IMG/VR virus record: IMGVR_UViG_3300032116_000258
Span: 1-54,979 of that record
Length of the DNA: 54,979 bases
Origin: a virus
Strand: one strand, 5' to 3'
Positions within the stretch are counted from its first letter, which is position 1, and every line of letters begins with the position of its first letter. The notes beneath the pieces are model-generated. The model worked only from the letters and a program-made list of their open reading frames with translations, did no database searches and had not been told where the DNA came from. This document shows, piece by piece, positions 1-54,979 of this stretch. The position numbers and the translations under genes are program-made.

Positions 1-507
1 ACTTATACCGATAACTTTGCTGGAAAGTTGTTCACAGCAAAATTGTTGAACCAAAGAGGCTCAGTTCTAACGGTGCAGAACTTTACTTTGTCTGTGAGCA
101 GCAGCGGCACAGATGTTATTACTGATGCCGTTAGAACCTCTGGTAGTACCACCGTAACGTTCACCACTAGTGCTGCTCACGGTCTAGCAGTTGGAAACAG
201 CGTAGTAGTTACAGATGTAGATGACGCTGTTGATGGAGTTTACACCGTAGTAACTGCTGGCTCTACTACATTTACAGTTACTGGTGTTGGAACCACGGCA
301 GTATCGTTAACAGGTTTAACTGGTCAGGTTGAAACAAATGTTTCTAAGGCATACACTTTCTCACTATCGTTAACCTCTGACCAGACTCTTCGTATAGCCG
401 AACGCACTTACTGGTCGTTATCTACAGTGGATTACTTTACTGGTGAGTCTATTGAATACAAGGGCGGAAACTTCTTCACTGCTAGAAGAAGTACGGTGGT
501 AATCTAA
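1..507 (+). CDS. Tail fibre / virion surface protein, 5' truncated
   Basis: The frame is open from base 1, so the gene starts left of the window and only the last 168 codons are present. The protein is Thr/Ser/Val-rich and beta-strand-like. It contains a short 'AHGLAVGNSVVV' stretch (about residues 50-61 of the visible part), the kind of segment found in repeated beta-sandwich modules of phage fibres. It ends with TAA at 505-507, which overlaps the ATG of the collagen-like gene. The run of fibre genes downstream supports a receptor-binding or fibre role. The exact role is unknown. Confidence 0.6.
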   Translation, partial: TYTDNFAGKLFTAKLLNQRGSVLTVQNFTLSVSSSGTDVITDAVRTSGSTTVTFTTSAAHGLAVGNSVVVTDVDDAVDGVYTVVTAGSTTFTVTGVGTTAVSLTGLTGQVETNVSKAYTFSLSLTSDQTLRIAERTYWSLSTVDYFTGESIEYKGGNFFTARRSTVVI

Positions 508-962
508 TGCCTACTCCTCCAAAACCCGAAGTTGATATTGGCTTACTACAATCTGGTCCTGGCGTAGTTTCTCCCCCAGGTCCGACTTATAGCGACCCTA
601 ATTTTGGTGTACCAAATGACCAAGGGCAACCTGAAGTAGACATTAATACTTTGCCTGGAGTTCCAGGTCAAAGAGGACCTCAAGGACCTGCTGGAGCAAC
701 TGGAGCGACTGGTGCTACGGGACCTACTGGACCTGCTGGACCTCAAGGACCTGCTGGACCAACTCAGACTATAGCGTATACCCACACGCAAAATGCGGTA
801 TCCTCTACTTGGAGCATTAATCATAACCTTGGTTTTAAACCAAACGTAACAACAGTTGATTCAGCACTTTTTAATATTGAAGGCAACGTTTACCACGTAG
901 ACAGTAATAATTTAAACATAGTTTTTAGCATTGCTAGTACTGGCACTGCCTACTTATCATAG
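507..962 (+). CDS. Collagen-like fibre protein
   Basis: 151 residues. A Pro-rich N-terminus is followed by a run of Gly-X-Y triplets (about residues 51-86: GPQ, GPA, GAT, GPT), which should form a collagen-like triple helix. A C-terminal domain of about 60 residues (SSTWSINHNLGFKPNV...) resembles a compact trimerising or receptor-binding fibre tip. The start overlaps the previous stop (TAATG), so translation is probably coupled. A minus-strand ORF opposite the repeats is a compositional shadow. Likely a short tail fibre or fibre accessory protein. Confidence 0.7.
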   Translation: MPTPPKPEVDIGLLQSGPGVVSPPGPTYSDPNFGVPNDQGQPEVDINTLPGVPGQRGPQGPAGATGATGATGPTGPAGPQGPAGPTQTIAYTHTQNAVSSTWSINHNLGFKPNVTTVDSALFNIEGNVYHVDSNNLNIVFSIASTGTAYLS

Positions 963-970
963 GAATGTAA

Positions 971-3775
971 ATGGCTCGTAACTTTTTGACACCAATCAAC
1001 CTGAACGGTTTAGAACTTCAGGGTGCTGTAATTGGTAACCTATCCACTGCTTCTATTGACTTACTCACCACTGGAACTGGTCGCATACAGTATGACTCAA
1101 CGCTAAACGTATTAAAGTATCGTGACAATTCTGGTTGGAAAACGATTGCTAGTGGTGGAAGCACGTTCTACATTGGTACTCAATCGGTATCTATCGGAAA
1201 CAGTTCTGGAGATGTAACCTCTCTTGCGGGAGTTACCTCTGTAAATGGAACTACAATTCCTTCTTCAGCAACTTTGCTGACTTCTACTTCTACTTCTTCA
1301 TCCCTAACAAGCGTAGGTACTTTAACTGGCTTAACCATGGGTGGAGCAATTGACCTTCAGAGTTCAAACGGCTCTAACGGATACAAAATTACTGGTCTTA
1401 AAGACCCTTCAAGCGATTACGATGCCACTAACAAGAAGTATGTAGACAGTGTTGCCGCTGGTCTTAATGCTCACCCTGCGGTTAACTACGCTACTACAGG
1501 TGCCCTAGGTACTGCTGGAAACCTTGTTGGTGGAACTATTACCACTACTTATTCAAATGGTACTAGCGGTGATGGTGCTACTCTTACTATTGCTACTTCT
1601 TCTAACTGGACCGCAATAACTATTGACGGTCAGTCTTTAACCGTAACAGACCGTGTTCTTATTAAGAACCAAGTAGCAGGATTGGAAAACGGTATCTATA
1701 CCGTAACTTCTGTCGGTGCTGTTGGAAACACAACTTCGTTCGTATTTACCCGTGCCACAGATTCTAACTCAACTCCAGAAGTTGCAGCAGGTGACACTAC
1801 TTATGTTTTGGCAGGTACTGTCAATGGTGGAAACGGATTTGTTCAAACAGCAGTAATTACTGCGATTGGTACAACTGCAATTGCTTGGTCTCAGTTCTCT
1901 GGTTCATCAACTGTTCTTGCTGGTAATGGTTTAGCACCAGACGGCACAAACCCAAACCAAATAAATGTTGTTGGAACTGCTGACAGAATTACTGTTGGGG
2001 CTAACTCTGTAGACATTGCTTCTACATACGTAGGTCAGACTTCTATTACTACCCTAGGAACTGTTGGTACTGGAACTTGGAACGCTACCACTATTGGTAC
2101 AACTAAGGGTGGTACAGGACTTACCTCGTTTACTAGCGGTGGAGCACTTTATGCTACATCTACTTCAGCCCTTACAACAGGCACCCTACCTGTAGCCTCT
2201 GGCGGTACTGGGGCAACCACGTTTACTTCTGGCTCACTTCTAAAGGGTGCTGGAACTGGTGCGGTTACAGTTGCTTCAGCCTCTGACATTGTTACCGCTA
2301 TTGGCTCTACCGCTGTAACAAACGCTACTAACGCTACAAACGCAACCAATGCTACCAACACAGCGATTACTGATGACACTACTACTAACGCAACCATGTA
2401 CCCTACATGGGTTACCACAACTTCAGGTAACTTGCCTCAAAAGGTTTCATCTTCAAAACTAAGTTTCAACCCTTCAACTGGAACGCTTACTTCGACTGTG
2501 TTCAGCGGTTCTGGTGCGAGCCTAACAAGCCTAAACGCTTCAAACCTTGGTAGCGGAACAGTTCCTGGAGACAGAGGTGTTACCGCAGGTTCAGCGTCAG
2601 CATCGTTTGTTGAATACAATGGAACAACTGCAACCACAGGTCAGTTCGATGGTGGCACCACAACCCCTTCTGGTACAACTAGACTAAACTACGGAGGTTA
2701 CCTATACGCCACTAGGTTCTATGGAGACGGCTCAAACGTAACCGCATTGAGCGGGTCCAACATTAGTTCTGGAACTGTTGGGTTTACTTATCTTCCAAGC
2801 CTTTACATCGGTACTACCGCAATACAATCTTCTTCTGCGGCTCAGGCAATAAGCGGTATTACCTCAATTACAGGTAGTTCTGGAGCCACTCTTGCCATCT
2901 CACTACCTTCAGTAGCCACTGGCACTGGTAGGTCTATGACTTTAACTGCTGGTGCTACGTCGTTCTCTGGCGGTCCAGCAAATGGTGGTAGCGTATCTGT
3001 AACAGGTGGTGCAGCAACCGCTGGAGGTTCAGGTCTAGGAACCAGTGGTGGTAGCGTATCTATAGTCGGTGGTGCAGCGTCTTCCGTAACCGATGGTGTC
3101 GGTGGGTCAGTTTCTATTGTGGCTGGTGCGGGAGGTGCAACTGGTGTTAATGGTGACGTAACTATTGGTAGTACCAACACAGCAAACGTTATTATTGGTT
3201 CTACTGGCGGTGCTTCTATAAAATTACCGAGCGTAGGCACCTCTGGCTTTGTAAAACTGGGCACTGGCGGAGTTCTTTCTGCCGATACCAGCACTTACTT
3301 AACTTCAAGCACAGGCGTTTCTAGCATTGCTGGAACTACAAACCAAATTACTGCTTCTGCTTCAACAGGTTCTGTAACATTGTCTTTGCCTTCAGCCGTC
3401 ACTATTACTGGTGCAATGACTGCTGGTTCGTTTGTAAAAACATCTGGAACATCTAGCCAGTTTTTAAAAGCAGACGGCTCTGTAGATAGCAGCACCTATC
3501 TAACATCGGCAACAGGTGTTACAACTGTAAACGGCTCTTCTGGAGCAATTACAAATATCGCTAGAAAAGCAACTCAAGTGGGTGCTGGCTCAGGAACCAC
3601 CATTTCATGGACTAATACATGGTCAACTAACCTAGTGACTGCTCAAGTTTATGACACTTCTACTTCCACCGCTACTCTGGTTGAGTGTGACATTACAGCA
3701 ACTACCTCTGCTGTAGTTGCTACATTCGCAAATTCTGTAACTTTGAGCAACTACACACTAGTTATCACTGGATAG
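971..3775 (+). CDS. Long tail fibre protein
   Basis: 934 residues, rich in Gly, Thr, Ser and Ala with almost no charged stretches, typical of trimeric beta-structured fibres. Residues about 150-160 carry 'DATNKKYVDS', a signature often seen in phage fibre shafts. The middle has an Ala-Thr-Asn repeat near residue 455, then Gly-rich strands ('GGSVSVTGGA', 'GGSVSIVGGA') and repeated 'SSTYLTSxTGV' units near the C-terminus. The ATG at 971 follows AGGAATG. It sits between two other fibre genes and has no catalytic motif. The host-binding tip is probably the C-terminal 60-70 residues (inference). Confidence 0.8.
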   Translation: MARNFLTPINLNGLELQGAVIGNLSTASIDLLTTGTGRIQYDSTLNVLKYRDNSGWKTIASGGSTFYIGTQSVSIGNSSGDVTSLAGVTSVNGTTIPSSATLLTSTSTSSSLTSVGTLTGLTMGGAIDLQSSNGSNGYKITGLKDPSSDYDATNKKYVDSVAAGLNAHPAVNYATTGALGTAGNLVGGTITTTYSNGTSGDGATLTIATSSNWTAITIDGQSLTVTDRVLIKNQVAGLENGIYTVTSVGAVGNTTSFVFTRATDSNSTPEVAAGDTTYVLAGTVNGGNGFVQTAVITAIGTTAIAWSQFSGSSTVLAGNGLAPDGTNPNQINVVGTADRITVGANSVDIASTYVGQTSITTLGTVGTGTWNATTIGTTKGGTGLTSFTSGGALYATSTSALTTGTLPVASGGTGATTFTSGSLLKGAGTGAVTVASASDIVTAIGSTAVTNATNATNATNATNTAITDDTTTNATMYPTWVTTTSGNLPQKVSSSKLSFNPSTGTLTSTVFSGSGASLTSLNASNLGSGTVPGDRGVTAGSASASFVEYNGTTATTGQFDGGTTTPSGTTRLNYGGYLYATRFYGDGSNVTALSGSNISSGTVGFTYLPSLYIGTTAIQSSSAAQAISGITSITGSSGATLAISLPSVATGTGRSMTLTAGATSFSGGPANGGSVSVTGGAATAGGSGLGTSGGSVSIVGGAASSVTDGVGGSVSIVAGAGGATGVNGDVTIGSTNTANVIIGSTGGASIKLPSVGTSGFVKLGTGGVLSADTSTYLTSSTGVSSIAGTTNQITASASTGSVTLSLPSAVTITGAMTAGSFVKTSGTSSQFLKADGSVDSSTYLTSATGVTTVNGSSGAITNIARKATQVGAGSGTTISWTNTWSTNLVTAQVYDTSTSTATLVECDITATTSAVVATFANSVTLSNYTLVITG

Positions 3776-3784
3776 GATTAGCCT

Positions 3785-4597
3785 ATGCCAAAACAATTAT
3801 CAACTTTCGACATAAACGGACGACTACTTCTCTCAGGTGCTTCAGGCACTAACGGTCAGGTATTAACTTCTGGTGGTTCTGGAACTACCCCTACTTGGAC
3901 TACTGTTGGTGGAACATTTACTGGCGGAACATTAACAAGCGATTTAATTCTTGCAGCAGGTTCTGGAAGCGTAGAGCCAATTAGATTCCAAGTCAACTCT
4001 GTTGCACCAACAGCCACCTCTGGTGCTATGGACTACGATGGCGACATCTTTTATGCCGTTACATCTGGTACTGCTACTGGAAGATTAATGGTTCCAGCAA
4101 TTGCCCGTGTATTTTCTAACGCAAACGCAACTGCGGCTACCACTAACTCGTCTCAATCTATTTTCCAGGCAGGTGCTAGAGCACTTACTTTGGAAGCGGC
4201 TAAGACTTACTACTTCCGTTTGAATTTAGGTGTTAACTTTACATTCTCAGCAGTACCTGCCGCCATTCAGTTGGTTCCTACATTTAGCCAAACTCCTGTA
4301 GCAATAAACTATAGTGCGGTTTTTGCTTCAGGTACTTCTGGTGGTGTTCAGTCATTTAGAACTACTTCTACTTCTGCTGTAAGCGTTAGCCCGTCACTTA
4401 GTGCCAGCGTTACTGGAGCCACAATTCTAGTAGAAGGTTTCTTTAGAACTAATGCTACAACTGGTGGAACTGTGGAGTTTAAATACCAAATTTCTACTGG
4501 TGGTGGCTCCTCTGCTACAGCACAAACAGGAACGCTTTTGGAAATTCAAAAGATTGGTACAGGAGCACCTGGAATTATCGCTGGAGCGTGGGCTTAA
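3785..4597 (+). CDS. Tail fibre-like structural protein
   Basis: 270 residues. The N-terminal segment (FDINGRLLLSGASGTNGQVL...) matches the style of repeated fibre units such as 'SGTNGQVLTSGG'. The C-terminal two thirds look like a jelly-roll or beta-sandwich head with aromatic strands (YYFRLNLGVNFTF, VEFKYQIS). It is probably a fibre tip, or a second fibre stacked on the long fibre encoded upstream. Its stop overlaps the ATG of a 47-residue ORF. Confidence 0.65.
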   Translation: MPKQLSTFDINGRLLLSGASGTNGQVLTSGGSGTTPTWTTVGGTFTGGTLTSDLILAAGSGSVEPIRFQVNSVAPTATSGAMDYDGDIFYAVTSGTATGRLMVPAIARVFSNANATAATTNSSQSIFQAGARALTLEAAKTYYFRLNLGVNFTFSAVPAAIQLVPTFSQTPVAINYSAVFASGTSGGVQSFRTTSTSAVSVSPSLSASVTGATILVEGFFRTNATTGGTVEFKYQISTGGGSSATAQTGTLLEIQKIGTGAPGIIAGAWA

Positions 4598-4740
4598 TGA
4601 ACCTCAATGAATTATTAGAACAATTTGGTAAAGACGGTTATGTAAGCCCTGATGACCTAAAACTAGTCGCTGAGGCAGTAAAACTACTAGCGACTAAGGT
4701 GGAAGAACTAGAGGCTCAGGTTCAGGCTTTATCTAACTAA
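4597..4740 (+). CDS. Small coiled-coil protein (47 aa)
   Basis: A short ORF starting on a TAATG overlap with the fibre gene. The protein begins MNLNELLEQF and its second half (residues 18-46) is a Leu/Val/Glu/Lys heptad-like stretch ending 'VEELEAQVQALSN', a probable coiled coil. It could be a fibre chaperone or trimerisation accessory, judging only from position and helix pattern. Small helical proteins beside fibre genes are common in myoviruses. No homologue is recognised. Confidence 0.55.
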   Translation: MNLNELLEQFGKDGYVSPDDLKLVAEAVKLLATKVEELEAQVQALSN

Positions 4741-4749
4741 GTTTAGCCC

Positions 4750-4760
4750 TACAATAAAAT
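4750..4760 (+). promoter_or_regulatory. Possible -10 elements upstream of fibre gene
   Basis: The 38-base gap contains TACAAT at 4750-4755 and the overlapping TAAAAT at 4755-4760, both close to TATAAT. No convincing -35 box lies 16-18 bases upstream. This could be a weak promoter for the collagen-repeat fibre gene, or just AT-rich spacer before the ribosome-binding site TAGGAG. Confidence 0.25.
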
Positions 4761-4778
4761 AAGACTTTAGGAGATTTC

Positions 4779-6317
4779 ATGCCTGTAAAAACCACTATTC
4801 AAGTACGTAGAGATACTGCGGCTAACTGGAACTCTGCCAACCCTGTTCTGGCTGCTGGTGAAATTGGCTACGAGACAGACACCAAATACTTTAAGATTGG
4901 TGATGGCACAACTAAATGGAACGGTGCCAATAACGATGGCGTAAATAAACTTCCATACCAAAACCAGGCTGGACCTACTGGTGCTACTGGAGCCACTGGT
5001 GCTACTGGAGCGACTGGACCTGCTGGTGCTACTGGAACAGCGGCTACTATTGCTGTCGGTACAGTAACAACAGGTTCTCCTGGTTCCTCAGCAACCGTTA
5101 CCAACGCTGGCACTTCATCTGCTGCGGTATTTAATTTCTCTATTCCCAAAGGTGATGCGGGAACTAACGGTACTAACGGTACTAACGGCACCAACGGTAG
5201 AGGATTTAACGGAGTAACTTCCACAAGTTCTGTTGCCGTTGGCACAGGCTCTAAAGTATTCGCTGTTGCATCTACTGGTGCATACGCCATTGGTACAAGA
5301 GTTAGAGTTGTGAACACTGGCACTCCAGCCAATTATGTTGAAGGTGTTATTACTTCTCTTACTTTAGACTCATCTATAACTGTAGATGTCGATACTGTTG
5401 GTGGTTCGGGAACCATAACCGCATGGACTTTTACTGTTGCAGGTAACGTTGGTGCTACTGGTGCCACTGGAGCGACTGGAGCGACTGGACCTACTGGTGC
5501 TACTGGTGCTACTGGACCTACGGGTGCTACGGGACCTACTGGTGCCACTGGTGCGGCTGGTGCTACGGGGGCAACTGGAGCGACTGGGGCTGGGTTTGAC
5601 GGGATTACTTCTACATCTTCTGTGAGCATTGGTACTGGTTCAAAGACAATCACCGTAAATAAAATTGGTGCTTTGGTTCAGGGAACAAGGATAAGAGTTG
5701 CTAGTTCCGCTACTCCAACAAATTACATGGAAGGTGTAATTACCTCCATTTCAACTCTTACTATTATCTTCACTTCGGATAATACTTCTGGTACAGGCAC
5801 TATTTCCTCATGGAACATCACTGTTGCTGGAGACAAAGGAACTCCAGTTCCTGCTGAATATACTGAACTAGCCACTGGAGCAATAAGTTATTCGGGAGGT
5901 CCTTCGTCAAATATTGCGTTAACAACAAGCCTTGTCTCAACTGGGTACAGAAAACTAGTTGTTGTCTTTTTAGGAGCAACCTCAGGTACAGGAACATTTT
6001 CGTTAAAGATTAATAGCACAACTACTACTGGGTATGCCTATACCTACAGCAATTATGGGTCAACTTCATTAAATTCTACTACTTCTGGTGCGTCATACAA
6101 CATTGGCAATGGCTCAAGCCTTAGTACAGGGGAAATAATTAACATAGAAATAATTGAGCCTGGATATAACCTAACCAATAAAAATGTTACTTGGACTAAC
6201 GGAAGTGGTTTTGGGTTTGGTACTAACCCCAACGTAACCGCCCCTGTAACCGCACTTTACTTTTCTGCCGCTACTACAACCCCTGGATTCTCTTGGACTG
6301 TTTATGGAGTTAAGTAA
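4779..6317 (+). CDS. Tail fibre with Mtd-N-like head and collagen repeats
   Basis: 512 residues. Residues 1-50 ([11 protein letters not shown]...[21 protein letters not shown]) match the N-terminal virion-attachment domain of fibre proteins such as the major tropism determinant (Mtd-N). Gly-X-Y collagen runs follow at about residues 65-88, 128-139 and 223-270. Two related modules of about 80 residues, each opening with GxGFxGxTSTSS (about 141-224 and 270-353), look like an internal duplication. The C-terminal 150 residues form a beta-rich tip. A clear ribosome-binding site (TAGGAG) precedes ATG 4779. Confidence 0.8.
5446..5590 (+). repeat. 9-bp-periodic collagen-coding repeat tract
   Basis: A tandem array of degenerate 9-base units (GGTGCTACT / GGAGCGACT / GGACCTACT) encodes Gly-Ala-Thr and Gly-Pro-Thr triplets. 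Similar shorter tracts lie at 659-762 and 4969-5040. The units are alike enough to recombine or slip in multiples of 9 bases, changing fibre length without breaking the frame. It is coding repeat, not CRISPR. Confidence 0.75.
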
Positions 6318-6922
6318 TGCGTGGTGGCGGAGCCGATAACGGTAAATTCAGCATAGATTATGAAGCCAAATCCATGTATGAAGGAATTGGCGAAGAACTA
6401 GGTGCTACCGTTGGTGTAGATGTTGATTGGTGGAGATGGCAAGAGTACTACTTAAGAGACAACTATACAGACATTGTAGATGACATCTATGATGTCTCTT
6501 CGTCTGTTCCTGAAAAAGGTAGACGCTGGATGTTGCCTATAAAAATGCCTGTAGTTATGGCTCAGTTTGTTCGTGGTACAAACGTCATGAATGAACGTGG
6601 TTTCTATGTTGTTGACACCCTACGCCTTGTAATTAACGTAGGAGAAGTAAACAGATTTTTACCTACACTTTTAACCGATTCTAACAACCACATTAAAGAT
6701 AGAATTGTGTACAGAGGAGAAGTCTTTGTTCCTACCAGAGTACTACCAAGAGGTTCTTTCGGATACCGCTGGGCAGTAGTCACCGTGGATTGTAACCAAA
6801 TGAACCCCGAAGAATTGGTAAACGACCCACAGTTCCAAAACTATGCTTTGCCATCTAAATCAGAATTCAGAACCTACGGATACGGAACAAGTACTTACGG
6901 CTCTGACCTTTACGGAGAGTAG
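6317..6922 (+). CDS. Virion-associated protein, unknown (201 aa)
   Basis: A mixed alpha/beta protein starting on a TAATG overlap with the fibre gene. Residues 1-75 are acidic and aromatic (VDVDWWRWQEYYLRDNYTDIVDD). A basic beta-rich part follows (GRRWMLPIKMPVV...YRGEVFVPTRVLPRG), then a Tyr/Gly-rich tail with YGYGTSTYGSDLYGE. The position between fibre and tail genes suggests a virion structural or neck/collar role. No motif allows a firmer call. Confidence 0.45.
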   Translation: MRGGGADNGKFSIDYEAKSMYEGIGEELGATVGVDVDWWRWQEYYLRDNYTDIVDDIYDVSSSVPEKGRRWMLPIKMPVVMAQFVRGTNVMNERGFYVVDTLRLVINVGEVNRFLPTLLTDSNNHIKDRIVYRGEVFVPTRVLPRGSFGYRWAVVTVDCNQMNPEELVNDPQFQNYALPSKSEFRTYGYGTSTYGSDLYGE

Positions 6923-6927
6923 AAAAT

Positions 6928-7143
6928 ATGCCACTAGTTAAACCCACTGTAGGACAGTCTTCTTGGGGCGGAACCCTAAATACTGCCCTAGATTACCTAG
7001 ACACTAAAGTTGGTCCATGGACCGCAGTACCCGCTACCGCAACTTCTTCAGGTACAGCAGGACAATTAGCCTACGCATCTGGTTATCTATATGTATGTGT
7101 AGCAACTAACACCTGGAGACGTGTAGCCCTAAGTAGTTGGTAG
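6928..7143 (+). CDS. Small fibre-type virion protein (71 aa)
   Basis: Residues 30-71 (VPATATSSGTAGQLAY...YVCVATNTWRRVALSSW) match a short C-terminal module that recurs in phage fibre and neck proteins, where it forms a small beta-barrel tip. Residues 1-30 would be an attachment segment. A GGAG ribosome-binding site precedes ATG 6928. This is the last clearly virion-like gene before the block of tiny basic genes. Confidence 0.6.
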   Translation: MPLVKPTVGQSSWGGTLNTALDYLDTKVGPWTAVPATATSSGTAGQLAYASGYLYVCVATNTWRRVALSSW

Positions 7144-7145
7144 TC

Positions 7146-7277
7146 ATGCCTTTTAAGTCTGAAGCACAACGTAAATGGATGTATGCTAATGACCCTAAAA
7201 TGGCGGCTAAATGGGAAGCACACACACCAGAGAAGAAACTTCCTAAAAAAGTAAAGAAGAAAACGAGGAAAAAATAA
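7146..7277 (+). CDS. Tiny basic protein, SEAQRKWM type (43 aa)
   Basis: Encodes MPFKSEAQRKWMYANDPKMA followed by a Lys/Arg-rich tail. The N-terminal 'PFKSEAQRKWM..N.P.MA..WE' pattern recurs in small phage proteins of unknown function. It is the first gene of a tandem block of basic mini-proteins; its TAA overlaps the next ATG (7275-7279). A DNA or RNA contact role is inferred from charge only. Confidence 0.7.
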   Translation: MPFKSEAQRKWMYANDPKMAAKWEAHTPEKKLPKKVKKKTRKK

Positions 7278-7486
7278 TGGCTCTACCTAGACCAAAAAAG
7301 CAGCATAAGACCAATGTGTCAAACACTAAAGACTCTATTGGTAAAGGCGAAAAGACCGTAAAGGCACAGCACAAAGGTAACATTAAAAAGAACCCTACCG
7401 ATACTGCTGGAGAAAAGGTTCACAGCCGCTACAGTACTACAGGTAAAGGACCTCGCAAGAAGGTCGGATTTAAGAGGGACAAATAA
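7277..7486 (+). CDS. Lys-rich mini-protein (69 aa)
   Basis: Very basic, low-complexity protein with many KK/KG steps and few hydrophobic residues, so probably disordered without a nucleic-acid partner. It starts and ends on TAATG overlaps and is translated as part of the mini-gene block. No recognisable family. Confidence 0.6.
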   Translation: MALPRPKKQHKTNVSNTKDSIGKGEKTVKAQHKGNIKKNPTDTAGEKVHSRYSTTGKGPRKKVGFKRDK

Positions 7487-7773
7487 TGCCTACATCTAAA
7501 GACCCTAGACTAGCCCGTGCTGGTGTATCAGGCTACAACAAGCCTAAGCGTACTCCAGACCATCCAACTAAGTCACACATTGTTGTTGCTAAACAGGGTG
7601 ACCAAGTTAAGACTATTCGTTTTGGACAGCAAGGTGTTTCTGGTTCTCCTAAAAAAGAAGGAGAGTCTGCGTCTTATCGTAAGCGTCGTGAATCGTTCAA
7701 GGCTCGTCATTCAGCAAACATTTCTAAAGGTAAGATGTCTGCGGCATACTGGGCAGACAAGGTTAAATGGTAA
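7486..7773 (+). CDS. Conserved basic phage protein (95 aa)
   Basis: Contains 'DPRLARAGVSGYNKPKRTP', 'KTIRFGQQGVSGSP' and 'FKARH' ahead of 'GKMSAAYWADKVKW'. From memory, very similar strings occur in small proteins of marine and freshwater phages, where they lack a known function. The well-spaced conserved Gly/Arg/Trp positions suggest a real fold, unlike the low-complexity neighbours. It begins and ends on TAATG overlaps. Confidence 0.7.
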   Translation: MPTSKDPRLARAGVSGYNKPKRTPDHPTKSHIVVAKQGDQVKTIRFGQQGVSGSPKKEGESASYRKRRESFKARHSANISKGKMSAAYWADKVKW

Positions 7774-8084
7774 TGGCTAAAAAGTTAAAACCAACAGCCA
7801 TAGTTAAAAGCACCGCTGAGGCTTATGCTAAAGGCGTAATGACTACAGGTCGTAAGCAAAAGAAAATTGCTAAAGATACGTCTATGCTTCCTGCTGAACG
7901 TCAGTTATATGTTGACCGTGAACATCAAGTTGCTAATGAAATTGCCCCACAGACGGTGCGAAGTGCAATACAGTTTGCCGCTAAAAAAGGTGTTTCTTTA
8001 CGTAAAGTCAAAACAGCATACTACACTGGTGCTGTTAAAGGTGTTGTTAAAGGTGCGGTGGAGAACATGAGGAATCGTGGCTAA
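7773..8084 (+). CDS. Basic helical mini-protein (103 aa)
   Basis: ATG 7773 is chosen over ATG 7767 because it gives the TAATG overlap used by its neighbours. The protein is Lys/Ala-rich and mainly helical (SAIQFAAKKGVSLRKVKTAYYTGAV). Its 3' end overlaps the GTG start of the next gene by 8 bases. Function unknown. Confidence 0.6.
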   Translation: MAKKLKPTAIVKSTAEAYAKGVMTTGRKQKKIAKDTSMLPAERQLYVDREHQVANEIAPQTVRSAIQFAAKKGVSLRKVKTAYYTGAVKGVVKGAVENMRNRG

Positions 8085-8286
8085 AGTAAAGACTCAAGAC
8101 GGTGTACGCCACACAGTTACTAAGAATAAAAAAGGCGAAATAATCGTTGACCACACCGATAAAAAAGGTGGCAAATACGACAAGATGAACCTTACCAAGG
8201 TTGCTGGCTCTAAGACAGTTAAAGATGGCGTAAAGGCGACTCGTAAGTGGCATAAAGAGAACCCACAGAAGAAAGGTAAAAAATAA
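8077..8286 (+). CDS. Basic mini-protein (69 aa), GTG start
   Basis: Starts at GTG 8077 inside the end of the previous gene. The N-terminal half is beta-hairpin-like (VRHTVTKNKKGEIIVDHTDKKG). The C-terminal half is a basic helix ending QKKGKK. It could be a small nucleic-acid-binding protein; only charge and context support that. Confidence 0.55.
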   Translation: MAKVKTQDGVRHTVTKNKKGEIIVDHTDKKGGKYDKMNLTKVAGSKTVKDGVKATRKWHKENPQKKGKK

Positions 8287-8546
8287 TGGCTAGTTCACTA
8301 AGTCCTAAGCAGTTTAAAGCACGAGCAGCAGCAGGTGCTCCTTTAGCAAAAGGTGTTAAAGGTCGTCAAGAAGCATTAATGAACATGGATTCTAATTCGA
8401 GAGAAGTGGCTGAAAGTAAAACTAGAGCCCGTTCAACTTCGCCCACTAAAGGAAAACAAAACATTGTAAACCGATACAGCGGTGTAGTTACTGGAAGCAC
8501 CAAGAAAGCAACTAAGTTTACGGTTAGAGAAAAACGAGTTAAGTAA
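8286..8546 (+). CDS. Basic mini-protein (86 aa)
   Basis: Opens with SSLSPKQFKARAAAGAPLAKG, then a charged, probably disordered stretch rich in Arg, Thr, Ser and Lys. Start and stop both lie on TAATG overlaps. No family recognised. Confidence 0.55.
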   Translation: MASSLSPKQFKARAAAGAPLAKGVKGRQEALMNMDSNSREVAESKTRARSTSPTKGKQNIVNRYSGVVTGSTKKATKFTVREKRVK

Positions 8547-8743
8547 TGGCAGCAAAAAAACCAGCAAAAAGTAAATCTAGGGTCAATGAGGCTGGCAACT
8601 ATACTAAGCCAGAACTTCGTGAACGTCTATTTAAAAAGATTAAAGCAGGTACTAAGGGCGGAGACCCAGGTGAGTGGTCTGCCCGTAAAGCACAACTTCT
8701 AGCCGCAGAATACAAGAAGGCTGGCGGAGGCTACAAGAACTAA
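8546..8743 (+). CDS. Conserved basic phage mini-protein (65 aa)
   Basis: Residues 22-63 (KPELRERLFKKIKAGTKGG..GEWSARKAQLLAAEYKKAGGGY) match, from memory, a motif recurring in small proteins of environmental phages: a basic helix, a Gly-rich turn, then an amphipathic helix. The conserved 'WSARKAQLL' suggests a compact helical hairpin. Function unknown; member of the mini-gene block. Confidence 0.65.
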   Translation: MAAKKPAKSKSRVNEAGNYTKPELRERLFKKIKAGTKGGDPGEWSARKAQLLAAEYKKAGGGYKN

Positions 8744-8985
8744 TGGCTAAAGCAAAACCTCAACAGTCACTAGACAAGTGGACTAAAGAAGAGTGGACTA
8801 CCTCAGATGGAAAACCATCTAAGGGTAAGAAACGCTATCTTCCAAAGAAGGCTTGGGAGGACCTAACTCCTGGTGAGAAGGCTGCTACTAACCGTGCGAA
8901 GAAAAAGGGTGATGGTGGAAAGGCTGGTAAGCAGTTTGTTCCTCAGCCTAAGAAGATTGCTAAGAAGACAGCGAGACATAGATAA
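8743..8985 (+). CDS. DUF5872-like basic mini-protein (80 aa)
   Basis: The order SLDKWTKEEW, SDGKPSKGKKRYLP, AWEDLTPGEKAATNRAKKKG, KQFVPQPKKIAKKTARHR resembles a family of small proteins in phages and large eukaryotic viruses that I recall as DUF5872; this was not checked. Conserved Trp and the 'RYLP' and 'ATNRAK' positions argue for a fold rather than a random Lys-rich sequence. Function unknown. Confidence 0.65.
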   Translation: MAKAKPQQSLDKWTKEEWTTSDGKPSKGKKRYLPKKAWEDLTPGEKAATNRAKKKGDGGKAGKQFVPQPKKIAKKTARHR

Positions 8986-9215
8986 TGGCTAAAAAAAGTA
9001 CAGTTACTATCCATAAGTGGGACCAGCAAAACGGTAATGGCTATGAGGTTGTTTGCGACAGCCCAAATCATGATGGTGGGTTTGCCATGGCTGAGACAAT
9101 GGCTGAGGCTAGAGAGTTAAAGAAATCTCCAGAAAATTGGTGTATGGGTTGTAACAGCGAAAAAAACTCATCAAATAACCCTAATATGGGGAGGCAGTTC
9201 AATGGCGGAGACTAA
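8985..9215 (+). CDS. Small putative metal-binding protein (76 aa)
   Basis: Less basic than its neighbours. Cys24 with His29 and Cys53-X2-Cys56 could bind one zinc ion. Residues 5-40 are predicted beta (TVTIHKWDQQNGNGYEVVCDS). It starts on a TAATG overlap and ends 14 bases inside the HNH-like gene. Confidence 0.5.
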   Translation: MAKKSTVTIHKWDQQNGNGYEVVCDSPNHDGGFAMAETMAEARELKKSPENWCMGCNSEKNSSNNPNMGRQFNGGD

Positions 9216-9492
9216 GAAGTTTGGACCCTATAAGGGCTCTAAAGCCAATGGTGGCAGACCAATCTATGTCTACAAAACTAAGCAAAAAGATGGTACTTGG
9301 AAAACCACAAGTAAAAATAAGGCTAGAGCAGACTACGAAAGCAAACATGGTAAACTGAGTAAAGATACTGATGTTGACCATAAAGATAATGGTGGGCGTA
9401 AAGGTCGGGATGGCATGAAAAACCTTCAAGCCATGAGCCACTCTAAGAACGTGGCTAAAGAGAACAAGCGTAGAGCAGGAAAGAAGAAGTAA
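9202..9492 (+). CDS. HNH-like small protein (96 aa)
   Basis: Residues 57-90 read DVDHKDNGG...MKNLQAMSHSKNVAKEN, matching the beta-beta-alpha metal-binding fold of HNH nucleases, with His60, Asn74 and His80 in plausible positions. The N-terminal part (GPYKGSKANGGRPIYVYKT) is a basic beta segment. It could be a nicking or homing-type HNH enzyme, or a degenerate HNH-fold DNA-binding virion protein, since the full Zn-Cys scaffold is absent. It lies inside the basic mini-gene block. Confidence 0.6.
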   Translation: MAETKKFGPYKGSKANGGRPIYVYKTKQKDGTWKTTSKNKARADYESKHGKLSKDTDVDHKDNGGRKGRDGMKNLQAMSHSKNVAKENKRRAGKKK

Positions 9493-9816
9493 ATGGCAGT
9501 AACTAAAAAGACCTTAGCCAAAGACACCAAGAAATACGCAGGTCAAACAGTCCGATTTCGTGCAACTAAAGAAGTTGCAAAACAAACAGGCGTAGAAGGT
9601 AAGTCCTGGAAAGATGCTAGAGATTTTACTCCTAAGCAAGAAAAGGCTTATAGAGCGTTTAATAAGGCTGATAGGGAACTTGGTAAAGGTGTAGGAGAAA
9701 AAGTTACACCTAGAAGTAAGGGTCAAAACACTAAAATTACTAAGAGAGTCAACCAGTCTATTGTTGCTCGTGGCGGCAAGCCAGTAAAGACTTACACAAA
9801 GAAAGCAGGTAAGTAA
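9493..9816 (+). CDS. Basic mini-protein (107 aa)
   Basis: Lys-rich protein with a helical centre (SWKDARDFTPKQEKAYRAFNKADRELG). It ends in KKAGK, a C-terminal tail shared with other members of the block. The next gene starts on its stop (TAATG). Function unknown. Confidence 0.55.
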   Translation: MAVTKKTLAKDTKKYAGQTVRFRATKEVAKQTGVEGKSWKDARDFTPKQEKAYRAFNKADRELGKGVGEKVTPRSKGQNTKITKRVNQSIVARGGKPVKTYTKKAGK

Positions 9817-9953
9817 TGGCTGCAAAGAAACCTTGTACTTGTGGAACATGTCCAGCATGTAAGACAAAGAAGAACCCTAACATGAAGCGTGACCAGAGTC
9901 TTGCAGCCCGCAAGAAGAACTCTCTAGGCAAAGTCCGTGGAGGAAAGAAGTAA
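9816..9953 (+). CDS. Tiny cysteine-knuckle basic protein (45 aa)
   Basis: Residues 6-15 read PCTCGTCPAC, giving four cysteines (7, 9, 12, 15) close enough for a single zinc knuckle, followed by a 30-residue Lys/Arg tail ending GGKK. TAATG overlap at the start. Probable nucleic-acid contact, inferred from the combination of knuckle and basic tail. Confidence 0.55.
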   Translation: MAAKKPCTCGTCPACKTKKNPNMKRDQSLAARKKNSLGKVRGGKK

Positions 9954-9955
9954 AA

Positions 9956-10009
9956 ATGGATTGTAACTGCGACAACTGCAACTGCAAGAAGGAGCCTACT
10001 AATGGCTAA
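9956..10009 (+). CDS. 17-residue Cys-rich micropeptide
   Basis: ATG 9956 to TAA 10009 encodes MDCNCDNCNCKKEPTNG, with four cysteines in a C-X-C-X2-C-X-C pattern. It lies 2 bases after the previous stop. Its 3' end overlaps the start of the next gene (ATG 10002), and AGGAAAG upstream could act as ribosome-binding site. It may be a metal-binding peptide or simply a translational-coupling leader for the next gene. Confidence 0.35.
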   Translation: MDCNCDNCNCKKEPTNG

Positions 10010-10298
10010 GAAACCGTCATACGAAAAAGGTAAGTACACCGAGTCTAAAGACAAGAAGAAGGATGCAGCGATGCTCCGTAAGGCTGGTCTAACCGAAAAA
10101 GATGAGAAGAAGGCTTTTAAGAAGGCTGACGATGCTCATGGTAAGGCTAAGAAGCCTAAGACTATGGCTGAAGACAAGAAGATTGATGCCAAGATTATCA
10201 AGGGTATCAAGGCTAAAGAAGCCGCTCACGAGAAGCGTGAGGGTAAAAAAGGCGAGAAAGCCGAAGACAAGCGTGAAAAGAAAGCAGGAAAGAAATAA
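10002..10298 (+). CDS. Lys-rich histone-tail-like protein (98 aa)
   Basis: About a third of the residues are Lys, with Ala, Glu and Asp making up much of the rest: a highly charged, probably helical or disordered chain ending REKKAGKK. It resembles histone H1-type or nucleoid-condensing tails in composition, though acidic residues partly balance the charge. The last 25 bases of the gene junction (10276-10300) are repeated exactly at the next junction. Confidence 0.55.
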   Translation: MAKKPSYEKGKYTESKDKKKDAAMLRKAGLTEKDEKKAFKKADDAHGKAKKPKTMAEDKKIDAKIIKGIKAKEAAHEKREGKKGEKAEDKREKKAGKK

Positions 10299-10300
10299 TG
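10276..10300 (+). repeat. Gene-junction repeat, copy 1 (25 bp)
   Basis: Bases 10276-10300 and 10611-10635 are identical over 25 bases. Each covers the codons for the KAGKK tail, the stop and the next ATG, and includes AGGAAAG, which acts as ribosome-binding site for the next gene. A close variant lies at 9798-9818. The repeat fits duplication of neighbouring genes or strong selection on the coupled junction. Confidence 0.7.
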
Positions 10301-10633
10301 GCTAAAACACCAAAGCCAGTTCGTAAGGCTGGCAAAGTAACTACCCGTTCTGCCAGAACGCCTGACGGTAAAAAAGTCACTTATCAGACCAGTAAAGAAT
10401 ACAAATCCCCTGTTACGGGAGATGGTGGAAAACCTCCCCTAGATAAATCTGGAAAGTCGGATAAGCAAACATGGGGACTAATGGGTGTAAAAACAAACGC
10501 TCAAATGAAAAAAGCCATTAAAGGTGGCGAGTTTCCAGCAGGTGTTACTGGGCTAAATGGCAAGGCAAGAGCACCAATCTCAAAATACGGTAAAACTAGT
10601 CCTTCATTTAAAAAGAAAGCAGGAAAGAAATAA
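10298..10633 (+). CDS. Basic mini-protein (111 aa)
   Basis: Contains 'TYQTSKEYKSPVTGDGG', 'KQTWGLMGVKTNAQMKKAI' and a Lys-rich C-terminus ending KKKAGKK, the tail shared with the preceding gene. The middle has Trp, Met and hydrophobic positions that could form a small helical domain. TAATG starts and ends. Function unknown. Confidence 0.55.
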   Translation: MAKTPKPVRKAGKVTTRSARTPDGKKVTYQTSKEYKSPVTGDGGKPPLDKSGKSDKQTWGLMGVKTNAQMKKAIKGGEFPAGVTGLNGKARAPISKYGKTSPSFKKKAGKK

Positions 10634-10635
10634 TG
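10611..10635 (+). repeat. Gene-junction repeat, copy 2 (25 bp)
   Basis: Exact second copy of the 10276-10300 element, 335 bases downstream, again at a TAATG junction between basic mini-genes. Confidence 0.7.
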
Positions 10636-10992
10636 CCGCTAAATAATAAAACAAAGCCGAGTAAAGGCAAAGCAGCAATAAAGGCATCGGGTCGCAATCT
10701 AAACGGTACGCCTGTTAGTAAAAATGTTATTGGTGCAGGTAAAAAGGCTAAAGCATCACTCAAAAAAGACGCAGTTAAAAAATTGGTCCGTGCCAAGGCT
10801 GACGAACAACTTGGTATTTCTCGTGGACTAGGACCTGACGAGGGTTATGGTTACAAGAAGGCTTTAAGTGCTTCTAACAGGGCTGGTAAGGCTGGTCTAC
10901 CTATGAACGGACCAGTAGTTGCACTGGGTTCAGGGGCTAGAAAAACTGCTTCCAAGCGTATTAGGCAATCCGTGAACGCTCGTAAAAAGTAA
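10633..10992 (+). CDS. Basic mini-protein, last of block (119 aa)
   Basis: Lys/Ala/Gly-rich with a helical part (residues 38-60) and a Gly-rich C-terminal part that includes 'GLGPDEGYGYKKAL' and ends 'RQSVNARKK'. It is followed by a 134-base gap holding a strong terminator, so it closes the mini-gene transcription unit. Function unknown. Confidence 0.55.
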   Translation: MPLNNKTKPSKGKAAIKASGRNLNGTPVSKNVIGAGKKAKASLKKDAVKKLVRAKADEQLGISRGLGPDEGYGYKKALSASNRAGKAGLPMNGPVVALGSGARKTASKRIRQSVNARKK

Positions 10993-11025
10993 TTACAAAC
11001 CTTAATTTCAACACAAACAAAGTTT

Positions 11026-11052
11026 AGCCAGCATTATGCTGGCTTTTCTTTT
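11026..11052 (+). terminator. Rho-independent terminator
   Basis: A perfect 8-bp stem (AGCCAGCA at 11026-11033, TGCTGGCT at 11037-11044) closes a 3-base TTA loop and is followed by TTTCTTTT. It ends the transcript of the fibre and mini-gene region and separates it from the connector/tail operon. Confidence 0.85.
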
Positions 11053-11056
11053 ACTC

Positions 11057-11089
11057 TAGATGTGTAGGTATCCATGCGGAGCCTATCTA
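11057..11089 (+). other. Imperfect stem-loop in leader of tail operon
   Basis: TAGAT (11057-11061) pairs with ATCTA (11085-11089). Inside, AGG pairs with CCT and TCC with GGA around an ATGC loop, with small bulges. It lies just after the terminator and before the first gene of the tail operon, so it may be part of the 5' leader or an operator. A promoter could not be placed with confidence in the 134-base gap. Confidence 0.3.
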
Positions 11090-11126
11090 CTAACGTAGCC
11101 CTGCACCTTTAATAAAGGATTTTGCG

Positions 11127-11315
11127 ATGTCATCTAAGGACTGGAAACCTTGGTGGGAACGTGTTGGCGATATACCCAACCCTCAAGAACGACGAGAGTT
11201 CATTAGAGCGGTTGGTGGAGCCATCAAACCTACCTTTGGTCAAGAAGTTTTGCTATCCATAATTGCTGGCTACGTTGGCGGTAAAATTGCTCAACGTACA
11301 GGCGATGAGAAGTGA
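11127..11315 (+). CDS. Small protein with one hydrophobic helix (62 aa)
   Basis: The N-terminal half is charged and aromatic (KDWKPWWERVGDIPNPQERREF). Residues 41-56 (VLLSIIAGYVGGKIAQ) form a hydrophobic, Gly-containing helix that could be a membrane anchor. Its end overlaps the next gene by 4 bases (GTGA). Placed ahead of connector-like genes; role unknown. Confidence 0.5.
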   Translation: MSSKDWKPWWERVGDIPNPQERREFIRAVGGAIKPTFGQEVLLSIIAGYVGGKIAQRTGDEK

Positions 11316-11623
11316 AGAAACTTATAGAGGCTACGCAGAAAGCAAAGCAGGACACCGCAAGGTATATGACCGCCCAATTGCGTAATCATGCAATACAAAA
11401 CGGCTGGGATGCAGACGTCGCTGATACCTTGCAGGTTACTCACGAGAATGGCAAATTTGTTGCCAAAGTTCACCCTGACTATAGTGACCGTGCTTTTGTT
11501 CATGAGTACGGCGATGAGAACGTTAAGCCTACCGCCACAATCCGCAAGTTTATGAACGACCCTAAAGTAGTTAACGATGCTTTTATGGTCACGTTAGATA
11601 AGCGTTGGAAGGAGATGAAATGA
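11312..11623 (+). CDS. Connector/tail-completion protein, HK97 gp10-like
   Basis: 103 residues starting at GTG 11312 on a GTGA overlap. The C-terminal half (FVHEYGDENVKPTATIRKFMND) has the 'E-[FY]-G...P...R' arrangement of HK97 gp10-like proteins, which close the head-tail joint or cap the tail tube. The N-terminal half is helical. Its position just before a terminator-like protein and the sheath fits a neck protein. Confidence 0.5.
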   Translation: MKKLIEATQKAKQDTARYMTAQLRNHAIQNGWDADVADTLQVTHENGKFVAKVHPDYSDRAFVHEYGDENVKPTATIRKFMNDPKVVNDAFMVTLDKRWKEMK

Positions 11624-12222
11624 CTTTCTTACTTTCAGAAGATGAGGCTTTACGTAAGCAAATTCAGGGCATCACCGTAAATGACCAGCGTTCAACTGAC
11701 GACTCAACTCCACGTCAAGTTGGAGTGTTCTTTGGTCAACCAGACCAAGAACTTCGAGCACAGGTTTATCCGTACATAACCATCGACATGATTGATATTC
11801 AGCGTGACGTTGCCCGTGAAATGCGTGGACGTATTGCTGGGAGTGTCGAACAGTTTGGTTATCTAGGACCAACAGAAACATCTGAATTTGGTTGGGACAT
11901 TGAACTTCCTATACCAGTAAACATTGACTACCAAATCACCACATACGCTAGACAGCCAAGACACGATAGAGAATTGTTGTCGCAACTGCTACACCAGAAA
12001 CTTCCTTTCCGTTTCGGTCAATTAACTTTAAACGACAATACTGTTCGTCGTTTAGAGGTTCTTGATGTTGCGAAAAGAGATAGTGTTGAACAAGCAAAAC
12101 GTTTGTTTATCAATGCAGTAACTGTGCGAGTTACAAGTGAAATTGCACAGACCACATACCGTCAGTACTACACGGTTGATGAAATCGATATTGCCGAAAT
12201 TGAAATACTAAACCGCCACTAA
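11620..12222 (+). CDS. Probable tail terminator / sheath-proximal protein
   Basis: ATG 11620 is preferred over an upstream in-frame TTG (11605) because AAGGAG stands 6-8 bases ahead. The 200-residue protein is alpha/beta, with segments such as 'IPVNIDYQITTYARQPRHDRE' and 'LPFRFGQL' that fit tail-terminator or neck-type proteins found directly upstream of the sheath gene. The assignment rests mainly on position and size. It overlaps the previous gene by 4 bases (ATGA). Confidence 0.45.
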   Translation: MTFLLSEDEALRKQIQGITVNDQRSTDDSTPRQVGVFFGQPDQELRAQVYPYITIDMIDIQRDVAREMRGRIAGSVEQFGYLGPTETSEFGWDIELPIPVNIDYQITTYARQPRHDRELLSQLLHQKLPFRFGQLTLNDNTVRRLEVLDVAKRDSVEQAKRLFINAVTVRVTSEIAQTTYRQYYTVDEIDIAEIEILNRH

Positions 12223-12256
12223 ATCGAACCCCCCGAAATTAATCTAAGGAGATAAA

Positions 12257-13840
12257 ATGACCTATGGTCGTCCTGGAGTCTATGTAAACGAGACTCTAAT
12301 ACCTGCTCCAGTTGCATCCGCAGGAGCGGCTAATGCTGCTGGTGCCGCAATTGGTGCATTTCCTCAGGGTCCTTCAACTGTAACCCTAGTTACATCTTGG
12401 TATGACTTTGTTCAGAAATTTGGTGGCTTTAACGCTACTTACCCAGCAACTGTTGGTGTTAACCAGTTCTTTGCAAACGGTGGTTCAGAACTTTATGTTC
12501 GCCGTGTGCTTGGTGCGGGTGCCGCTGTTGCTTCTGTCTCACTACCAAAATCTGGTGGTGGAAACCTTGGTACAGCCTCTTCTGTAAACAAGGGTGCTGA
12601 CAGCAACAACCTACGTGTTCAGGTTTCAGGAACTGCAACCGCAAACTACTACAACCTAACTGTTCTAAAGGAAGTAGAGACTGCTTACCTAGGCACTAAC
12701 AACGCAAGCGGAACTAACGACGTTATTGTAGAGCAGTTCACCAATGTGCGTTTCGATGTCGCTACTTCTCCTGACTATGCTCAGACTGTTGTAAATGCAA
12801 CTTCGCAGTACATTACTTTGTCTTTGTCTAGCACAGGTACTCCAACTACTCAGGCAATTTCTGCTGTACTTCCTTTAACTGGTGGTTCAGATGGTTCTGC
12901 TCCAGTAACTGCCGATTACACCGCAGTTGTTCCAGCAGACGGAAGTTCGGACTTTGACTCGATTGCTCGTCCACTAGTAATCTTTGCCCCTAACCTATAC
13001 GAAAAGTTAGTGGTAGATGGTGACGCTTCTGCATCAACTAACCTTGCAACTGTTCACGATGCTTTGATTGCATGGGCTAACGCTGGTGCTGGTTTTGCAA
13101 TTATTGACACCGCTCCGAGCCTAACTGTTGCTCAGGCTATTGCCTACATCACTGCTCGTACAGTATCTTCACAGGCTGCTGGTTACTACCCTAACTACTA
13201 TGTACAGGACCCTTTAGCAAGAAGCCCTCAGGCTTTGCGTAAGACTTCTCCTGCTGGTGCAGTTGCTGGTATTTACTTGGCTACCGACAAGTCTGACGGA
13301 CCATTTAAGTCCCCAGCAGGTATCAACGCAAGCATCCGTACCGCAGTATCACTAGAGCGTGCATTTACCCCAGCAGACCTAGATTCGCTGAACAGCGGAA
13401 CTTACGTTAGCGGTGGAAGCACTGTTTACGGAACTTCTGTTAACGCCATCAGAAACCTTCCTGGTGCTGGTGTAGTTGTAATGGGTGGACGCACTCTAAA
13501 GCAGGATGGTACTGCTAACAAGTATGTAAGCACTAGACGTTCTTTGATTTATGTGAAGAAGCAGTTGCAGAACCTAACTGAGTTCGCCGTGTTCCGCAAC
13601 AACGACGCAAAACTATGGGACCAGTTGAGAACCGTTATTAGCGTGTTCTTGAATGAGTACCGTAACCAAGGTGGTTTGCGTGGAACCTCACCTGCCCAGG
13701 CGTATTACGTCAAGGTAGATTCAAGCATTAATACCCCAGAAAGCATTGCGACTGGTGTAGTAAACATTCAGGTTGGTGTGGCTCTTGAGTACCCTGCCGA
13801 ATTCGTAGTTATCAACCTAAGCCAAATTACTGGTAACTAG
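12257..13840 (+). CDS. Contractile tail sheath protein
   Basis: 527 residues. The start 'YGRPGVYVNETLIP' and the 'IGAFPQGP...VTSWYDFVQKFGG...VNQFFANGGSELYVRRV' stretch are hallmark N-terminal sheath sequences. The C-terminus has the conserved 'LWDQLRTVISVFLNEYRNQGGLRG' helix and a final 'VGVALEYPAEFVVINLSQ' strand that hooks neighbouring subunits. It surrounds the tube and drives contraction. Good ribosome-binding site (AAGGAG) and position before the tube gene, as in nearly all contractile phages. Confidence 0.95.
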   Translation: MTYGRPGVYVNETLIPAPVASAGAANAAGAAIGAFPQGPSTVTLVTSWYDFVQKFGGFNATYPATVGVNQFFANGGSELYVRRVLGAGAAVASVSLPKSGGGNLGTASSVNKGADSNNLRVQVSGTATANYYNLTVLKEVETAYLGTNNASGTNDVIVEQFTNVRFDVATSPDYAQTVVNATSQYITLSLSSTGTPTTQAISAVLPLTGGSDGSAPVTADYTAVVPADGSSDFDSIARPLVIFAPNLYEKLVVDGDASASTNLATVHDALIAWANAGAGFAIIDTAPSLTVAQAIAYITARTVSSQAAGYYPNYYVQDPLARSPQALRKTSPAGAVAGIYLATDKSDGPFKSPAGINASIRTAVSLERAFTPADLDSLNSGTYVSGGSTVYGTSVNAIRNLPGAGVVVMGGRTLKQDGTANKYVSTRRSLIYVKKQLQNLTEFAVFRNNDAKLWDQLRTVISVFLNEYRNQGGLRGTSPAQAYYVKVDSSINTPESIATGVVNIQVGVALEYPAEFVVINLSQITGN

Positions 13841-13861
13841 TCCTAAGGAGAAAAGAAAACA

Positions 13862-14554
13862 ATGGCTACAATCCTAAATAACCGCTCCAACATTGCGACT
13901 GACCCGATTAGAAACTTTAGGTTTCTTGTCACTTTTAAGCCGCAAAACAGCATTACTAACAGAGAGTTAGTTAATGGAAACATTACCGAAACTAATACTC
14001 CTCAAAACTATGGTGACTGGGCAACCAAGTTAGCGGCAGTTCCGTTTGGGTTTACCTCTGTGAGTGGTATGGCTGTGTCTACAGACAGCATCCCTTATCG
14101 TGAAGGTGGGTATAACACCACCGTCCACCAGATTCCAGGGCAGACTTCCTTTGCTCCTCTAACGCTTCAGCGTGGTGTAGTGCTAGGTTCAAGTCAGAAC
14201 TGGGGTTGGATGAACCAGTTGTTCCAGACTGTTCAGGGAACTGTAACTCGTACAGCGGCAGAAAACTTCCGTGTTGATATTGACATCGATGTTCTAAGCC
14301 ACCCTCTAGCGTCAACTGCTACCGCAAACAACAGTGCATACACTGGAGATTACACTGACCACGTTTCTATGCGTTTCAAGGTATACAACGCATGGATTAC
14401 CTCTCTTGCATACTCAGACCTAAACGCTGGTGACAACGCTATCCTTGTAGAGCAGATGTCTTTAGTGCACGAAGGTTTTGATGTCATTTGGGGTAAGGAC
14501 CTTACTGATGTTGGTTCAGCCGCAATGATTGATTCGGCTTACCTAGTTCCGTAA
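13862..14554 (+). CDS. Tail tube protein (gp19-like)
   Basis: 230 residues. 'DPIRNFRFLVTF' at the N-terminus, 'FTSVSGMAVSTDSIPYREGGYNTTVHQIPG' and 'LTLQRGVV' are the standard beta-barrel signature of T4 gp19-type tube proteins. It forms the inner tube delivered through the cell envelope. It directly follows the sheath with a clear AAGGAG site. Confidence 0.93.
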   Translation: MATILNNRSNIATDPIRNFRFLVTFKPQNSITNRELVNGNITETNTPQNYGDWATKLAAVPFGFTSVSGMAVSTDSIPYREGGYNTTVHQIPGQTSFAPLTLQRGVVLGSSQNWGWMNQLFQTVQGTVTRTAAENFRVDIDIDVLSHPLASTATANNSAYTGDYTDHVSMRFKVYNAWITSLAYSDLNAGDNAILVEQMSLVHEGFDVIWGKDLTDVGSAAMIDSAYLVP

Positions 14555-14581
14555 TCTAAACAAAAAAATAAGGAGAATAAA

Positions 14582-15388
14582 ATGGAAGAACAAGTTTTAA
14601 AAGCAGCCCTAGACCCTAATAAGGCTAACAATCTGCTTAATCAAGCACTAACCGAACAACCAGCCGTAGAAGCCCCAAAAATCGTTTCTCCTACAGACAT
14701 TCTTGTTGACCTCCCAGGTGGGACCGTTATTAACGGAGAGGTCATCAAGACTGCTGTAGTGAGAGAACTAAACGGTAGAGATGAAGAAGCATTAATCCGT
14801 GCAGATAATGCAGGAAAGATGTTTTCTATCGTAGTAAACCGTGCCACTGTTTCTTTAGGTGGTACTAAAGCAACAGAAGAAATACTAGACAAACTTCTAG
14901 TAGGAGACCGAGATGCAATACTTCTCGGTATTTATCGTGCAACATTTGGAGAAACCGCAGAACTTGCTGGGTATTGTGAAGGATGCTCAGAATTTAAAGT
15001 TGTGGAAATAAACGTAGTTGAAGACATAAAAACTCGACTATTACCTGACCCTACCGCTACTACATTCACCGTTAAAGGCAAAAACAAAGAGTTTGTTGTT
15101 GCATTACCTACTGGAATTGCCCAGAAGAAGATGATGGCAAACAAAGATGCGACTGTCGCAGAAAACTTGACGACTTTGCTGGAAGAGACGATTGTAGAAA
15201 TAGACGGTAAGCCTGTGTTTAGCAAAGCACAAATTCAGGCTTTAGGTATCGTAGATAGACGAACAATTGCAGAAGAGATTTCAGACCGCAACCCTGGACC
15301 ACAATTTGACCCTGTAAAAGTTACTTGCCCCGATTGCGAGAGTGAAGTGCAGGTGCCGATTAACCTCGGCGACTTGTTTCGCTTCTAG
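14582..15388 (+). CDS. Tail assembly chaperone, short (0-frame) form
   Basis: 268 residues between tube and tape-measure genes, the classical position of gpG/gpE-type tail assembly chaperones. Residues about 63-66 read 'ELNG', in the 'V.REL.GRDEE' style of this class. Two cysteine pairs (YCEGC near residue 137; CPDCE near 251) suggest a zinc site in the C-terminal half. The stop at 15386-15388 lies inside a second open frame that continues to 15551, fitting a programmed frameshift to a longer form. Confidence 0.75.
   Translation: MEEQVLKAALDPNKANNLLNQALTEQPAVEAPKIVSPTDILVDLPGGTVINGEVIKTAVVRELNGRDEEALIRADNAGKMFSIVVNRATVSLGGTKATEEILDKLLVGDRDAILLGIYRATFGETAELAGYCEGCSEFKVVEINVVEDIKTRLLPDPTATTFTVKGKNKEFVVALPTGIAQKKMMANKDATVAENLTTLLEETIVEIDGKPVFSKAQIQALGIVDRRTIAEEISDRNPGPQFDPVKVTCPDCESEVQVPINLGDLFRF
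15377..15380 (+). promoter_or_regulatory. Predicted +1 ribosomal frameshift site (UUU C)
   Basis: In the chaperone frame the end reads TTG TTT CGC TTC TAG. A tRNA-Phe on UUU can slip one base forward to UUC, after which GCT TCT AGT ... continues in the overlapping frame to 15551. The relation of the two frames is +1 (or -2), not -1. No better slippery position was found in the overlap. Predicted fusion: about 266 residues of the short form plus 56 residues. Confidence 0.5.
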
Positions 15389-15551
15389 TCTGGTAAGTTA
15401 CGAAGATTTAATTTACACCTGGGCAGCATTGTCTAAGTTGTATAAAAGTTGGACGTTGAGCGAAATACGTGAGATGTCCTATCGTGAAAGGTTGAATTGG
15501 TTAGAGATAGCCAGAGCAAGCGGTAAGGTGGTGAAAGACAGTGGCGGATAA
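15381..15551 (+). CDS. Frameshift extension of tail assembly chaperone
   Basis: The frame entered by the +1 slip encodes about 56 residues, with 'SLVSYEDLIYTWAALSKLYKSW' followed by 'TLSEIREMSYRERLNWLEIARASGKV', an amphipathic helical domain typical of the T part of GT-type chaperones, which recruits tube subunits to the tape measure. There is no credible independent start: the only upstream in-frame start is GTG 15342 with a poor ribosome-binding site. The frame ends 11 bases inside the tape-measure gene. Confidence 0.6.
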   Translation, partial: ASSLVSYEDLIYTWAALSKLYKSWTLSEIREMSYRERLNWLEIARASGKVVKDSGG

Positions 15552-18150
15552 GAACTTAGTTGGCGATATAGAGTCAGCGAATAATTCTCTTTCCAAAATG
15601 GAAAGGCTGCTAGAGAAACTCTCTCAAACTGCTGGTAAATTCACTACCACTTTAAGTCGTGGGCTGGGACCAGTAGGAAACGGTGGATTCGGTAACCGTG
15701 GTTATGGTGTTGGTTCACCGAACGTAATGAACCAGTCATTTGGTTCGTTTGGCTTTATGCCACCTACTGGAAATGCTGGGGCAACATTCCAATGGGCTAA
15801 CCGCATGAACATGGGCATCAGTGCCGCTCAAGGCGGTTTGCGTGCTGCTGGAGGTGCGGTTGTAGGTGGCTTTATGGCTATGCCAGATGTAGCCATGACC
15901 ACAGCCCGTTCTACCGCTTTCTATGGGGCTAACCTTATTCAAGGTATGGGGGCTGGAGGACGAACTAGAATTGCCAACGCCACTTTCGGGGCTATGAAGG
16001 GCGGCATTAGCGAGCCAGGATACGATGCAGCGACTGCGGCTATTCTAAGTAACATGGGCGTCAGCATGACTACTACTGGCGTTAATAAAAATCAATTTTC
16101 AACTTTGGCACGTTCCACTGCAAATGCCGCCAAATATTTAAACATAGATAACGTTTCTGCGGCTCAAGCATTAGGTGGGTTAACTCAGGGCAGTACTTCT
16201 AGTGCGTTGATGAGAAACTTTGGTATCTACACTACTAATCCAATTACTGGAGAGAGATTATCTCCTACTCAAATCTTTGCCCAGTTAAACCAGCGTATGA
16301 CTGGTGGGCAGAAGTTGACCCGTGAACAGTTGATGACTTCGATGCAAGGTGGTGCTTTAGCACAAAACCTACAGTTGTCTGGTCTTGATGCGACACAGCA
16401 GCAGTTAGCCTATCAATATATGCTTGATGCTGCTTCTGGTAAAAACATGGATTTAAGTGACGACAAATTAATGGCAAGATTGCAAAAAGAAGCGGGTATT
16501 AACCCAATGCAATCTCAATACTCTGCTAACACTTCTCAAGCCGCAACTATGAACGCAGCATCCGATGCTTACATTGAGGGTATGAAAGAAGCCACTAAAT
16601 ACATTGGTCAATTCAATAAGGCAATGCAAGGCTTCTTAAAGAGTGAGCCTGGTAAGGCTATGGCTCGACTTAACGCTGGTGTTGACCTCGCTCAAAGAGA
16701 CCCTAGTATTGCTGGTGGTATTGCGGGTGCTTCGATGGCTTTAGGTGGAGCAGGTCAACTTATTGGGGCTGTTGCTGGTGGTGCTTACTTATCTCGTTTG
16801 TTAACTAAGCAGGGAATCATCGGTAAAGGCGGTGGAGCAGGAGTTCAGATTGGTGGTAAAACATATAAGCCTGGACAGAAACTTCCTAAAGGGTATAAAT
16901 GGGGCGGTAAAGGTGGCACAAGAGTAGTAGACGCTAAAGGAAGATTTGTTAGTGCAAATGCTTTAGCAAAAGGTGGGGCTGGTGCTTTATCTAAAGGTCT
17001 TGGCAAAGCGGTTCCAATTCTTGGTACTGCTTTAACTGGGTTTAGTTTGTATAACAACATTATGGAAGGGGACATGCGTGGAATTGCAGGAGATGTTGGA
17101 GGTATCCTTGGTGGTTTAGGTGCCGCTGCTGGTCTTACTGCTGCTACTGGAGGTGTGGGTATTATTGGTTCGACAGCGGCATATGCTGGTGGTTCTTTTG
17201 CGGGAAGTATGGCTGGTCAAGGTCTTTATGACTTCTTTACAGGAAGTGGCGGTAATGGTGGACCAAATCTAATCGGCACAGGTTCAAACACCGCAACTGG
17301 TGGAGCCACTGCAAACTTTAAACTTATTCACCCTGTAGGTAAAGCAAACATTGTTTGTCGTTATGGTCAATATGATGAACTTCACCCTAATGGTCACTGG
17401 GCAGTTGACTGGGCAGCAACCGAAGGTACCCCTATTATGGCGGCGGCTGATGGTACTGTGACATTTACGGGCGGTAATGCAAGAAACACTATGGGCACAT
17501 CAAACAACAGTTATGGTTTGCACATTAAAGTAGACCACGGAAACGGTTATACAACGCTGTATGCTCACGTCAGTGGATTTGATGCCAGTGTTGGTCAGCA
17601 AGTAAAGCAGGGTCAACCAATTGCACGTGTAGGAAATACTGGGTTTTCTCAGGCTCCTCACCTTCACTTTGAACTTTGGAAAGGCGGTCAAAGAATTGAC
17701 CCTTCTCCTTTCCTAGGTGCAAATTATGCGGATAGTTCGGGTGGGGCTGGGTATAGTTCTGCCTCGTCAGGTTCAGCCAGTAATGGCATGATGGGAAGTG
17801 GTGACGCTGGGTTATTAGGGTTCAGTAGCGGTGCTGCTGGAAACGGGTTAAAGGTTCCTTCGTCGTATAAAGGTGCTGCAATTGGTCAAACTGGCATGGG
17901 AGGCGGAATTTCAAATGCTGCTACAGGAAGAAACCAAAAAGTATTAGGTCAAGCCAGTACTAGCACTAATGTGGGTGGAAGTATTGGAACTACAGGTAGT
18001 GGTGATGGACCTGGACCTAGAGGTGGAAATAACGTGGTAATTAATTTAACTATTGGTCAAGCATCAGACTCCGAAGCAAGACGATTTGCCAAACTTGTTA
18101 AAGAGTATATTGACTCAGACACTTTAACTTCTAACATGGGGAGATTCTAA
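15541..18150 (+). CDS. Tape measure protein with M23 peptidase domain
   Basis: 869 residues, GTG start overlapping the chaperone extension. It begins with a coiled coil (residues 5-35). The middle is long, Ala/Gly-rich and helical, with hydrophobic segments (about 395-425 and 490-560). Residues about 595-725 form an M23/LytM endopeptidase domain: His619-X3-Asp623 and His707-Leu-His709 are the zinc and catalytic residues. A Gly/Ser-rich linker and a short helical tail follow. The protein sets tail length, and the peptidase probably trims peptidoglycan during injection. No other cell-wall hydrolase was recognised in the window. Confidence 0.85.
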   Translation: MADKNLVGDIESANNSLSKMERLLEKLSQTAGKFTTTLSRGLGPVGNGGFGNRGYGVGSPNVMNQSFGSFGFMPPTGNAGATFQWANRMNMGISAAQGGLRAAGGAVVGGFMAMPDVAMTTARSTAFYGANLIQGMGAGGRTRIANATFGAMKGGISEPGYDAATAAILSNMGVSMTTTGVNKNQFSTLARSTANAAKYLNIDNVSAAQALGGLTQGSTSSALMRNFGIYTTNPITGERLSPTQIFAQLNQRMTGGQKLTREQLMTSMQGGALAQNLQLSGLDATQQQLAYQYMLDAASGKNMDLSDDKLMARLQKEAGINPMQSQYSANTSQAATMNAASDAYIEGMKEATKYIGQFNKAMQGFLKSEPGKAMARLNAGVDLAQRDPSIAGGIAGASMALGGAGQLIGAVAGGAYLSRLLTKQGIIGKGGGAGVQIGGKTYKPGQKLPKGYKWGGKGGTRVVDAKGRFVSANALAKGGAGALSKGLGKAVPILGTALTGFSLYNNIMEGDMRGIAGDVGGILGGLGAAAGLTAATGGVGIIGSTAAYAGGSFAGSMAGQGLYDFFTGSGGNGGPNLIGTGSNTATGGATANFKLIHPVGKANIVCRYGQYDELHPNGHWAVDWAATEGTPIMAAADGTVTFTGGNARNTMGTSNNSYGLHIKVDHGNGYTTLYAHVSGFDASVGQQVKQGQPIARVGNTGFSQAPHLHFELWKGGQRIDPSPFLGANYADSSGGAGYSSASSGSASNGMMGSGDAGLLGFSSGAAGNGLKVPSSYKGAAIGQTGMGGGISNAATGRNQKVLGQASTSTNVGGSIGTTGSGDGPGPRGGNNVVINLTIGQASDSEARRFAKLVKEYIDSDTLTSNMGRF

Positions 18151-19877
18151 TGGCTACACCAGAACGTTTACCTCAATATCTTTATGACAATCTAAACATC
18201 GCTCGTAAAAATAAACGATTAGCAAAAAAGTGTAGAGATGCCGCTAAAGAAATGGCAGATTCCGCATTTAACCGAATTAAATACACCAAAATTAAAATTA
18301 ATTCCTATTCAGTGAATAGCGGAGTTGTTTATTTGCAACTAACTGCTGGAATTAATGCCTTCAGTTCTAAATTTACTTCTAATCATTGGATTAAAGGAAT
18401 CGATGCAGTTGGCGTTAGAGGTTTAATTGATAACGATTTTAGTTTTCAATCTGGCTCTACAGTAAACGTTCAATATAACACTGGAGCACCTAACATATCG
18501 CTAACTGCTGGTTTAAAAAGTGCCTTTGTGTATTCAGTGGACCCAAATAAAGGCTCATTACCAGATGTAATTTCTACAGATTGGTCTACACTGCTAAAAA
18601 AATACGGAGGACCTGAGGATTACCGTGAATTTCCTGACGGGTTTGATGAAAGACATGACAAAAACAATATAGTCCCTACTAATAAAGGTTTGGGAAAAGT
18701 AGATGACGTTACTTGGGCATATGAAACCCACCGCTATCTTCAGTTTTTAGAAAGATGGTTACAAACAAAAACTAAAGAATTTAATGAGGCAAACAAGGCT
18801 CTACAAAACTCCAGAAAAACAACTACAACTGCAACATCTCCAAAAAAACCAACTACCACTGGCACAACTACCCCAGACAAACCTAACAGCACAGGAAATG
18901 GGTATGTTGGTATAGGCGATGATAGAAAGCCTGTTATCTATAACCTACCTGCCGTAAAAGAGCAGTATTTTCAAAGTACAAATTTAAAAAACTTTAAAGT
19001 TTTGGATGGGAACGTCCCTAAGGCTGTGAAGTATGCTTCGCAACTTTGGAATCAGAGTGGTGCTTACAAAGGAATGATTCAGAGTTATATTGTTCCAGGA
19101 AAACTTTCTAAAGAAGCACAGTTCTTTAAACCTCAAGATATTAAAGGTGTCGATGGTAATAGAAACATTAACCGTAGACGTTATGGCTTTCAGTTTCAAT
19201 ATAATCCTTCTACTTTAACAATGGGATATGCTGGAGCCCCTCAAGTCGACGTGGGGTTAGTAACTAGCGGTAATGACGCCGTAAACTTAATTGGTTCTGG
19301 GGTTACAAGTAGCACTATTAATTTCCGTTTATTGTTAAACCGCATGAACGACATGAAATACGCTGATGCTATATTAGCGGGAACTAAGCCCGCTGACTCA
19401 TTTATACCTTCCCCTAAAGTTGGAGGTCTTTATATTCCAGATTCAGAAGTTGTATTGCCTATCAAAGATATTTATTCTCATCTAGGTAATCACCCAGCCC
19501 AACCTAATGCCGAATATGGTATTACAAGTTATTGGGAAGAAGTTCAAGCAATTAAAGAATTGGGCACAATGTACGACCTAGAGTATTTATTACGCTCTTT
19601 GCTTGGATACCAGTTGATGAGTTCTATGAGAAACAGACTTTCCTCTGACATAGGGTATTTAGGTGCATATCCTGTCGAATTGCATTTAGGTAAAAACTTA
19701 AGATACCTAGTTATTATTGAAAACTTCTCTGTTAGCCACACCATTTTTACTGAAGATATGATTCCAGTGTTTACAAACGTAGATATAACTGTAAGTCGTC
19801 TTCCTGACTTTGCTAAACCTCTCTATGAGTTTGACTGGACTAAAAAGACAACAGTAAAGAAGGACCCTAAACCATGA
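18150..19877 (+). CDS. Baseplate/tube-initiator protein, CIS-tube-like
   Basis: 575 residues. A helical N-terminus and beta-rich domain precede a Thr/Pro/Lys linker (about residues 220-250). The C-terminal half has 'YGFQFQYNPSTLTMGY' and 'STINFRLLLNRMND', the FNP...L...F.L.f pattern of the N-terminal domain in contractile-injection-system tube-initiator proteins (Afp7/gp53 group). Those proteins normally end in a LysM domain; here LysM is encoded by the next gene, with a 4-base overlap. Confidence 0.6.
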   Translation: MATPERLPQYLYDNLNIARKNKRLAKKCRDAAKEMADSAFNRIKYTKIKINSYSVNSGVVYLQLTAGINAFSSKFTSNHWIKGIDAVGVRGLIDNDFSFQSGSTVNVQYNTGAPNISLTAGLKSAFVYSVDPNKGSLPDVISTDWSTLLKKYGGPEDYREFPDGFDERHDKNNIVPTNKGLGKVDDVTWAYETHRYLQFLERWLQTKTKEFNEANKALQNSRKTTTTATSPKKPTTTGTTTPDKPNSTGNGYVGIGDDRKPVIYNLPAVKEQYFQSTNLKNFKVLDGNVPKAVKYASQLWNQSGAYKGMIQSYIVPGKLSKEAQFFKPQDIKGVDGNRNINRRRYGFQFQYNPSTLTMGYAGAPQVDVGLVTSGNDAVNLIGSGVTSSTINFRLLLNRMNDMKYADAILAGTKPADSFIPSPKVGGLYIPDSEVVLPIKDIYSHLGNHPAQPNAEYGITSYWEEVQAIKELGTMYDLEYLLRSLLGYQLMSSMRNRLSSDIGYLGAYPVELHLGKNLRYLVIIENFSVSHTIFTEDMIPVFTNVDITVSRLPDFAKPLYEFDWTKKTTVKKDPKP

Positions 19878-20149
19878 TTTATTCTGATAGCCGCTATGCC
19901 ACTGGAAGAATTTTTAAGGCTGTGGATTCAAGGACCGCTAAAGCCCAGATTACTGTGACTAGGATTTATCCTAGCCTTCAAGAACAGTATTACACCTATG
20001 TCTGGAAAGAAGGAGACCGCATAGATGTTATTGCTCAACGCCTCTACTCTAGTAGCGATAAATGGCATCACATTATGGATTACAACCCAGAAATATTAGA
20101 CCCTAGCGGTATTGCTCCTGGAACTATTTTGAGGATGCCAAGTGACTGA
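19874..20149 (+). CDS. LysM-type baseplate protein (gp53/gpX-like)
   Basis: 91 residues. Residues 40-90 (TYVWKEGDRIDVIAQRLYSSSDKWHHIMDYNPEI...) are a LysM fold like that of P2 gpX and T4 gp53, which sits in the baseplate and holds the hub to the tube or wedges. ATGA overlap with the preceding gene, and GTG of the hub gene begins inside its end, so the three are translationally coupled. Confidence 0.8.
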   Translation: MIYSDSRYATGRIFKAVDSRTAKAQITVTRIYPSLQEQYYTYVWKEGDRIDVIAQRLYSSSDKWHHIMDYNPEILDPSGIAPGTILRMPSD

Positions 20150-21422
20150 GTTAATTACTTCTTCAAAATATCGTAGAGGAACCACCTATAGCGTGGAGTT
20201 TCCTACCTTACCTTCTTTGTCATTTTTGCCGAGAAGAGTCGAACTTATACAAGAGCCTTACTGCCATGATGTATTAATTATGGAGTTTGGTCAAACCAGC
20301 CCAAAATGGTTTGAATTGGTGAAGACTGGTGTGCCAATTAAGTTTGGCTGGAAGCAGGGAAGCCTAAGCAAAACATGGGTGGGTTATGTTTCTTTCATTA
20401 AAAAGAATGTGGAAGGTAGCCGCTCTCAAATCATGGAAGTGCATTGCATCGGCTCAACTTTTTCTTTAAAAGAATCTGCGACCAAAGTGTTCTTAAACAA
20501 ATCTATTCCTGAAATAGTTAAAGAGATTGTTACTGACTACGGGTTTAAATTTGTTGGTGAAGACAACAATGTTAAGTTTGAGCAACTCGCTATCGCTGGG
20601 CACTCTTATTGGGAATGGATTCAAGAACACGCTAAAAGTATTGGTTATGGGGTTTTGGTGGAGAACATGACGTTCTACTTTAGACCTCTAGATAAATTAA
20701 TTGACCAAAATATTACAAATGTTCCAGTTCTAAGCATGAACACTAAGCAATGGGGTATTGGCAATGAGGCTTTAGATAGAACATTGGATTCTTTTAAAGT
20801 TATTAATGGTGAGCATGTGGAGACAAGGGGAAACATGCGAACTAACAAGCAACTTGGTGGAGTTGACCCATTAACTAACGAAGTAATTATTTCTATTTCT
20901 TCTCCTGACGCTGTTGGAGAAAATCTTAGAGCGATAAGTAATGACGTTTTATTTAATGAAGTTGATTCGTCTAAAGTATCGAATAGCCAAGAAACTGCTG
21001 AAGTATTGTCGGAGGGCTCCGCTCATCTGGGAAGGTTTAACATGCCAGCAAGGGTTACTTGCCAAGGTGACCCAAGAATTAGACCTTTTGCACCTGTTTT
21101 AATTCAGGGAACTGGAAATTTAACGGATGGTTTTTGGATAGCCAAAGAGGTAAAGCACATGTTTGCCATGATAGGTGATTACCAGATTGAAATGAAAGCC
21201 GCTATTGACGGGATTGGCTATGACACAAAGTTTTCTAGAAAAGACGGTATTCAGAGCCCTGCTGGAGTGGTAAACTTAACTGAAGCAATCTCTGGTAATA
21301 ATCAAATTTCAAGCAATGAAAAAGTTGTTTTAAATGGATTAAAACCTACAATGCTAGAGGCAAACCAGGGCTATAAACGCACCCCAGTTAAGTGGTCAAA
21401 CATATTTGTAGGAGATAGATAA
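20142..21422 (+). CDS. Baseplate hub protein (gpD / gp27-like)
   Basis: 426 residues, GTG start. It follows the layout of phage late-control protein D: an N-terminal beta domain (IKFGWKQGSLSKTWVGYVS), a central 'KSIPEIVKEIVTDYG' helix and 'SYWEWIQEHAKSIGYGVLVEN' segment, then the second tube-like domain. It should form the trimeric hub between tube and spike. It sits between the LysM and gp25 genes as expected. Confidence 0.85.
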   Translation: MTELITSSKYRRGTTYSVEFPTLPSLSFLPRRVELIQEPYCHDVLIMEFGQTSPKWFELVKTGVPIKFGWKQGSLSKTWVGYVSFIKKNVEGSRSQIMEVHCIGSTFSLKESATKVFLNKSIPEIVKEIVTDYGFKFVGEDNNVKFEQLAIAGHSYWEWIQEHAKSIGYGVLVENMTFYFRPLDKLIDQNITNVPVLSMNTKQWGIGNEALDRTLDSFKVINGEHVETRGNMRTNKQLGGVDPLTNEVIISISSPDAVGENLRAISNDVLFNEVDSSKVSNSQETAEVLSEGSAHLGRFNMPARVTCQGDPRIRPFAPVLIQGTGNLTDGFWIAKEVKHMFAMIGDYQIEMKAAIDGIGYDTKFSRKDGIQSPAGVVNLTEAISGNNQISSNEKVVLNGLKPTMLEANQGYKRTPVKWSNIFVGDR

Positions 21423-21823
21423 TGGCTAATACTGAGTACACTGTTAGTTTGCCTTTTACTCTTGGGTTTACGGGTTCAGTAGAGACCACAATAGACCAAA
21501 CTAAAATTTGGTCTGACAAGGTTTTAACCGTAGTGGGAACTGCTTTAGGTGAGCGTACCCAGCGGTACTACTTTGGAAGCAAAGTTCATTTTGAAGCATT
21601 TGAAAATGTTGAACAGGCTAAAGAAGGTATTGAAAAAGCGGTATCAGAAGCATTTTCAGCATATCTTCCACTATTAACTTTTAGGGGAATAAGAAGTTCT
21701 TACAGCCCTGATACTGGGCAATTAAATGTCACAATCCTATATTCGCTTCCTGATGAGGCATTAAGTGAAGTAAAAATAGGCAATGTTCAAATTGACGGCA
21801 ATCAACCACCTAAGGAATTTTAA
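21422..21823 (+). CDS. Baseplate wedge protein gp25-like
   Basis: 133 residues. 'VLTVVGTALGERTQRYYFGSKVHFEAFE' followed by a C-terminal beta-sheet fits the GPW/gp25 family, which joins hub and wedge and starts sheath assembly. TAATG overlaps on both sides. The central 'GER..R..FG' motif is the family hallmark. Confidence 0.85.
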   Translation: MANTEYTVSLPFTLGFTGSVETTIDQTKIWSDKVLTVVGTALGERTQRYYFGSKVHFEAFENVEQAKEGIEKAVSEAFSAYLPLLTFRGIRSSYSPDTGQLNVTILYSLPDEALSEVKIGNVQIDGNQPPKEF

Positions 21824-23712
21824 TGGCTGAGAAAAAAATAACCACATCTATCGATTACACCAGTAGAGACTTCTTTTCAATTAGAGAAGACTTAATTACT
21901 CGTATAAAGAACCGAGTGGACGCTAATGGTAAAGTATGGAATGGAAGTGACCCTGCTGATTTTGGAGTAGCAATCGTTGAAGCCTTTGCTCATGTCGGTG
22001 ATTTAACTAACTATTACATTGATAGGGCGGCAAATGAGTCTTACATCGGAACTGCTACACAACGCCAGACGCTTTTAAACTTGGCGTCAATGTATGGCTA
22101 TCAAGTGTCAGGATGGCGTCAGGCTTATGTGGATGTGACTATAAGCAATAGCGGTGCTACCAGCCTAGTTGTTCCTGCTAACACACTGTTCTCGGTAACA
22201 ATCACTGTGACCACTAATGGCTCGTCAACTACCTACCAAGAGTATTACACTCTTCAAGATGATGTGACTGTGGGCGGGGGTGGCACTGCCGCAGGAGTTT
22301 TAATTCATGGCAGAAATGTGAGTGCTATAGACAGTAACGCCGCAGATGTAAGCGACCCATACGATATCCCTGGTGAACGTTTAGGTTATTCGGACGGGTT
22401 TTCTAATCAGTCGTATCGACTAAAGTACAATCAGGTGGCTGAAGGAACTGTTGAAGTATTTGTGCGAAACGGTAATTCTTTTGATAAATGGTCTGAAGTT
22501 ACCAATCTAAGTGAATATGGACCACAGGAGTTTGTTTACACAATAACTTATGATGGCGATAATTACGCTTACATAAATTTTGGTGATGGAGTTTCTGGTT
22601 CTATACCAGTATTTGGCGATGATATTAAAGCACAATACTACGTTGGTGGTGGGCTAATCGGAAACATTGAGGGCGGAAAGTCGTTCTCTATAGTTAGTGT
22701 TCCGCTATCTAGTGGAGTTTTAAAGGCAGATTTAACCCCAATCTCCGTAAGCAATAGCGAGTCGGGTTATGGTGGAGAGGACCCAGAGTCCAACGATAGT
22801 ATCAGGCTGAACGCCCCAGCCGCCTTACGGTCTTCACAACGTGCTGTTAGTTTAGATGATTTTAAGAGTTTGGCTTTAAGTGTCGCAGGGGTGGGTAAGG
22901 CTGCCGCATATGCTTCTGCACCTACCTCTATCAATGTATATGTGGGACCGAGTGTATCCGATACATCTAATGATTACTTTCCTGGATTTGCGGCAAACGG
23001 AACTACTTTAAAAACAAGTTGGACAGATTTACAGTCAATCGTAAGTTCAGAATTTGGTGGAAGAACGCAGATTGGAACTACTGTCACTATTCTTCCTCCT
23101 GCGTATGTTCCTGCGGATGTAGTAGTTGAATATGTTGCGGAAACTGGTTACTCTGATTCGCAAATTATTACTGCCCTAAACGCAGGGGTAGTGTTTGATT
23201 ACGGCTATAACTACCTAGACTTTAACCAGAACATAAGACCAGAAAAACTGGAGCAAAGCCTCAGTAGTATTGATGGTGTTGATTCGGTTAAGGTAGTCGA
23301 ACTTTATCGTAATGGGGCTAGTGCGGCTCGAACCACTCTGGTTCCAGCGGCTGGTGAATACTTTGTATTTAAGGATGTTAATACAAAGATTTATCCAATC
23401 TGTAGTTTGAGAAATCTTGTTGTAACTATTGGTAACGGAACTATGCCTACCTTTAATGCCCTAGTTAAAACCTATGCTTTTACTAGCACAAGTTCCACGA
23501 TGACATTTACTCCAACATCAGTAAATACGGCTTCTACTCTTACCTATACTTTTACTAATGGTTCGGGAACAGTGACTGGTCCGACATCTATCACAAGTGG
23601 TGTTGCCTCTTCGTCATTAACTTTGACTACAGGTCTAAACACAATTGCCGTAACTTCTACTTCTTCCGATAGCCTCAACACAAACACTTATTACATCAAG
23701 GTAACTAAGTAA
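21823..23712 (+). CDS. Baseplate J-like wedge protein with Ig/cadherin-like C-terminus
   Basis: 629 residues. 'DPADFGVAIVEAFAHVGDLTNYYIDRAANESYIGTATQRQTL' is the N-terminal signature of baseplate J/gp6 wedge proteins, followed by the 'VYTITYDGDNYAYINFGDGVSG' domain and the conserved 'RAVSLDDFKSLALSV' helix. Residues about 545-629 add a Thr/Ser-rich beta-sandwich (cadherin-like or Ig-like) not needed for the wedge, probably surface-exposed and able to bind cell-surface polymers. Confidence 0.88.
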   Translation: MAEKKITTSIDYTSRDFFSIREDLITRIKNRVDANGKVWNGSDPADFGVAIVEAFAHVGDLTNYYIDRAANESYIGTATQRQTLLNLASMYGYQVSGWRQAYVDVTISNSGATSLVVPANTLFSVTITVTTNGSSTTYQEYYTLQDDVTVGGGGTAAGVLIHGRNVSAIDSNAADVSDPYDIPGERLGYSDGFSNQSYRLKYNQVAEGTVEVFVRNGNSFDKWSEVTNLSEYGPQEFVYTITYDGDNYAYINFGDGVSGSIPVFGDDIKAQYYVGGGLIGNIEGGKSFSIVSVPLSSGVLKADLTPISVSNSESGYGGEDPESNDSIRLNAPAALRSSQRAVSLDDFKSLALSVAGVGKAAAYASAPTSINVYVGPSVSDTSNDYFPGFAANGTTLKTSWTDLQSIVSSEFGGRTQIGTTVTILPPAYVPADVVVEYVAETGYSDSQIITALNAGVVFDYGYNYLDFNQNIRPEKLEQSLSSIDGVDSVKVVELYRNGASAARTTLVPAAGEYFVFKDVNTKIYPICSLRNLVVTIGNGTMPTFNALVKTYAFTSTSSTMTFTPTSVNTASTLTYTFTNGSGTVTGPTSITSGVASSSLTLTTGLNTIAVTSTSSDSLNTNTYYIKVTK

Positions 23713-24425
23713 TGTTAAAAGATGCCTCAGGTAATCGGAGATTTTATGGAGTTTATAGAGCGGTTGTTGTAGATAATAACGACCCTTTAGAGCAAGACAG
23801 GCTGCGATTAAAGGTTCCTCAAGTTCTTTTAGAAGAAGAAACTGGTTGGGCTTGGGGTGTAAAGCAAACTGGTAAACAGACTATCTTGCCTAGCATTGGT
23901 TCTGGTGTGTTTGTAATGTTTGAAGGGGGAGACCCTTCTTTTCCTATCTGGCTTGGAACATTTGTTGATGTGCCACCGATGGCGGTTAGATGGAGCCCCG
24001 ATTTTAATGCGACTGGTATGACGTTTACTGGTTCTGGAACTACCTACCCTACCTACAACAGTTACTATGTGAAGCAAGGACAGTTGGTGACTTTTAACAT
24101 TAAAATTTTAATGTCTACTGTAACTAATTTTGGTACTGGTCAATACAAGACCGAACTTCCCTTTTTGCCTATAGCAAGTGCTGCAAACCATTTTTCTACA
24201 TGGGCGTGGGTTGACCCCAGTCAGCCGCCAGACGAATTGAATGGTCACATACAGTTAGTGGCAGACCATTTACCTAACACGAAAGCCTTAGATTTACATT
24301 GGCTTAAAGAAACTACGGCATCTCCCAAGCCAGTTATTGAAAGCCAATTAATCCAAGGAACGCCAATGACCTTTACTACAGCCAGTTTTATCTATATCAA
24401 CGGAACCTACATTTCGGCGGAATAG
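23712..24425 (+). CDS. Baseplate spike base, OB-fold (gp5/gpV-like)
   Basis: 237 residues. Residues 8-90 (FYGVYRAVVVDNNDPLEQDRLRLKVPQV...GSGVFVMFEGGDPSFPIWLGTF) are the OB-fold of Phage_base_V/gp5-N proteins, which sits beneath the hub. There is no lysozyme domain and no triple beta-helix needle; instead a beta-rich C-terminal domain (about 100-237) of unknown type is attached. Confidence 0.75.
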   Translation: MLKDASGNRRFYGVYRAVVVDNNDPLEQDRLRLKVPQVLLEEETGWAWGVKQTGKQTILPSIGSGVFVMFEGGDPSFPIWLGTFVDVPPMAVRWSPDFNATGMTFTGSGTTYPTYNSYYVKQGQLVTFNIKILMSTVTNFGTGQYKTELPFLPIASAANHFSTWAWVDPSQPPDELNGHIQLVADHLPNTKALDLHWLKETTASPKPVIESQLIQGTPMTFTTASFIYINGTYISAE

Positions 24426-24486
24426 CCGTACACCCTGAAAAACTAGCCTTAATCAGGCAAACTAGAAGAAAGACTTAGGAGTTTAA

Positions 24487-24891
24487 ATGGCAGCGACCTA
24501 CCCTTCCAGCGTAAAAACCTTCATAAATAAAGTAGACAATACTGATGCAGTTATTGCCTCGGACGTTAACTTGGCTTATGAGGAAATCACCGCTATAGAA
24601 ACAACCATAGGAGTTACTCCCGCAGTATCCAGTACTTGGTCAGGAAGTTTTAGCACAACCTCAACAAATAACTTCAACACAATAGGTGCGAGATTAAACA
24701 ATATTGAATACGGTTTGTACACGGCGTATAACAACCGTGTGAGTACTGGTGGTGGGTCAACAATTGCTTCTACAAGCACCACAGTGGGGCTAACTTTGTC
24801 TACATCTGGTTCGGGTAATCTATTGTCTGCTGGAAACACTGTAATTAATTCAAGTGGGAACATTGTGACACTTGATGGCGGAACTGCTTAG
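24487..24891 (+). CDS. Short fibre-like virion protein (134 aa)
   Basis: The N-terminus (YPSSVKTFINKVDNTDAVIASDVNLAYEEITAIETTIG) is a common attachment segment of phage fibre and baseplate proteins: a Trp/Phe-rich strand, then a coiled coil. The rest is Ser/Thr/Gly-rich beta structure. Good AGGAG ribosome-binding site. Likely a short baseplate fibre or adaptor. Confidence 0.65.
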   Translation: MAATYPSSVKTFINKVDNTDAVIASDVNLAYEEITAIETTIGVTPAVSSTWSGSFSTTSTNNFNTIGARLNNIEYGLYTAYNNRVSTGGGSTIASTSTTVGLTLSTSGSGNLLSAGNTVINSSGNIVTLDGGTA

Positions 24892-24902
24892 GAGAGCCCA
24901 GA

Positions 24903-27002
24903 TTGGGTGTTTACAATACATTTGATTGGGGCGACGGCACGCTTTACGGAGATGTGTCTAAAGTTGCGTATTCTGCGTCTCCTTTAACTGCTGTCGCTAT
25001 TGGCTCGACCACATACCAAGAACAAGTTGTTGTAGGAATGTCGGGCGGCAGCCCCGTCATGGGAGAGAAAAGCATAACTCGTCCACGAGTAGATTTAACT
25101 TGGGCTACCCCGACTGGAAGCGTTTATGGATTTAGAGTGGTCAGAAACCAAGATGGGTTTTCTGAGACTGAGGAGGATGGTCACGTTATATTTGAGACCT
25201 ATTCCCCAGCCATTCCTGAAGAGAACTACTTTACCGATGAAATGTATGAAATACCTCTCAGCGAAAACATGTACGCCTATTACACTATTTGGCTTTTAGT
25301 TTTAAACTCTGATGGTACTTATAGTTGGGTAATTGGGGCTTACACCTATTGCCTAATTCCTAAAGAACACTCCATTAAAACTCCTGAAGGAAATCTGTAT
25401 AAGACTTCGGAGCGTAAATTCATTGAACTTTTCCCAAAAGTCTATACAACTGAAATGCAAAGTTACTTAGATGAGGTTAGCGAAACTTCAGATTTGCGTA
25501 TTTTCTTGGGCGGTTTTGGCTACACTCTGGATGAGATTTTAACTTATGCCGATTTACTTATCCCAGACTATTCAGGTAAGTCAACCAATCCAAACATGGT
25601 TGATTTACAAGCACAGCAATTAGGTCTGCCTAAAGAACCTACATTGAGTATTCAAAGAAAAAAGGCGTTAATTAGAAACGCTTTTACTATCAATAAACTT
25701 AGGGGAAGTGTTGACTCAGTTTCTTTACTTGCTAAAAGTTTAAGTGGGTATGCTGTTCAAACATCTGTTTCACCTAACTTATTGTTGAATATTCAAGACA
25801 GTTCTTTCTACAAAGGAACTGGTCATTGGGAACTGAGTAGCGGTACTTTAACTTCTAACTTAACGACTGGTGCTACTGACCTGCCATTTCAAACAGAGGT
25901 CTTCTCGGTTGATAGAAGTTACACGGGGAAGGCAATAACTTCGGGTTCTGATGCAATCTTATCTTTAGGTTTATCAAGCCCTAAATTAAAAGGCATACCT
26001 GTAATTGCTGGTGTTGAATACGAGTTTTCATACTACATAAAAGATGGCTCAAATAATGCGACTCCATACATCAAGTGGTATGACAGGTTCGGAGTAGTAA
26101 TTGGCTCTGCTATTGCTGGTACTGCTGTTAATTACGCTGGTTCTTGGGGGCAAACCACGCTTGTTGCAACAGCACCAAATGATGCCTACTTTGCTTCTGT
26201 AGAAATTAAGTTGTCTACTGCTGGAACTTACTATGTAGACATGGTGCAGTTTGCCACTACCTCTGATGCACGCTATGTGGATTACTATGAAGCCCGTGGG
26301 GTGGGGATTCATTTAGAGCCTACCAAAGTTAATTACGCTAAAAATCCATCCATGAACAGTTCCACCAGTTGGACGCTTAGTGGTGCTACAGCCGTCTATA
26401 CCAATAACAGTACTGTTCCAGGAATTAGCCTGGACGGTACAAAGATGACTACTATGACTACCAGTGCTTCAACCAGTTTTTCTTTAGCCACCACTACGGA
26501 CAGCATAATTAAGTCTGGAAAGTATTATACTTTCTCTATTTACGCCAAGACTACTTCTGGTACTCAAGCAGCGGATTTTAAATTAGAGGTTCTTGACTCT
26601 GGAAGTACAGTTATAGCCTCCAAGACTCTAAGTAGCCAAACCATAAACACAACTTGGAATAGGTTTGTTGTTTCCGTATTTGTGCCTTTTGTTTTGGATA
26701 GCATTTCGTTAAAAGCCACTGTTTTGGGAACAGGTAACGGCTCTGTAATAGACCTTGATGCGGCTCTTATTGAAGAAGGCTATGGTGCAAGCGACTACTT
26801 TGACGGTGGTTACACCAGTCGTGGAGCATATTGGTCAGGAACAGCGTCTAACTCTGCCTCCGTAATTTACAGAAACAAATCCCCTAAAGTTAACCGCATA
26901 ATGTCTGAAGTCCCTAATTATTTGCCTTTGAATACTGCGTTTGTAGTCACGTCAGGTTTTAACGGGACAGTGGTGTTGGAAAATTCTGGTATGTCGTCAT
27001 AA
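24903..27002 (+). CDS. gpI-like baseplate protein with carbohydrate-binding-like modules
   Basis: 699 residues, TTG start at 24903 with GGAGAG about 8 bases upstream. An N-terminal fibronectin-like part precedes about residues 165-290, which fit the P2 gpI/tail-protein family (helical wedge-fibre adaptor: 'RKALIRNAFTINKLRGSVDSVSLLAK'). Two similar beta-sandwich modules follow (about 290-460 and 467-620), each opening with Asn/Ser-rich 'N...SS...' and 'Y-F-S-Y-I-K' type strands as in CBM4/9-like folds. They probably bind cell-wall glycans. Last gene of the tail operon. Confidence 0.65.
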   Translation: MGVYNTFDWGDGTLYGDVSKVAYSASPLTAVAIGSTTYQEQVVVGMSGGSPVMGEKSITRPRVDLTWATPTGSVYGFRVVRNQDGFSETEEDGHVIFETYSPAIPEENYFTDEMYEIPLSENMYAYYTIWLLVLNSDGTYSWVIGAYTYCLIPKEHSIKTPEGNLYKTSERKFIELFPKVYTTEMQSYLDEVSETSDLRIFLGGFGYTLDEILTYADLLIPDYSGKSTNPNMVDLQAQQLGLPKEPTLSIQRKKALIRNAFTINKLRGSVDSVSLLAKSLSGYAVQTSVSPNLLLNIQDSSFYKGTGHWELSSGTLTSNLTTGATDLPFQTEVFSVDRSYTGKAITSGSDAILSLGLSSPKLKGIPVIAGVEYEFSYYIKDGSNNATPYIKWYDRFGVVIGSAIAGTAVNYAGSWGQTTLVATAPNDAYFASVEIKLSTAGTYYVDMVQFATTSDARYVDYYEARGVGIHLEPTKVNYAKNPSMNSSTSWTLSGATAVYTNNSTVPGISLDGTKMTTMTTSASTSFSLATTTDSIIKSGKYYTFSIYAKTTSGTQAADFKLEVLDSGSTVIASKTLSSQTINTTWNRFVVSVFVPFVLDSISLKATVLGTGNGSVIDLDAALIEEGYGASDYFDGGYTSRGAYWSGTASNSASVIYRNKSPKVNRIMSEVPNYLPLNTAFVVTSGFNGTVVLENSGMSS

Positions 27003-27003
27003 G

Positions 27004-27023
27004 ATGTCCTCATGGACATTTTT
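27004..27023 (+). terminator. Terminator-like hairpin at end of tail operon
   Basis: ATGTCC (27004-27009) and GGACAT (27014-27019) form a 6-bp stem with a TCAT loop, followed by TTTT ATTA. It begins just after the stop of the gpI-like gene and overlaps the start codon (27012-27014) of the next ORF, so termination there could also control translation of the holin-like gene. Confidence 0.55.
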
Positions 27024-27278
27024 ATTACAATAGTTATTGCAGGTTTTGCTGCTGGTTATATCGTTGAGTTTTTCGGCTCTTTGTTAGGGCGTTGGCTTTC
27101 AATTAAGTTAATTAAACAACTCTTTACTCTTCCCTTTAGTTTTGTGGCTTTATGGGTGCTCGGTATTCACGACCCCGTTATTTTTGTGTATACTGCTGCT
27201 TCTGGGTTTATCTCGTTGGCTATTATGGCGTTCGTGTCTAAGCCTGTTGAGGTCACTCAGGTAGTTAATAGGAGGTAG
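27012..27278 (+). CDS. Small membrane protein, holin candidate (88 aa)
   Basis: Three hydrophobic segments (about residues 3-25, 37-55 and 58-77) and a charged C-terminal tail (SKPVEVTQVVNRR) fit a class I holin or other small phage membrane protein. It follows the last tail gene, but no endolysin gene is next to it; replication genes follow at once. The ATG lies in a hairpin loop and no clear ribosome-binding site is seen. Confidence 0.5.
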   Translation: MDIFITIVIAGFAAGYIVEFFGSLLGRWLSIKLIKQLFTLPFSFVALWVLGIHDPVIFVYTAASGFISLAIMAFVSKPVEVTQVVNRR

Positions 27279-27279
27279 G

Positions 27280-28203
27280 GTGTCTGATTTAGAATTGCTG
27301 GAATTGCCACCAGCCCAATTGAAGGTCTTTTTAGCGATGCGTCATCTGGAGACTCGTTGGGGCGAAGTTAGGGCTTCTATGGACCTTCTAGGGGGTCTTA
27401 CGGGGTATTCTAGGTCCTCTGTACACCGTGCAGTTGAGGCACTTGTAGAGGGGGGTTGGGTGCAGGTGAAGCGTACAAAGCGTAATTACGGGCTTTGGGA
27501 TGAAAACCGCTACACGTTATTACGATGTGGCATCCGTGAAACATCGAAGCGTAAAATTGAGGTTTCTGAGACCCCTGAAGGACGTGTCATCCACGACACA
27601 ACAACAGGTGTCTTATTAACTACTAAGTCTACTAATAGAGATATAACTACTAATAAGTTAAATAATACACTTCAGGAGGATTCTGTGGTTAATCGTTGGC
27701 AAGACGATGAGGATTTGGGTGCGTTTGGATTGCTTGAGGGTGAAACACCTAGCGGTGCTTCTCCTGCGGAGAAGAAGAAACTTCATCGTTCTGAGAAGCC
27801 TCATGAGAAATGGACGGCTCAGGACGTTGCTTCAGAGTTCTCGTCTAGGGTTTACGCAAAAGTGCGTGGCATACCTGGGCTAGTGAACACCAAGCGTTTG
27901 GCTATTGCGTTGGCACAGAACCGCAAGAAGTTCGGCGTGACCTCAATTCAAGAGATTGGTGCTTTAGAGAAGTTCTTTAGCGATGAAAGAAACTTAGCGA
28001 CTATTCGTAAGTTCCCTAAAAATTCTCACGGCATCTTCTTAAATGCCATAACTAAGTTCTTGGCAGAGAATGTTTCTGTAGAGACTGCTGTTGCAGTTGA
28101 CGAAACTTCCATGTACATTTATGCTTCTGATGGCAAGCAGTTCGATAACTCAATGCCAGGTCGTGCATCACTGGCACGATACGAACAAAAACTGAAGGGC
28201 TAA
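27280..28203 (+). CDS. Replication initiator with winged-helix domain
   Basis: 307 residues, GTG start behind AGGAGG. Residues about 10-80 form a winged helix (LTGYSRSSVHRAVEALVEGGWVQVKRTKR...). An Asn/Thr-rich linker (about 110-150) is encoded by an AT-rich repeat tract. The C-terminal domain (about 185-265) is helical. The next gene is a DnaC-like loader, so this protein is best read as an origin-binding initiator like lambda O or P22 gp18; a transcription regulator is the alternative. Confidence 0.65.
   Translation: MSDLELLELPPAQLKVFLAMRHLETRWGEVRASMDLLGGLTGYSRSSVHRAVEALVEGGWVQVKRTKRNYGLWDENRYTLLRCGIRETSKRKIEVSETPEGRVIHDTTTGVLLTTKSTNRDITTNKLNNTLQEDSVVNRWQDDEDLGAFGLLEGETPSGASPAEKKKLHRSEKPHEKWTAQDVASEFSSRVYAKVRGIPGLVNTKRLAIALAQNRKKFGVTSIQEIGALEKFFSDERNLATIRKFPKNSHGIFLNAITKFLAENVSVETAVAVDETSMYIYASDGKQFDNSMPGRASLARYEQKLKG
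27614..27668 (+). other. Candidate replication origin: iteron-like repeats
   Basis: A markedly AT-rich stretch inside the initiator gene holds CTACTAA at 27620, 27629 and 27647, spaced 9 and 18 bases apart (a 9-base period), with flanking TTATTAA and AAGTTAAATAATA. Lambda-like phages carry their origin iterons inside the initiator gene in the same way. Function as an origin is inference. Confidence 0.45.
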
Positions 28204-28204
28204 C

Positions 28205-28921
28205 ATGACATACAACCTTGGTGAACTTGATTCGCTAAAACGCAATTGGATTTTCAATCGCTCAAACATACCTAGAAGATTTATGGGTTTAGAACCATCA
28301 GACATCGAGGCTAGAACAGGTAAGTTCCCAGACATTATTGAAGAGTGGCTGGAGTTGGCGTTTGAAGGCAAAGTCATTAAAAACGTTGGTGGATTAGGCA
28401 CAACTGGTGTCGGACTATTGTTTGATGGTGGTCCAGGGCTAGGTAAGACAACTCACGCAGTAACTACTTTGATGGAGTTTATTCGTCGTATGCCAGAAGA
28501 CAACATAGAACGAATTTTAGGCATCCCTTCAGGACTATCGCCTGTCGATATGAGACCGATTTACTACATGACCTTTCCTGAATTTTTGTCACGCAAGAAA
28601 GCCTTGATTGATGCAGACGCAGATTCAAGACCAGACCTTTACCGTGAGATGGAAGGCTTTCATGGCAGAGCCAAAGAAGACTGGTTAAATGTTAGGGTTT
28701 TAGTACTAGACGATTTAGGAAAAGAATACGGTTCAAAGTATGACGATACTTCATTTGATGAAATTTTACGTTCACGCTACGACAAAGCGTTGCCTACAAT
28801 TGTCACTACAAATGTTAAACGTGAAAACTGGGCGGCTCAGTACGGAGAGGCAATGGGTTCATTTGCTCACGAGGCTTTCCACAGAGTTGCGATTATCGGT
28901 AAGGACCTACGCCAAGGATGA
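28205..28921 (+). CDS. DnaC-like helicase loader (AAA+)
   Basis: 238 residues. Walker A GGPGLGKTT (residues 75-83, Lys81) and Walker B 'VLVLDDLGKE' (Asp169-Asp170) with the sensor-like 'PTIVTTN' near the C-terminus match the DnaC/DnaI loader family. It would place the DnaB-type helicase encoded at 29663 on the melted origin. It follows the initiator by 1 base and overlaps the next gene by ATGA. Confidence 0.85.
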   Translation: MTYNLGELDSLKRNWIFNRSNIPRRFMGLEPSDIEARTGKFPDIIEEWLELAFEGKVIKNVGGLGTTGVGLLFDGGPGLGKTTHAVTTLMEFIRRMPEDNIERILGIPSGLSPVDMRPIYYMTFPEFLSRKKALIDADADSRPDLYREMEGFHGRAKEDWLNVRVLVLDDLGKEYGSKYDDTSFDEILRSRYDKALPTIVTTNVKRENWAAQYGEAMGSFAHEAFHRVAIIGKDLRQG

Positions 28922-29229
28922 GAGATAAAATGGTTGAAATCGAATGGAGAACAATTCAGTTCTTTATTGATGAAGGAGACTTCAAGGTTTATGAAGTCTG
29001 CGTAGACTCCGCAAACCCAAAAAAGAAAAGGTGCGATTGCGATAAGTTCGCCAGAGCCGCTAGATGTAAGCACGTTAAATTCGTTACCGACAAACTAGAG
29101 AACAGCAACGGAGTGTTTAATTTAGCCATCCCATCAAAAGTCGCTGATGAAGAGGCTATGGACGCCTTGTATGACCCTGAGATTTTTCGGCAACTTGTTT
29201 TAAAGTACGGAAAGATTGAGGTCATATGA
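28918..29229 (+). CDS. SWIM zinc-finger protein (103 aa)
   Basis: Cys39-X-Cys41-X8-Cys50-X-His52 is the CxC...CxH signature of SWIM zinc fingers, in the context 'KRCDCDKFARAARCKHVKF'. SWIM fingers bind DNA or proteins and occur with SNF2 helicases and recombination factors. It is coupled to the loader gene (ATGA). A role in helicase loading or recombination is inferred from neighbours only. Confidence 0.65.
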   Translation: MRDKMVEIEWRTIQFFIDEGDFKVYEVCVDSANPKKKRCDCDKFARAARCKHVKFVTDKLENSNGVFNLAIPSKVADEEAMDALYDPEIFRQLVLKYGKIEVI

Positions 29230-29645
29230 AAAACGGTGACATCTCAAACGAAACATCTCCAAAAATAGTAGTTGTAATTGACATAGTTGGGACATTAGGT
29301 GAAGAAGAAACACGCAAAAACATCCTGCAAAAGGAAAGACGTAAAGTAATAAAGACGTTAAATCTAGCGTCAGTTTCACAACTGTGGACTCTAGCAAACA
29401 AATACGGGCTGTCTATTGAACTAGCCGCCTTTGAATCAGATGGCTGGACACAGGACGCTGTAGATAAAGTTATGATGACTTTAGAACGCAGAGTAGCAAA
29501 CCCATTTAATTATGCCGAGGTCTATGCGGACATTGACGAGTTAATTTCAATGCTTCCGTATCGACCAAATTTAAAGGGCGTAATAGATTTACCAGAACGT
29601 ATTGCAAGATACGGTTCGTATGGTGTAGAACTAAATAATCTGTAG
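29226..29645 (+). CDS. Unknown protein with HAD-like first motif (139 aa)
   Basis: Residues 14-25 read 'IVVVIDIVGTLG', which looks like HAD motif I (DxDGTL) but with Val in place of the second Asp. A helix and a 'LSIELAAFES' strand follow. The C-terminal 'LKGVIDLPERIARYGSYG' is distinctive. It could be an inactive HAD-fold or an unrelated Rossmann-like protein. ATGA overlap with the SWIM gene; lies between loader and helicase genes. Confidence 0.4.
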   Translation: MKNGDISNETSPKIVVVIDIVGTLGEEETRKNILQKERRKVIKTLNLASVSQLWTLANKYGLSIELAAFESDGWTQDAVDKVMMTLERRVANPFNYAEVYADIDELISMLPYRPNLKGVIDLPERIARYGSYGVELNNL

Positions 29646-29662
29646 TAAAAGAAGAGGGCTAA

Positions 29663-30910
29663 ATGGCATTAGACAACGAGCAAAGACTTGTCAGCAAAGT
29701 AATTCGTGACAGAGTAATCATTCCTGTCATTGAACAAGGCATAAAAGATGAGTGGTTTGTTGATGACGATTTACGAAGAGTGTGGAAGTTTATTCGAGAG
29801 CACTACACCAATTACCGTGTAGTTCCTACAGCCGAAACTGTAAAAGATAATTTCCCTAACTTCACTATCTATAACATCGAGGAATCGCTAGATTACCTAA
29901 TTGACACGATGGTGTCGTTCCGTAGAAACGTTCTTACTCGCAACGGTCTGCAAGACGTAATGCAAAAAATGTCTCAAAATGACCATGAGGCTGCTCTATC
30001 TGAGATGAGTAAAACTGTTTCGACAGTAAATGCTCAGGGTGTAATTGGCACTACTCACGTTAACCTGACAGAAAACACCGATAAGCGTTTTGAGGAATAC
30101 GAAAACCTACAAAATAAAAAACTGCTTGGTATACCAACTGGGTTCGCAAAAATTGATGAGGCAACGTCTGGCTTACAAGGCGGTCAGTTAATCACGGTTA
30201 TTGCTCCACCTAAAACAGGTAAATCACAGATTGCATTGCAGATGGCAATTAATGTGCATGAAGCAGGGCTAACCCCTATGTTCCAATCTTTTGAGATGAA
30301 CAATCACGAGCAATCTCAACGTCACGATGCTATCCGTGCTCACCTTTCCGCCACCCGTTTCCGCAACGGAAAACTACAACGGCTGGAAGAAGACCGCTAC
30401 AAGGCACTACTTCAAGACATGAAAACCGAAAAGCCCTTCCATCTGATTGATGCTATGGGCGGTCTAACTGTGGATTCGTTGGTTGCCAAGATAGAGCAAT
30501 TAACGCCAGATATAGTTTTTGTAGACGGTGTGTATTTGATGTTTGACCAAGTTACTGGAGAAGCGAACACGCCTCAAGCATTGACCAACATTACTCGTTC
30601 GCTTAAGCGGGTTGCACAGAAGATGAACATTCCTGTGGTAATCACCACTCAAACCCTGCTATGGAAAATGAAGGGTGGAAAAGTATCCGCTGATTCAATT
30701 GGCTATTCGTCATCTTTCTTCCAAGACTCCGATGTTATCCTTGGGCTAGAACCAATTGAAGATGAAGATAAGCAAAGACTTCTAAAGATTGTTCAGTCTC
30801 GTAACTGCCCACCTAGTGCAGAAGAAATAACTTGGGATTGGGAGACTGGATGTTTCCACGACAAGATTAAAACTAAGACGTGTAAATACTGTACTCCTTG
30901 GAGTATTTAA
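29663..30910 (+). CDS. DnaB-like replicative helicase
   Basis: 415 residues. An N-terminal helical domain (about 1-110) is followed by a RecA-type motor: 'GIPTGFAKIDEATSGLQGGQ', Walker A APPKTGKS (181-188, Lys187), 'DIVFVDGVYLM' as Walker B, and 'VVITTQ' plus 'GYSSSFFQDSDVIL' late motifs. It unwinds DNA ahead of the polymerase. Ends with a Cys pair 'KTCKYCTPWSI'. AGAGGGCT ribosome-binding site. Confidence 0.88.
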   Translation: MALDNEQRLVSKVIRDRVIIPVIEQGIKDEWFVDDDLRRVWKFIREHYTNYRVVPTAETVKDNFPNFTIYNIEESLDYLIDTMVSFRRNVLTRNGLQDVMQKMSQNDHEAALSEMSKTVSTVNAQGVIGTTHVNLTENTDKRFEEYENLQNKKLLGIPTGFAKIDEATSGLQGGQLITVIAPPKTGKSQIALQMAINVHEAGLTPMFQSFEMNNHEQSQRHDAIRAHLSATRFRNGKLQRLEEDRYKALLQDMKTEKPFHLIDAMGGLTVDSLVAKIEQLTPDIVFVDGVYLMFDQVTGEANTPQALTNITRSLKRVAQKMNIPVVITTQTLLWKMKGGKVSADSIGYSSSFFQDSDVILGLEPIEDEDKQRLLKIVQSRNCPPSAEEITWDWETGCFHDKIKTKTCKYCTPWSI

Positions 30911-31923
30911 TGTTTGATGTAGTTAAAGCCTTAGAAGCACTAGGCGTTGATTACTTAGAGAGAAACACCGAGGCTAATGCCTTATGTCCTCAACACAAAC
31001 AACGCACAGGTAGAGACGATAACTCCCCATCGTGGTGGATAAATCTTGAGTCAGGTATGCACACTTGTTTTTCTTGTGGGTATAAAGGAAACCTCCTACA
31101 ACTTGTTTGCGACATTAAAGAGTTATACATAACTTCTTGGGGCGATGTTAAATCGTATGATTATGACGCCGCTAAAGCATGGCTAAAAAATATCGCAGAA
31201 GTCTCAATAGAAGATTTGATGTCCATGTTAAACAACATGCCACATTACATAAAAGATATTCCAAAACCTTTAGAGATGTCTGAAGCGAGATTGGCAGTGT
31301 TTGTTGAGCCGCCAGAGGAGCAACTTCTCTCACGTTCAATCACCGCAGAGTCAGCCGCAAAATACGGTGTGCTATGGGACAAAGACAAAAAGGCATGGGT
31401 ACTACCTCTACGAGACCCTCACTTTAACCAACTGCTGGGTTGGCAAGAAAAAGGAACAGAAGATAGAACCTTTATGAACCGTCCAGCAGGTTTAACAAGG
31501 TCAAAAACATTGTTTGGAGTTGATGTACAAAATGAAGAAGTCGCAATTGTGGTTGAGTCTCCTCTTGATTGCCTTAGGATTGACTCTGCTGGGATATCTG
31601 GTGCAGTCGCTGTTTGTGGGTCGTCTATAAGTGAAGACCAAATAAAATTACTGCGGTATTCAAAAAAGATAATTGCTGCATTTGATAACCCTAATATCGA
31701 CCCCGCTGGTCGTAAGGCATCTAAAGAGATGCTTACTTGGGCTAGAAAATACGGGTTGAACCTGTTTTTCTTCAATTATGGTGGTACAAATAAGAAGGAC
31801 CCAGGAGATATGGTGAACGAGGAGATTCTCTGGGGCGTAGAAAACGCTGTGTCATCACTTTTTGGAGAATCCGCATATGTTCACTGGGACGCTCAAACCA
31901 TATCAGGTGGAAGCCGTCAATAA
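30910..31923 (+). CDS. DnaG-type primase
   Basis: ATG 30910 (TAATG overlap with the helicase) is chosen over the upstream TTG 30898. Residues 26-56 form a CHCC zinc ribbon (Cys26, His29, Cys53, Cys56). The TOPRIM domain has 'VVESPLDCLRIDSAG' (Glu216) and 'AAFDNPNIDPAGRKAS' (Asp259). The usual 'DND' metal loop carries an apparent three-residue insertion (DN-PNI-D). It makes RNA primers with the adjacent helicase. Confidence 0.85.
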   Translation: MFDVVKALEALGVDYLERNTEANALCPQHKQRTGRDDNSPSWWINLESGMHTCFSCGYKGNLLQLVCDIKELYITSWGDVKSYDYDAAKAWLKNIAEVSIEDLMSMLNNMPHYIKDIPKPLEMSEARLAVFVEPPEEQLLSRSITAESAAKYGVLWDKDKKAWVLPLRDPHFNQLLGWQEKGTEDRTFMNRPAGLTRSKTLFGVDVQNEEVAIVVESPLDCLRIDSAGISGAVAVCGSSISEDQIKLLRYSKKIIAAFDNPNIDPAGRKASKEMLTWARKYGLNLFFFNYGGTNKKDPGDMVNEEILWGVENAVSSLFGESAYVHWDAQTISGGSRQ

Positions 31924-33424
31924 GATGGTTGAGCAAAAGCGTATCCTTGTTGCCTATGAAATGGGGTTAGGCAAAACCCCGATGACGATAGCCGCCATTG
32001 AAGAACTCAAACCAAAAAAGACTTTAGTCCTATGTTTAGCAAGCCTAAAGTATCAATGGGAAAAAGAGATAAAGAAATTTTCCGACAGTTCTCCTTTAGT
32101 TATTGAAGGAACAGCCCAAAAACGCAAAGAACTGTACGAACAAATGTTCGATTACGATTATGTAATTATGAATTACGAGCAGGTAGTAAATGACTGGGAC
32201 ATTATTAAGACTTTTAATTTTGATGCTATGGTCTGCGATGAGGCAACCGCTATCAAGGGATTTAGGGCTAAAAGAGCCAAGCGAGTTAAAGAGTTGGCTA
32301 AAAGGGTCGAAATAAAGTTTGCCCTAACTGGGACACCGATAGAAAACGGTAAGCCAGAAGAAATCTTTTCAATCATGCAGTTTGTTGACTCTACTGTTCT
32401 AGGACGCTTCGATATTTTTGATAAAACATTTATTATCAGAAATTATTTTGGTGGGGTTGAAAGATACCGAAACCTCCCAACGCTACATCAAGTTTTAACT
32501 AAACACGCTGTTCGTAAATCTCAAAAAGACGAAGATGTTAAACCCTATCTTCCTGATGCCGTGTATCGAGAGCCTATTCTAGTTCCTTTAGACAGGGCTG
32601 GAGTAAGCCTTTACAAACACATTGCTACTGACTTAATAAACCTGCTAACAGAAGCCAGTGAATTGTTTGGAAAGAACTTTAATTTAGCGGTTCATTATGG
32701 TCAAAGTTTCGACCCTGGCGACCCAGCAAACCAAATGCGTGGAGAAATCATGTCTCGCATAAGTGCATTGCGTATGCTGTGTTCAAGCCCTCAGGTGCTA
32801 CAGGAAAGCCATGATAATTTTGAAAAGCATAATGGCAAAGGAAGTGCCTACGTTAACTCCCTTGGTGATTTAGTTCAATCTATATCTAAGACCCCAAAGT
32901 TAGATGTGGCTATAACCTACTTGACAGACCATTTAGACATAGACAATACTTACAAGGCTGTAGTGTTTACTTCCTATCTGCGTTCAGTAGATGAGATTGT
33001 AACTCGCTTAAAAGCAAAAGGTATAGATGCAGTAGCCTACACAGGCGAGATGTCTGCGGTGCAAAAAGAATCCGCTAAAGTGAAGTTCCAAACGGAATGT
33101 CAGACCCGTGTGCTAGTATCTAGTGATGCAGGAGGTTATGGGGTAGATTTGCCTCAAGCAAACTTACTGCTAAACTACGACCAACCATGGTCTGCTGGAC
33201 TTGCTGTTCAGCGTAATGGTAGGATAAACCGAGCGTCATCTGAATGGAGTACCATTACCATTCAGGACATACTGATTAAAGATTCGATAGAACAACGTCA
33301 ATATGATATGCTCCAACAGAAGAAAACTGTTGCCAACGCTGTCCTAGATGGCGAAGGAATAAATTCTTCTGGGGGGGTTGACTTAACTGTAGGAAGTCTC
33401 ATAAACTTTCTATCTAACAAATAA
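31877..33424 (+). CDS. SNF2-family DNA helicase/translocase
   Basis: ATG 31877 is preferred over TTG 31862 because GGAG lies about 9 bases upstream. 515 residues. Helicase motifs in order: 'LKPYQVEAV' (Q-like), 'YEMGLGKT' (Walker A, Lys33), 'CDEATAIK' (DEAT 121-124), 'ALTGTPIEN', then 'VVFTSYLRSVDEIV', 'LVSSDAGGYGVDLPQANLLLNYDQPW' and 'QRNGRINR'. It fits short viral SNF2/HepA-type enzymes used in recombination-dependent replication or fork remodelling. Its start lies inside the primase gene. Confidence 0.88.
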   Translation: MFTGTLKPYQVEAVNKMVEQKRILVAYEMGLGKTPMTIAAIEELKPKKTLVLCLASLKYQWEKEIKKFSDSSPLVIEGTAQKRKELYEQMFDYDYVIMNYEQVVNDWDIIKTFNFDAMVCDEATAIKGFRAKRAKRVKELAKRVEIKFALTGTPIENGKPEEIFSIMQFVDSTVLGRFDIFDKTFIIRNYFGGVERYRNLPTLHQVLTKHAVRKSQKDEDVKPYLPDAVYREPILVPLDRAGVSLYKHIATDLINLLTEASELFGKNFNLAVHYGQSFDPGDPANQMRGEIMSRISALRMLCSSPQVLQESHDNFEKHNGKGSAYVNSLGDLVQSISKTPKLDVAITYLTDHLDIDNTYKAVVFTSYLRSVDEIVTRLKAKGIDAVAYTGEMSAVQKESAKVKFQTECQTRVLVSSDAGGYGVDLPQANLLLNYDQPWSAGLAVQRNGRINRASSEWSTITIQDILIKDSIEQRQYDMLQQKKTVANAVLDGEGINSSGGVDLTVGSLINFLSNK

Positions 33425-33437
33425 GGAGGGCTACACC

Positions 33438-33653
33438 GTGGCTAAAAGATACAAAAAACTGACCGCAGGTCCGTTAGTAATTACCCATGCGTTTCATATA
33501 AAGGGCAAGAAGATTGTTCCTAATGTACGCATTTATGATGAGGCAAATGACGAAGACTTTTTCCTAGACGAAAAAGCAATCAAGCAATTAATTGCGGCAT
33601 TACCTATCGCATTAGAAAGAGCAAAGAAGGAGTTAATCGACGATGGCAAATAG
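33438..33653 (+). CDS. Small conserved-style protein (71 aa)
   Basis: GTG start behind AAGGAGG. A basic N-terminus (KRYKKLTAGPLVITHAF) and beta strands lead to a C-terminal amphipathic helix (EKAIKQLIAALPIALERAKKEL). Could be a small replication accessory protein; no family recognised. Overlaps the next gene by 11 bases. Confidence 0.5.
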   Translation: MAKRYKKLTAGPLVITHAFHIKGKKIVPNVRIYDEANDEDFFLDEKAIKQLIAALPIALERAKKELIDDGK

Positions 33654-34086
33654 AATTGAAGAAGAAGGAACTCGATTCAGCAACCCTGATGACTTGCAGT
33701 CACAAGTTCAAGAGTATGTAAAACTCAAGGAAAGCATTTCTTTCATGGAGACTCGCCAAAAGGAACTTCGTGAAAAGATTTTTGGGAAACTTGATTCAGA
33801 AGGTTCTGAAGATACCGCTGGAAGCCTAAGCATTTATCTGGACACACCGATTGGTGATTACCAGAGAGTGCAGAAGACTCGCCGTGCAAAGCGTGCTCTA
33901 AACGAAGAGACCGCTGACCGCATCATTGAGGCAACTGGAATTGGTGAAGAAGTTTATGAAATGAAACGAGTCATCAATGAGGGTGCTTTAATGGCTGCTT
34001 ATTACGAAGAGAAGATTACCGAGGAACAACTTGACGAGATGTTTCCTACCAAAGTAATCTGGGCGTTGGATATCCTAAAGAAGTAA
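33643..34086 (+). CDS. Coiled-coil protein in replication module (147 aa)
   Basis: Residues 17-50 (LQSQVQEYVKLKESISFMETRQKELREKIF) are a coiled coil. A short beta part and a basic 'RVQKTRRAKRALNEE' patch follow, then a helical C-terminus. This coiled-coil-then-beta organisation resembles small phage proteins of the Gp157 type thought to assist recombination, but the match is loose. Confidence 0.45.
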   Translation: MANRIEEEGTRFSNPDDLQSQVQEYVKLKESISFMETRQKELREKIFGKLDSEGSEDTAGSLSIYLDTPIGDYQRVQKTRRAKRALNEETADRIIEATGIGEEVYEMKRVINEGALMAAYYEEKITEEQLDEMFPTKVIWALDILKK

Positions 34087-34090
34087 ACCA

Positions 34091-34573
34091 ATGGCAGGGC
34101 TACGTTCAGAAAAAGAAATCCTTCAAGCATTTGAAGGTCTAGACCGTGCACCTGGCTCAAAACAAAAACGCAGAGAGCCAACTGAAAAGGCTGTTAAGCG
34201 TAAAAAACAAGTCTTAGGCGAGAGTAATGGTTGGGACGAAAACCCAATCATTAAGACCGTCAAAGGAGTGGAGACGGAACTGTTTACTATCGGTGCTTTA
34301 GCACAAGCGTTAGAAAAACAGATTGTCACCATTCGTTTATGGGAAAAGAAGGGTTACATCCCTTCGGCTCCCTACCGTTTGCGTTCTAAAGAACTTAATG
34401 GTAAAAAGGTATTAGGTAATCGTGTTTACACACGAGAACTAATCCAGATAGCCATTGAAGAGTTTTCTAGACGTGGACTTCTGGGCACTGCTCGTGTAGA
34501 GTGGAAAAAGCACCAGACCCTAACTGACGACATTGTACGTCGTTGGAAAATAGCAATAAATCAAACCGATTAA
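34091..34573 (+). CDS. MerR-like DNA-binding protein (160 aa)
   Basis: After a basic disordered N-terminus (20-45), residues about 62-125 read 'TELFTIGALAQALEKQIVTIRLWEKKGYIP...' and 'VYTRELIQIA', a MerR-type winged helix with the usual 'R.WE..G.IP' recognition region. There is no effector domain. It could regulate the adjoining ssb-pol genes, upstream of which tandem 10-base repeats occur. Confidence 0.7.
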   Translation: MAGLRSEKEILQAFEGLDRAPGSKQKRREPTEKAVKRKKQVLGESNGWDENPIIKTVKGVETELFTIGALAQALEKQIVTIRLWEKKGYIPSAPYRLRSKELNGKKVLGNRVYTRELIQIAIEEFSRRGLLGTARVEWKKHQTLTDDIVRRWKIAINQTD

Positions 34574-34592
34574 AACCGATTAGACCGATAAG
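34563..34592 (+). repeat. Three tandem 10-bp repeats ahead of ssb
   Basis: AAACCGATTA at 34563-34572 and again at 34573-34582, then the related GACCGATAAG at 34583-34592, in perfect 10-base phase (one helical turn). They overlap the stop of the MerR-like gene and end 12 bases before the ssb ATG, next to its ribosome-binding site. A protein operator or an SSB-binding mRNA leader is possible. Confidence 0.6.
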
Positions 34593-34604
34593 GAAAATAC
34601 CATT

Positions 34605-35258
34605 ATGGTAAACGACCCATCTGTTAACGCCAACAACTATTTTGTTGACGAAAACGAAAACATCCCTGCAAAGCACGGCACGACTGTACAGTCTGGCTGG
34701 GACATTGCAGACAAGTTCCTCAAGCCAAAGAAAGAAGCAGGGGCTTACCCTACAGACTTCAAGATTGCGGAACAGCCAAGGCTAGTACGTTTCTTGGACG
34801 ATGCACCGTTCATGATTTACGAACAGCACTGGATTAACCGTACTGAAGGTAAGCGTTCATTCGTTTGCCTCGGTGAGGACTGCCCACTGTGTACTATTGC
34901 AGGAGACCAGCCTCGCCCACGTTTCGTGTTCAACGTCCTTGTCATTACTGACGAAGAGCCAAACGTTCAAATCCTTTCAGCAACTCCAACTTTGGCTAAG
35001 ATTCTTCGTGCGAAGAACGACGACCCAAAGTTCGGTCCTTTGTCCAAATTCTATTGGGCAATTTCTCGTCAAGGTACAGCCACTACTACTCAATACATCG
35101 TTGAGCGTGTAAAGGCTATGGACCTTGCTGAGGAGTGGGAACTTGATGTTGAGGAAATCGAATCTGCAATCGCTAGTGCAGTAAAGTATGACGACTCAGC
35201 AGTCTACGTTAGCCCCCGTGAAGAACTGCTAAAACTGGCTCGTCAACTCGTTTCCTAA
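34605..35258 (+). CDS. Single-stranded DNA-binding protein, gp32-like
   Basis: 217 residues. A zinc site (His75, Cys88, Cys93, Cys96 in 'SFVCLGEDCPLC') followed by 'PRPRFVFNVLVI' beta strands resembles gp32-type and actinophage SSBs. The C-terminal part is acidic and helical. It lies directly ahead of the DNA polymerase. It would coat single strands and recruit polymerase and recombinase. ATAAGGAAAA ribosome-binding site. Confidence 0.65.
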   Translation: MVNDPSVNANNYFVDENENIPAKHGTTVQSGWDIADKFLKPKKEAGAYPTDFKIAEQPRLVRFLDDAPFMIYEQHWINRTEGKRSFVCLGEDCPLCTIAGDQPRPRFVFNVLVITDEEPNVQILSATPTLAKILRAKNDDPKFGPLSKFYWAISRQGTATTTQYIVERVKAMDLAEEWELDVEEIESAIASAVKYDDSAVYVSPREELLKLARQLVS

Positions 35259-35270
35259 ACAATCCACTCG

Positions 35271-35310
35271 TGTGGGGGGCAGGGTCTATCCTTTCTACCT
35301 GCCTCCCACA
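35271..35310 (+). promoter_or_regulatory. Strong hairpin between ssb and polymerase genes
   Basis: Bases 35271-35283 and 35298-35310 are complementary over 13 positions (one G-T wobble), with a 14-base pyrimidine-rich loop. There is no U-run after it, so it is not a standard terminator. It ends 19 bases before the polymerase ATG, whose ribosome-binding site is weak. It could be a translational operator or processing site setting the SSB-to-polymerase ratio. Confidence 0.6.
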
Positions 35311-35329
35311 ACCAAACTTTCGGGGCATC

Positions 35330-37348
35330 ATGAACATCATTACAACTGTTGAACAGTTACAAGAATTTGTAGATTACTACTCTAAAGTCGATGCGTTTGC
35401 ATTTGACGTTGAAACAATTGGCGAAAATCGCCTCTATCCAGTCATCAACGATGTCTGCTGGATTTCTTTTGCAACTGAAGGTCGCACAGACGTTATCCCT
35501 ATGGGTCACCCTAATGGTGAACTGGATGGCTATGACAAACCACTTCTTATTGATGGCAAGCGTCGCCTTGCTGAGGGCAAAGAAATTACTGATGCTCATT
35601 ACAGCAAAGACCAGCGTAAATGGGTTCCTCGCTTTAGCGAAGCACCAGCACAACTAACTCCACGTCAAGTCTTTGATGCGATTGAGCCATTGATGTTTTC
35701 GGACAAACTAAAAATTGCTCACAATGCAAAATTTGATTTAAAATCTATCGCTAAATACTACAAGGGCAAAGTACCACCGAAACCATACTTTGATACTTTA
35801 ACCGCATCGTTTATCATCAACAACTTAGCCGCAAAAATGGGATTAGGTCTAAAAGACTGTGTTAAACGAGAACTTGGCGTAGAAATGGAAAAGGGTATCG
35901 GAGAAAACGTTGCCCTACACAGTTTTTCCGATGTTGCAAATTACTCTGGAATTGACTCAGAGTTAACGTGGAAACTTTACCAAGTTCTGGAAGAAAAGAT
36001 TACGGGCAATCTAAAGAATGTTTGGCGTCTAGAGATGGACGTTCTATCAGTACTCTGTGACATGGAACTCACAGGTGCTTATATCGACACCGATATGCTT
36101 GAGGTTTTGGCGGAGCAAATCGGTGCCGATAAAGAAGCCGCTAAAGCCAAGGCTTTTAAAGTGGCTGGTGAAGCATTTGCAATTAACTCTGTTCAAGAGA
36201 AGCAGAGATTGCTCTTCACCATGATTAACGGAAAATCAGCACGGCTATCTCCATCTATCTACATTAATGGAAACATAAATAAGTCAGTACTTACCGATAA
36301 AGGTGTCGAGGCTGTAAAAGCCAAACAACACCTGCTTCCAAGCCATTTCTCCACAGGTGCGGAGGCATTGGAGTATTATCGTGGAAAAGACGATTTAGTA
36401 GATGCTCTTCTAGAGTATTCCGACTTAAACAAACTAATGACCACTTATGTAACCCCCTATAAAGGAGGTTTAGTGGAGCGTGAAACTAACGGAAAGAAAA
36501 CCGTAGTAGAAAAGAAGTCGTTACTAATAAATGGTCGTGTTCACACCAATTTTAAATCCCATGGTGCTGAGACGGGTAGATTCTCTTCAAGCGAACCTAA
36601 TCTTCAAAACATCCCATCATCGGGAGATTATGGAAAACTGGTCCGTAATTTATTTGTAGCCCCACCTGACCACAAGTTAATTGTTGCAGATTACTCCCAA
36701 ATTGAGCCGAGAATTATTGCGTCCTTCTCTGGCGACCCTAGACTAATAAGTAATTATCTTGAAGGCGGAGACATCTACACCACGATTGGCGACACCATGG
36801 GTGTTGACCGCAAAGCAGGTAAAGTATTGGTGCTGGCTATTTCATACGGCGTTGGTCCCGATAAAATCGCTGCTCAAATCGGGTGTACTTCTCAAGAGGC
36901 AAAGGACCTTCTTAAAAGGTTCGAGTCAGAATTTGCGTCTATCACAAAGTACAAAGAACGAGTTGTTAGAGCCGCCAAAAACAGTGGTAGCCTACCTTAT
37001 GTAGAGACCATCTTTGGACGTCGCAGGTACATCCCTGGGCTAAAAAGCACAGACCGAATTGAATTGTCTCGTGCAGAACGGCAAGCATTTAACACCATGA
37101 TTCAAGGCTCTGCCGCTGATGTAATGAAACTGGCTTTAGTCCGTGCCCACTCTTGCTTTTTGGATGAAAATGACATTAATGTTATTCTTACAGTTCACGA
37201 TGAGTTGGTAACTATAACGCCGCAAGATAGAGCCGAAGAAACCGCAGAGGCTATTAGAAGTTCCATGGAAGGTATTAAAATTAGAGAGATTACAGTTCCA
37301 CTTATTGCGGATGTACAAATCGTTGACAAATGGGGAGAAGCCAAGTGA
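35330..37348 (+). CDS. polA: Family A DNA polymerase with 3'-5' exonuclease
   Basis: ATG 35330 is chosen because the longer ORF would read through the hairpin. 672 residues. Exo I 'FDVETIG' (Asp26, Glu28), Exo II 'KIAHNAKFDLKSI', Exo III 'YSGIDSELTWKL'. Polymerase motif A 'VADYSQIEPRI' (Asp454), O-helix Arg494, Lys498, Leu502, Tyr506, Gly507, motif C 'VHDEL' (His623-Asp624). No 5'-3' exonuclease domain. The residue equivalent to E. coli Phe762 is Leu502, a variant known in environmental phages. Replicative polymerase of this phage. Confidence 0.93.
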   Translation: MNIITTVEQLQEFVDYYSKVDAFAFDVETIGENRLYPVINDVCWISFATEGRTDVIPMGHPNGELDGYDKPLLIDGKRRLAEGKEITDAHYSKDQRKWVPRFSEAPAQLTPRQVFDAIEPLMFSDKLKIAHNAKFDLKSIAKYYKGKVPPKPYFDTLTASFIINNLAAKMGLGLKDCVKRELGVEMEKGIGENVALHSFSDVANYSGIDSELTWKLYQVLEEKITGNLKNVWRLEMDVLSVLCDMELTGAYIDTDMLEVLAEQIGADKEAAKAKAFKVAGEAFAINSVQEKQRLLFTMINGKSARLSPSIYINGNINKSVLTDKGVEAVKAKQHLLPSHFSTGAEALEYYRGKDDLVDALLEYSDLNKLMTTYVTPYKGGLVERETNGKKTVVEKKSLLINGRVHTNFKSHGAETGRFSSSEPNLQNIPSSGDYGKLVRNLFVAPPDHKLIVADYSQIEPRIIASFSGDPRLISNYLEGGDIYTTIGDTMGVDRKAGKVLVLAISYGVGPDKIAAQIGCTSQEAKDLLKRFESEFASITKYKERVVRAAKNSGSLPYVETIFGRRRYIPGLKSTDRIELSRAERQAFNTMIQGSAADVMKLALVRAHSCFLDENDINVILTVHDELVTITPQDRAEETAEAIRSSMEGIKIREITVPLIADVQIVDKWGEAK

Positions 37349-37776
37349 AATTCTTCAAACGCAAAAAGCCTAAATACGCCAAGATTACTTCCGTCAAACA
37401 GATAAAGGCTCATCTTCGAGAGTTCATCCTAGACTCTCAGATACCTGATGGCGATGCAATTAGCGTAGAACTAGGTTGTTCTCCCGTTAGCGAAGAAGTG
37501 TTGGAAAGAGAGCATGAAGAAAGCGATGCTCGTGTAGAAAAGATAGGGTTCTTAGTTCCTTTGCTATATGGCTATGCCGCTTTATTTTCTGAGGCGTTTG
37601 TTTCCGTATCACCATCGGCTCATGACCACGAAAACCCAGAAATGGAAAAATTTTACGACCACATTGCCGAGATAACTAAGCATGCACTGAAAGAGCCAAT
37701 GGCTCATTTATTAGTGGGTTCAATTTCACAGATGGTAGATTTAGGTCTACTAGAAATACCGAAAGGGAAACGATGA
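37345..37776 (+). CDS. Unknown protein in replication module (143 aa)
   Basis: GTG 37345 is preferred to ATG 37330: it follows GGAGAAG and gives a GTGA overlap with the polymerase stop. A basic N-terminus (FKRKKPKYAKI) is followed by acidic helices (VLEREHEESDARVEKIGF). A hydrophobic centre 'FLVPLLYGYAALFSEAF' could be a buried helix or weak membrane segment. No family recognised. Confidence 0.45.
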   Translation: MKFFKRKKPKYAKITSVKQIKAHLREFILDSQIPDGDAISVELGCSPVSEEVLEREHEESDARVEKIGFLVPLLYGYAALFSEAFVSVSPSAHDHENPEMEKFYDHIAEITKHALKEPMAHLLVGSISQMVDLGLLEIPKGKR

Positions 37777-38156
37777 ATAACGCAGATTGGTGGGCTAAAA
37801 AATTAGGCACCCAACCACAAACTCAAGTTGGTCGACCTGACCCTACACCTCCTATGCCTCCGAGCCAGCAACCATTGCCTCAGATGCCTTCCTTTCAGCC
37901 CGTCAAAGACCCAGCAGAACGTGCTCAAAGTGCAAAGCAAACGCAGACGTGCCCTGACTGCGGTTCTGCCAATTACATGGCGGTTCAAAATGCTGCGGCA
38001 CGCTGTTATGATTGCGGGTATCCCATTCAGCAATCAGGCTCACGGTATGGCACTCTTGCGGGGGCTCATATCGAGGGTGGCGTCAGTCAAGCGGCAGGAA
38101 ACAACTCGCAAAGTAATTACAACCCACAACAAATCATTGGAAGGATTGGAGAATAA
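37773..38156 (+). CDS. Zinc-ribbon protein with Pro/Gln-rich N-terminus (127 aa)
   Basis: Residues 12-58 are Pro/Gln-rich and likely disordered. Cys60-X2-Cys63 and Cys78-X2-Cys81 form a zinc ribbon (TCPDCGSANYM...RCYDCGYPI). The rest is Gly/Asn-rich. Similar zinc-ribbon proteins are common in actinophage replication regions; the partner is unknown. ATGA overlap upstream, TAATG downstream. Confidence 0.6.
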   Translation: MNNADWWAKKLGTQPQTQVGRPDPTPPMPPSQQPLPQMPSFQPVKDPAERAQSAKQTQTCPDCGSANYMAVQNAAARCYDCGYPIQQSGSRYGTLAGAHIEGGVSQAAGNNSQSNYNPQQIIGRIGE

Positions 38157-38344
38157 TGGCAACAACAGAACAACTAGATAGACTTCAGGAACTAACTTGG
38201 ATTATGGCTAGAGCCCGTATGGTGACTATCCTTGTCCAAAACGGTCTGGTCGAAGTATCCCCAGAGGGCAACGCAGGTTTTTACCGAGGCGATGAGTGGG
38301 TTTCCATTTACGACTTGTTTGGAGAATTAAATGAAAACAATTGA
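38156..38344 (+). CDS. Small unknown protein (62 aa)
   Basis: A helical N-terminus (EQLDRLQELTWIMARARMVTIL), then a small beta part with aromatic residues (GFYRGDEWVSIYDLFGEL). Starts on TAATG; its 3' end overlaps a membrane micropeptide gene by 14 bases. Function unknown. Confidence 0.5.
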   Translation: MATTEQLDRLQELTWIMARARMVTILVQNGLVEVSPEGNAGFYRGDEWVSIYDLFGELNENN

Positions 38345-38468
38345 GTGGATAACTTTTGCAATTTTTATTACTACCATAATAACCTCATTGATTTGGGCTT
38401 TGGCATGGTCTCTTTCTACCAGTGCCCGACTCACAAGCGAACTTAGAAAAAAGGAAAAGAATGGTTAA
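38331..38468 (+). CDS. Single-span membrane micropeptide (45 aa)
   Basis: ATG 38331 follows GGAGAATTAA and encodes MKTIEWITFAIFITTIITSL and on to a charged tail RLTSELRKKEKNG. Residues 5-28 form one membrane helix, with the C-terminus probably cytoplasmic (positive). It overlaps the genes on both sides. Possible small lysis or envelope-acting peptide; function unknown. Confidence 0.5.
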   Translation: MKTIEWITFAIFITTIITSLIWALAWSLSTSARLTSELRKKEKNG

Positions 38469-39504
38469 TGCAGATGCCATGAAAATCATGGCTCAATTAA
38501 ATAAGCGATTCGGTGATAATACAGTCGTAATGGCTGGAAACATACGTTCCGAGTTGATTAAACGCATGACCACAGGCAGCACAACCTTCGACTACATTCT
38601 TGGCGGAGGGTTTCCTAGCAATCAGTGGAACGAATTAATCGGTGAGCCATCTCATGGCAAAACTGCAATCGCTTTGAAAACCATTGCCGCCAACCAACAG
38701 AACGACCCAGAGTTCATAACTGTATGGGTAGCCGCAGAACAATGGGTTCCAGAGTATGCGGAAATGTGTGGCGTAGATATAAGTCGTGTAATAGTAGTTG
38801 AGACCAACATCATGGAAGAAGCGTACGATGCAGTCATAGCATTTGCCGAATCAAAATCAGTAGATGCCATAGTAATCGACTCTTTGCCAGCCCTAGTCCC
38901 TGGTCCAGAAGATGAAAAGACTATGGATGAGTTTACAGTTGGTCGTGGAGCATTACTTACAAACAAGTTTTTCCGCAAGGCTGGTGCCGCAATGAAGCGT
39001 AGCCTGACCGAAAATGAACGCCCAATTCTAGGCATCATTATTAACCAGTGGCGTATGAAGATTGGCGTGATGCACGGTGACCCTCGCACAACCCCAGGCG
39101 GTGTAGGTAAAGACTATGCGTTCTTCACTCGCTCAGAGGTAAAGCGTGATGAGTGGATTGAAGCAGGAACAGGCGTAAATAAAATGCGTGTAGGTCAGCG
39201 AATTAAAATCCGCACACTAAAGAATAAGACGGCTCCGCCTAGTCGTACCGCATACCTAGACTTCTATTTCTCTGACCATAGCATTTATTCTGCGGGAGAT
39301 TACGATGTCGCTAAAGAAGTTGCGGCTATGGCAATAGTGAAGCAGATAGTTGACCGTAAAGGTGGCTGGATTTACTATGCAGACCGTAAATGGCAGGGTC
39401 AAGAGGCTCTTGTTAATTCTTTGCGTGAAGAGGTAGACTTCTTTGATGAGTTACGAGATAAAGTACTTACAACACCAGATAGTTTTGTAGGAGAGGAAGA
39501 GTAA
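38461..39504 (+). CDS. RecA/UvsX-type recombinase
   Basis: ATG 38461 is chosen (AGGAAAAG upstream) rather than GTG 38422. 347 residues. 'STTFDYILGGGFPSNQWNELIGEPSHGKT' is the RecA opening with Walker A at 61-68 (Lys67). 'VDAIVIDSLPALVPG' is Walker B, and 'GGVGKDYAFFTRSEVKR' matches the DNA-binding L2/C-core region. It pairs homologous strands for repair and recombination-dependent replication. Confidence 0.88.
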   Translation: MVNADAMKIMAQLNKRFGDNTVVMAGNIRSELIKRMTTGSTTFDYILGGGFPSNQWNELIGEPSHGKTAIALKTIAANQQNDPEFITVWVAAEQWVPEYAEMCGVDISRVIVVETNIMEEAYDAVIAFAESKSVDAIVIDSLPALVPGPEDEKTMDEFTVGRGALLTNKFFRKAGAAMKRSLTENERPILGIIINQWRMKIGVMHGDPRTTPGGVGKDYAFFTRSEVKRDEWIEAGTGVNKMRVGQRIKIRTLKNKTAPPSRTAYLDFYFSDHSIYSAGDYDVAKEVAAMAIVKQIVDRKGGWIYYADRKWQGQEALVNSLREEVDFFDELRDKVLTTPDSFVGEEE

Positions 39505-39731
39505 TGGAATTTGACCAAAAATGGGCGGAAGACCTCGAAAGAAGTTATGAAGAGTATCTTTGGGACTGTGAAGCCTCGATAGATGGAGAAGAGTCGGAGG
39601 ACTTTGCAACTTTATCGGGTGAACCGTTTGATGGGTGCAGTACTTGTTACACCCGTGAACAGTTATTCTTTTTAATCCCAAGAATTATCAAAGCCTATAA
39701 AGAGGGTAAGATTACTGTTAATGAAGAGTGA
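39504..39731 (+). CDS. Small acidic protein (75 aa)
   Basis: Strongly acidic N-terminal two thirds (EEYLWDCEASIDGEESEDF), a Cys-X2-Cys pair ('GCSTCY'), and a C-terminal hydrophobic helix (LFFLIPRIIKAYKEG). TAATG overlap with recA; overlaps the next gene by 11 bases. Acidic phage proteins of this size can mimic DNA, but nothing beyond charge supports that here. Confidence 0.45.
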   Translation: MEFDQKWAEDLERSYEEYLWDCEASIDGEESEDFATLSGEPFDGCSTCYTREQLFFLIPRIIKAYKEGKITVNEE

Positions 39732-40041
39732 AGGTCAAAAGAACTCGCAAAAACACGAGAAACGTCTAGCCAAAGCAATTAATGGTAAAACTAATGCTGG
39801 CTCTGGGGCGTTCTGGTCCCGTAAAGGAGACGTCAGAAGCGATAGTATTTTGATTGAACACAAGTGGACTGGTAAACTATCCAAGACCATACACTCCAAA
39901 GATTTAAAGAAGATAACTAATGAAGCGATTATGGATGGAAGACTGCCAGTGTTTGGCATCCATCTTGATGGCGAAGACTATGTTATTCTTTTGGAAACTG
40001 ACTTTTTAGAATTGTGGAATAAAGTTGAAACTACCTTATGA
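39721..40041 (+). CDS. PD-(D/E)XK nuclease, Holliday-resolvase-like (106 aa)
   Basis: Glu13 in an N-terminal helix, then Asp37-X8-Glu46-X-Lys48 ('GDVRSDSILIEHK') is the active-site order of T7 endonuclease I and archaeal Hjc-type resolvases. A 'SGAFWSRKGD' loop precedes it. It would cut branched DNA before packaging. It overlaps the WhiB gene start by 17 bases. Confidence 0.7.
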   Translation: MKSEGQKNSQKHEKRLAKAINGKTNAGSGAFWSRKGDVRSDSILIEHKWTGKLSKTIHSKDLKKITNEAIMDGRLPVFGIHLDGEDYVILLETDFLELWNKVETTL

Positions 40042-40375
40042 TGACGACTACTCTTGGTTTGATGAGGCGGCTTGTGCCGCTAAAGGAGTAGACCCAGAGA
40101 TTTTTTATCCACCAAGAGATAAAGATTTATACAGGCAACAGGCAGATGAAGCAAAGGGGTATTGTTATGGAACAGTTGGAAGACCGCCATGCCCAGTCAG
40201 GACTAGGTGTCTGTGGCAAGCAGTTAGAACAGATGAACAACATGGAATTTGGGGCGGAATGTCCCACAGAGAACGTAACGCTTACATCCGTAAGTGGCAA
40301 CGACAGTATAAAAACAAAATGACATTAAAGGAATATGTCTTTTTAGGAAAGGAATACAACAATGGCAGTAACTGA
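40025..40375 (+). CDS. WhiB-family Fe-S regulator with expanded Cys spacing
   Basis: TTG 40025 is the only usable start in frame. 116 residues. 'WFDEAACAAKGVDPEIFYPP' and 'CPVRTRCLWQAV' with 'GIWGG' (74-78) and 'RER' are WhiB hallmarks. Cysteines at 17, 47, 56 and 62 would bind a 4Fe-4S cluster. The second-to-third spacing is 8 residues (YGTVGRPP) instead of the usual 2. WhiB proteins bind the primary sigma factor and alter promoter choice; phage copies can block host WhiB function. Confidence 0.85.
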   Translation: MKLPYDDDYSWFDEAACAAKGVDPEIFYPPRDKDLYRQQADEAKGYCYGTVGRPPCPVRTRCLWQAVRTDEQHGIWGGMSHRERNAYIRKWQRQYKNKMTLKEYVFLGKEYNNGSN

Positions 40376-41213
40376 TGCAGAACTAAAGAGGTTCTTGGAC
40401 GCAAAGAAAACTAAATCACGTCTACTAGGCGACATTGAACGCTACTTACAGAAGCGTCCAGCAGGGGATAGAAGCACTACTGTTCTCCACCCTTCAGAGA
40501 TTATCAAAAAGGATTTCTGTATCCGTGGGTCTTATTTCCTCATGCGTGGTCACACAAAGGTGGCTGCAAACCCTGGGCTAAAACTTCAGAGCATATTTGA
40601 TACAGGGCATCAAATTCACGCCAAATGGCAATCATGGTTTCAAGACATGGGCGTTCTACACGGCAACTTTAAGTGTCTTGTATGTAATAAATTGACTTGG
40701 GGAACTTCACCTCAAGCGTGTGAGCACTGTGGTCGACCAGACCGCCTAGAGTACGCCGAAGTAACTCTAAAAGACGACAACTTGCGTATCGCTGGGCACA
40801 CCGATGGCTGGATTAAAGGAATTGGTAACGACACTTTAATTGAAATTAAGTCAATCGGTGCAGGAACAATTCGTTATGGTCAGCCATCACTTTTGGCGGA
40901 TGCTGATGGAGATTTGTTCAAAGCATGGGGCAGAATCACTCGACCATTTTCTGACCACATTTTGCAGGGTCAGGTTTATCTTGAACTGATGAACCGCATG
41001 GGTCATGACATTAATGAGATTGTATTTTTGTACGAACTTAAGGCTGACCAATCGTTCAAGGAGTTCTCAGTGAAGCGTGACTTTGAACTTGTAAGACACA
41101 TTTTTGACAAAGCCCAAAAAGTAATCGATGCGGTAGACGCTTCTACTGAACCCGCTTGCACCAACAACCCAGGCAGTACTTGCCCACAATGCTCACCGTA
41201 TAGCGAGGATTAA
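40362..41213 (+). CDS. Cas4/RecB-like PD-(D/E)XK nuclease with zinc insert and Fe-S-type cysteines
   Basis: 283 residues. Nuclease motif: 'GHQIHAKWQ', Asp148 in 'GHTDGW', Glu161-X-Lys163 in 'LIEIKSI'. Cys53 near the N-terminus plus Cys266, Cys274 and Cys277 near the C-terminus match the split arrangement that holds the Fe-S cluster in Cas4 and AddB. A separate four-Cys zinc finger (105, 108, 120, 123) is inserted before the catalytic strand. It probably processes DNA ends for recombination with RecA. No CRISPR genes are present. Confidence 0.8.
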   Translation: MAVTDAELKRFLDAKKTKSRLLGDIERYLQKRPAGDRSTTVLHPSEIIKKDFCIRGSYFLMRGHTKVAANPGLKLQSIFDTGHQIHAKWQSWFQDMGVLHGNFKCLVCNKLTWGTSPQACEHCGRPDRLEYAEVTLKDDNLRIAGHTDGWIKGIGNDTLIEIKSIGAGTIRYGQPSLLADADGDLFKAWGRITRPFSDHILQGQVYLELMNRMGHDINEIVFLYELKADQSFKEFSVKRDFELVRHIFDKAQKVIDAVDASTEPACTNNPGSTCPQCSPYSED

Positions 41214-41674
41214 TGAGTGCCCTAGAGAAGTTTAAGGATTGGGGTCTTCATTTTCACAAGCCTTCTGGCGAACAAGTAATCTTGCCGAATGATATAACTT
41301 CGGTTGACTCAGAAGAACTTGGCGGGTTATTCACAAGACTAACCGCTTGGACAGATTACATTGCTTCGCAGTTAACTATGGCGTTGTTGGAAGAACGAGC
41401 CGCTTTGAAGAAAAAAGAATTTACCGAGAACACTATGTTAATAAGGCGTATGGGTGCTCAAGTAAAAGGTGAGAGAGTAACTAAAGTCAAAGCGGAAATA
41501 TCCATTTCTCCAGAACTAGTTGAACTAGATAATGATTATGAAGAAAAGTATGCTTATCGCAAATTAGTAGAGATGCTGTTGTCTAATCATGAAAGAGACT
41601 TACAGTTAGTTAGCCGTGAGATAACACGGAGACAGAGCGAGTCTAGGCTATCTAGAAAAGACTTGGGTATCTAA
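41213..41674 (+). CDS. Helical protein next to Cas4-like nuclease (153 aa)
   Basis: N-terminal beta part (WGLHFHKPSGEQVILPND), then long amphipathic helices (LEERAALKKKEFTENT; YRKLVEMLLSNHERDLQLVSREITRRQ). The overall shape resembles coiled-coil recombination accessory proteins of phages. TAATG overlap with the nuclease gene suggests they work together. No family recognised. Confidence 0.45.
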   Translation: MSALEKFKDWGLHFHKPSGEQVILPNDITSVDSEELGGLFTRLTAWTDYIASQLTMALLEERAALKKKEFTENTMLIRRMGAQVKGERVTKVKAEISISPELVELDNDYEEKYAYRKLVEMLLSNHERDLQLVSREITRRQSESRLSRKDLGI

Positions 41675-41778
41675 TGAGCATACTTTTTCAAGGGCTAATC
41701 GCACTAGGGCTTATTTTAGCAATTGTCGCATTTGCAACATGGATTGAGAAAAAATTTGACCATTGGGATGAAGAATGA
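41674..41778 (+). CDS. Single-span membrane micropeptide (34 aa)
   Basis: TAATG start. Encodes MSILFQGLIALGLILAIVAF followed by ATWIEKKFDHWDEE: one N-terminal membrane helix and an acidic tail. It sits between recombination and dNMP-kinase genes, with an ATGA-type overlap downstream. Second single-span micropeptide of the replication region. Confidence 0.5.
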   Translation: MSILFQGLIALGLILAIVAFATWIEKKFDHWDEE

Positions 41779-42341
41779 TTATTGGTTTAAGTGGCTATGC
41801 TCGTAGTGGCAAAGATACAGTGGCAGAGTTTTTGGTTGAGAAATACGGATTCACTAGGTTAGCCTTTGCAGACCCTATGCGGGAAGCGTTACTTAGGCTA
41901 AACCCTAAAGTCACCGTCAGCGGTGTTCAAGGTGTTTATCTGGCATCTGTGGTCAATAAACTGGGCTGGGACGCAATTAAGGATTTAAGTCCAGAAGTTC
42001 GTGAACTGCTTCAGCGTATGGGTACTGAAGTTGGTCGTGAAATGTTTGGCGAGCATTTTTGGATTGACTATCTTATGAATAAAGCAATTGACGCCAAGAC
42101 CGATGTGGTCATTTCTGACGTCAGATACCTAAATGAAATAGAAGCAATCAGGCTTTGGAACGGTCAAGTATGGCGAGTAAACAGACCTAATGTTGGTCCT
42201 GCCAATTCCCATTCTTCCGAACAAGAGGTTGACCTTTACCAAAACTATGATGTCATCATAAATAACGACTCTACTAAAGAAGAACTATTTTTTGAGTTAG
42301 CACCTCTTTTGGACAGACTTAAGGCTCATAATGGCAATTAA
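41775..42341 (+). CDS. Deoxynucleoside monophosphate kinase
   Basis: 188 residues. 'MIIGLSGYARSGKDTVAEFL' is a P-loop (Lys13) with the GxxxSGKDT form used by phage dNMP kinases and T4 gp1. 'FADPMREALL', 'RMGTEVGREMFGEHFWIDYL' and 'VVISDVRYLNEIEAI' are further family motifs. It phosphorylates dNMPs from host DNA breakdown, feeding the same pool as the ribonucleotide reductase. Confidence 0.88.
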   Translation: MIIGLSGYARSGKDTVAEFLVEKYGFTRLAFADPMREALLRLNPKVTVSGVQGVYLASVVNKLGWDAIKDLSPEVRELLQRMGTEVGREMFGEHFWIDYLMNKAIDAKTDVVISDVRYLNEIEAIRLWNGQVWRVNRPNVGPANSHSSEQEVDLYQNYDVIINNDSTKEELFFELAPLLDRLKAHNGN

Positions 42342-42909
42342 GGAGTTCAACGGACACCTGAAAAGCGACCAAGAAATAACACTAGGTATTGACCAATCAT
42401 TAACAGGGTTTGCACTATCAGCAGTCTCCGTTGCAACTCCATCAGAGCATATGACTTGGGTGTATAAATCTCCGTATAAAGGCGTGCAACGCCTAGCAGA
42501 TATCATGGAGTGGCTAGACGTCAAGATAGAAGACCTACTTTTTGAGCGTCTAACTATAAAAGATATTGCTATGGAAGGCACAGTTTTAGCCTCACAATCA
42601 GCCCTAGTTTTAGGCGAGTTATCCGCCACAGTCAAACTAACTTTATGGAATTTCTTTGACGACCACCTAAAAACCCCCCTTCAAATTCCTCCAATGACCC
42701 TAAAGAAATACGCTACTGGCAAAGGAACAGCAAAAAAACAAGAGATGCTCCTACAAATCTACAAAAGATGGGGCATAGAATTTAACGATGATAATGCCGC
42801 TGACGCCTATTCTTTGGCTAGATTGGCTGGAGGTCACGCTATTTCAGCCATAGAAACTCAAATTGTTGAACAAATAAAAGACCCGAAGTATAGGGACACA
42901 ATAGGCTAA
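42331..42909 (+). CDS. RuvC-like Holliday junction resolvase
   Basis: 192 residues of RNase H fold: Asp21 in 'LGIDQSLTGFAL', Glu82 in 'IAMEGTVLASQS', Asp154 and Asp158 in 'DDNAADAYSLARLA'. Four acidic residues in this order define RuvC-type resolvases. It would resolve junctions made by RecA. A second, unrelated resolvase-like nuclease is encoded at 39721. Confidence 0.82.
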   Translation: MAIKEFNGHLKSDQEITLGIDQSLTGFALSAVSVATPSEHMTWVYKSPYKGVQRLADIMEWLDVKIEDLLFERLTIKDIAMEGTVLASQSALVLGELSATVKLTLWNFFDDHLKTPLQIPPMTLKKYATGKGTAKKQEMLLQIYKRWGIEFNDDNAADAYSLARLAGGHAISAIETQIVEQIKDPKYRDTIG

Positions 42910-42921
42910 ATACTGGGTATT

Positions 42922-42958
42922 CTTAGTTGTAGGGATGGCATACAATTCGACAACTAAG
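42922..42958 (+). promoter_or_regulatory. Inverted repeat with -10-like box ahead of spoVS
   Basis: CTTAGTTGT (42922-42930) and ACAACTAAG (42950-42958) are perfect 9-base inverted copies flanking TACAAT (42941-42946), a good -10 match. The right arm contains the start of the AAGGA ribosome-binding site of the spoVS gene. It may be a DNA operator around a promoter, or an mRNA hairpin that hides the ribosome-binding site. No clear -35 box. Confidence 0.5.
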
Positions 42959-42966
42959 GACTACAA

Positions 42967-43260
42967 ATGTCAGAAGAAATCAATGCACCCTCCACAGAAG
43001 AGCCCTTTCTTCGTGTAAGTGCCAGTTCTAACGCACAATCTCTAGCATCCGCAATCGCACACGCTATCTACGACAGTCGACAGGTAAAACTTCGTGCCGT
43101 AGGTGCAGGGGCAGTAAACCAGGCAGTAAAGGCTATCGCCATTGCTCGTGGTTATGTTGCTCCAAGAGGTCTAGACCTCGTTGATAAGCCTGGGTTCACC
43201 ACTATTGATTCCCGTGATGGCGAAATCAGTGCAATAGTATTTACCGTTACAGCAAGTTAA
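42967..43260 (+). CDS. SpoVS-like protein (Alba-type nucleic-acid binding)
   Basis: 97 residues. 'LRVSASSNAQSLASAIAHAI', 'KLRAVGAGAVNQAVKAIAIARGYVAP' and 'DGEISAIVFTVTAS' are a near full-length match to the SpoVS family, an Alba-like fold found in sporulating Firmicutes, Thermus, some Actinobacteria and phages. It may bind nucleic acid. It has its own leader with an inverted repeat and opens a new gene group after the replication block. Confidence 0.88.
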   Translation: MSEEINAPSTEEPFLRVSASSNAQSLASAIAHAIYDSRQVKLRAVGAGAVNQAVKAIAIARGYVAPRGLDLVDKPGFTTIDSRDGEISAIVFTVTAS

Positions 43261-43296
43261 AAAAGGTTTACTCTTATAGAGAGATAAAGGAGCCAC

Positions 43297-43707
43297 ATGG
43301 CAACTCGTTTTAGTGTTGGACACGCAATGCGTCGTCGCAACGGAACCCCTTCAAGTTCAATGAAAGCAGCAGGAAACATGAAAAACCGCACTCACCTAAC
43401 TCACCACGAAGCAATTGATGCAGCATCTCAGGTTGGTAGCCCACGTCTACCAATTAGTGCTGCTCCAGCACTTCAGGGAACTCTAGTTCCAAAGAAGAGC
43501 GTACAGGCAGGTGACCCAACCAACCCTGGAAGTAAGGCTAACCGCCAGAACATCGAGCGTATTGGTGCTACCTATCGTGTCACTGTTCCTTTCACCCCAA
43601 CCATCGACCCAGCCGCTGGACCAACTATGGCTAACGCCAAGATGATTCCATCAGTATCAGGTCGTACCAATAACTTCGGTCAAGAAGCGTCTATTTCCGT
43701 ACAGTAA
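43297..43707 (+). CDS. Unknown protein with strong translation signal (136 aa)
   Basis: ATAAAGGAGCC ahead of ATG 43297 is one of the best ribosome-binding sites in the window, suggesting high expression. The protein is basic at the N-terminus (HAMRRRNGTPSSSMKAAGN), then Pro/Ala/Gly-rich, ending in beta-like 'GATYRVTVPFTPTIDP'. It could be a virion or abundant DNA-associated protein; no family recognised. Confidence 0.5.
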   Translation: MATRFSVGHAMRRRNGTPSSSMKAAGNMKNRTHLTHHEAIDAASQVGSPRLPISAAPALQGTLVPKKSVQAGDPTNPGSKANRQNIERIGATYRVTVPFTPTIDPAAGPTMANAKMIPSVSGRTNNFGQEASISVQ

Positions 43708-43709
43708 TC

Positions 43710-43967
43710 ATGTCGTTATCTAGAAGAGTAACCGAGAGCCCTGACTCCCCGAATAGTAGTGTCGAACAAGACCACTATGAAGGTCCTCATGGCGGCGGAA
43801 CATCTTACCAAAAAGAATACCGTACATCTTTTCAGTCATCGGGTGGGTCATTTACTACCAAAGGTTTAACTGGTGGTCGTGTTATTGGTTTAAGCGGTCA
43901 AAGTCGTTCAAGCCTAGTCAACTGGGATGCTGGGGCAAGTAGTACGCCAGGATTTACAAAGAACTAA
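43710..43967 (+). CDS. Ser/Gly-rich unknown protein (85 aa)
   Basis: Low-complexity protein rich in Ser, Gly and Thr (GGGTSYQKEYRTSFQSSGGSFTTKGLTGG), with no hydrophobic core apparent. Probably disordered or an appendage of a structural protein. It is followed immediately by a bidirectional terminator. Confidence 0.45.
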   Translation: MSLSRRVTESPDSPNSSVEQDHYEGPHGGGTSYQKEYRTSFQSSGGSFTTKGLTGGRVIGLSGQSRSSLVNWDAGASSTPGFTKN

Positions 43968-43969
43968 TG

Positions 43970-43997
43970 AAATACCCCCGATTATTCGGGGGTATTT
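43970..43997. terminator. Bidirectional rho-independent terminator
   Basis: AAATACCCCCGA (43970-43981) and TCGGGGGTATTT (43986-43997) form a perfect 12-bp stem around TTAT, with T-runs on the right and A-runs on the left. It stops the + strand unit ending at 43967 and the convergent minus-strand gene, whose stop codon lies inside the hairpin. Confidence 0.92.
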
Positions 43998-44161
43998 TCT
44001 TCATGCAAAGCAATGTGCTCTGTTTGAAGTTGTTTTAACTCTTTAGGGTCAATAGTCGGATTTCCAAAAGATTCTCCGCATTTATAGCAGAAGACCGTCC
44101 ATCTAGTCACGTCATCCTCTAGTACTTTATGCCCACTAATTACTGCAATCTGTCCGTTCAT
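43982..44161 (-). CDS. Lone minus-strand C2H2-type zinc-finger protein (59 aa)
   Basis: Start at 44161 (minus strand) is chosen because AAAGGAATAAA precedes that ATG; longer forms lack a ribosome-binding site. Cys25-X2-Cys28 ('FCYKCGES') and His49-X3-His53 ('HIALH') fit a single C2H2 zinc finger. It is the only minus-strand gene in the window, divergent from the gene at 44213. A small DNA-binding regulator is plausible. Confidence 0.65.
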   Translation of the reverse strand: MNGQIAVISGHKVLEDDVTRWTVFCYKCGESFGNPTIDPKELKQLQTEHIALHEENTPE

Positions 44162-44200
44162 TTTATTCCTTTTTATCCTGTATCCCTGAATGTTATCAGT

Positions 44201-44213
44201 CATACTTAGTTTA
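44201..44213 (+). promoter_or_regulatory. Candidate -10 box for a leaderless mRNA
   Basis: CATACT (44201-44206) stands 6 bases before ATG 44213, so transcription would begin at or next to the start codon. No ribosome-binding site precedes this ATG. Leaderless mRNAs are common in Actinobacteria. The -35 region is not convincing. The gap 44162-44212 must also hold the divergent promoter of the minus-strand gene. Confidence 0.4.
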
Positions 44214-44779
44214 TGACAAGTTTTGATAAAAACCAAGTTACAGTAACCCCAACTCAGGGTAACTACGTAATTCGCCGCCTAGCGACTAGCCCTGGTGCCC
44301 AAAAGTTTATTGATTCCACCGAAACAAATGGTGGGGCAACCATGGATTTGCGTACCATGAAACTTTATGGTGAAAATGGTCCAGAAGAAGCGGAATCCGT
44401 AGGTGCAGAGCCCTCATCCCTGACAGGCAAACCAATCGCTACCCATATTTATGAAAGCGTGCCTAACATCAGCCATCAGCAATTTGCCCACGAGTTCCTT
44501 AGAATCCAAAATCAAAGTCATCCTGGAGCATCTATTGGTTCTTGGAAGAATGATGGCAATATTGAAATAGACGCATCTAGAGTCTTTTCAGACCCAATGG
44601 AAGCCAGCCACGCAGTAGTGGACCGAGACCAAGACGCCTCATTTGATTTCCGAAAGTTTGATGACACTACCTACGAAGAACACGCAAAGCGTATCGGAAG
44701 CACTAAACCACAGAACAAAAAAGCAAAAACAGAGGTTAGAATACCTCCTGAAGGAACACCAAAGATTACAGGTGAATAA
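44213..44779 (+). CDS. Unknown protein (188 aa), first of accessory unit
   Basis: Contains 'QGNYVIRRLATSPGAQKFID', 'ATHIYESVPNISHQQFAHEFLRIQNQ' and an acidic C-terminal half (VVDRDQDASFDFRKFDD). Mixed alpha/beta with few hydrophobic stretches. It opens a run of uncharacterised genes, most linked by stop/start overlaps or very short gaps, down to about 48595. No family recognised. Confidence 0.5.
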   Translation: MTSFDKNQVTVTPTQGNYVIRRLATSPGAQKFIDSTETNGGATMDLRTMKLYGENGPEEAESVGAEPSSLTGKPIATHIYESVPNISHQQFAHEFLRIQNQSHPGASIGSWKNDGNIEIDASRVFSDPMEASHAVVDRDQDASFDFRKFDDTTYEEHAKRIGSTKPQNKKAKTEVRIPPEGTPKITGE

Positions 44780-45306
44780 TGGCTGGTGTAGTTAATAACT
44801 TTAGCCCTCAACAAAACTGGCAGTCATTAGGTGGCAACGGTTTTATAGGCTATAACAATCAAGGCGGTCAGGGCGTTCCTATTGCCCGTAGCGACCTTGA
44901 CGCTATCCGTATTGGTACAGGACGAGTTCCTTACGCAGAATACCCTGACGGCTATTTAGGCACAATTCGTTCGAGACGTGATGACCGTTTACTCGATTCA
45001 ATTAAAAGTCGTGTAGGACAAAAAGCCTATCAGCGTGGTGTTCACAAAGGTGAACGTATTGAGCCTTCAATGTATTTCTGGTCACCAGAGTTTAACGACC
45101 AGATGGGTTTACAGCGTCAAGCAAAAGCCAAATACGATGCTAAAGCAGGTGTATGGCGTACACCAAAAGCAGGTCCACAGTTCCAACTAACTCCTGCACC
45201 GCACCTCGTCAATGACGGTAAGGCAAACATTACCTCAGATGCCCCAAGTGCCATGAATACAATTCGTGCCCAACAGATGGCTTATCTAAAGCCAGTTTGG
45301 AGATAA
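44779..45306 (+). CDS. Unknown Gly/Asn/Gln-rich protein (175 aa)
   Basis: N-terminus rich in Asn, Gln and Gly (NNFSPQQNWQSLGGNGFIGYNNQGG), then a basic part (RSRRDDRLLDSIKSRVGQKAYQRG) and aromatic 'SMYFWSPEFNDQMGLQRQ'. Composition suggests a protein that packs with others, perhaps in the virion. TAATG start. Confidence 0.45.
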   Translation: MAGVVNNFSPQQNWQSLGGNGFIGYNNQGGQGVPIARSDLDAIRIGTGRVPYAEYPDGYLGTIRSRRDDRLLDSIKSRVGQKAYQRGVHKGERIEPSMYFWSPEFNDQMGLQRQAKAKYDAKAGVWRTPKAGPQFQLTPAPHLVNDGKANITSDAPSAMNTIRAQQMAYLKPVWR

Positions 45307-45307
45307 C

Positions 45308-45679
45308 ATGGGGTCGTATTCTTTTGATGGTCGCTATGACTACACAAAGCCTTGGGTAGGAACTCCTAGAGAAAATGTAGAAGCACTACCCCCAAGATGG
45401 AGTTACAACGGTCCTTGGGCATCAAACATGGAACGCTTAACCCAGCAAGCGTTGATGGCAGCCACCATGCCTGGGGCAGTTTTGCAGGAGCAAGTTAGAC
45501 CACCAATTCCACAAATCAGAGTTTTTCCAGACAGATTTGGGTTTGGTGTGAGACTACAGCCAGACATAAATGACGTAGTTTCATTAGACAGAGTTTACAC
45601 GGAACCCAGAGTTTCGTGGTACAGCGGAAGCCCAGCAGGGTATTCTGGTAGCAGTAGAAATAGTTTGGAGAGTCTATAA
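45308..45679 (+). CDS. Unknown Tyr/Pro-rich protein (123 aa)
   Basis: Rich in Tyr, Trp, Pro and Arg (SFDGRYDYTKPWVGTP; PPRWSYNGPWASNME), with a beta-like 'IRVFPDRFGFGVRLQPDIND'. Ends in a Ser-rich tail (GYSGSSRNSLESL). GGAGATAAC upstream. Function unknown. Confidence 0.45.
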   Translation: MGSYSFDGRYDYTKPWVGTPRENVEALPPRWSYNGPWASNMERLTQQALMAATMPGAVLQEQVRPPIPQIRVFPDRFGFGVRLQPDINDVVSLDRVYTEPRVSWYSGSPAGYSGSSRNSLESL

Positions 45680-46506
45680 TGGCAGGAAACGAACGTTCGG
45701 GCAGGTTTACCACTAATCGCCCTGAACTTATAGGTAATGAAGGAAATCAAACTCCCCTAGAATTTCGTGGTGTTGATAAAAGTAAAGCACAAGGCATGAT
45801 TGATGACCTTAACGCCGAAGCAACCTACAATGATTGGTCAAACCATAAAGCCTCTGGTCATCTAAATGAACTTCACCAATCGCTAGAGTATTTGCACCAA
45901 AACTCAGAAAGCCGTAGTGCGTTGGTACTAAAGAGTCGTGTAGGAGAATTAGCGGATGCAAGAAATAAACTTGGGTTTACTTTGCACGAAGACATCATGA
46001 ATGGCGTGAAAGACATTGCAGAACGTCTAAGCACAATGGATGTAGAGTCACTTCCAGAACATGCTAAACCTCACCACGCCACAGCACTAGAAGCCGCTAA
46101 CAACTTTATTCGTACAGCAGAACCTGCGTATAGTACCGAAAGCACCTCTAACTATTACACTCGTCAGAAGCAGCATAAAGATGCCACTAAGACATCCATT
46201 ATGCTTGAGCCAGAATATCGTGCAAATATCTATGATTACCCACATTCTAGAGCAGAAGAAGCCCCAGTCAAAAAAACTGAACCATTGAGCACTACCGCCA
46301 CTATGACCGCATCTGGCAATGTAGTTGAAGGAGTTCGTAAACGTCAAAGTTGGTTAGACATGATGAAGGCTACCACTCACGGCAGATACGCCCTCAGAGC
46401 CCAAGGTAAAATGCCTAACTATGAAGCGTCAAGAACGCCAGAGCAGATTGCCGCTAAAGCCGCTGCTCGCAAGGCTAGAAATGCCGCAAAGAAGGCAGGT
46501 CAATAA
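45679..46506 (+). CDS. Helical unknown protein (275 aa)
   Basis: Mostly alpha-helical and charged (LNELHQSLEYLHQNSESRSALVLKSRVGELADARNK). It has many His residues and a basic Ala/Lys-rich C-terminus (QIAAKAAARKARNAAKKAGQ), which resembles a nucleic-acid-binding tail. TAATG at both ends. Could be an internal virion or chaperone-like protein; no match recognised. Confidence 0.45.
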   Translation: MAGNERSGRFTTNRPELIGNEGNQTPLEFRGVDKSKAQGMIDDLNAEATYNDWSNHKASGHLNELHQSLEYLHQNSESRSALVLKSRVGELADARNKLGFTLHEDIMNGVKDIAERLSTMDVESLPEHAKPHHATALEAANNFIRTAEPAYSTESTSNYYTRQKQHKDATKTSIMLEPEYRANIYDYPHSRAEEAPVKKTEPLSTTATMTASGNVVEGVRKRQSWLDMMKATTHGRYALRAQGKMPNYEASRTPEQIAAKAAARKARNAAKKAGQ

Positions 46507-47612
46507 TGGCTGAAGAAATTGAAAACGTAAACCCAGAACGTCGTGCAAAATATAAAGCCGAAATGGAGGCTCGCCGTGCAAAAGTCGCAGCAGATACTGA
46601 GAGAGACCCAGAAAAACTAAAGCAATGGTATGAACTTATCGGTGAAAAAGCAGAAGACCCTGATGCCGCACTTAGTGAATCTGCTCGTATTATTAAGAGT
46701 GAAGAAAAACTTAAAGCACCTAAACCAAAAGGATTTAGGGGAGGAGCCATCGATGAAGCCATTGATTTAGAAGAAGGAAAAACTGAAGGCGGAAGGACTA
46801 ATGTATCTTCCAACAGAAATTTAGTCCCTCTAACCCCCTTAGGTCTAGCCGCTCACCGTCAAATCTATGCGGTTGCTGAAGCAAATCATCAAGCAAAAAT
46901 GGCTGGTAGAGAATCTGCAACTCCAGAAGAGGTTGAGCAGTATGGTAAAGAATGGGACAGTCTGCCAAAAGCAGAGCAATGGCAATGGCAACAAACCCCT
47001 CACGGTAAAAAAGCAACTAAAGAAGCGATTGCTGCGGCTCCTGCAAGAGTATCGACTGAACGTGCTATCTCAACTGTTAGAACACAGCGAACTAGAGATA
47101 AAGTCTCCACATTAGCATTAGGGTCTCAAGAGGCTGTAGATAGGTTTAAATCTACAGGTGAACTATTAGATGAAAACCAGGAACAAGAAAGGGACTGGCG
47201 TAAACCATTCGCCTTAGCCAATGCAACTTCACAACTTGCATCAACTAAAACTGGTTTTCAAAGAGAAGGCATAGCATTACACACAGACCCTCAGCATCAC
47301 CAAGCCCTTAGCGACCATATCGATGAATTAATGAGACGCCCAAGTGCAAGTGCCTCATCAAATCTTCAAGGCGGTCAGTTTAATGTTAAAGAAGGTTTGG
47401 CTAATGCGGCTAAAGAATCTTTGGCACGTTCAGCAATGGCACACGCACTAGGTATGAAAGACCTTGCAATCAGCCATTTCAGACAAGCAGTCACACATGC
47501 AGGAAATTTGGCGGAAGCCGTTCATGACCGTAATAGTCAACCAATAGATGATTGGGATAAGCAAGACGGTATTCAATCTAAATACATTAAGTCTGTAAGT
47601 GGCGGTAAATAA
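46506..47612 (+). CDS. Long helical unknown protein (368 aa)
   Basis: Highly charged and helical; N-terminal coiled-coil (ERRAKYKAEMEARRAKVAADTERDPEKLKQWYEL), central Ala/Gln/Glu-rich part and a C-terminal helical domain with 'AMAHALGMKDLAISHFRQAVTHAGNLAEAVHD'. The largest protein of this accessory unit. Possibly a scaffold-like or internal protein (inference from composition only). Confidence 0.45.
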   Translation: MAEEIENVNPERRAKYKAEMEARRAKVAADTERDPEKLKQWYELIGEKAEDPDAALSESARIIKSEEKLKAPKPKGFRGGAIDEAIDLEEGKTEGGRTNVSSNRNLVPLTPLGLAAHRQIYAVAEANHQAKMAGRESATPEEVEQYGKEWDSLPKAEQWQWQQTPHGKKATKEAIAAAPARVSTERAISTVRTQRTRDKVSTLALGSQEAVDRFKSTGELLDENQEQERDWRKPFALANATSQLASTKTGFQREGIALHTDPQHHQALSDHIDELMRRPSASASSNLQGGQFNVKEGLANAAKESLARSAMAHALGMKDLAISHFRQAVTHAGNLAEAVHDRNSQPIDDWDKQDGIQSKYIKSVSGGK

Positions 47613-47809
47613 TGGGTAAAGTCCCTAACAGAGCCAGCCAACGTGTAGGTCAGATTGATGTTAATGCCGCCAGACTAAAAGCGGAGAGAGCAGCATTGAA
47701 TGATTCAAGCGGCAAGTTTAAGACGGGGGCTCAAAAGAACCCTGGAACTAAACGTGCCAGAACCCGTAGTGCGGCTAAAACTAGGGCAATCAGAGAGGAC
47801 ATGAATTAA
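47612..47809 (+). CDS. Small basic protein with VPNRAS motif (65 aa)
   Basis: Lys/Arg/Ala-rich. Residues 4-9 (VPNRAS) also occur near the start of the protein at 48272. The C-terminal half is a basic helix (GTKRARTRSAAKTRAIRED). TAATG at both ends. Nucleic-acid binding is possible from charge. Confidence 0.5.
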   Translation: MGKVPNRASQRVGQIDVNAARLKAERAALNDSSGKFKTGAQKNPGTKRARTRSAAKTRAIREDMN

Positions 47810-48009
47810 TGTTTGATGGCGATGGTCAGGAAACTTTAGAGTTACAGGCGTACAAGATAGCCCAAAATGCTACACTATATAAAGGGTCAGCACCATGCCC
47901 AACCTGTGGCGTGATTGTTAATCCTGTAGAGTTTATGTACAACAAGGGGTTGTGTTCTCCTTGTAAAGAAACTCGCAACAACAACCGCATTAAAGGAAAA
48001 ATGGTATGA
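47809..48009 (+). CDS. Small zinc-ribbon protein (66 aa)
   Basis: Cys30-X2-Cys33 and Cys49-X2-Cys52 ('CPTCGVIVNP...GLCSPCKETR') form a zinc ribbon after an acidic helical N-terminus, with a basic tail (RNNNRIKGK). TAATG start; ATGA overlap with the next gene. Likely protein or nucleic-acid adaptor. Confidence 0.6.
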   Translation: MFDGDGQETLELQAYKIAQNATLYKGSAPCPTCGVIVNPVEFMYNKGLCSPCKETRNNNRIKGKMV

Positions 48010-48272
48010 CACAGTTTAATGACCGCAGACCAGGAACTGGTCCAAAAGATTTAACCAGTTTGGCTCAGGCTGCACAATCTTACCGAAAGTTGCGTGAAGC
48101 ACAGGATGCAAAGGCGGCGGGTAATCCCCGTGCCCAGGGTGCAATTGATGACGCATTTGAAGAGTTATCGTTGATGCACGTTGACGAGAACACTGGTCAA
48201 GTAGATAGTGCTAGTCTTCAAAACACCCTTAAGTATTTTGATAGTCACTACAAAAAAGGCAAGAGCGTCTAA
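48006..48272 (+). CDS. Helical unknown protein (88 aa)
   Basis: Two or three amphipathic helices (LTSLAQAAQSYRKLREAQDAKAAG; AIDDAFEELSLMHVDE; LQNTLKYFDSHYKKG). ATGA overlap upstream and TAATG downstream. Function unknown. Confidence 0.5.
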   Translation: MTQFNDRRPGTGPKDLTSLAQAAQSYRKLREAQDAKAAGNPRAQGAIDDAFEELSLMHVDENTGQVDSASLQNTLKYFDSHYKKGKSV

Positions 48273-48595
48273 TGGAACCAGTACCTAATAGGGCGTCAAA
48301 ACTTAACTCAAGTGGTTCATTAGAGGATTTGATTTCTAGTTATCAAGCAGCGAAAGATGCTGGACGAGCAAAATATCAGGCAAGAAAAAACGATACTCGC
48401 AAGCCAGGACAAAAGCGTCACAAGCACGAGTTTGATGATGCTGGCGGAAGTATAAGCGGTCCTTGCGTGTTTGATGGTTGCAACGCCTATATCGAGCACA
48501 GCGTAGACGTTGACCCTAGTGGAAGAATTAACCGTTATGCGGAAGTGAAGCAAGCAAAATATAACCCTGGCAGTCGCCCAGACTTAGGGTATTAA
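48272..48595 (+). CDS. Unknown protein with VPNRAS motif and Cys/His site (107 aa)
   Basis: Residues 4-9 repeat the VPNRAS motif of the 47612 protein, followed by a helical basic stretch. His50, His52, Cys65 and Cys70 could hold a zinc ion ('HKHEFDD...GPCVFDGCNAYIEH'). The C-terminus is polar. No family recognised. Confidence 0.5.
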   Translation: MEPVPNRASKLNSSGSLEDLISSYQAAKDAGRAKYQARKNDTRKPGQKRHKHEFDDAGGSISGPCVFDGCNAYIEHSVDVDPSGRINRYAEVKQAKYNPGSRPDLGY

Positions 48596-48606
48596 GGAAA
48601 GTAATC

Positions 48607-48819
48607 ATGGCAGTTAACACATCACGTTCAATGAACAAGAGCCTAAATGAAGGTTCAACAGACGGTAAGTACCGTAAAGTACGCCCAGACACCGAAGTAG
48701 TAGATGTTATGGGTAACGAGAAGACTCTAGACAATCGTCAGAGCCTACACCCATTCTTTGGCTATGGTTTCGTAACTAGCGAGTATCCAGCCGAATCTAA
48801 GGTTAACCCAGGAAAGTAA
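48607..48819 (+). CDS. Unknown protein (70 aa)
   Basis: Polar protein with a basic start (NTSRSMNKSLNEGSTDGKYRKVRPDTEV) and an aromatic C-terminus (LHPFFGYGFVTSEYPAESK). AAGGAAAG upstream; the sequence before ATG (AAGTAATC) recurs before the next gene at 48822, hinting at a shared junction. Function unknown. Confidence 0.45.
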   Translation: MAVNTSRSMNKSLNEGSTDGKYRKVRPDTEVVDVMGNEKTLDNRQSLHPFFGYGFVTSEYPAESKVNPGK

Positions 48820-48821
48820 TC

Positions 48822-49034
48822 ATGCCAGAATCAGCATACGAAAGAGCACGCAGACACTCAGGCTCAAATGAGTGGGGTTATGGAGAGCAGTATAACGCTG
48901 TAGGTAAACTAAACCCACGAATGTCCTCTTGCCTTGATTGTGGGCGATATCATGAGCAAGAAGAATTAACTTTTAACGATAAAGCCGAAGATTATCTTTG
49001 CCCCACCTGCAATAGCAGAAGAGAATCAGAGTAG
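48822..49034 (+). CDS. Small zinc-ribbon protein (70 aa)
   Basis: Cys37-X2-Cys40 and Cys60-X2-Cys63 ('SCLDCGRYHEQEELT...YLCPTCNSRR') form a zinc ribbon at the C-terminus; the N-terminal half is polar and probably flexible. One of several paired-cysteine mini-proteins in this region. Confidence 0.6.
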   Translation: MPESAYERARRHSGSNEWGYGEQYNAVGKLNPRMSSCLDCGRYHEQEELTFNDKAEDYLCPTCNSRRESE

Positions 49035-49067
49035 CATTAATTTACCAACACTAATAAGGAGCATAAA

Positions 49068-49637
49068 TTGGCAGAAGAATTCAAACCCGTAATCGGGTCT
49101 AAACCTATTGAGGGTCCAATCATCAGACTATTAGTCTGTTTGGTCTGTGAAACTATTGAAGAGTTACCAGACTACGAAGGTCCAGTCCAGTATGACTATC
49201 TCCTAGAAATCTCCGTAGAGAAACATAAGTTTCCTTCAGGTGAAGAGCACAAGGGTCGCCTATTCAAGGTTCCAGTTAAGTCATGGGCTAATGCCAAAGA
49301 CAAGAAGGAAATCCTCGACCAGTTAAAGACTGGTGGTTCTGGAGGTCTAAATGAACTAGACCCAGACAGAAAGTTTTACGAAACCAAAATGACCTTTGCA
49401 CAAGATGCAATGGATTGCTGGGAGCGACACAATCGTGTAACCCTAGATAAAGGGTGTGAAGATTACGAATCTCCATCTAAACGCCTACTACCAGACACCG
49501 CTAAAGAGCGTGGCGAACTAGGACTACCTAAGCCAGAACATTTGGAAGGTCCAAAGGTTTACACCTGCCATTTCTGCCCATATCACGGTCAAGTAGTTCA
49601 GCGTAGACGATTAATTGCTGGACTATATAATAAGTAG
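49068..49637 (+). CDS. Zinc-binding unknown protein (189 aa)
   Basis: TTG start with AAGGAG 7 bases upstream. Cys24-X2-Cys27 near the N-terminus and Cys167-X2-Cys170-X2-His173 near the C-terminus could form one composite zinc site. The middle is charged and helical. The C-terminal 'YTCHFCPYHGQVVQRRRLIAG' is basic. Function unknown, probably soluble and DNA-associated. Confidence 0.5.
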   Translation: MAEEFKPVIGSKPIEGPIIRLLVCLVCETIEELPDYEGPVQYDYLLEISVEKHKFPSGEEHKGRLFKVPVKSWANAKDKKEILDQLKTGGSGGLNELDPDRKFYETKMTFAQDAMDCWERHNRVTLDKGCEDYESPSKRLLPDTAKERGELGLPKPEHLEGPKVYTCHFCPYHGQVVQRRRLIAGLYNK

Positions 49638-49645
49638 AGGATAAA

Positions 49646-49756
49646 ATGGCTAAAGCAAAAGGTGCACGCAACGATAAACGCAACAATGGTAAAGCGTCAA
49701 AGAAGCGTCCAAAAGTGTTCGATAAAGTTAAAAGAAAACTAGTTACTAAGGAGTAA
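49646..49756 (+). CDS. Tiny basic protein (36 aa)
   Basis: MAKAKGARNDKRNNGKASKK and on to KRKLVTKE: about half of the residues are Lys, Arg or Asn. It resembles the tiny basic proteins of the 7146-10992 block. It follows AGAGGATAAA and is followed within 2 bases by the next ATG. Confidence 0.55.
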   Translation: MAKAKGARNDKRNNGKASKKRPKVFDKVKRKLVTKE

Positions 49757-49758
49757 TA

Positions 49759-50052
49759 ATGGCAGTAGAAACCTATTTCCTAATCACCGTTAACGAGGAT
49801 GGCACACTAACCTCCTACACTGAAATTCCAGAGGAATTGCCAGAGTCCAAGCGTGTCGCATCTAACTGGGATGTGTATAACACCGCAAAGCAGATTGTAG
49901 AAGAGTTTGACCGTCAGATTTTGGTTGACAGAGTTCTACAGGGCGTAGCAGCGTTGTTAACGCCTGTTGAGGCACCAAAGCCTTCAGGCAAAGTAAAGGA
50001 CGCCCTAAAAGAGCGTGGCATTGACCCTGAAAGTACAGCCGTAGCCGAATAA
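49759..50052 (+). CDS. Unknown protein (97 aa)
   Basis: N-terminal beta strands (TYFLITVNEDGTLTSYTEIP), a helical centre (VYNTAKQIVEEFDRQILVDRVLQGVAALL) and a polar tail. ACTAAGGAGTAATA gives a good ribosome-binding site. No family recognised. Confidence 0.5.
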   Translation: MAVETYFLITVNEDGTLTSYTEIPEELPESKRVASNWDVYNTAKQIVEEFDRQILVDRVLQGVAALLTPVEAPKPSGKVKDALKERGIDPESTAVAE

Positions 50053-50061
50053 ACTAGTACC

Positions 50062-50967
50062 ATGAGTATTTCTGGTGCTGGTAATCCTACCTCGTATTTT
50101 AGTGAACCTAATACAGAGTTAGACCCTACCTTATTTCAAGGTAGGCAACTTCGTGAGTGGGTGCGTACAGGCATTGTTAGCCTGTTGCAAGACTATTTGC
50201 ACCAAAAGTATCGTCACGCTGAATTATGGGCACACCCATGGTTAGCAGGTAGTGGTGTTTCGTTTCAATGGTCAGCCGCAAGACAGCCAGGAGACTTGGA
50301 TTGTTTAGTTGGCGTAAACTTTAACCAGTTCCGTCAAGCCAACCCTGAGTACAGAGCACTAACCGATAGACAGATTTCAGCAACTCTAAACGAAGGTTTT
50401 AGAGCAGACCTCCAGCCTAAAACGGAGAACTGGAATGGTTATGAGTTAACATTTTACGTCAACACCACAGGCACGGACATTAAAAACATAAAGCCGTATG
50501 CGGCGTATGATTTAAAATATAACGAGTGGACTGTAACTCCTGACCCAACACAAACACCGCCAAACAAGCCTGAGTGGGAATCGGTAGTTTCAAGTGATTT
50601 TAATTTGACGAATCAAATTCATACAAGGTTCAACGCAGCCCTACAAGACCTACAGGACACCCGTAATGGGGCATCTCAGCGTAATGCTGAAGCCAGATTG
50701 AACGCAGCCGCACAGCAAGGAGTAGCCCTTTTTGACGAGATACACGAAAACCGTAGCCAAGCATTTTCGCCTACAGGTGAGGGGTATTTGGATTTCAATA
50801 ACTATCGCTGGCAAGCAGGTAAGCGTATGGGGACGATAGATAAACTGCGTGCCATACGGAAGTATTACGGAGATATGAATAAGACCAGACAGGCGGCAAC
50901 CTACGGAGTAGAGTTACCTGATGTGGACACACTTATTCGCAGAGCAACCCTATACAGGAACCAGTAA
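50062..50967 (+). CDS. Nucleotidyltransferase-like protein (301 aa)
   Basis: After a helical N-terminus, 'LAGSGVSFQW...GDLDCLVGV' supplies Gly63-Ser64 and Asp78-X-Asp80, the GS...DxD pattern of the pol-beta nucleotidyltransferase fold. 'NFNQFRQANPEYRALTDRQI' follows. The third acidic residue is not obvious. Proteins with this sequence style are familiar from actinophages; substrate unknown. Confidence 0.5.
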   Translation: MSISGAGNPTSYFSEPNTELDPTLFQGRQLREWVRTGIVSLLQDYLHQKYRHAELWAHPWLAGSGVSFQWSAARQPGDLDCLVGVNFNQFRQANPEYRALTDRQISATLNEGFRADLQPKTENWNGYELTFYVNTTGTDIKNIKPYAAYDLKYNEWTVTPDPTQTPPNKPEWESVVSSDFNLTNQIHTRFNAALQDLQDTRNGASQRNAEARLNAAAQQGVALFDEIHENRSQAFSPTGEGYLDFNNYRWQAGKRMGTIDKLRAIRKYYGDMNKTRQAATYGVELPDVDTLIRRATLYRNQ

Positions 50968-51065
50968 TGTCGTTAACAGATACCTGTCGCATGTGTGGTC
51001 ATGACCTCTACCAAGAAATGTGTGTAGTAGATGATTGTAAGTGTGATTGTCTAGCGGAGGATTAA
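50967..51065 (+). CDS. Cys-rich mini-protein (32 aa)
   Basis: TAATG start. Encodes MSLTDTCRMCGHDLYQEMCV and on to DDCKCDCLAED. Six cysteines (7, 10, 19, 24, 26, 28) in 32 residues suggest a single metal knuckle. It carries GGAGGATTAA at its end, which also serves the next gene. Confidence 0.5.
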   Translation: MSLTDTCRMCGHDLYQEMCVVDDCKCDCLAED

Positions 51066-51070
51066 AGTAG

Positions 51071-51556
51071 ATGCAAATACTCGTAGAACTAGAAGGCGTA
51101 CTAAGAGGACAAAAAGATGAGCCAATTGCCACGGGCATCATTCTCACAGCCCAATTAGCAGCCCATAATCAAATCATTTTTATGACGGAGTTATCCCAAG
51201 CCGAAGCAGAGCAGTGGATTAACGTCAATAAAGTCGTTGATTACGACATGTTAGTAGACGCCAACCTATCTCTGGTAGATGAGCCATTAAAGCATCGTCA
51301 GTTAAAGTACGCTCGTGCTAGAGGCAGTGTTGATTTAGTAATCACCAATGACCCATCATTTTGGGCGTATGCGTTTGACCAAGGCATTACCTGCATGATG
51401 TTTGGTGTCCCATCCTATACCCGCCCAGAGTTTCGCCCAGATGCCCCTAAAAAAGTCAGGGCATGGAGTGAGATTGAGTTAGCCGTTGCTAAACAAAACG
51501 AGTTGCGTACAACAGATAAGCGTTTAACACGCACTGAAGGCACAAGGTTTGAATGA
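51071..51556 (+). CDS. HAD-fold-like protein with altered nucleophile (161 aa)
   Basis: The start 'MQILVELEGVLRG' corresponds to HAD motif I (DxDGVLRG) but with Glu6 and Glu8 instead of Asp. 'NQIIFMTELSQAE' could be motif II, and 'VDLVITNDPSFWAYAFDQGITCMMFG' the later core. The Asp-to-Glu changes suggest a non-catalytic or altered enzyme. ATGA overlap with the TGT-like gene. Confidence 0.5.
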   Translation: MQILVELEGVLRGQKDEPIATGIILTAQLAAHNQIIFMTELSQAEAEQWINVNKVVDYDMLVDANLSLVDEPLKHRQLKYARARGSVDLVITNDPSFWAYAFDQGITCMMFGVPSYTRPEFRPDAPKKVRAWSEIELAVAKQNELRTTDKRLTRTEGTRFE

Positions 51557-53043
51557 TAATTTTTGGCGGAGTTGAGATACCTTCCAACAGAACACTATTG
51601 GAACGGTCAGGCGTAACAAATGTAATGTTGAATTACTGGGGGTTACGTAAGCGTGGATTGCCCAAGACTAAACCCTATTTGATAGGCGAGCATTTCCTTC
51701 CTGAGACTAAAGTATGGGTGGATTCAGGTGCAACTCAGGCAGACAAATCAAACCTGTCTAAAGTCGAATTAGAGGAATATGCCGCTGATTATGAGGAGTT
51801 TATTTCCCTAAATTATGACCGCATTGAAGGCTGGACAGAGTTTGATAGTCAGGTCATGGGGTTTGACTGGATTTTGAAACAGCGGGATGCGTTTGAAAAT
51901 GACCCGAAATTATGGGTAGTTTGGCACAGCAAGTATAAGACCAACCTGTTGCAGTATTGGTCTGCCCAGTATCAAAACATAGCCATACCCCACGAATCTA
52001 TAGAGGCAACCGTTAATTTAGCCACTATTACCAGAAATTTACGGAGGTCTAATGGAGTTCAATTCCATGCGTTAGCAACAGCAAAACCAGACAATCTCCG
52101 ACAAATCCCTTTTGCTACCGCAAGCACGCTGGCATGGTTAAGCCCAATGAGAAGAGGCGAGACAATCATTTGGGATGGCAGTAAACTGGTTAGGTATCCT
52201 AAAAAGATGAAAGACCAAGCACGGCTACGATACAAGGCAACTGTTGAACGTGCAGGATTAAATTTTCAGAAGTTCGTTTCAGACGACACCTTGGAAGCAA
52301 CTAGGGTTGCAATATGGTCGTATTTACAGTTAGAGGCAAATGTGGACAAAGATAAGCCAGACCTAAGAGTTATTCAAGGCGGTCAAAAAGACCCGTTAAT
52401 AGCAGATAACAATGACGACACCCTATATACGGGTTTGATGGAATTAGGGGGGGTAGGTTCTGATAACAGTGCATTAGAAATGCGGAAAGAAGTTGTGCAG
52501 AGAGACCCTCAAGAAATGACCGCAATGCCCGTTTTTGGGTATGAAATGAAGACCATAGTGGAGAACCAAGATGGTCGAGATGTGTTAAAACAAGTTTCAG
52601 TTGTACAGACCAATACAAGTAGTTTGAGACAATGCGACACCTGTTTTGTTGCATCAAATTGTCCTGCATTTAAGCCTCAAAATACATGTGCGTTTAACCT
52701 TCCAGTAGAGGTAAAAACTCCAGAACAATTGAAGGCGTTGAACACCGCAATGTTAGAGATGCAAGCCCAACGAGTAGCATTTATGCGGTTTGCAGAGGAA
52801 GCCAATGGTGGTTATGCTGACCCTAACCTGTCTCAAGAGATGGACAGATACTTCAAGATGTTGGAGAAGTTAAAGGCGTTAGACGAGAACAAAGAGTTTA
52901 TTCAAATTACCGCTCAACGAGCAGCGTCACAGGGTGTATTAAGTGCTATCTTTGGTGACCGAGTGGCAGCCGCAAAGGAGATTCAACCTGTAATCTCCGA
53001 AGAGCAAACCACTATGATTATCAAGAACCAGATAGAAGACTAA
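51553..53043 (+). CDS. TGT-like barrel protein with C-terminal Cys cluster (496 aa)
   Basis: Residues 54-240 follow the pattern of tRNA-guanine transglycosylase-like barrels in phages: 'VWVDSGATQ' (Asp57), 'YAADYEEFISLNYDRIEGWTEFD' (Asp98), 'GVQFHALATAKPDNLRQIPFATASTLAW'. The C-terminal half has Cys361-X2-Cys364-X5-Cys370-X8-Cys379, then an amphipathic helical region ending 'GVLSAIFGDRVA'. It could modify DNA bases (DpdA-like) or be an inactive barrel; no 7-deazaguanine synthesis genes are in view. Confidence 0.45.
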   Translation: MIIFGGVEIPSNRTLLERSGVTNVMLNYWGLRKRGLPKTKPYLIGEHFLPETKVWVDSGATQADKSNLSKVELEEYAADYEEFISLNYDRIEGWTEFDSQVMGFDWILKQRDAFENDPKLWVVWHSKYKTNLLQYWSAQYQNIAIPHESIEATVNLATITRNLRRSNGVQFHALATAKPDNLRQIPFATASTLAWLSPMRRGETIIWDGSKLVRYPKKMKDQARLRYKATVERAGLNFQKFVSDDTLEATRVAIWSYLQLEANVDKDKPDLRVIQGGQKDPLIADNNDDTLYTGLMELGGVGSDNSALEMRKEVVQRDPQEMTAMPVFGYEMKTIVENQDGRDVLKQVSVVQTNTSSLRQCDTCFVASNCPAFKPQNTCAFNLPVEVKTPEQLKALNTAMLEMQAQRVAFMRFAEEANGGYADPNLSQEMDRYFKMLEKLKALDENKEFIQITAQRAASQGVLSAIFGDRVAAAKEIQPVISEEQTTMIIKNQIED

Positions 53044-53197
53044 TAGCAGATAACATCTGGTAAGAATAGTTGGAACGCTATTCCCCCTAAAATTTATCAA
53101 AATTTGCAAAGTTAGTAGAAGGTCATTAGACTATTCTGCGAGACAATAGAACTCCCTCAATCGAGGGGTATTTACTAAAAACAGAAAATGGTGGCTT
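53044..53197 (+). other. Non-coding leader of ribonucleotide reductase gene
   Basis: 154 bases without an ORF. It holds one promoter candidate (53104-53132) and, after the probable transcription start near 53139, a short hairpin (CCCTC at 53154-53158, GAGGG at 53163-53167). The leader from transcription start to ATG is only about 60 bases, too short for a cobalamin riboswitch. Confidence 0.5.
53104..53132 (+). promoter_or_regulatory. Sigma70-type promoter candidate for RNR
   Basis: TTGCAA (53104-53109), a 17-base spacer, then TAGACT (53127-53132). Both boxes match consensus at 4 of 6 positions, with ideal spacing. It is the best promoter seen in the window and would drive the ribonucleotide reductase gene. 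Confidence 0.55.
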
Positions 53198-54979
53198 ATG
53201 GTTAACTTCTCCTTCAAACTTGCGGAAGACTTTATCGCAGGATACAAGAACAAGAAAGCCCCATTCGGTTACGCAGATGTTGCAGGAAACTCCGTTGGTG
53301 AGATTACATTCCTCCGCACATACTCTCGCCTCAAAGAAGACGGCACTAAGGAAACTTGGGCTGAAGTATGTGAGCGTGTAATCAATGGGATGTATTCTTT
53401 ACAAAAAGATTGGGCTAAGGTTTCACGCTTACCTTGGTCAGATGCAAAAGCAGCGGCTTCGGCTAAAGAAGCGTATGACCGCTTATTCAACCTAAAGTGG
53501 ACCCCGCCTGGGCGTGGGCTTTGGGTAATGGGAACTGAGATTGTAAATGTCCAAAAGAACTCAGCGGCTTTACAGAACTGTGCCTTTGTTTCTACTTTAG
53601 AAATGACTAAAAACAATCCCGCTAAACCTTTCGGCTTTCTTATGGAGGCTTCCATGCTAGGCGTAGGAGTTGGCTTTGACGACAAGGGTGCTGATAAAGG
53701 CTTTGAAATCTATGAGCCGCAAGGAACTCAAGCCTATGTTATTCCAGATACTCGTGAAGGCTGGCAGGAAAGCACCTCTGCTTTGATTAACTCTTACTTG
53801 AAGCCAGAACAATCTGCTTTGGTTTTTGACTATTCTGCTATTCGTCCTTATGGAGCCCCTATCGCTACTTTTGGCGGTACTGCTTCTGGACCAGAACCTC
53901 TTGTAAGGCTTCATAAACAACTCTTCAAGATGTTCTCTGGTCGTAAAGGCGAGACGCTCACTCGTAAAGACATTGCAGACATTGGAAACCTGATTGGCGT
54001 GTGTGTTGTCTCTGGGAATGTGAGACGCTCTGCCGAACTTCTTATTGGTCGAATTGACGATGAAGACTTCTTGAACTTGAAGAACGCTGAACGCTTCCCT
54101 GAAAGAAACTCTTATGACCCTGAAGCCCCAGGATGGGCTTGGATGTCTAACAACTCTGTTGAAGTTGCTGTTGGAACTGACTTCTCTCCTATCGTAGATG
54201 GAATTGTCCGTAACGGAGAGCCTGGGGTTATCTGGATGGACACCTCTAGGGCTTATGGACGGCTTGTAGATGCTCCAAACAACAAAGACCACCGCATTAT
54301 GGGCTACAACCCTTGTGCCGAACAATCTTTGGAGTCTTTTGAAATGTGTACGCTTGTAGAAACCTACTTGAATAGGCACGACTCTTTGGAAGACTTCAAG
54401 AGGACTTTGAAGTTTGCTTATCTTTACGCCAAAACAGTTACTCTTCTTCCTACTCACTGGGAAGAAACTAACTCCATCATGCAAAGAAACCGCAGAATAG
54501 GTACTTCTATTTCTGGCGTTGCCAACTTTGCGGATAACAAGGGGCATCATGTGCTTCGTCAATGGATGGATGAAGGCTACAAAGTTGTTCAAGGCTACGA
54601 CAAGACCTACTCTGAGTGGCTTGGTATTCGTGAAAGCATCAAGACCACTACTGTAAAGCCTTCTGGAACTGTATCTATCTTGGCTGGTGAAAGCCCAGGA
54701 GTTCACTGGACTTCTGGCGGAAAGTTCTTCTTGCGAGCCATCCGCTTTGGAAACAATGACCCTATGCTTCCTCTTTTCAAAATGGCTAACTATCGCATTG
54801 AACCTGCTTCTGAAAGCCCAGACACTACTTCGGTTGTCTTCTTTCCTATCAAGACTGACGCAAAGCGTTCTGAAAAAGATGTCTCCATCTTTGAAAAAAT
54901 GGCTTTGGCTTCTACTGCTCAACGCTACTGGAGTGATAACTCGGTCTCCTGTACAATCACCTTCAACACAAACACTGAG
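53198..54979 (+). CDS. Class II (adenosylcobalamin) ribonucleotide triphosphate reductase, 3' truncated
   Basis: Open from ATG 53198 to the window edge: 594 residues visible. 'KNSAALQNCAFVST' gives Cys128. 'YNPCAEQSLESFEMC' gives Asn371, Cys373, Glu375 and Cys384. The 11-residue spacing of Cys373 and Cys384 equals that of Cys408/Cys419 in Lactobacillus RTPR, so Cys373 is the radical cysteine and Cys128/Cys384 the redox pair. 'KPSGTVSILAG' is the phosphate-binding loop. It makes dNTPs without oxygen or an NrdB partner but needs B12. Codon use differs from neighbours: no TTA, CTA or TCA from 53660 to 54922. Confidence 0.9.
   Translation, partial: MVNFSFKLAEDFIAGYKNKKAPFGYADVAGNSVGEITFLRTYSRLKEDGTKETWAEVCERVINGMYSLQKDWAKVSRLPWSDAKAAASAKEAYDRLFNLKWTPPGRGLWVMGTEIVNVQKNSAALQNCAFVSTLEMTKNNPAKPFGFLMEASMLGVGVGFDDKGADKGFEIYEPQGTQAYVIPDTREGWQESTSALINSYLKPEQSALVFDYSAIRPYGAPIATFGGTASGPEPLVRLHKQLFKMFSGRKGETLTRKDIADIGNLIGVCVVSGNVRRSAELLIGRIDDEDFLNLKNAERFPERNSYDPEAPGWAWMSNNSVEVAVGTDFSPIVDGIVRNGEPGVIWMDTSRAYGRLVDAPNNKDHRIMGYNPCAEQSLESFEMCTLVETYLNRHDSLEDFKRTLKFAYLYAKTVTLLPTHWEETNSIMQRNRRIGTSISGVANFADNKGHHVLRQWMDEGYKVVQGYDKTYSEWLGIRESIKTTTVKPSGTVSILAGESPGVHWTSGGKFFLRAIRFGNNDPMLPLFKMANYRIEPASESPDTTSVVFFPIKTDAKRSEKDVSIFEKMALASTAQRYWSDNSVSCTITFNTNTE

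Follow-up and report, generated by a model that had tools for sequence, protein, structure and literature searches.

A run of 16 very small, overlapping genes beside the virion genes of an aquatic tailed phage raises the question of what such proteins do. The run occupies positions 7146–10992 of the window analysed here, a 54,979-nucleotide stretch of viral DNA (IMG/VR record IMGVR_UViG_3300032116_000258). The original prediction was of a tandem block of mostly basic mini-proteins, lying between fibre and tail modules, that could condense or escort packaged DNA, be injected with it or act on host nucleic acids. All 16 ORFs are present with the predicted sizes of 17–119 residues, and they form a single translationally coupled run adjoining virion genes, with a fibre gene (4779–6317) on one side and a sheath gene (12257–13840) on the other (Table 1). 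The predicted joining of each gene to the next by TAATG or a longer overlap holds at 13 of the 15 junctions, the exact TAATG at ten and longer overlaps at three (starts 8077, 9202 and 10002), but not at the starts 9493 and 9956, where there is no overlap. The summed ORF length is 3885 nt compared with a block span of 3847 nt. The lysine/arginine richness is clear: 14 of the 16 proteins have a pI above 9.3, compared with 6 of 66 in the window outside the block (Fisher 1.8e-9), the median K+R content is 27% against 12% and the net charge of the block is +224 over 1279 residues. ORF9 is the non-basic exception and ORF13 is the shortest member.

Table 1. Features of the small-gene block and its borders (positions in the window)
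Feature	Position	Strand	Description
Left flanking gene	6928..7143	+	71 aa; C-terminal part of tail-protein families, PHROG 17312 (E 2.1e-12); border kept in relatives
ORF1	7146..7277	+	43 aa, basic (MPFKSEAQRKWMYAN...); 23 homologous loci
ORF2	7277..7486	+	69 aa, basic; dN/dS 0.306
ORF3	7486..7773	+	95 aa; PHROG 7595; Tlr6F/DUF5754-related domain
ORF4	7773..8084	+	103 aa, basic; dN/dS 0.36, two pairs only
ORF5	8077..8286	+	69 aa, basic; starts with GTG; frequent in related blocks (73 loci)
ORF6	8286..8546	+	86 aa, basic; near-orphan; putative ORF
ORF7	8546..8743	+	65 aa; PHROG 17747; N-terminal half of DUF5872-like module
ORF8	8743..8985	+	80 aa; PHROG 14910; C-terminal half of DUF5872-like module
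ORF9	8985..9215	+	76 aa; acidic (pI 5.6), 4 Cys; near-orphan
ORF10	9202..9492	+	96 aa, basic; HNH-nuclease-like; dN/dS 0.120
ORF11	9493..9816	+	107 aa, basic; dN/dS 0.349, one pair
ORF12	9816..9953	+	45 aa, basic; Cys-knuckle CTCGTCPAC
ORF13	9956..10009	+	17 aa, Cys-rich; SD GGAGG; putative ORF
ORF14	10002..10298	+	98 aa; Lys-rich, charged, low complexity; dN/dS 0.166
ORF15	10298..10633	+	111 aa, basic
ORF16	10633..10992	+	119 aa, basic; near-orphan
Intrinsic terminator	11026..11044	+	Hairpin, then T-rich tail
Right flanking gene	11127..11315	+	Border kept in relatives

Most of the ORFs could in principle be spurious by-products of AT-rich DNA full of lysine codons, and ORF6, ORF9, ORF13, ORF15 and ORF16 indeed offer no usable conservation data. 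Against this, a Shine–Dalgarno consensus of at least four bases precedes 13 of the 16 starts, compared with 26% of random positions, and the exact gene junctions are retained in unrelated phages. Moreover, nine families with at least four informative pairs (ORF1, 2, 3, 5, 7, 8, 10, 12 and 14) are under purifying selection, with median dN/dS values of 0.115–0.306, including 0.255 for ORF1, 0.179 for ORF5 and 0.115 for ORF12 (four pairs); ORF4 and ORF11 gave values from fewer pairs (Table 1), and the five ORFs named above lie outside the measurement. Since selection confirms them, we conclude that most of the ORFs are real genes; their being spurious is scarcely credible and has largely been refuted already. 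The hairpin thought to close the block, AGCCAGCATTATGCTGGCT-TTTCTTTT, was found just downstream of it, but terminator-like sites in the region are no more frequent than in shuffled sequence (9 versus 8.0). There is likewise no excess of sigma-70-like promoters in the block region.

Conserved synteny, whose absence would have counted against the original prediction, is evident: all 44 comparable relatives carry a mostly basic block of 6–16 genes at the same site, and 390 of the 463 ORFs in these blocks have a pI above 9.3. Their gene content turns over, comprising 79 families, 46 of them singletons. Two Streptomyces myophages in which the modules follow one another in the same order have no block at this site. 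Because of this absence, and because the block is not uniform, with one acidic member, a probable HNH nuclease and Cys-rich peptides, a strictly essential role in packaging is unlikely. Block proteins favour MA starts (47% versus 23%) and Lys/Arg-rich ends, for which the SD–TAATG junction may be partly responsible; beyond the MA preference no common N-terminal targeting peptide was seen, and a divergent signal is possible. Pfam searches with single window proteins gave almost no matches for block members. Among ten relatives' records searched, DUF6321 (PF19846) exceeds its cut-off in six and DUF6496 (PF20106) in seven, near the block site; these families are present in relatives' blocks but have no counterpart in that of the window, except that part of ORF3 weakly resembles DUF6321 (14.7 bits).

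The genes starting at 7486, 8546 and 8743 had been singled out for their conserved-looking cores, and these do belong to recognised families, ORF3 matching its PHROG profile with an E of 6.8e-41 and ORF7 and ORF8 matching theirs with E values of 3.2e-35 and 1.6e-33. Homologues of ORF3 occur in at least 49 phage records from very different hosts. Compared directly with DUF5754/Tlr6F (PF19058), ORF3 scores 10.4 bits, under the curated cut-off of 27.4, and 22 of 54 homologues match this family weakly (best E 0.0024). A protein of Phage NCTB is a member of DUF5754 (E 2.5e-11); it retrieves ORF3 homologues by tblastn with E values down to 4e-8 and aligns with the ORF3 family in hhalign with a probability of 97.5. 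The predicted fold of ORF3 matches that of Tlr6F/DUF5754 with an E of 4.2e-5, and Foldseek gave no match for ORF3 in the PDB at E 0.001. Both sequence, by way of the NCTB protein, and predicted fold place ORF3 among the relatives of Tlr6F/DUF5754, a small orphan protein found in polinton-like viruses, virophages, Nucleocytoviricota and phages that has been described since 2015 as widespread, probably important and of unknown function (PMC4642659). Like ORF3 it is a small protein with no assigned function (PMC4642659); ORF3 differs in being one gene within a basic cassette and in falling below the Pfam cut-off.

The ORF3 domain also occurs within larger head proteins. In gp012 of Aphanizomenon phage CL131 it occupies residues 535–604, between Phage_portal_3 and InPase/MuF, and in Aeromonas phage 2L372X and Vibrio phage 1.101.O it lies upstream of Peptidase_S78_2 in a gene between those for portal and capsid. 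Its fold can also be recognised in the predicted prohead protease ORF125 of ICP1 (PMC7567579, PMC9040626). Among XkdF-type prohead proteases the domain is thus seen from sequence in two or more lineages and from fold in a third, ICP1. The CL131 protein belongs with the polyvalent proteins that have portal, MuF and InPase domains; packaging and injection have been predicted for InPase–portal proteins (PMC5512222). Polyvalent proteins combine several domains in one polypeptide, whereas the block ORFs encode small single-domain proteins.

ORF7 and ORF8 are a tightly linked pair, and in several phages they are fused into one protein. These natural fusions match DUF5872 (PF19197) with E values of 3.4e-7 to 2.7e-4 per record, covering positions 4–96, 5–100, 2–110 and 2–109 of the 116 in the profile. 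The phage fusions reach at most 23.9 bits, under the cut-off of 27.5, and the window gives no match; bacterial orthologues exceed the cut-off in five of ten genomes. The phage of the window has a module resembling DUF5872 split into two overlapping genes. In bacteria ORF7–ORF8 is also found as a stand-alone chromosomal gene without phage neighbours, and 64 of 80 such orthologues bear a Rho_N-like nucleic-acid-binding tail. Since the gene can stand alone on a chromosome, it may act independently of the virion. Around ORF7 in unrelated phages other basic genes are modestly enriched (53% versus 40%), and at one unrelated locus a replication gene on the opposite strand is the closest large gene.

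ORF10, earlier described as HNH-like, has a DH...NL...N pattern in which D59, H60, N74 and N83 are invariant in 24 homologues. It shares this motif with the HNH endonucleases (HNH_3, PHROG 333), but its profile score of 12.8 bits is under the Pfam cut-off of 24.8 and Foldseek found no solved structure in the PDB matching it at E 0.001. From its sequence ORF10 is probably an HNH nuclease. Neither ORF10 nor ORF5 matched named phages at E 0.001. The Cys knuckle noticed in ORF12 is also borne out.

How, then, might these proteins act? Homologues of ORF3, ORF7 and ORF8 lie in structural regions: between the minor head and coat proteins in KBS-S-2A, directly ahead of terminase–portal–scaffold–capsid in MEP401, and close to terminase–portal in CRP-9 and CRP-1. 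Virion proteomics for any block homologue was not found in the literature, and the passages searched in the cobavirus paper make no mention of virion mass spectrometry. The explanation we favour, to which we give nearly an even chance, is that the block encodes small Lys/Arg-rich accessory DNA-binding proteins that are produced together with the virion proteins and carried inside the head, in the manner of the T4 internal proteins. We infer that they would be transcribed late along with the neighbouring virion genes, bind DNA, enter the prohead and sit in the head interior of the contractile-tailed phage, where they could coat or order the packaged DNA or travel with it into the next host, as T4 internal proteins do. 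The acidic ORF9, the HNH-like ORF10 and the Cys-rich ORF12 and ORF13 would act as cargo or partners and not coat the DNA.

The T4 internal proteins (IPI, IPII and IPIII) are small and basic, bind DNA when salt is low, differ from one relative to the next and are packaged in the head (PMC9026906). The block is likewise small, basic, multigene, variable and near virion genes; it differs in having many more genes and no visible capsid targeting sequence, in that packaging is only inferred, and in that its core members are shared well outside any one phage group. Protamine- and histone-like DNA-condensing proteins it resembles only by composition and by the Rho_N-like tails of its cellular orthologues. 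The roles originally proposed for the block are partly supported, by its virion-gene setting, its presence in relatives, the ORF3-domain fusions and the tails.

The proteins might instead remain in the infected cell as nucleoid-like or RNA-binding proteins that condense, protect or silence nucleic acids of the phage or its host late in infection, without entering the virion. The tailed chromosomal orthologues of ORF7–ORF8 fit such a role, as does Phage NCTB, where the neighbours of the DUF5754 gene are a transcription elongation factor and a thymidylate kinase and not head genes. We nevertheless regard it as unlikely, in view of the fusion of the ORF3 domain to portal–MuF and prohead proteases and of the position within structural regions in most of the phages examined. 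Those same protease fusions, together with the KBS-S-2A gene between MuF and coat protein, would suit a role for the ORF3 domain, and perhaps its companions, in head assembly, acting as scaffold or as protease cofactors and leaving, or being degraded, before the head matures. This seems quite improbable: viruses whose capsids are unrelated also have Tlr6F proteins (PMC4642659), assembly proceeds in the two Streptomyces myophages with no block at the site, and most members are not universal.

The rapid turnover of genes at a fixed site could also reflect host defence systems, the block being an accessory counter-defence island in which charge is incidental; one of the basic internal proteins of T4, IPI, counteracts restriction (PMC9026906). 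ORF3 and ORF7–ORF8, however, are strongly conserved over very different hosts with low dN/dS, unlike host-specific inhibitors, and the uniform charge would require another reason, so that we consider a counter-defence island very improbable. A packaged counter-defence role is compatible with location in the head interior, the explanation we favour.

The families in the block are known orphans, and no description of the cassette or of the ORF3 and ORF7–ORF8 fusions was found. The fusion of the Tlr6F domain to portal–MuF and prohead proteases, and its position beside the DUF5872-like pair in the basic cassette of cultured phages, provide a testable lead on this orphan. Presence in the virion and DNA binding, if true, would give a function to four orphan viral families and mean that chromatin-like passengers travel as a modular set in tailed phages. 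More speculatively, and on balance doubtfully, Tlr6F/DUF5754, DUF5872, DUF6321, DUF6496 and their companions may be a toolkit of small basic DNA-associated domains that tailed phages have in common with eukaryotic DNA viruses, one or more of them having relatives on bacterial chromosomes; phages would use polycistronic cassettes to load chromatin-like proteins into the virion, the Tlr6F domain tying a portal, a protease or a solo protein to the packaged genome.

Several further matches to ORF3 were set aside. Phage_tail_tube_init (26 of 54 homologues, best E 0.0012), chloroplast L24 (E 0.048) and a baseplate component (E 0.2) are short matches below cut-off that possibly reflect a shared SH3-like hairpin. 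The Peptidase_S78_2 labels on GR7B and GR11A proteins found no confirmation in Pfam and were left out; PF14550 was absent from the four relatives searched, all of them fragments. Three apparent ORF3 fusions (L023, L040 and L053) and one of ORF7 (L051) were not counted, their low-complexity Arg/His-rich leaders apparently arising from upstream out-of-phase reading. A 1781-residue protein (L232) is a candidate ORF3 fusion.

All 16 ORFs of the tandem block were confirmed in the window, as was their mostly basic character: the pI exceeds 9.3 in 14 of the 16, versus 6 of the 66 other genes (Fisher 1.8e-9), and the products carry a net charge of +224 across 1279 residues. Exact TAATG occurs at 10 of the 15 junctions, an SD-like stretch precedes 13 of the 16 starts, and the strong terminator of the original prediction was found after the block. 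Many of the GKK or AGKK C-termini are encoded by the SD of the following gene (GGA AAG AAA TAATG), so part of the C-terminal lysine richness may be a side effect of translational coupling. Median dN/dS is 0.115-0.306 in the nine families having at least four informative pairs.

Positions of features in the window
Feature	Position	Strand
Block (ORF1-ORF16)	7146-10992	
ORF3	7486-7773	+
ORF7	8546-8743	+
ORF8	8743-8985	+
ORF10	9202-9492	+
Terminator	11026-11044	
Sheath	12257-13840	
Tube	13862-14554	
Tape-measure-like protein	15541-18150	
Baseplate wedge	21823-23712	
Queuine tRNA-ribosyltransferase family	51553-53043	
421-aa ORF	53657-54922	-

In the 44 relatives compared, each with both flanking genes, 6-16 small ORFs lie between those genes, and 390 of 463 have a pI above 9.3. 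The 385 distinct ORFs fall into 79 families, 46 of them singletons, these ORF and family counts being approximate since ORFs were called mechanically. The block is thus conserved as a property, while its gene families turn over. Near the block site, DUF6321 and DUF6496 score over the cut-off in 6 and 7 of 10 relatives' records, respectively. One family of very acidic small ORFs (n=14, ~41 aa, pI 4.1) also lies inside the basic blocks of relatives. The Streptomyces phages LuckySocke and BRock share the fibre-sheath-tube order of the window, and their gene preceding the sheath is homologous to the window gene at 11605 (35% identity); no basic block was found between their fibre and sheath. The block is therefore either an accessory insertion or a feature that these two phages have lost.

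The block families are already known, as orphans. ORF3 matches PHROG 7595, and its viral scan gave at least 600 matches, with at least 49 phage records among the matches listed. Its AlphaFold model is confident (pLDDT 89.9), comprising a beta hairpin and C-terminal helices, and matches viral predicted structures, among them those of a Phage NCTB small protein, the 1393-aa CL131 portal protein, ICP1 ORF125, proteins annotated as XkdF and ChaB, and a Tunisvirus protein. The NCTB protein is a DUF5754 (Tlr6F) protein (E 2.5e-11) and retrieves ORF3 homologues as a tblastn query; profile comparison with the ORF3 family gave a probability of 97.5, and 98.7 for the fused-domain set. Since the window protein itself scores below the DUF5754 cut-off, we term ORF3 related to this family rather than a member. 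In the CL131 portal protein, the ORF3 domain (535-604) lies between the portal domain (60-419) and InPase (631-752), with MuF (991-1103) C-terminal to the latter. The domain is N-terminal to Peptidase_S78_2 in both Aeromonas 2L372X and Vibrio 1.101.O, in a single gene between those for portal and capsid. ICP1 Gp125 has been predicted to be a prohead protease (PMC7567579, PMC9040626). A 1781-aa protein of another locus (L232:21-5363) carries the domain C-terminally, its remainder giving no Pfam match over the cut-off. Published descriptions give Tlr6F as conserved and of unknown function (PMC4642659), and DUF5872 appears only in a gene list in the literature searched, which excluded most subscription papers; neither the cassette nor the fusions to portal and protease were found described there.

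ORF8 is present in 76 of 80 loci found by ORF7, with the order kept in 96 of 97 pairs and the exact one-base overlap in 59. The two are naturally fused (~131 aa) in seven loci (L018, L019, L031, L039, L064, L073 and L074). Four fusion records match DUF5872 across most of the profile (E 3.4e-7 to 2.7e-4 per record), all scoring under the cut-off. When genomes were scanned with the fusion, assemblies of bacteria and archaea gave 236 matches, many of which lie in chromosomes (Methylobacterium, Aureimonas and Pseudomonas, among others). Of the 80 bacterial orthologues retrieved (L340-L419), 64 end in a Rho_N-like motif; Rho_N matches the tail in three of five genomes just below the cut-off (E 3.7e-4 to 1.7e-3), and in the PDB the tail profile has its two best matches to transcription terminator Rho (E values 0.012 and 0.021). 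Beyond this tail, two orthologues inspected at full length have a region that we take to be DUF3140-like, and one has a long Ala/Lys/Thr-rich, histone-H1-like tail. These orthologue tails are the best evidence, albeit indirect, that the ORF7-ORF8 module may act on nucleic acid. In ORF10, D59, H60, N74 and N83 are invariant in 24 homologues and the model has a pLDDT of 83; profile scores fall below the cut-off. It is probably an HNH-type nuclease.

Homologues in other phages generally adjoin structural genes, Phage NCTB being an exception. They are flanked by minor head and coat protein genes in KBS-S-2A, lie 3' of the capsid gene in S-CBS2, where ORF1-like and ORF3-like genes adjoin, and immediately precede terminase, portal, scaffold and capsid in MEP401. 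In CRP-9, CRP-1 and HMO-2011 they belong to the gene run preceding terminase and portal, and in SIO1, P12053L and ICBM2 they are at the end of the structural arm. At ten further loci, the large neighbouring gene tested belonged to a virion or lysis-type family six times and to replication once, the other three being of unknown type.

Overall, the block products are most likely DNA-binding accessory proteins, made together with the virion proteins and located inside the head. What is shown of this course is the reality, coupling and selection of the genes, the conservation of a basic block, its structural neighbourhood and the domain fusions. The block would be transcribed late, and its proteins would bind DNA, be packaged into the head and be injected into the host. 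The closest functional analogues of these proteins would be the T4 internal proteins, which are small, basic and variable, present at ~300 copies each, and bind DNA at low salt; one has an anti-restriction role (PMC9026906). No shared N-terminal capsid targeting sequence was found in the block proteins, and we therefore do not claim membership of the T4 group.

The phage is contractile-tailed, with sheath, tube and baseplate wedge genes, the last followed downstream by a DnaB-like helicase and a DNA polymerase. An actinobacterial host is plausible, since the named phages with the most similar sheath are Streptomyces myophages, BRock and LuckySocke among them (~32% identity). A near-identical 70-kb record is known (L088/L248). 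The tape-measure-like protein (869 aa) has a peptidase/endolysin-type domain at ~600-726. The 421-aa ORF lacks any PHROG match, and the gene for a queuine tRNA-ribosyltransferase family protein (match to PHROG 887 at E 3e-56) belongs to a family that in phages can be part of 7-deazaguanine DNA modification.
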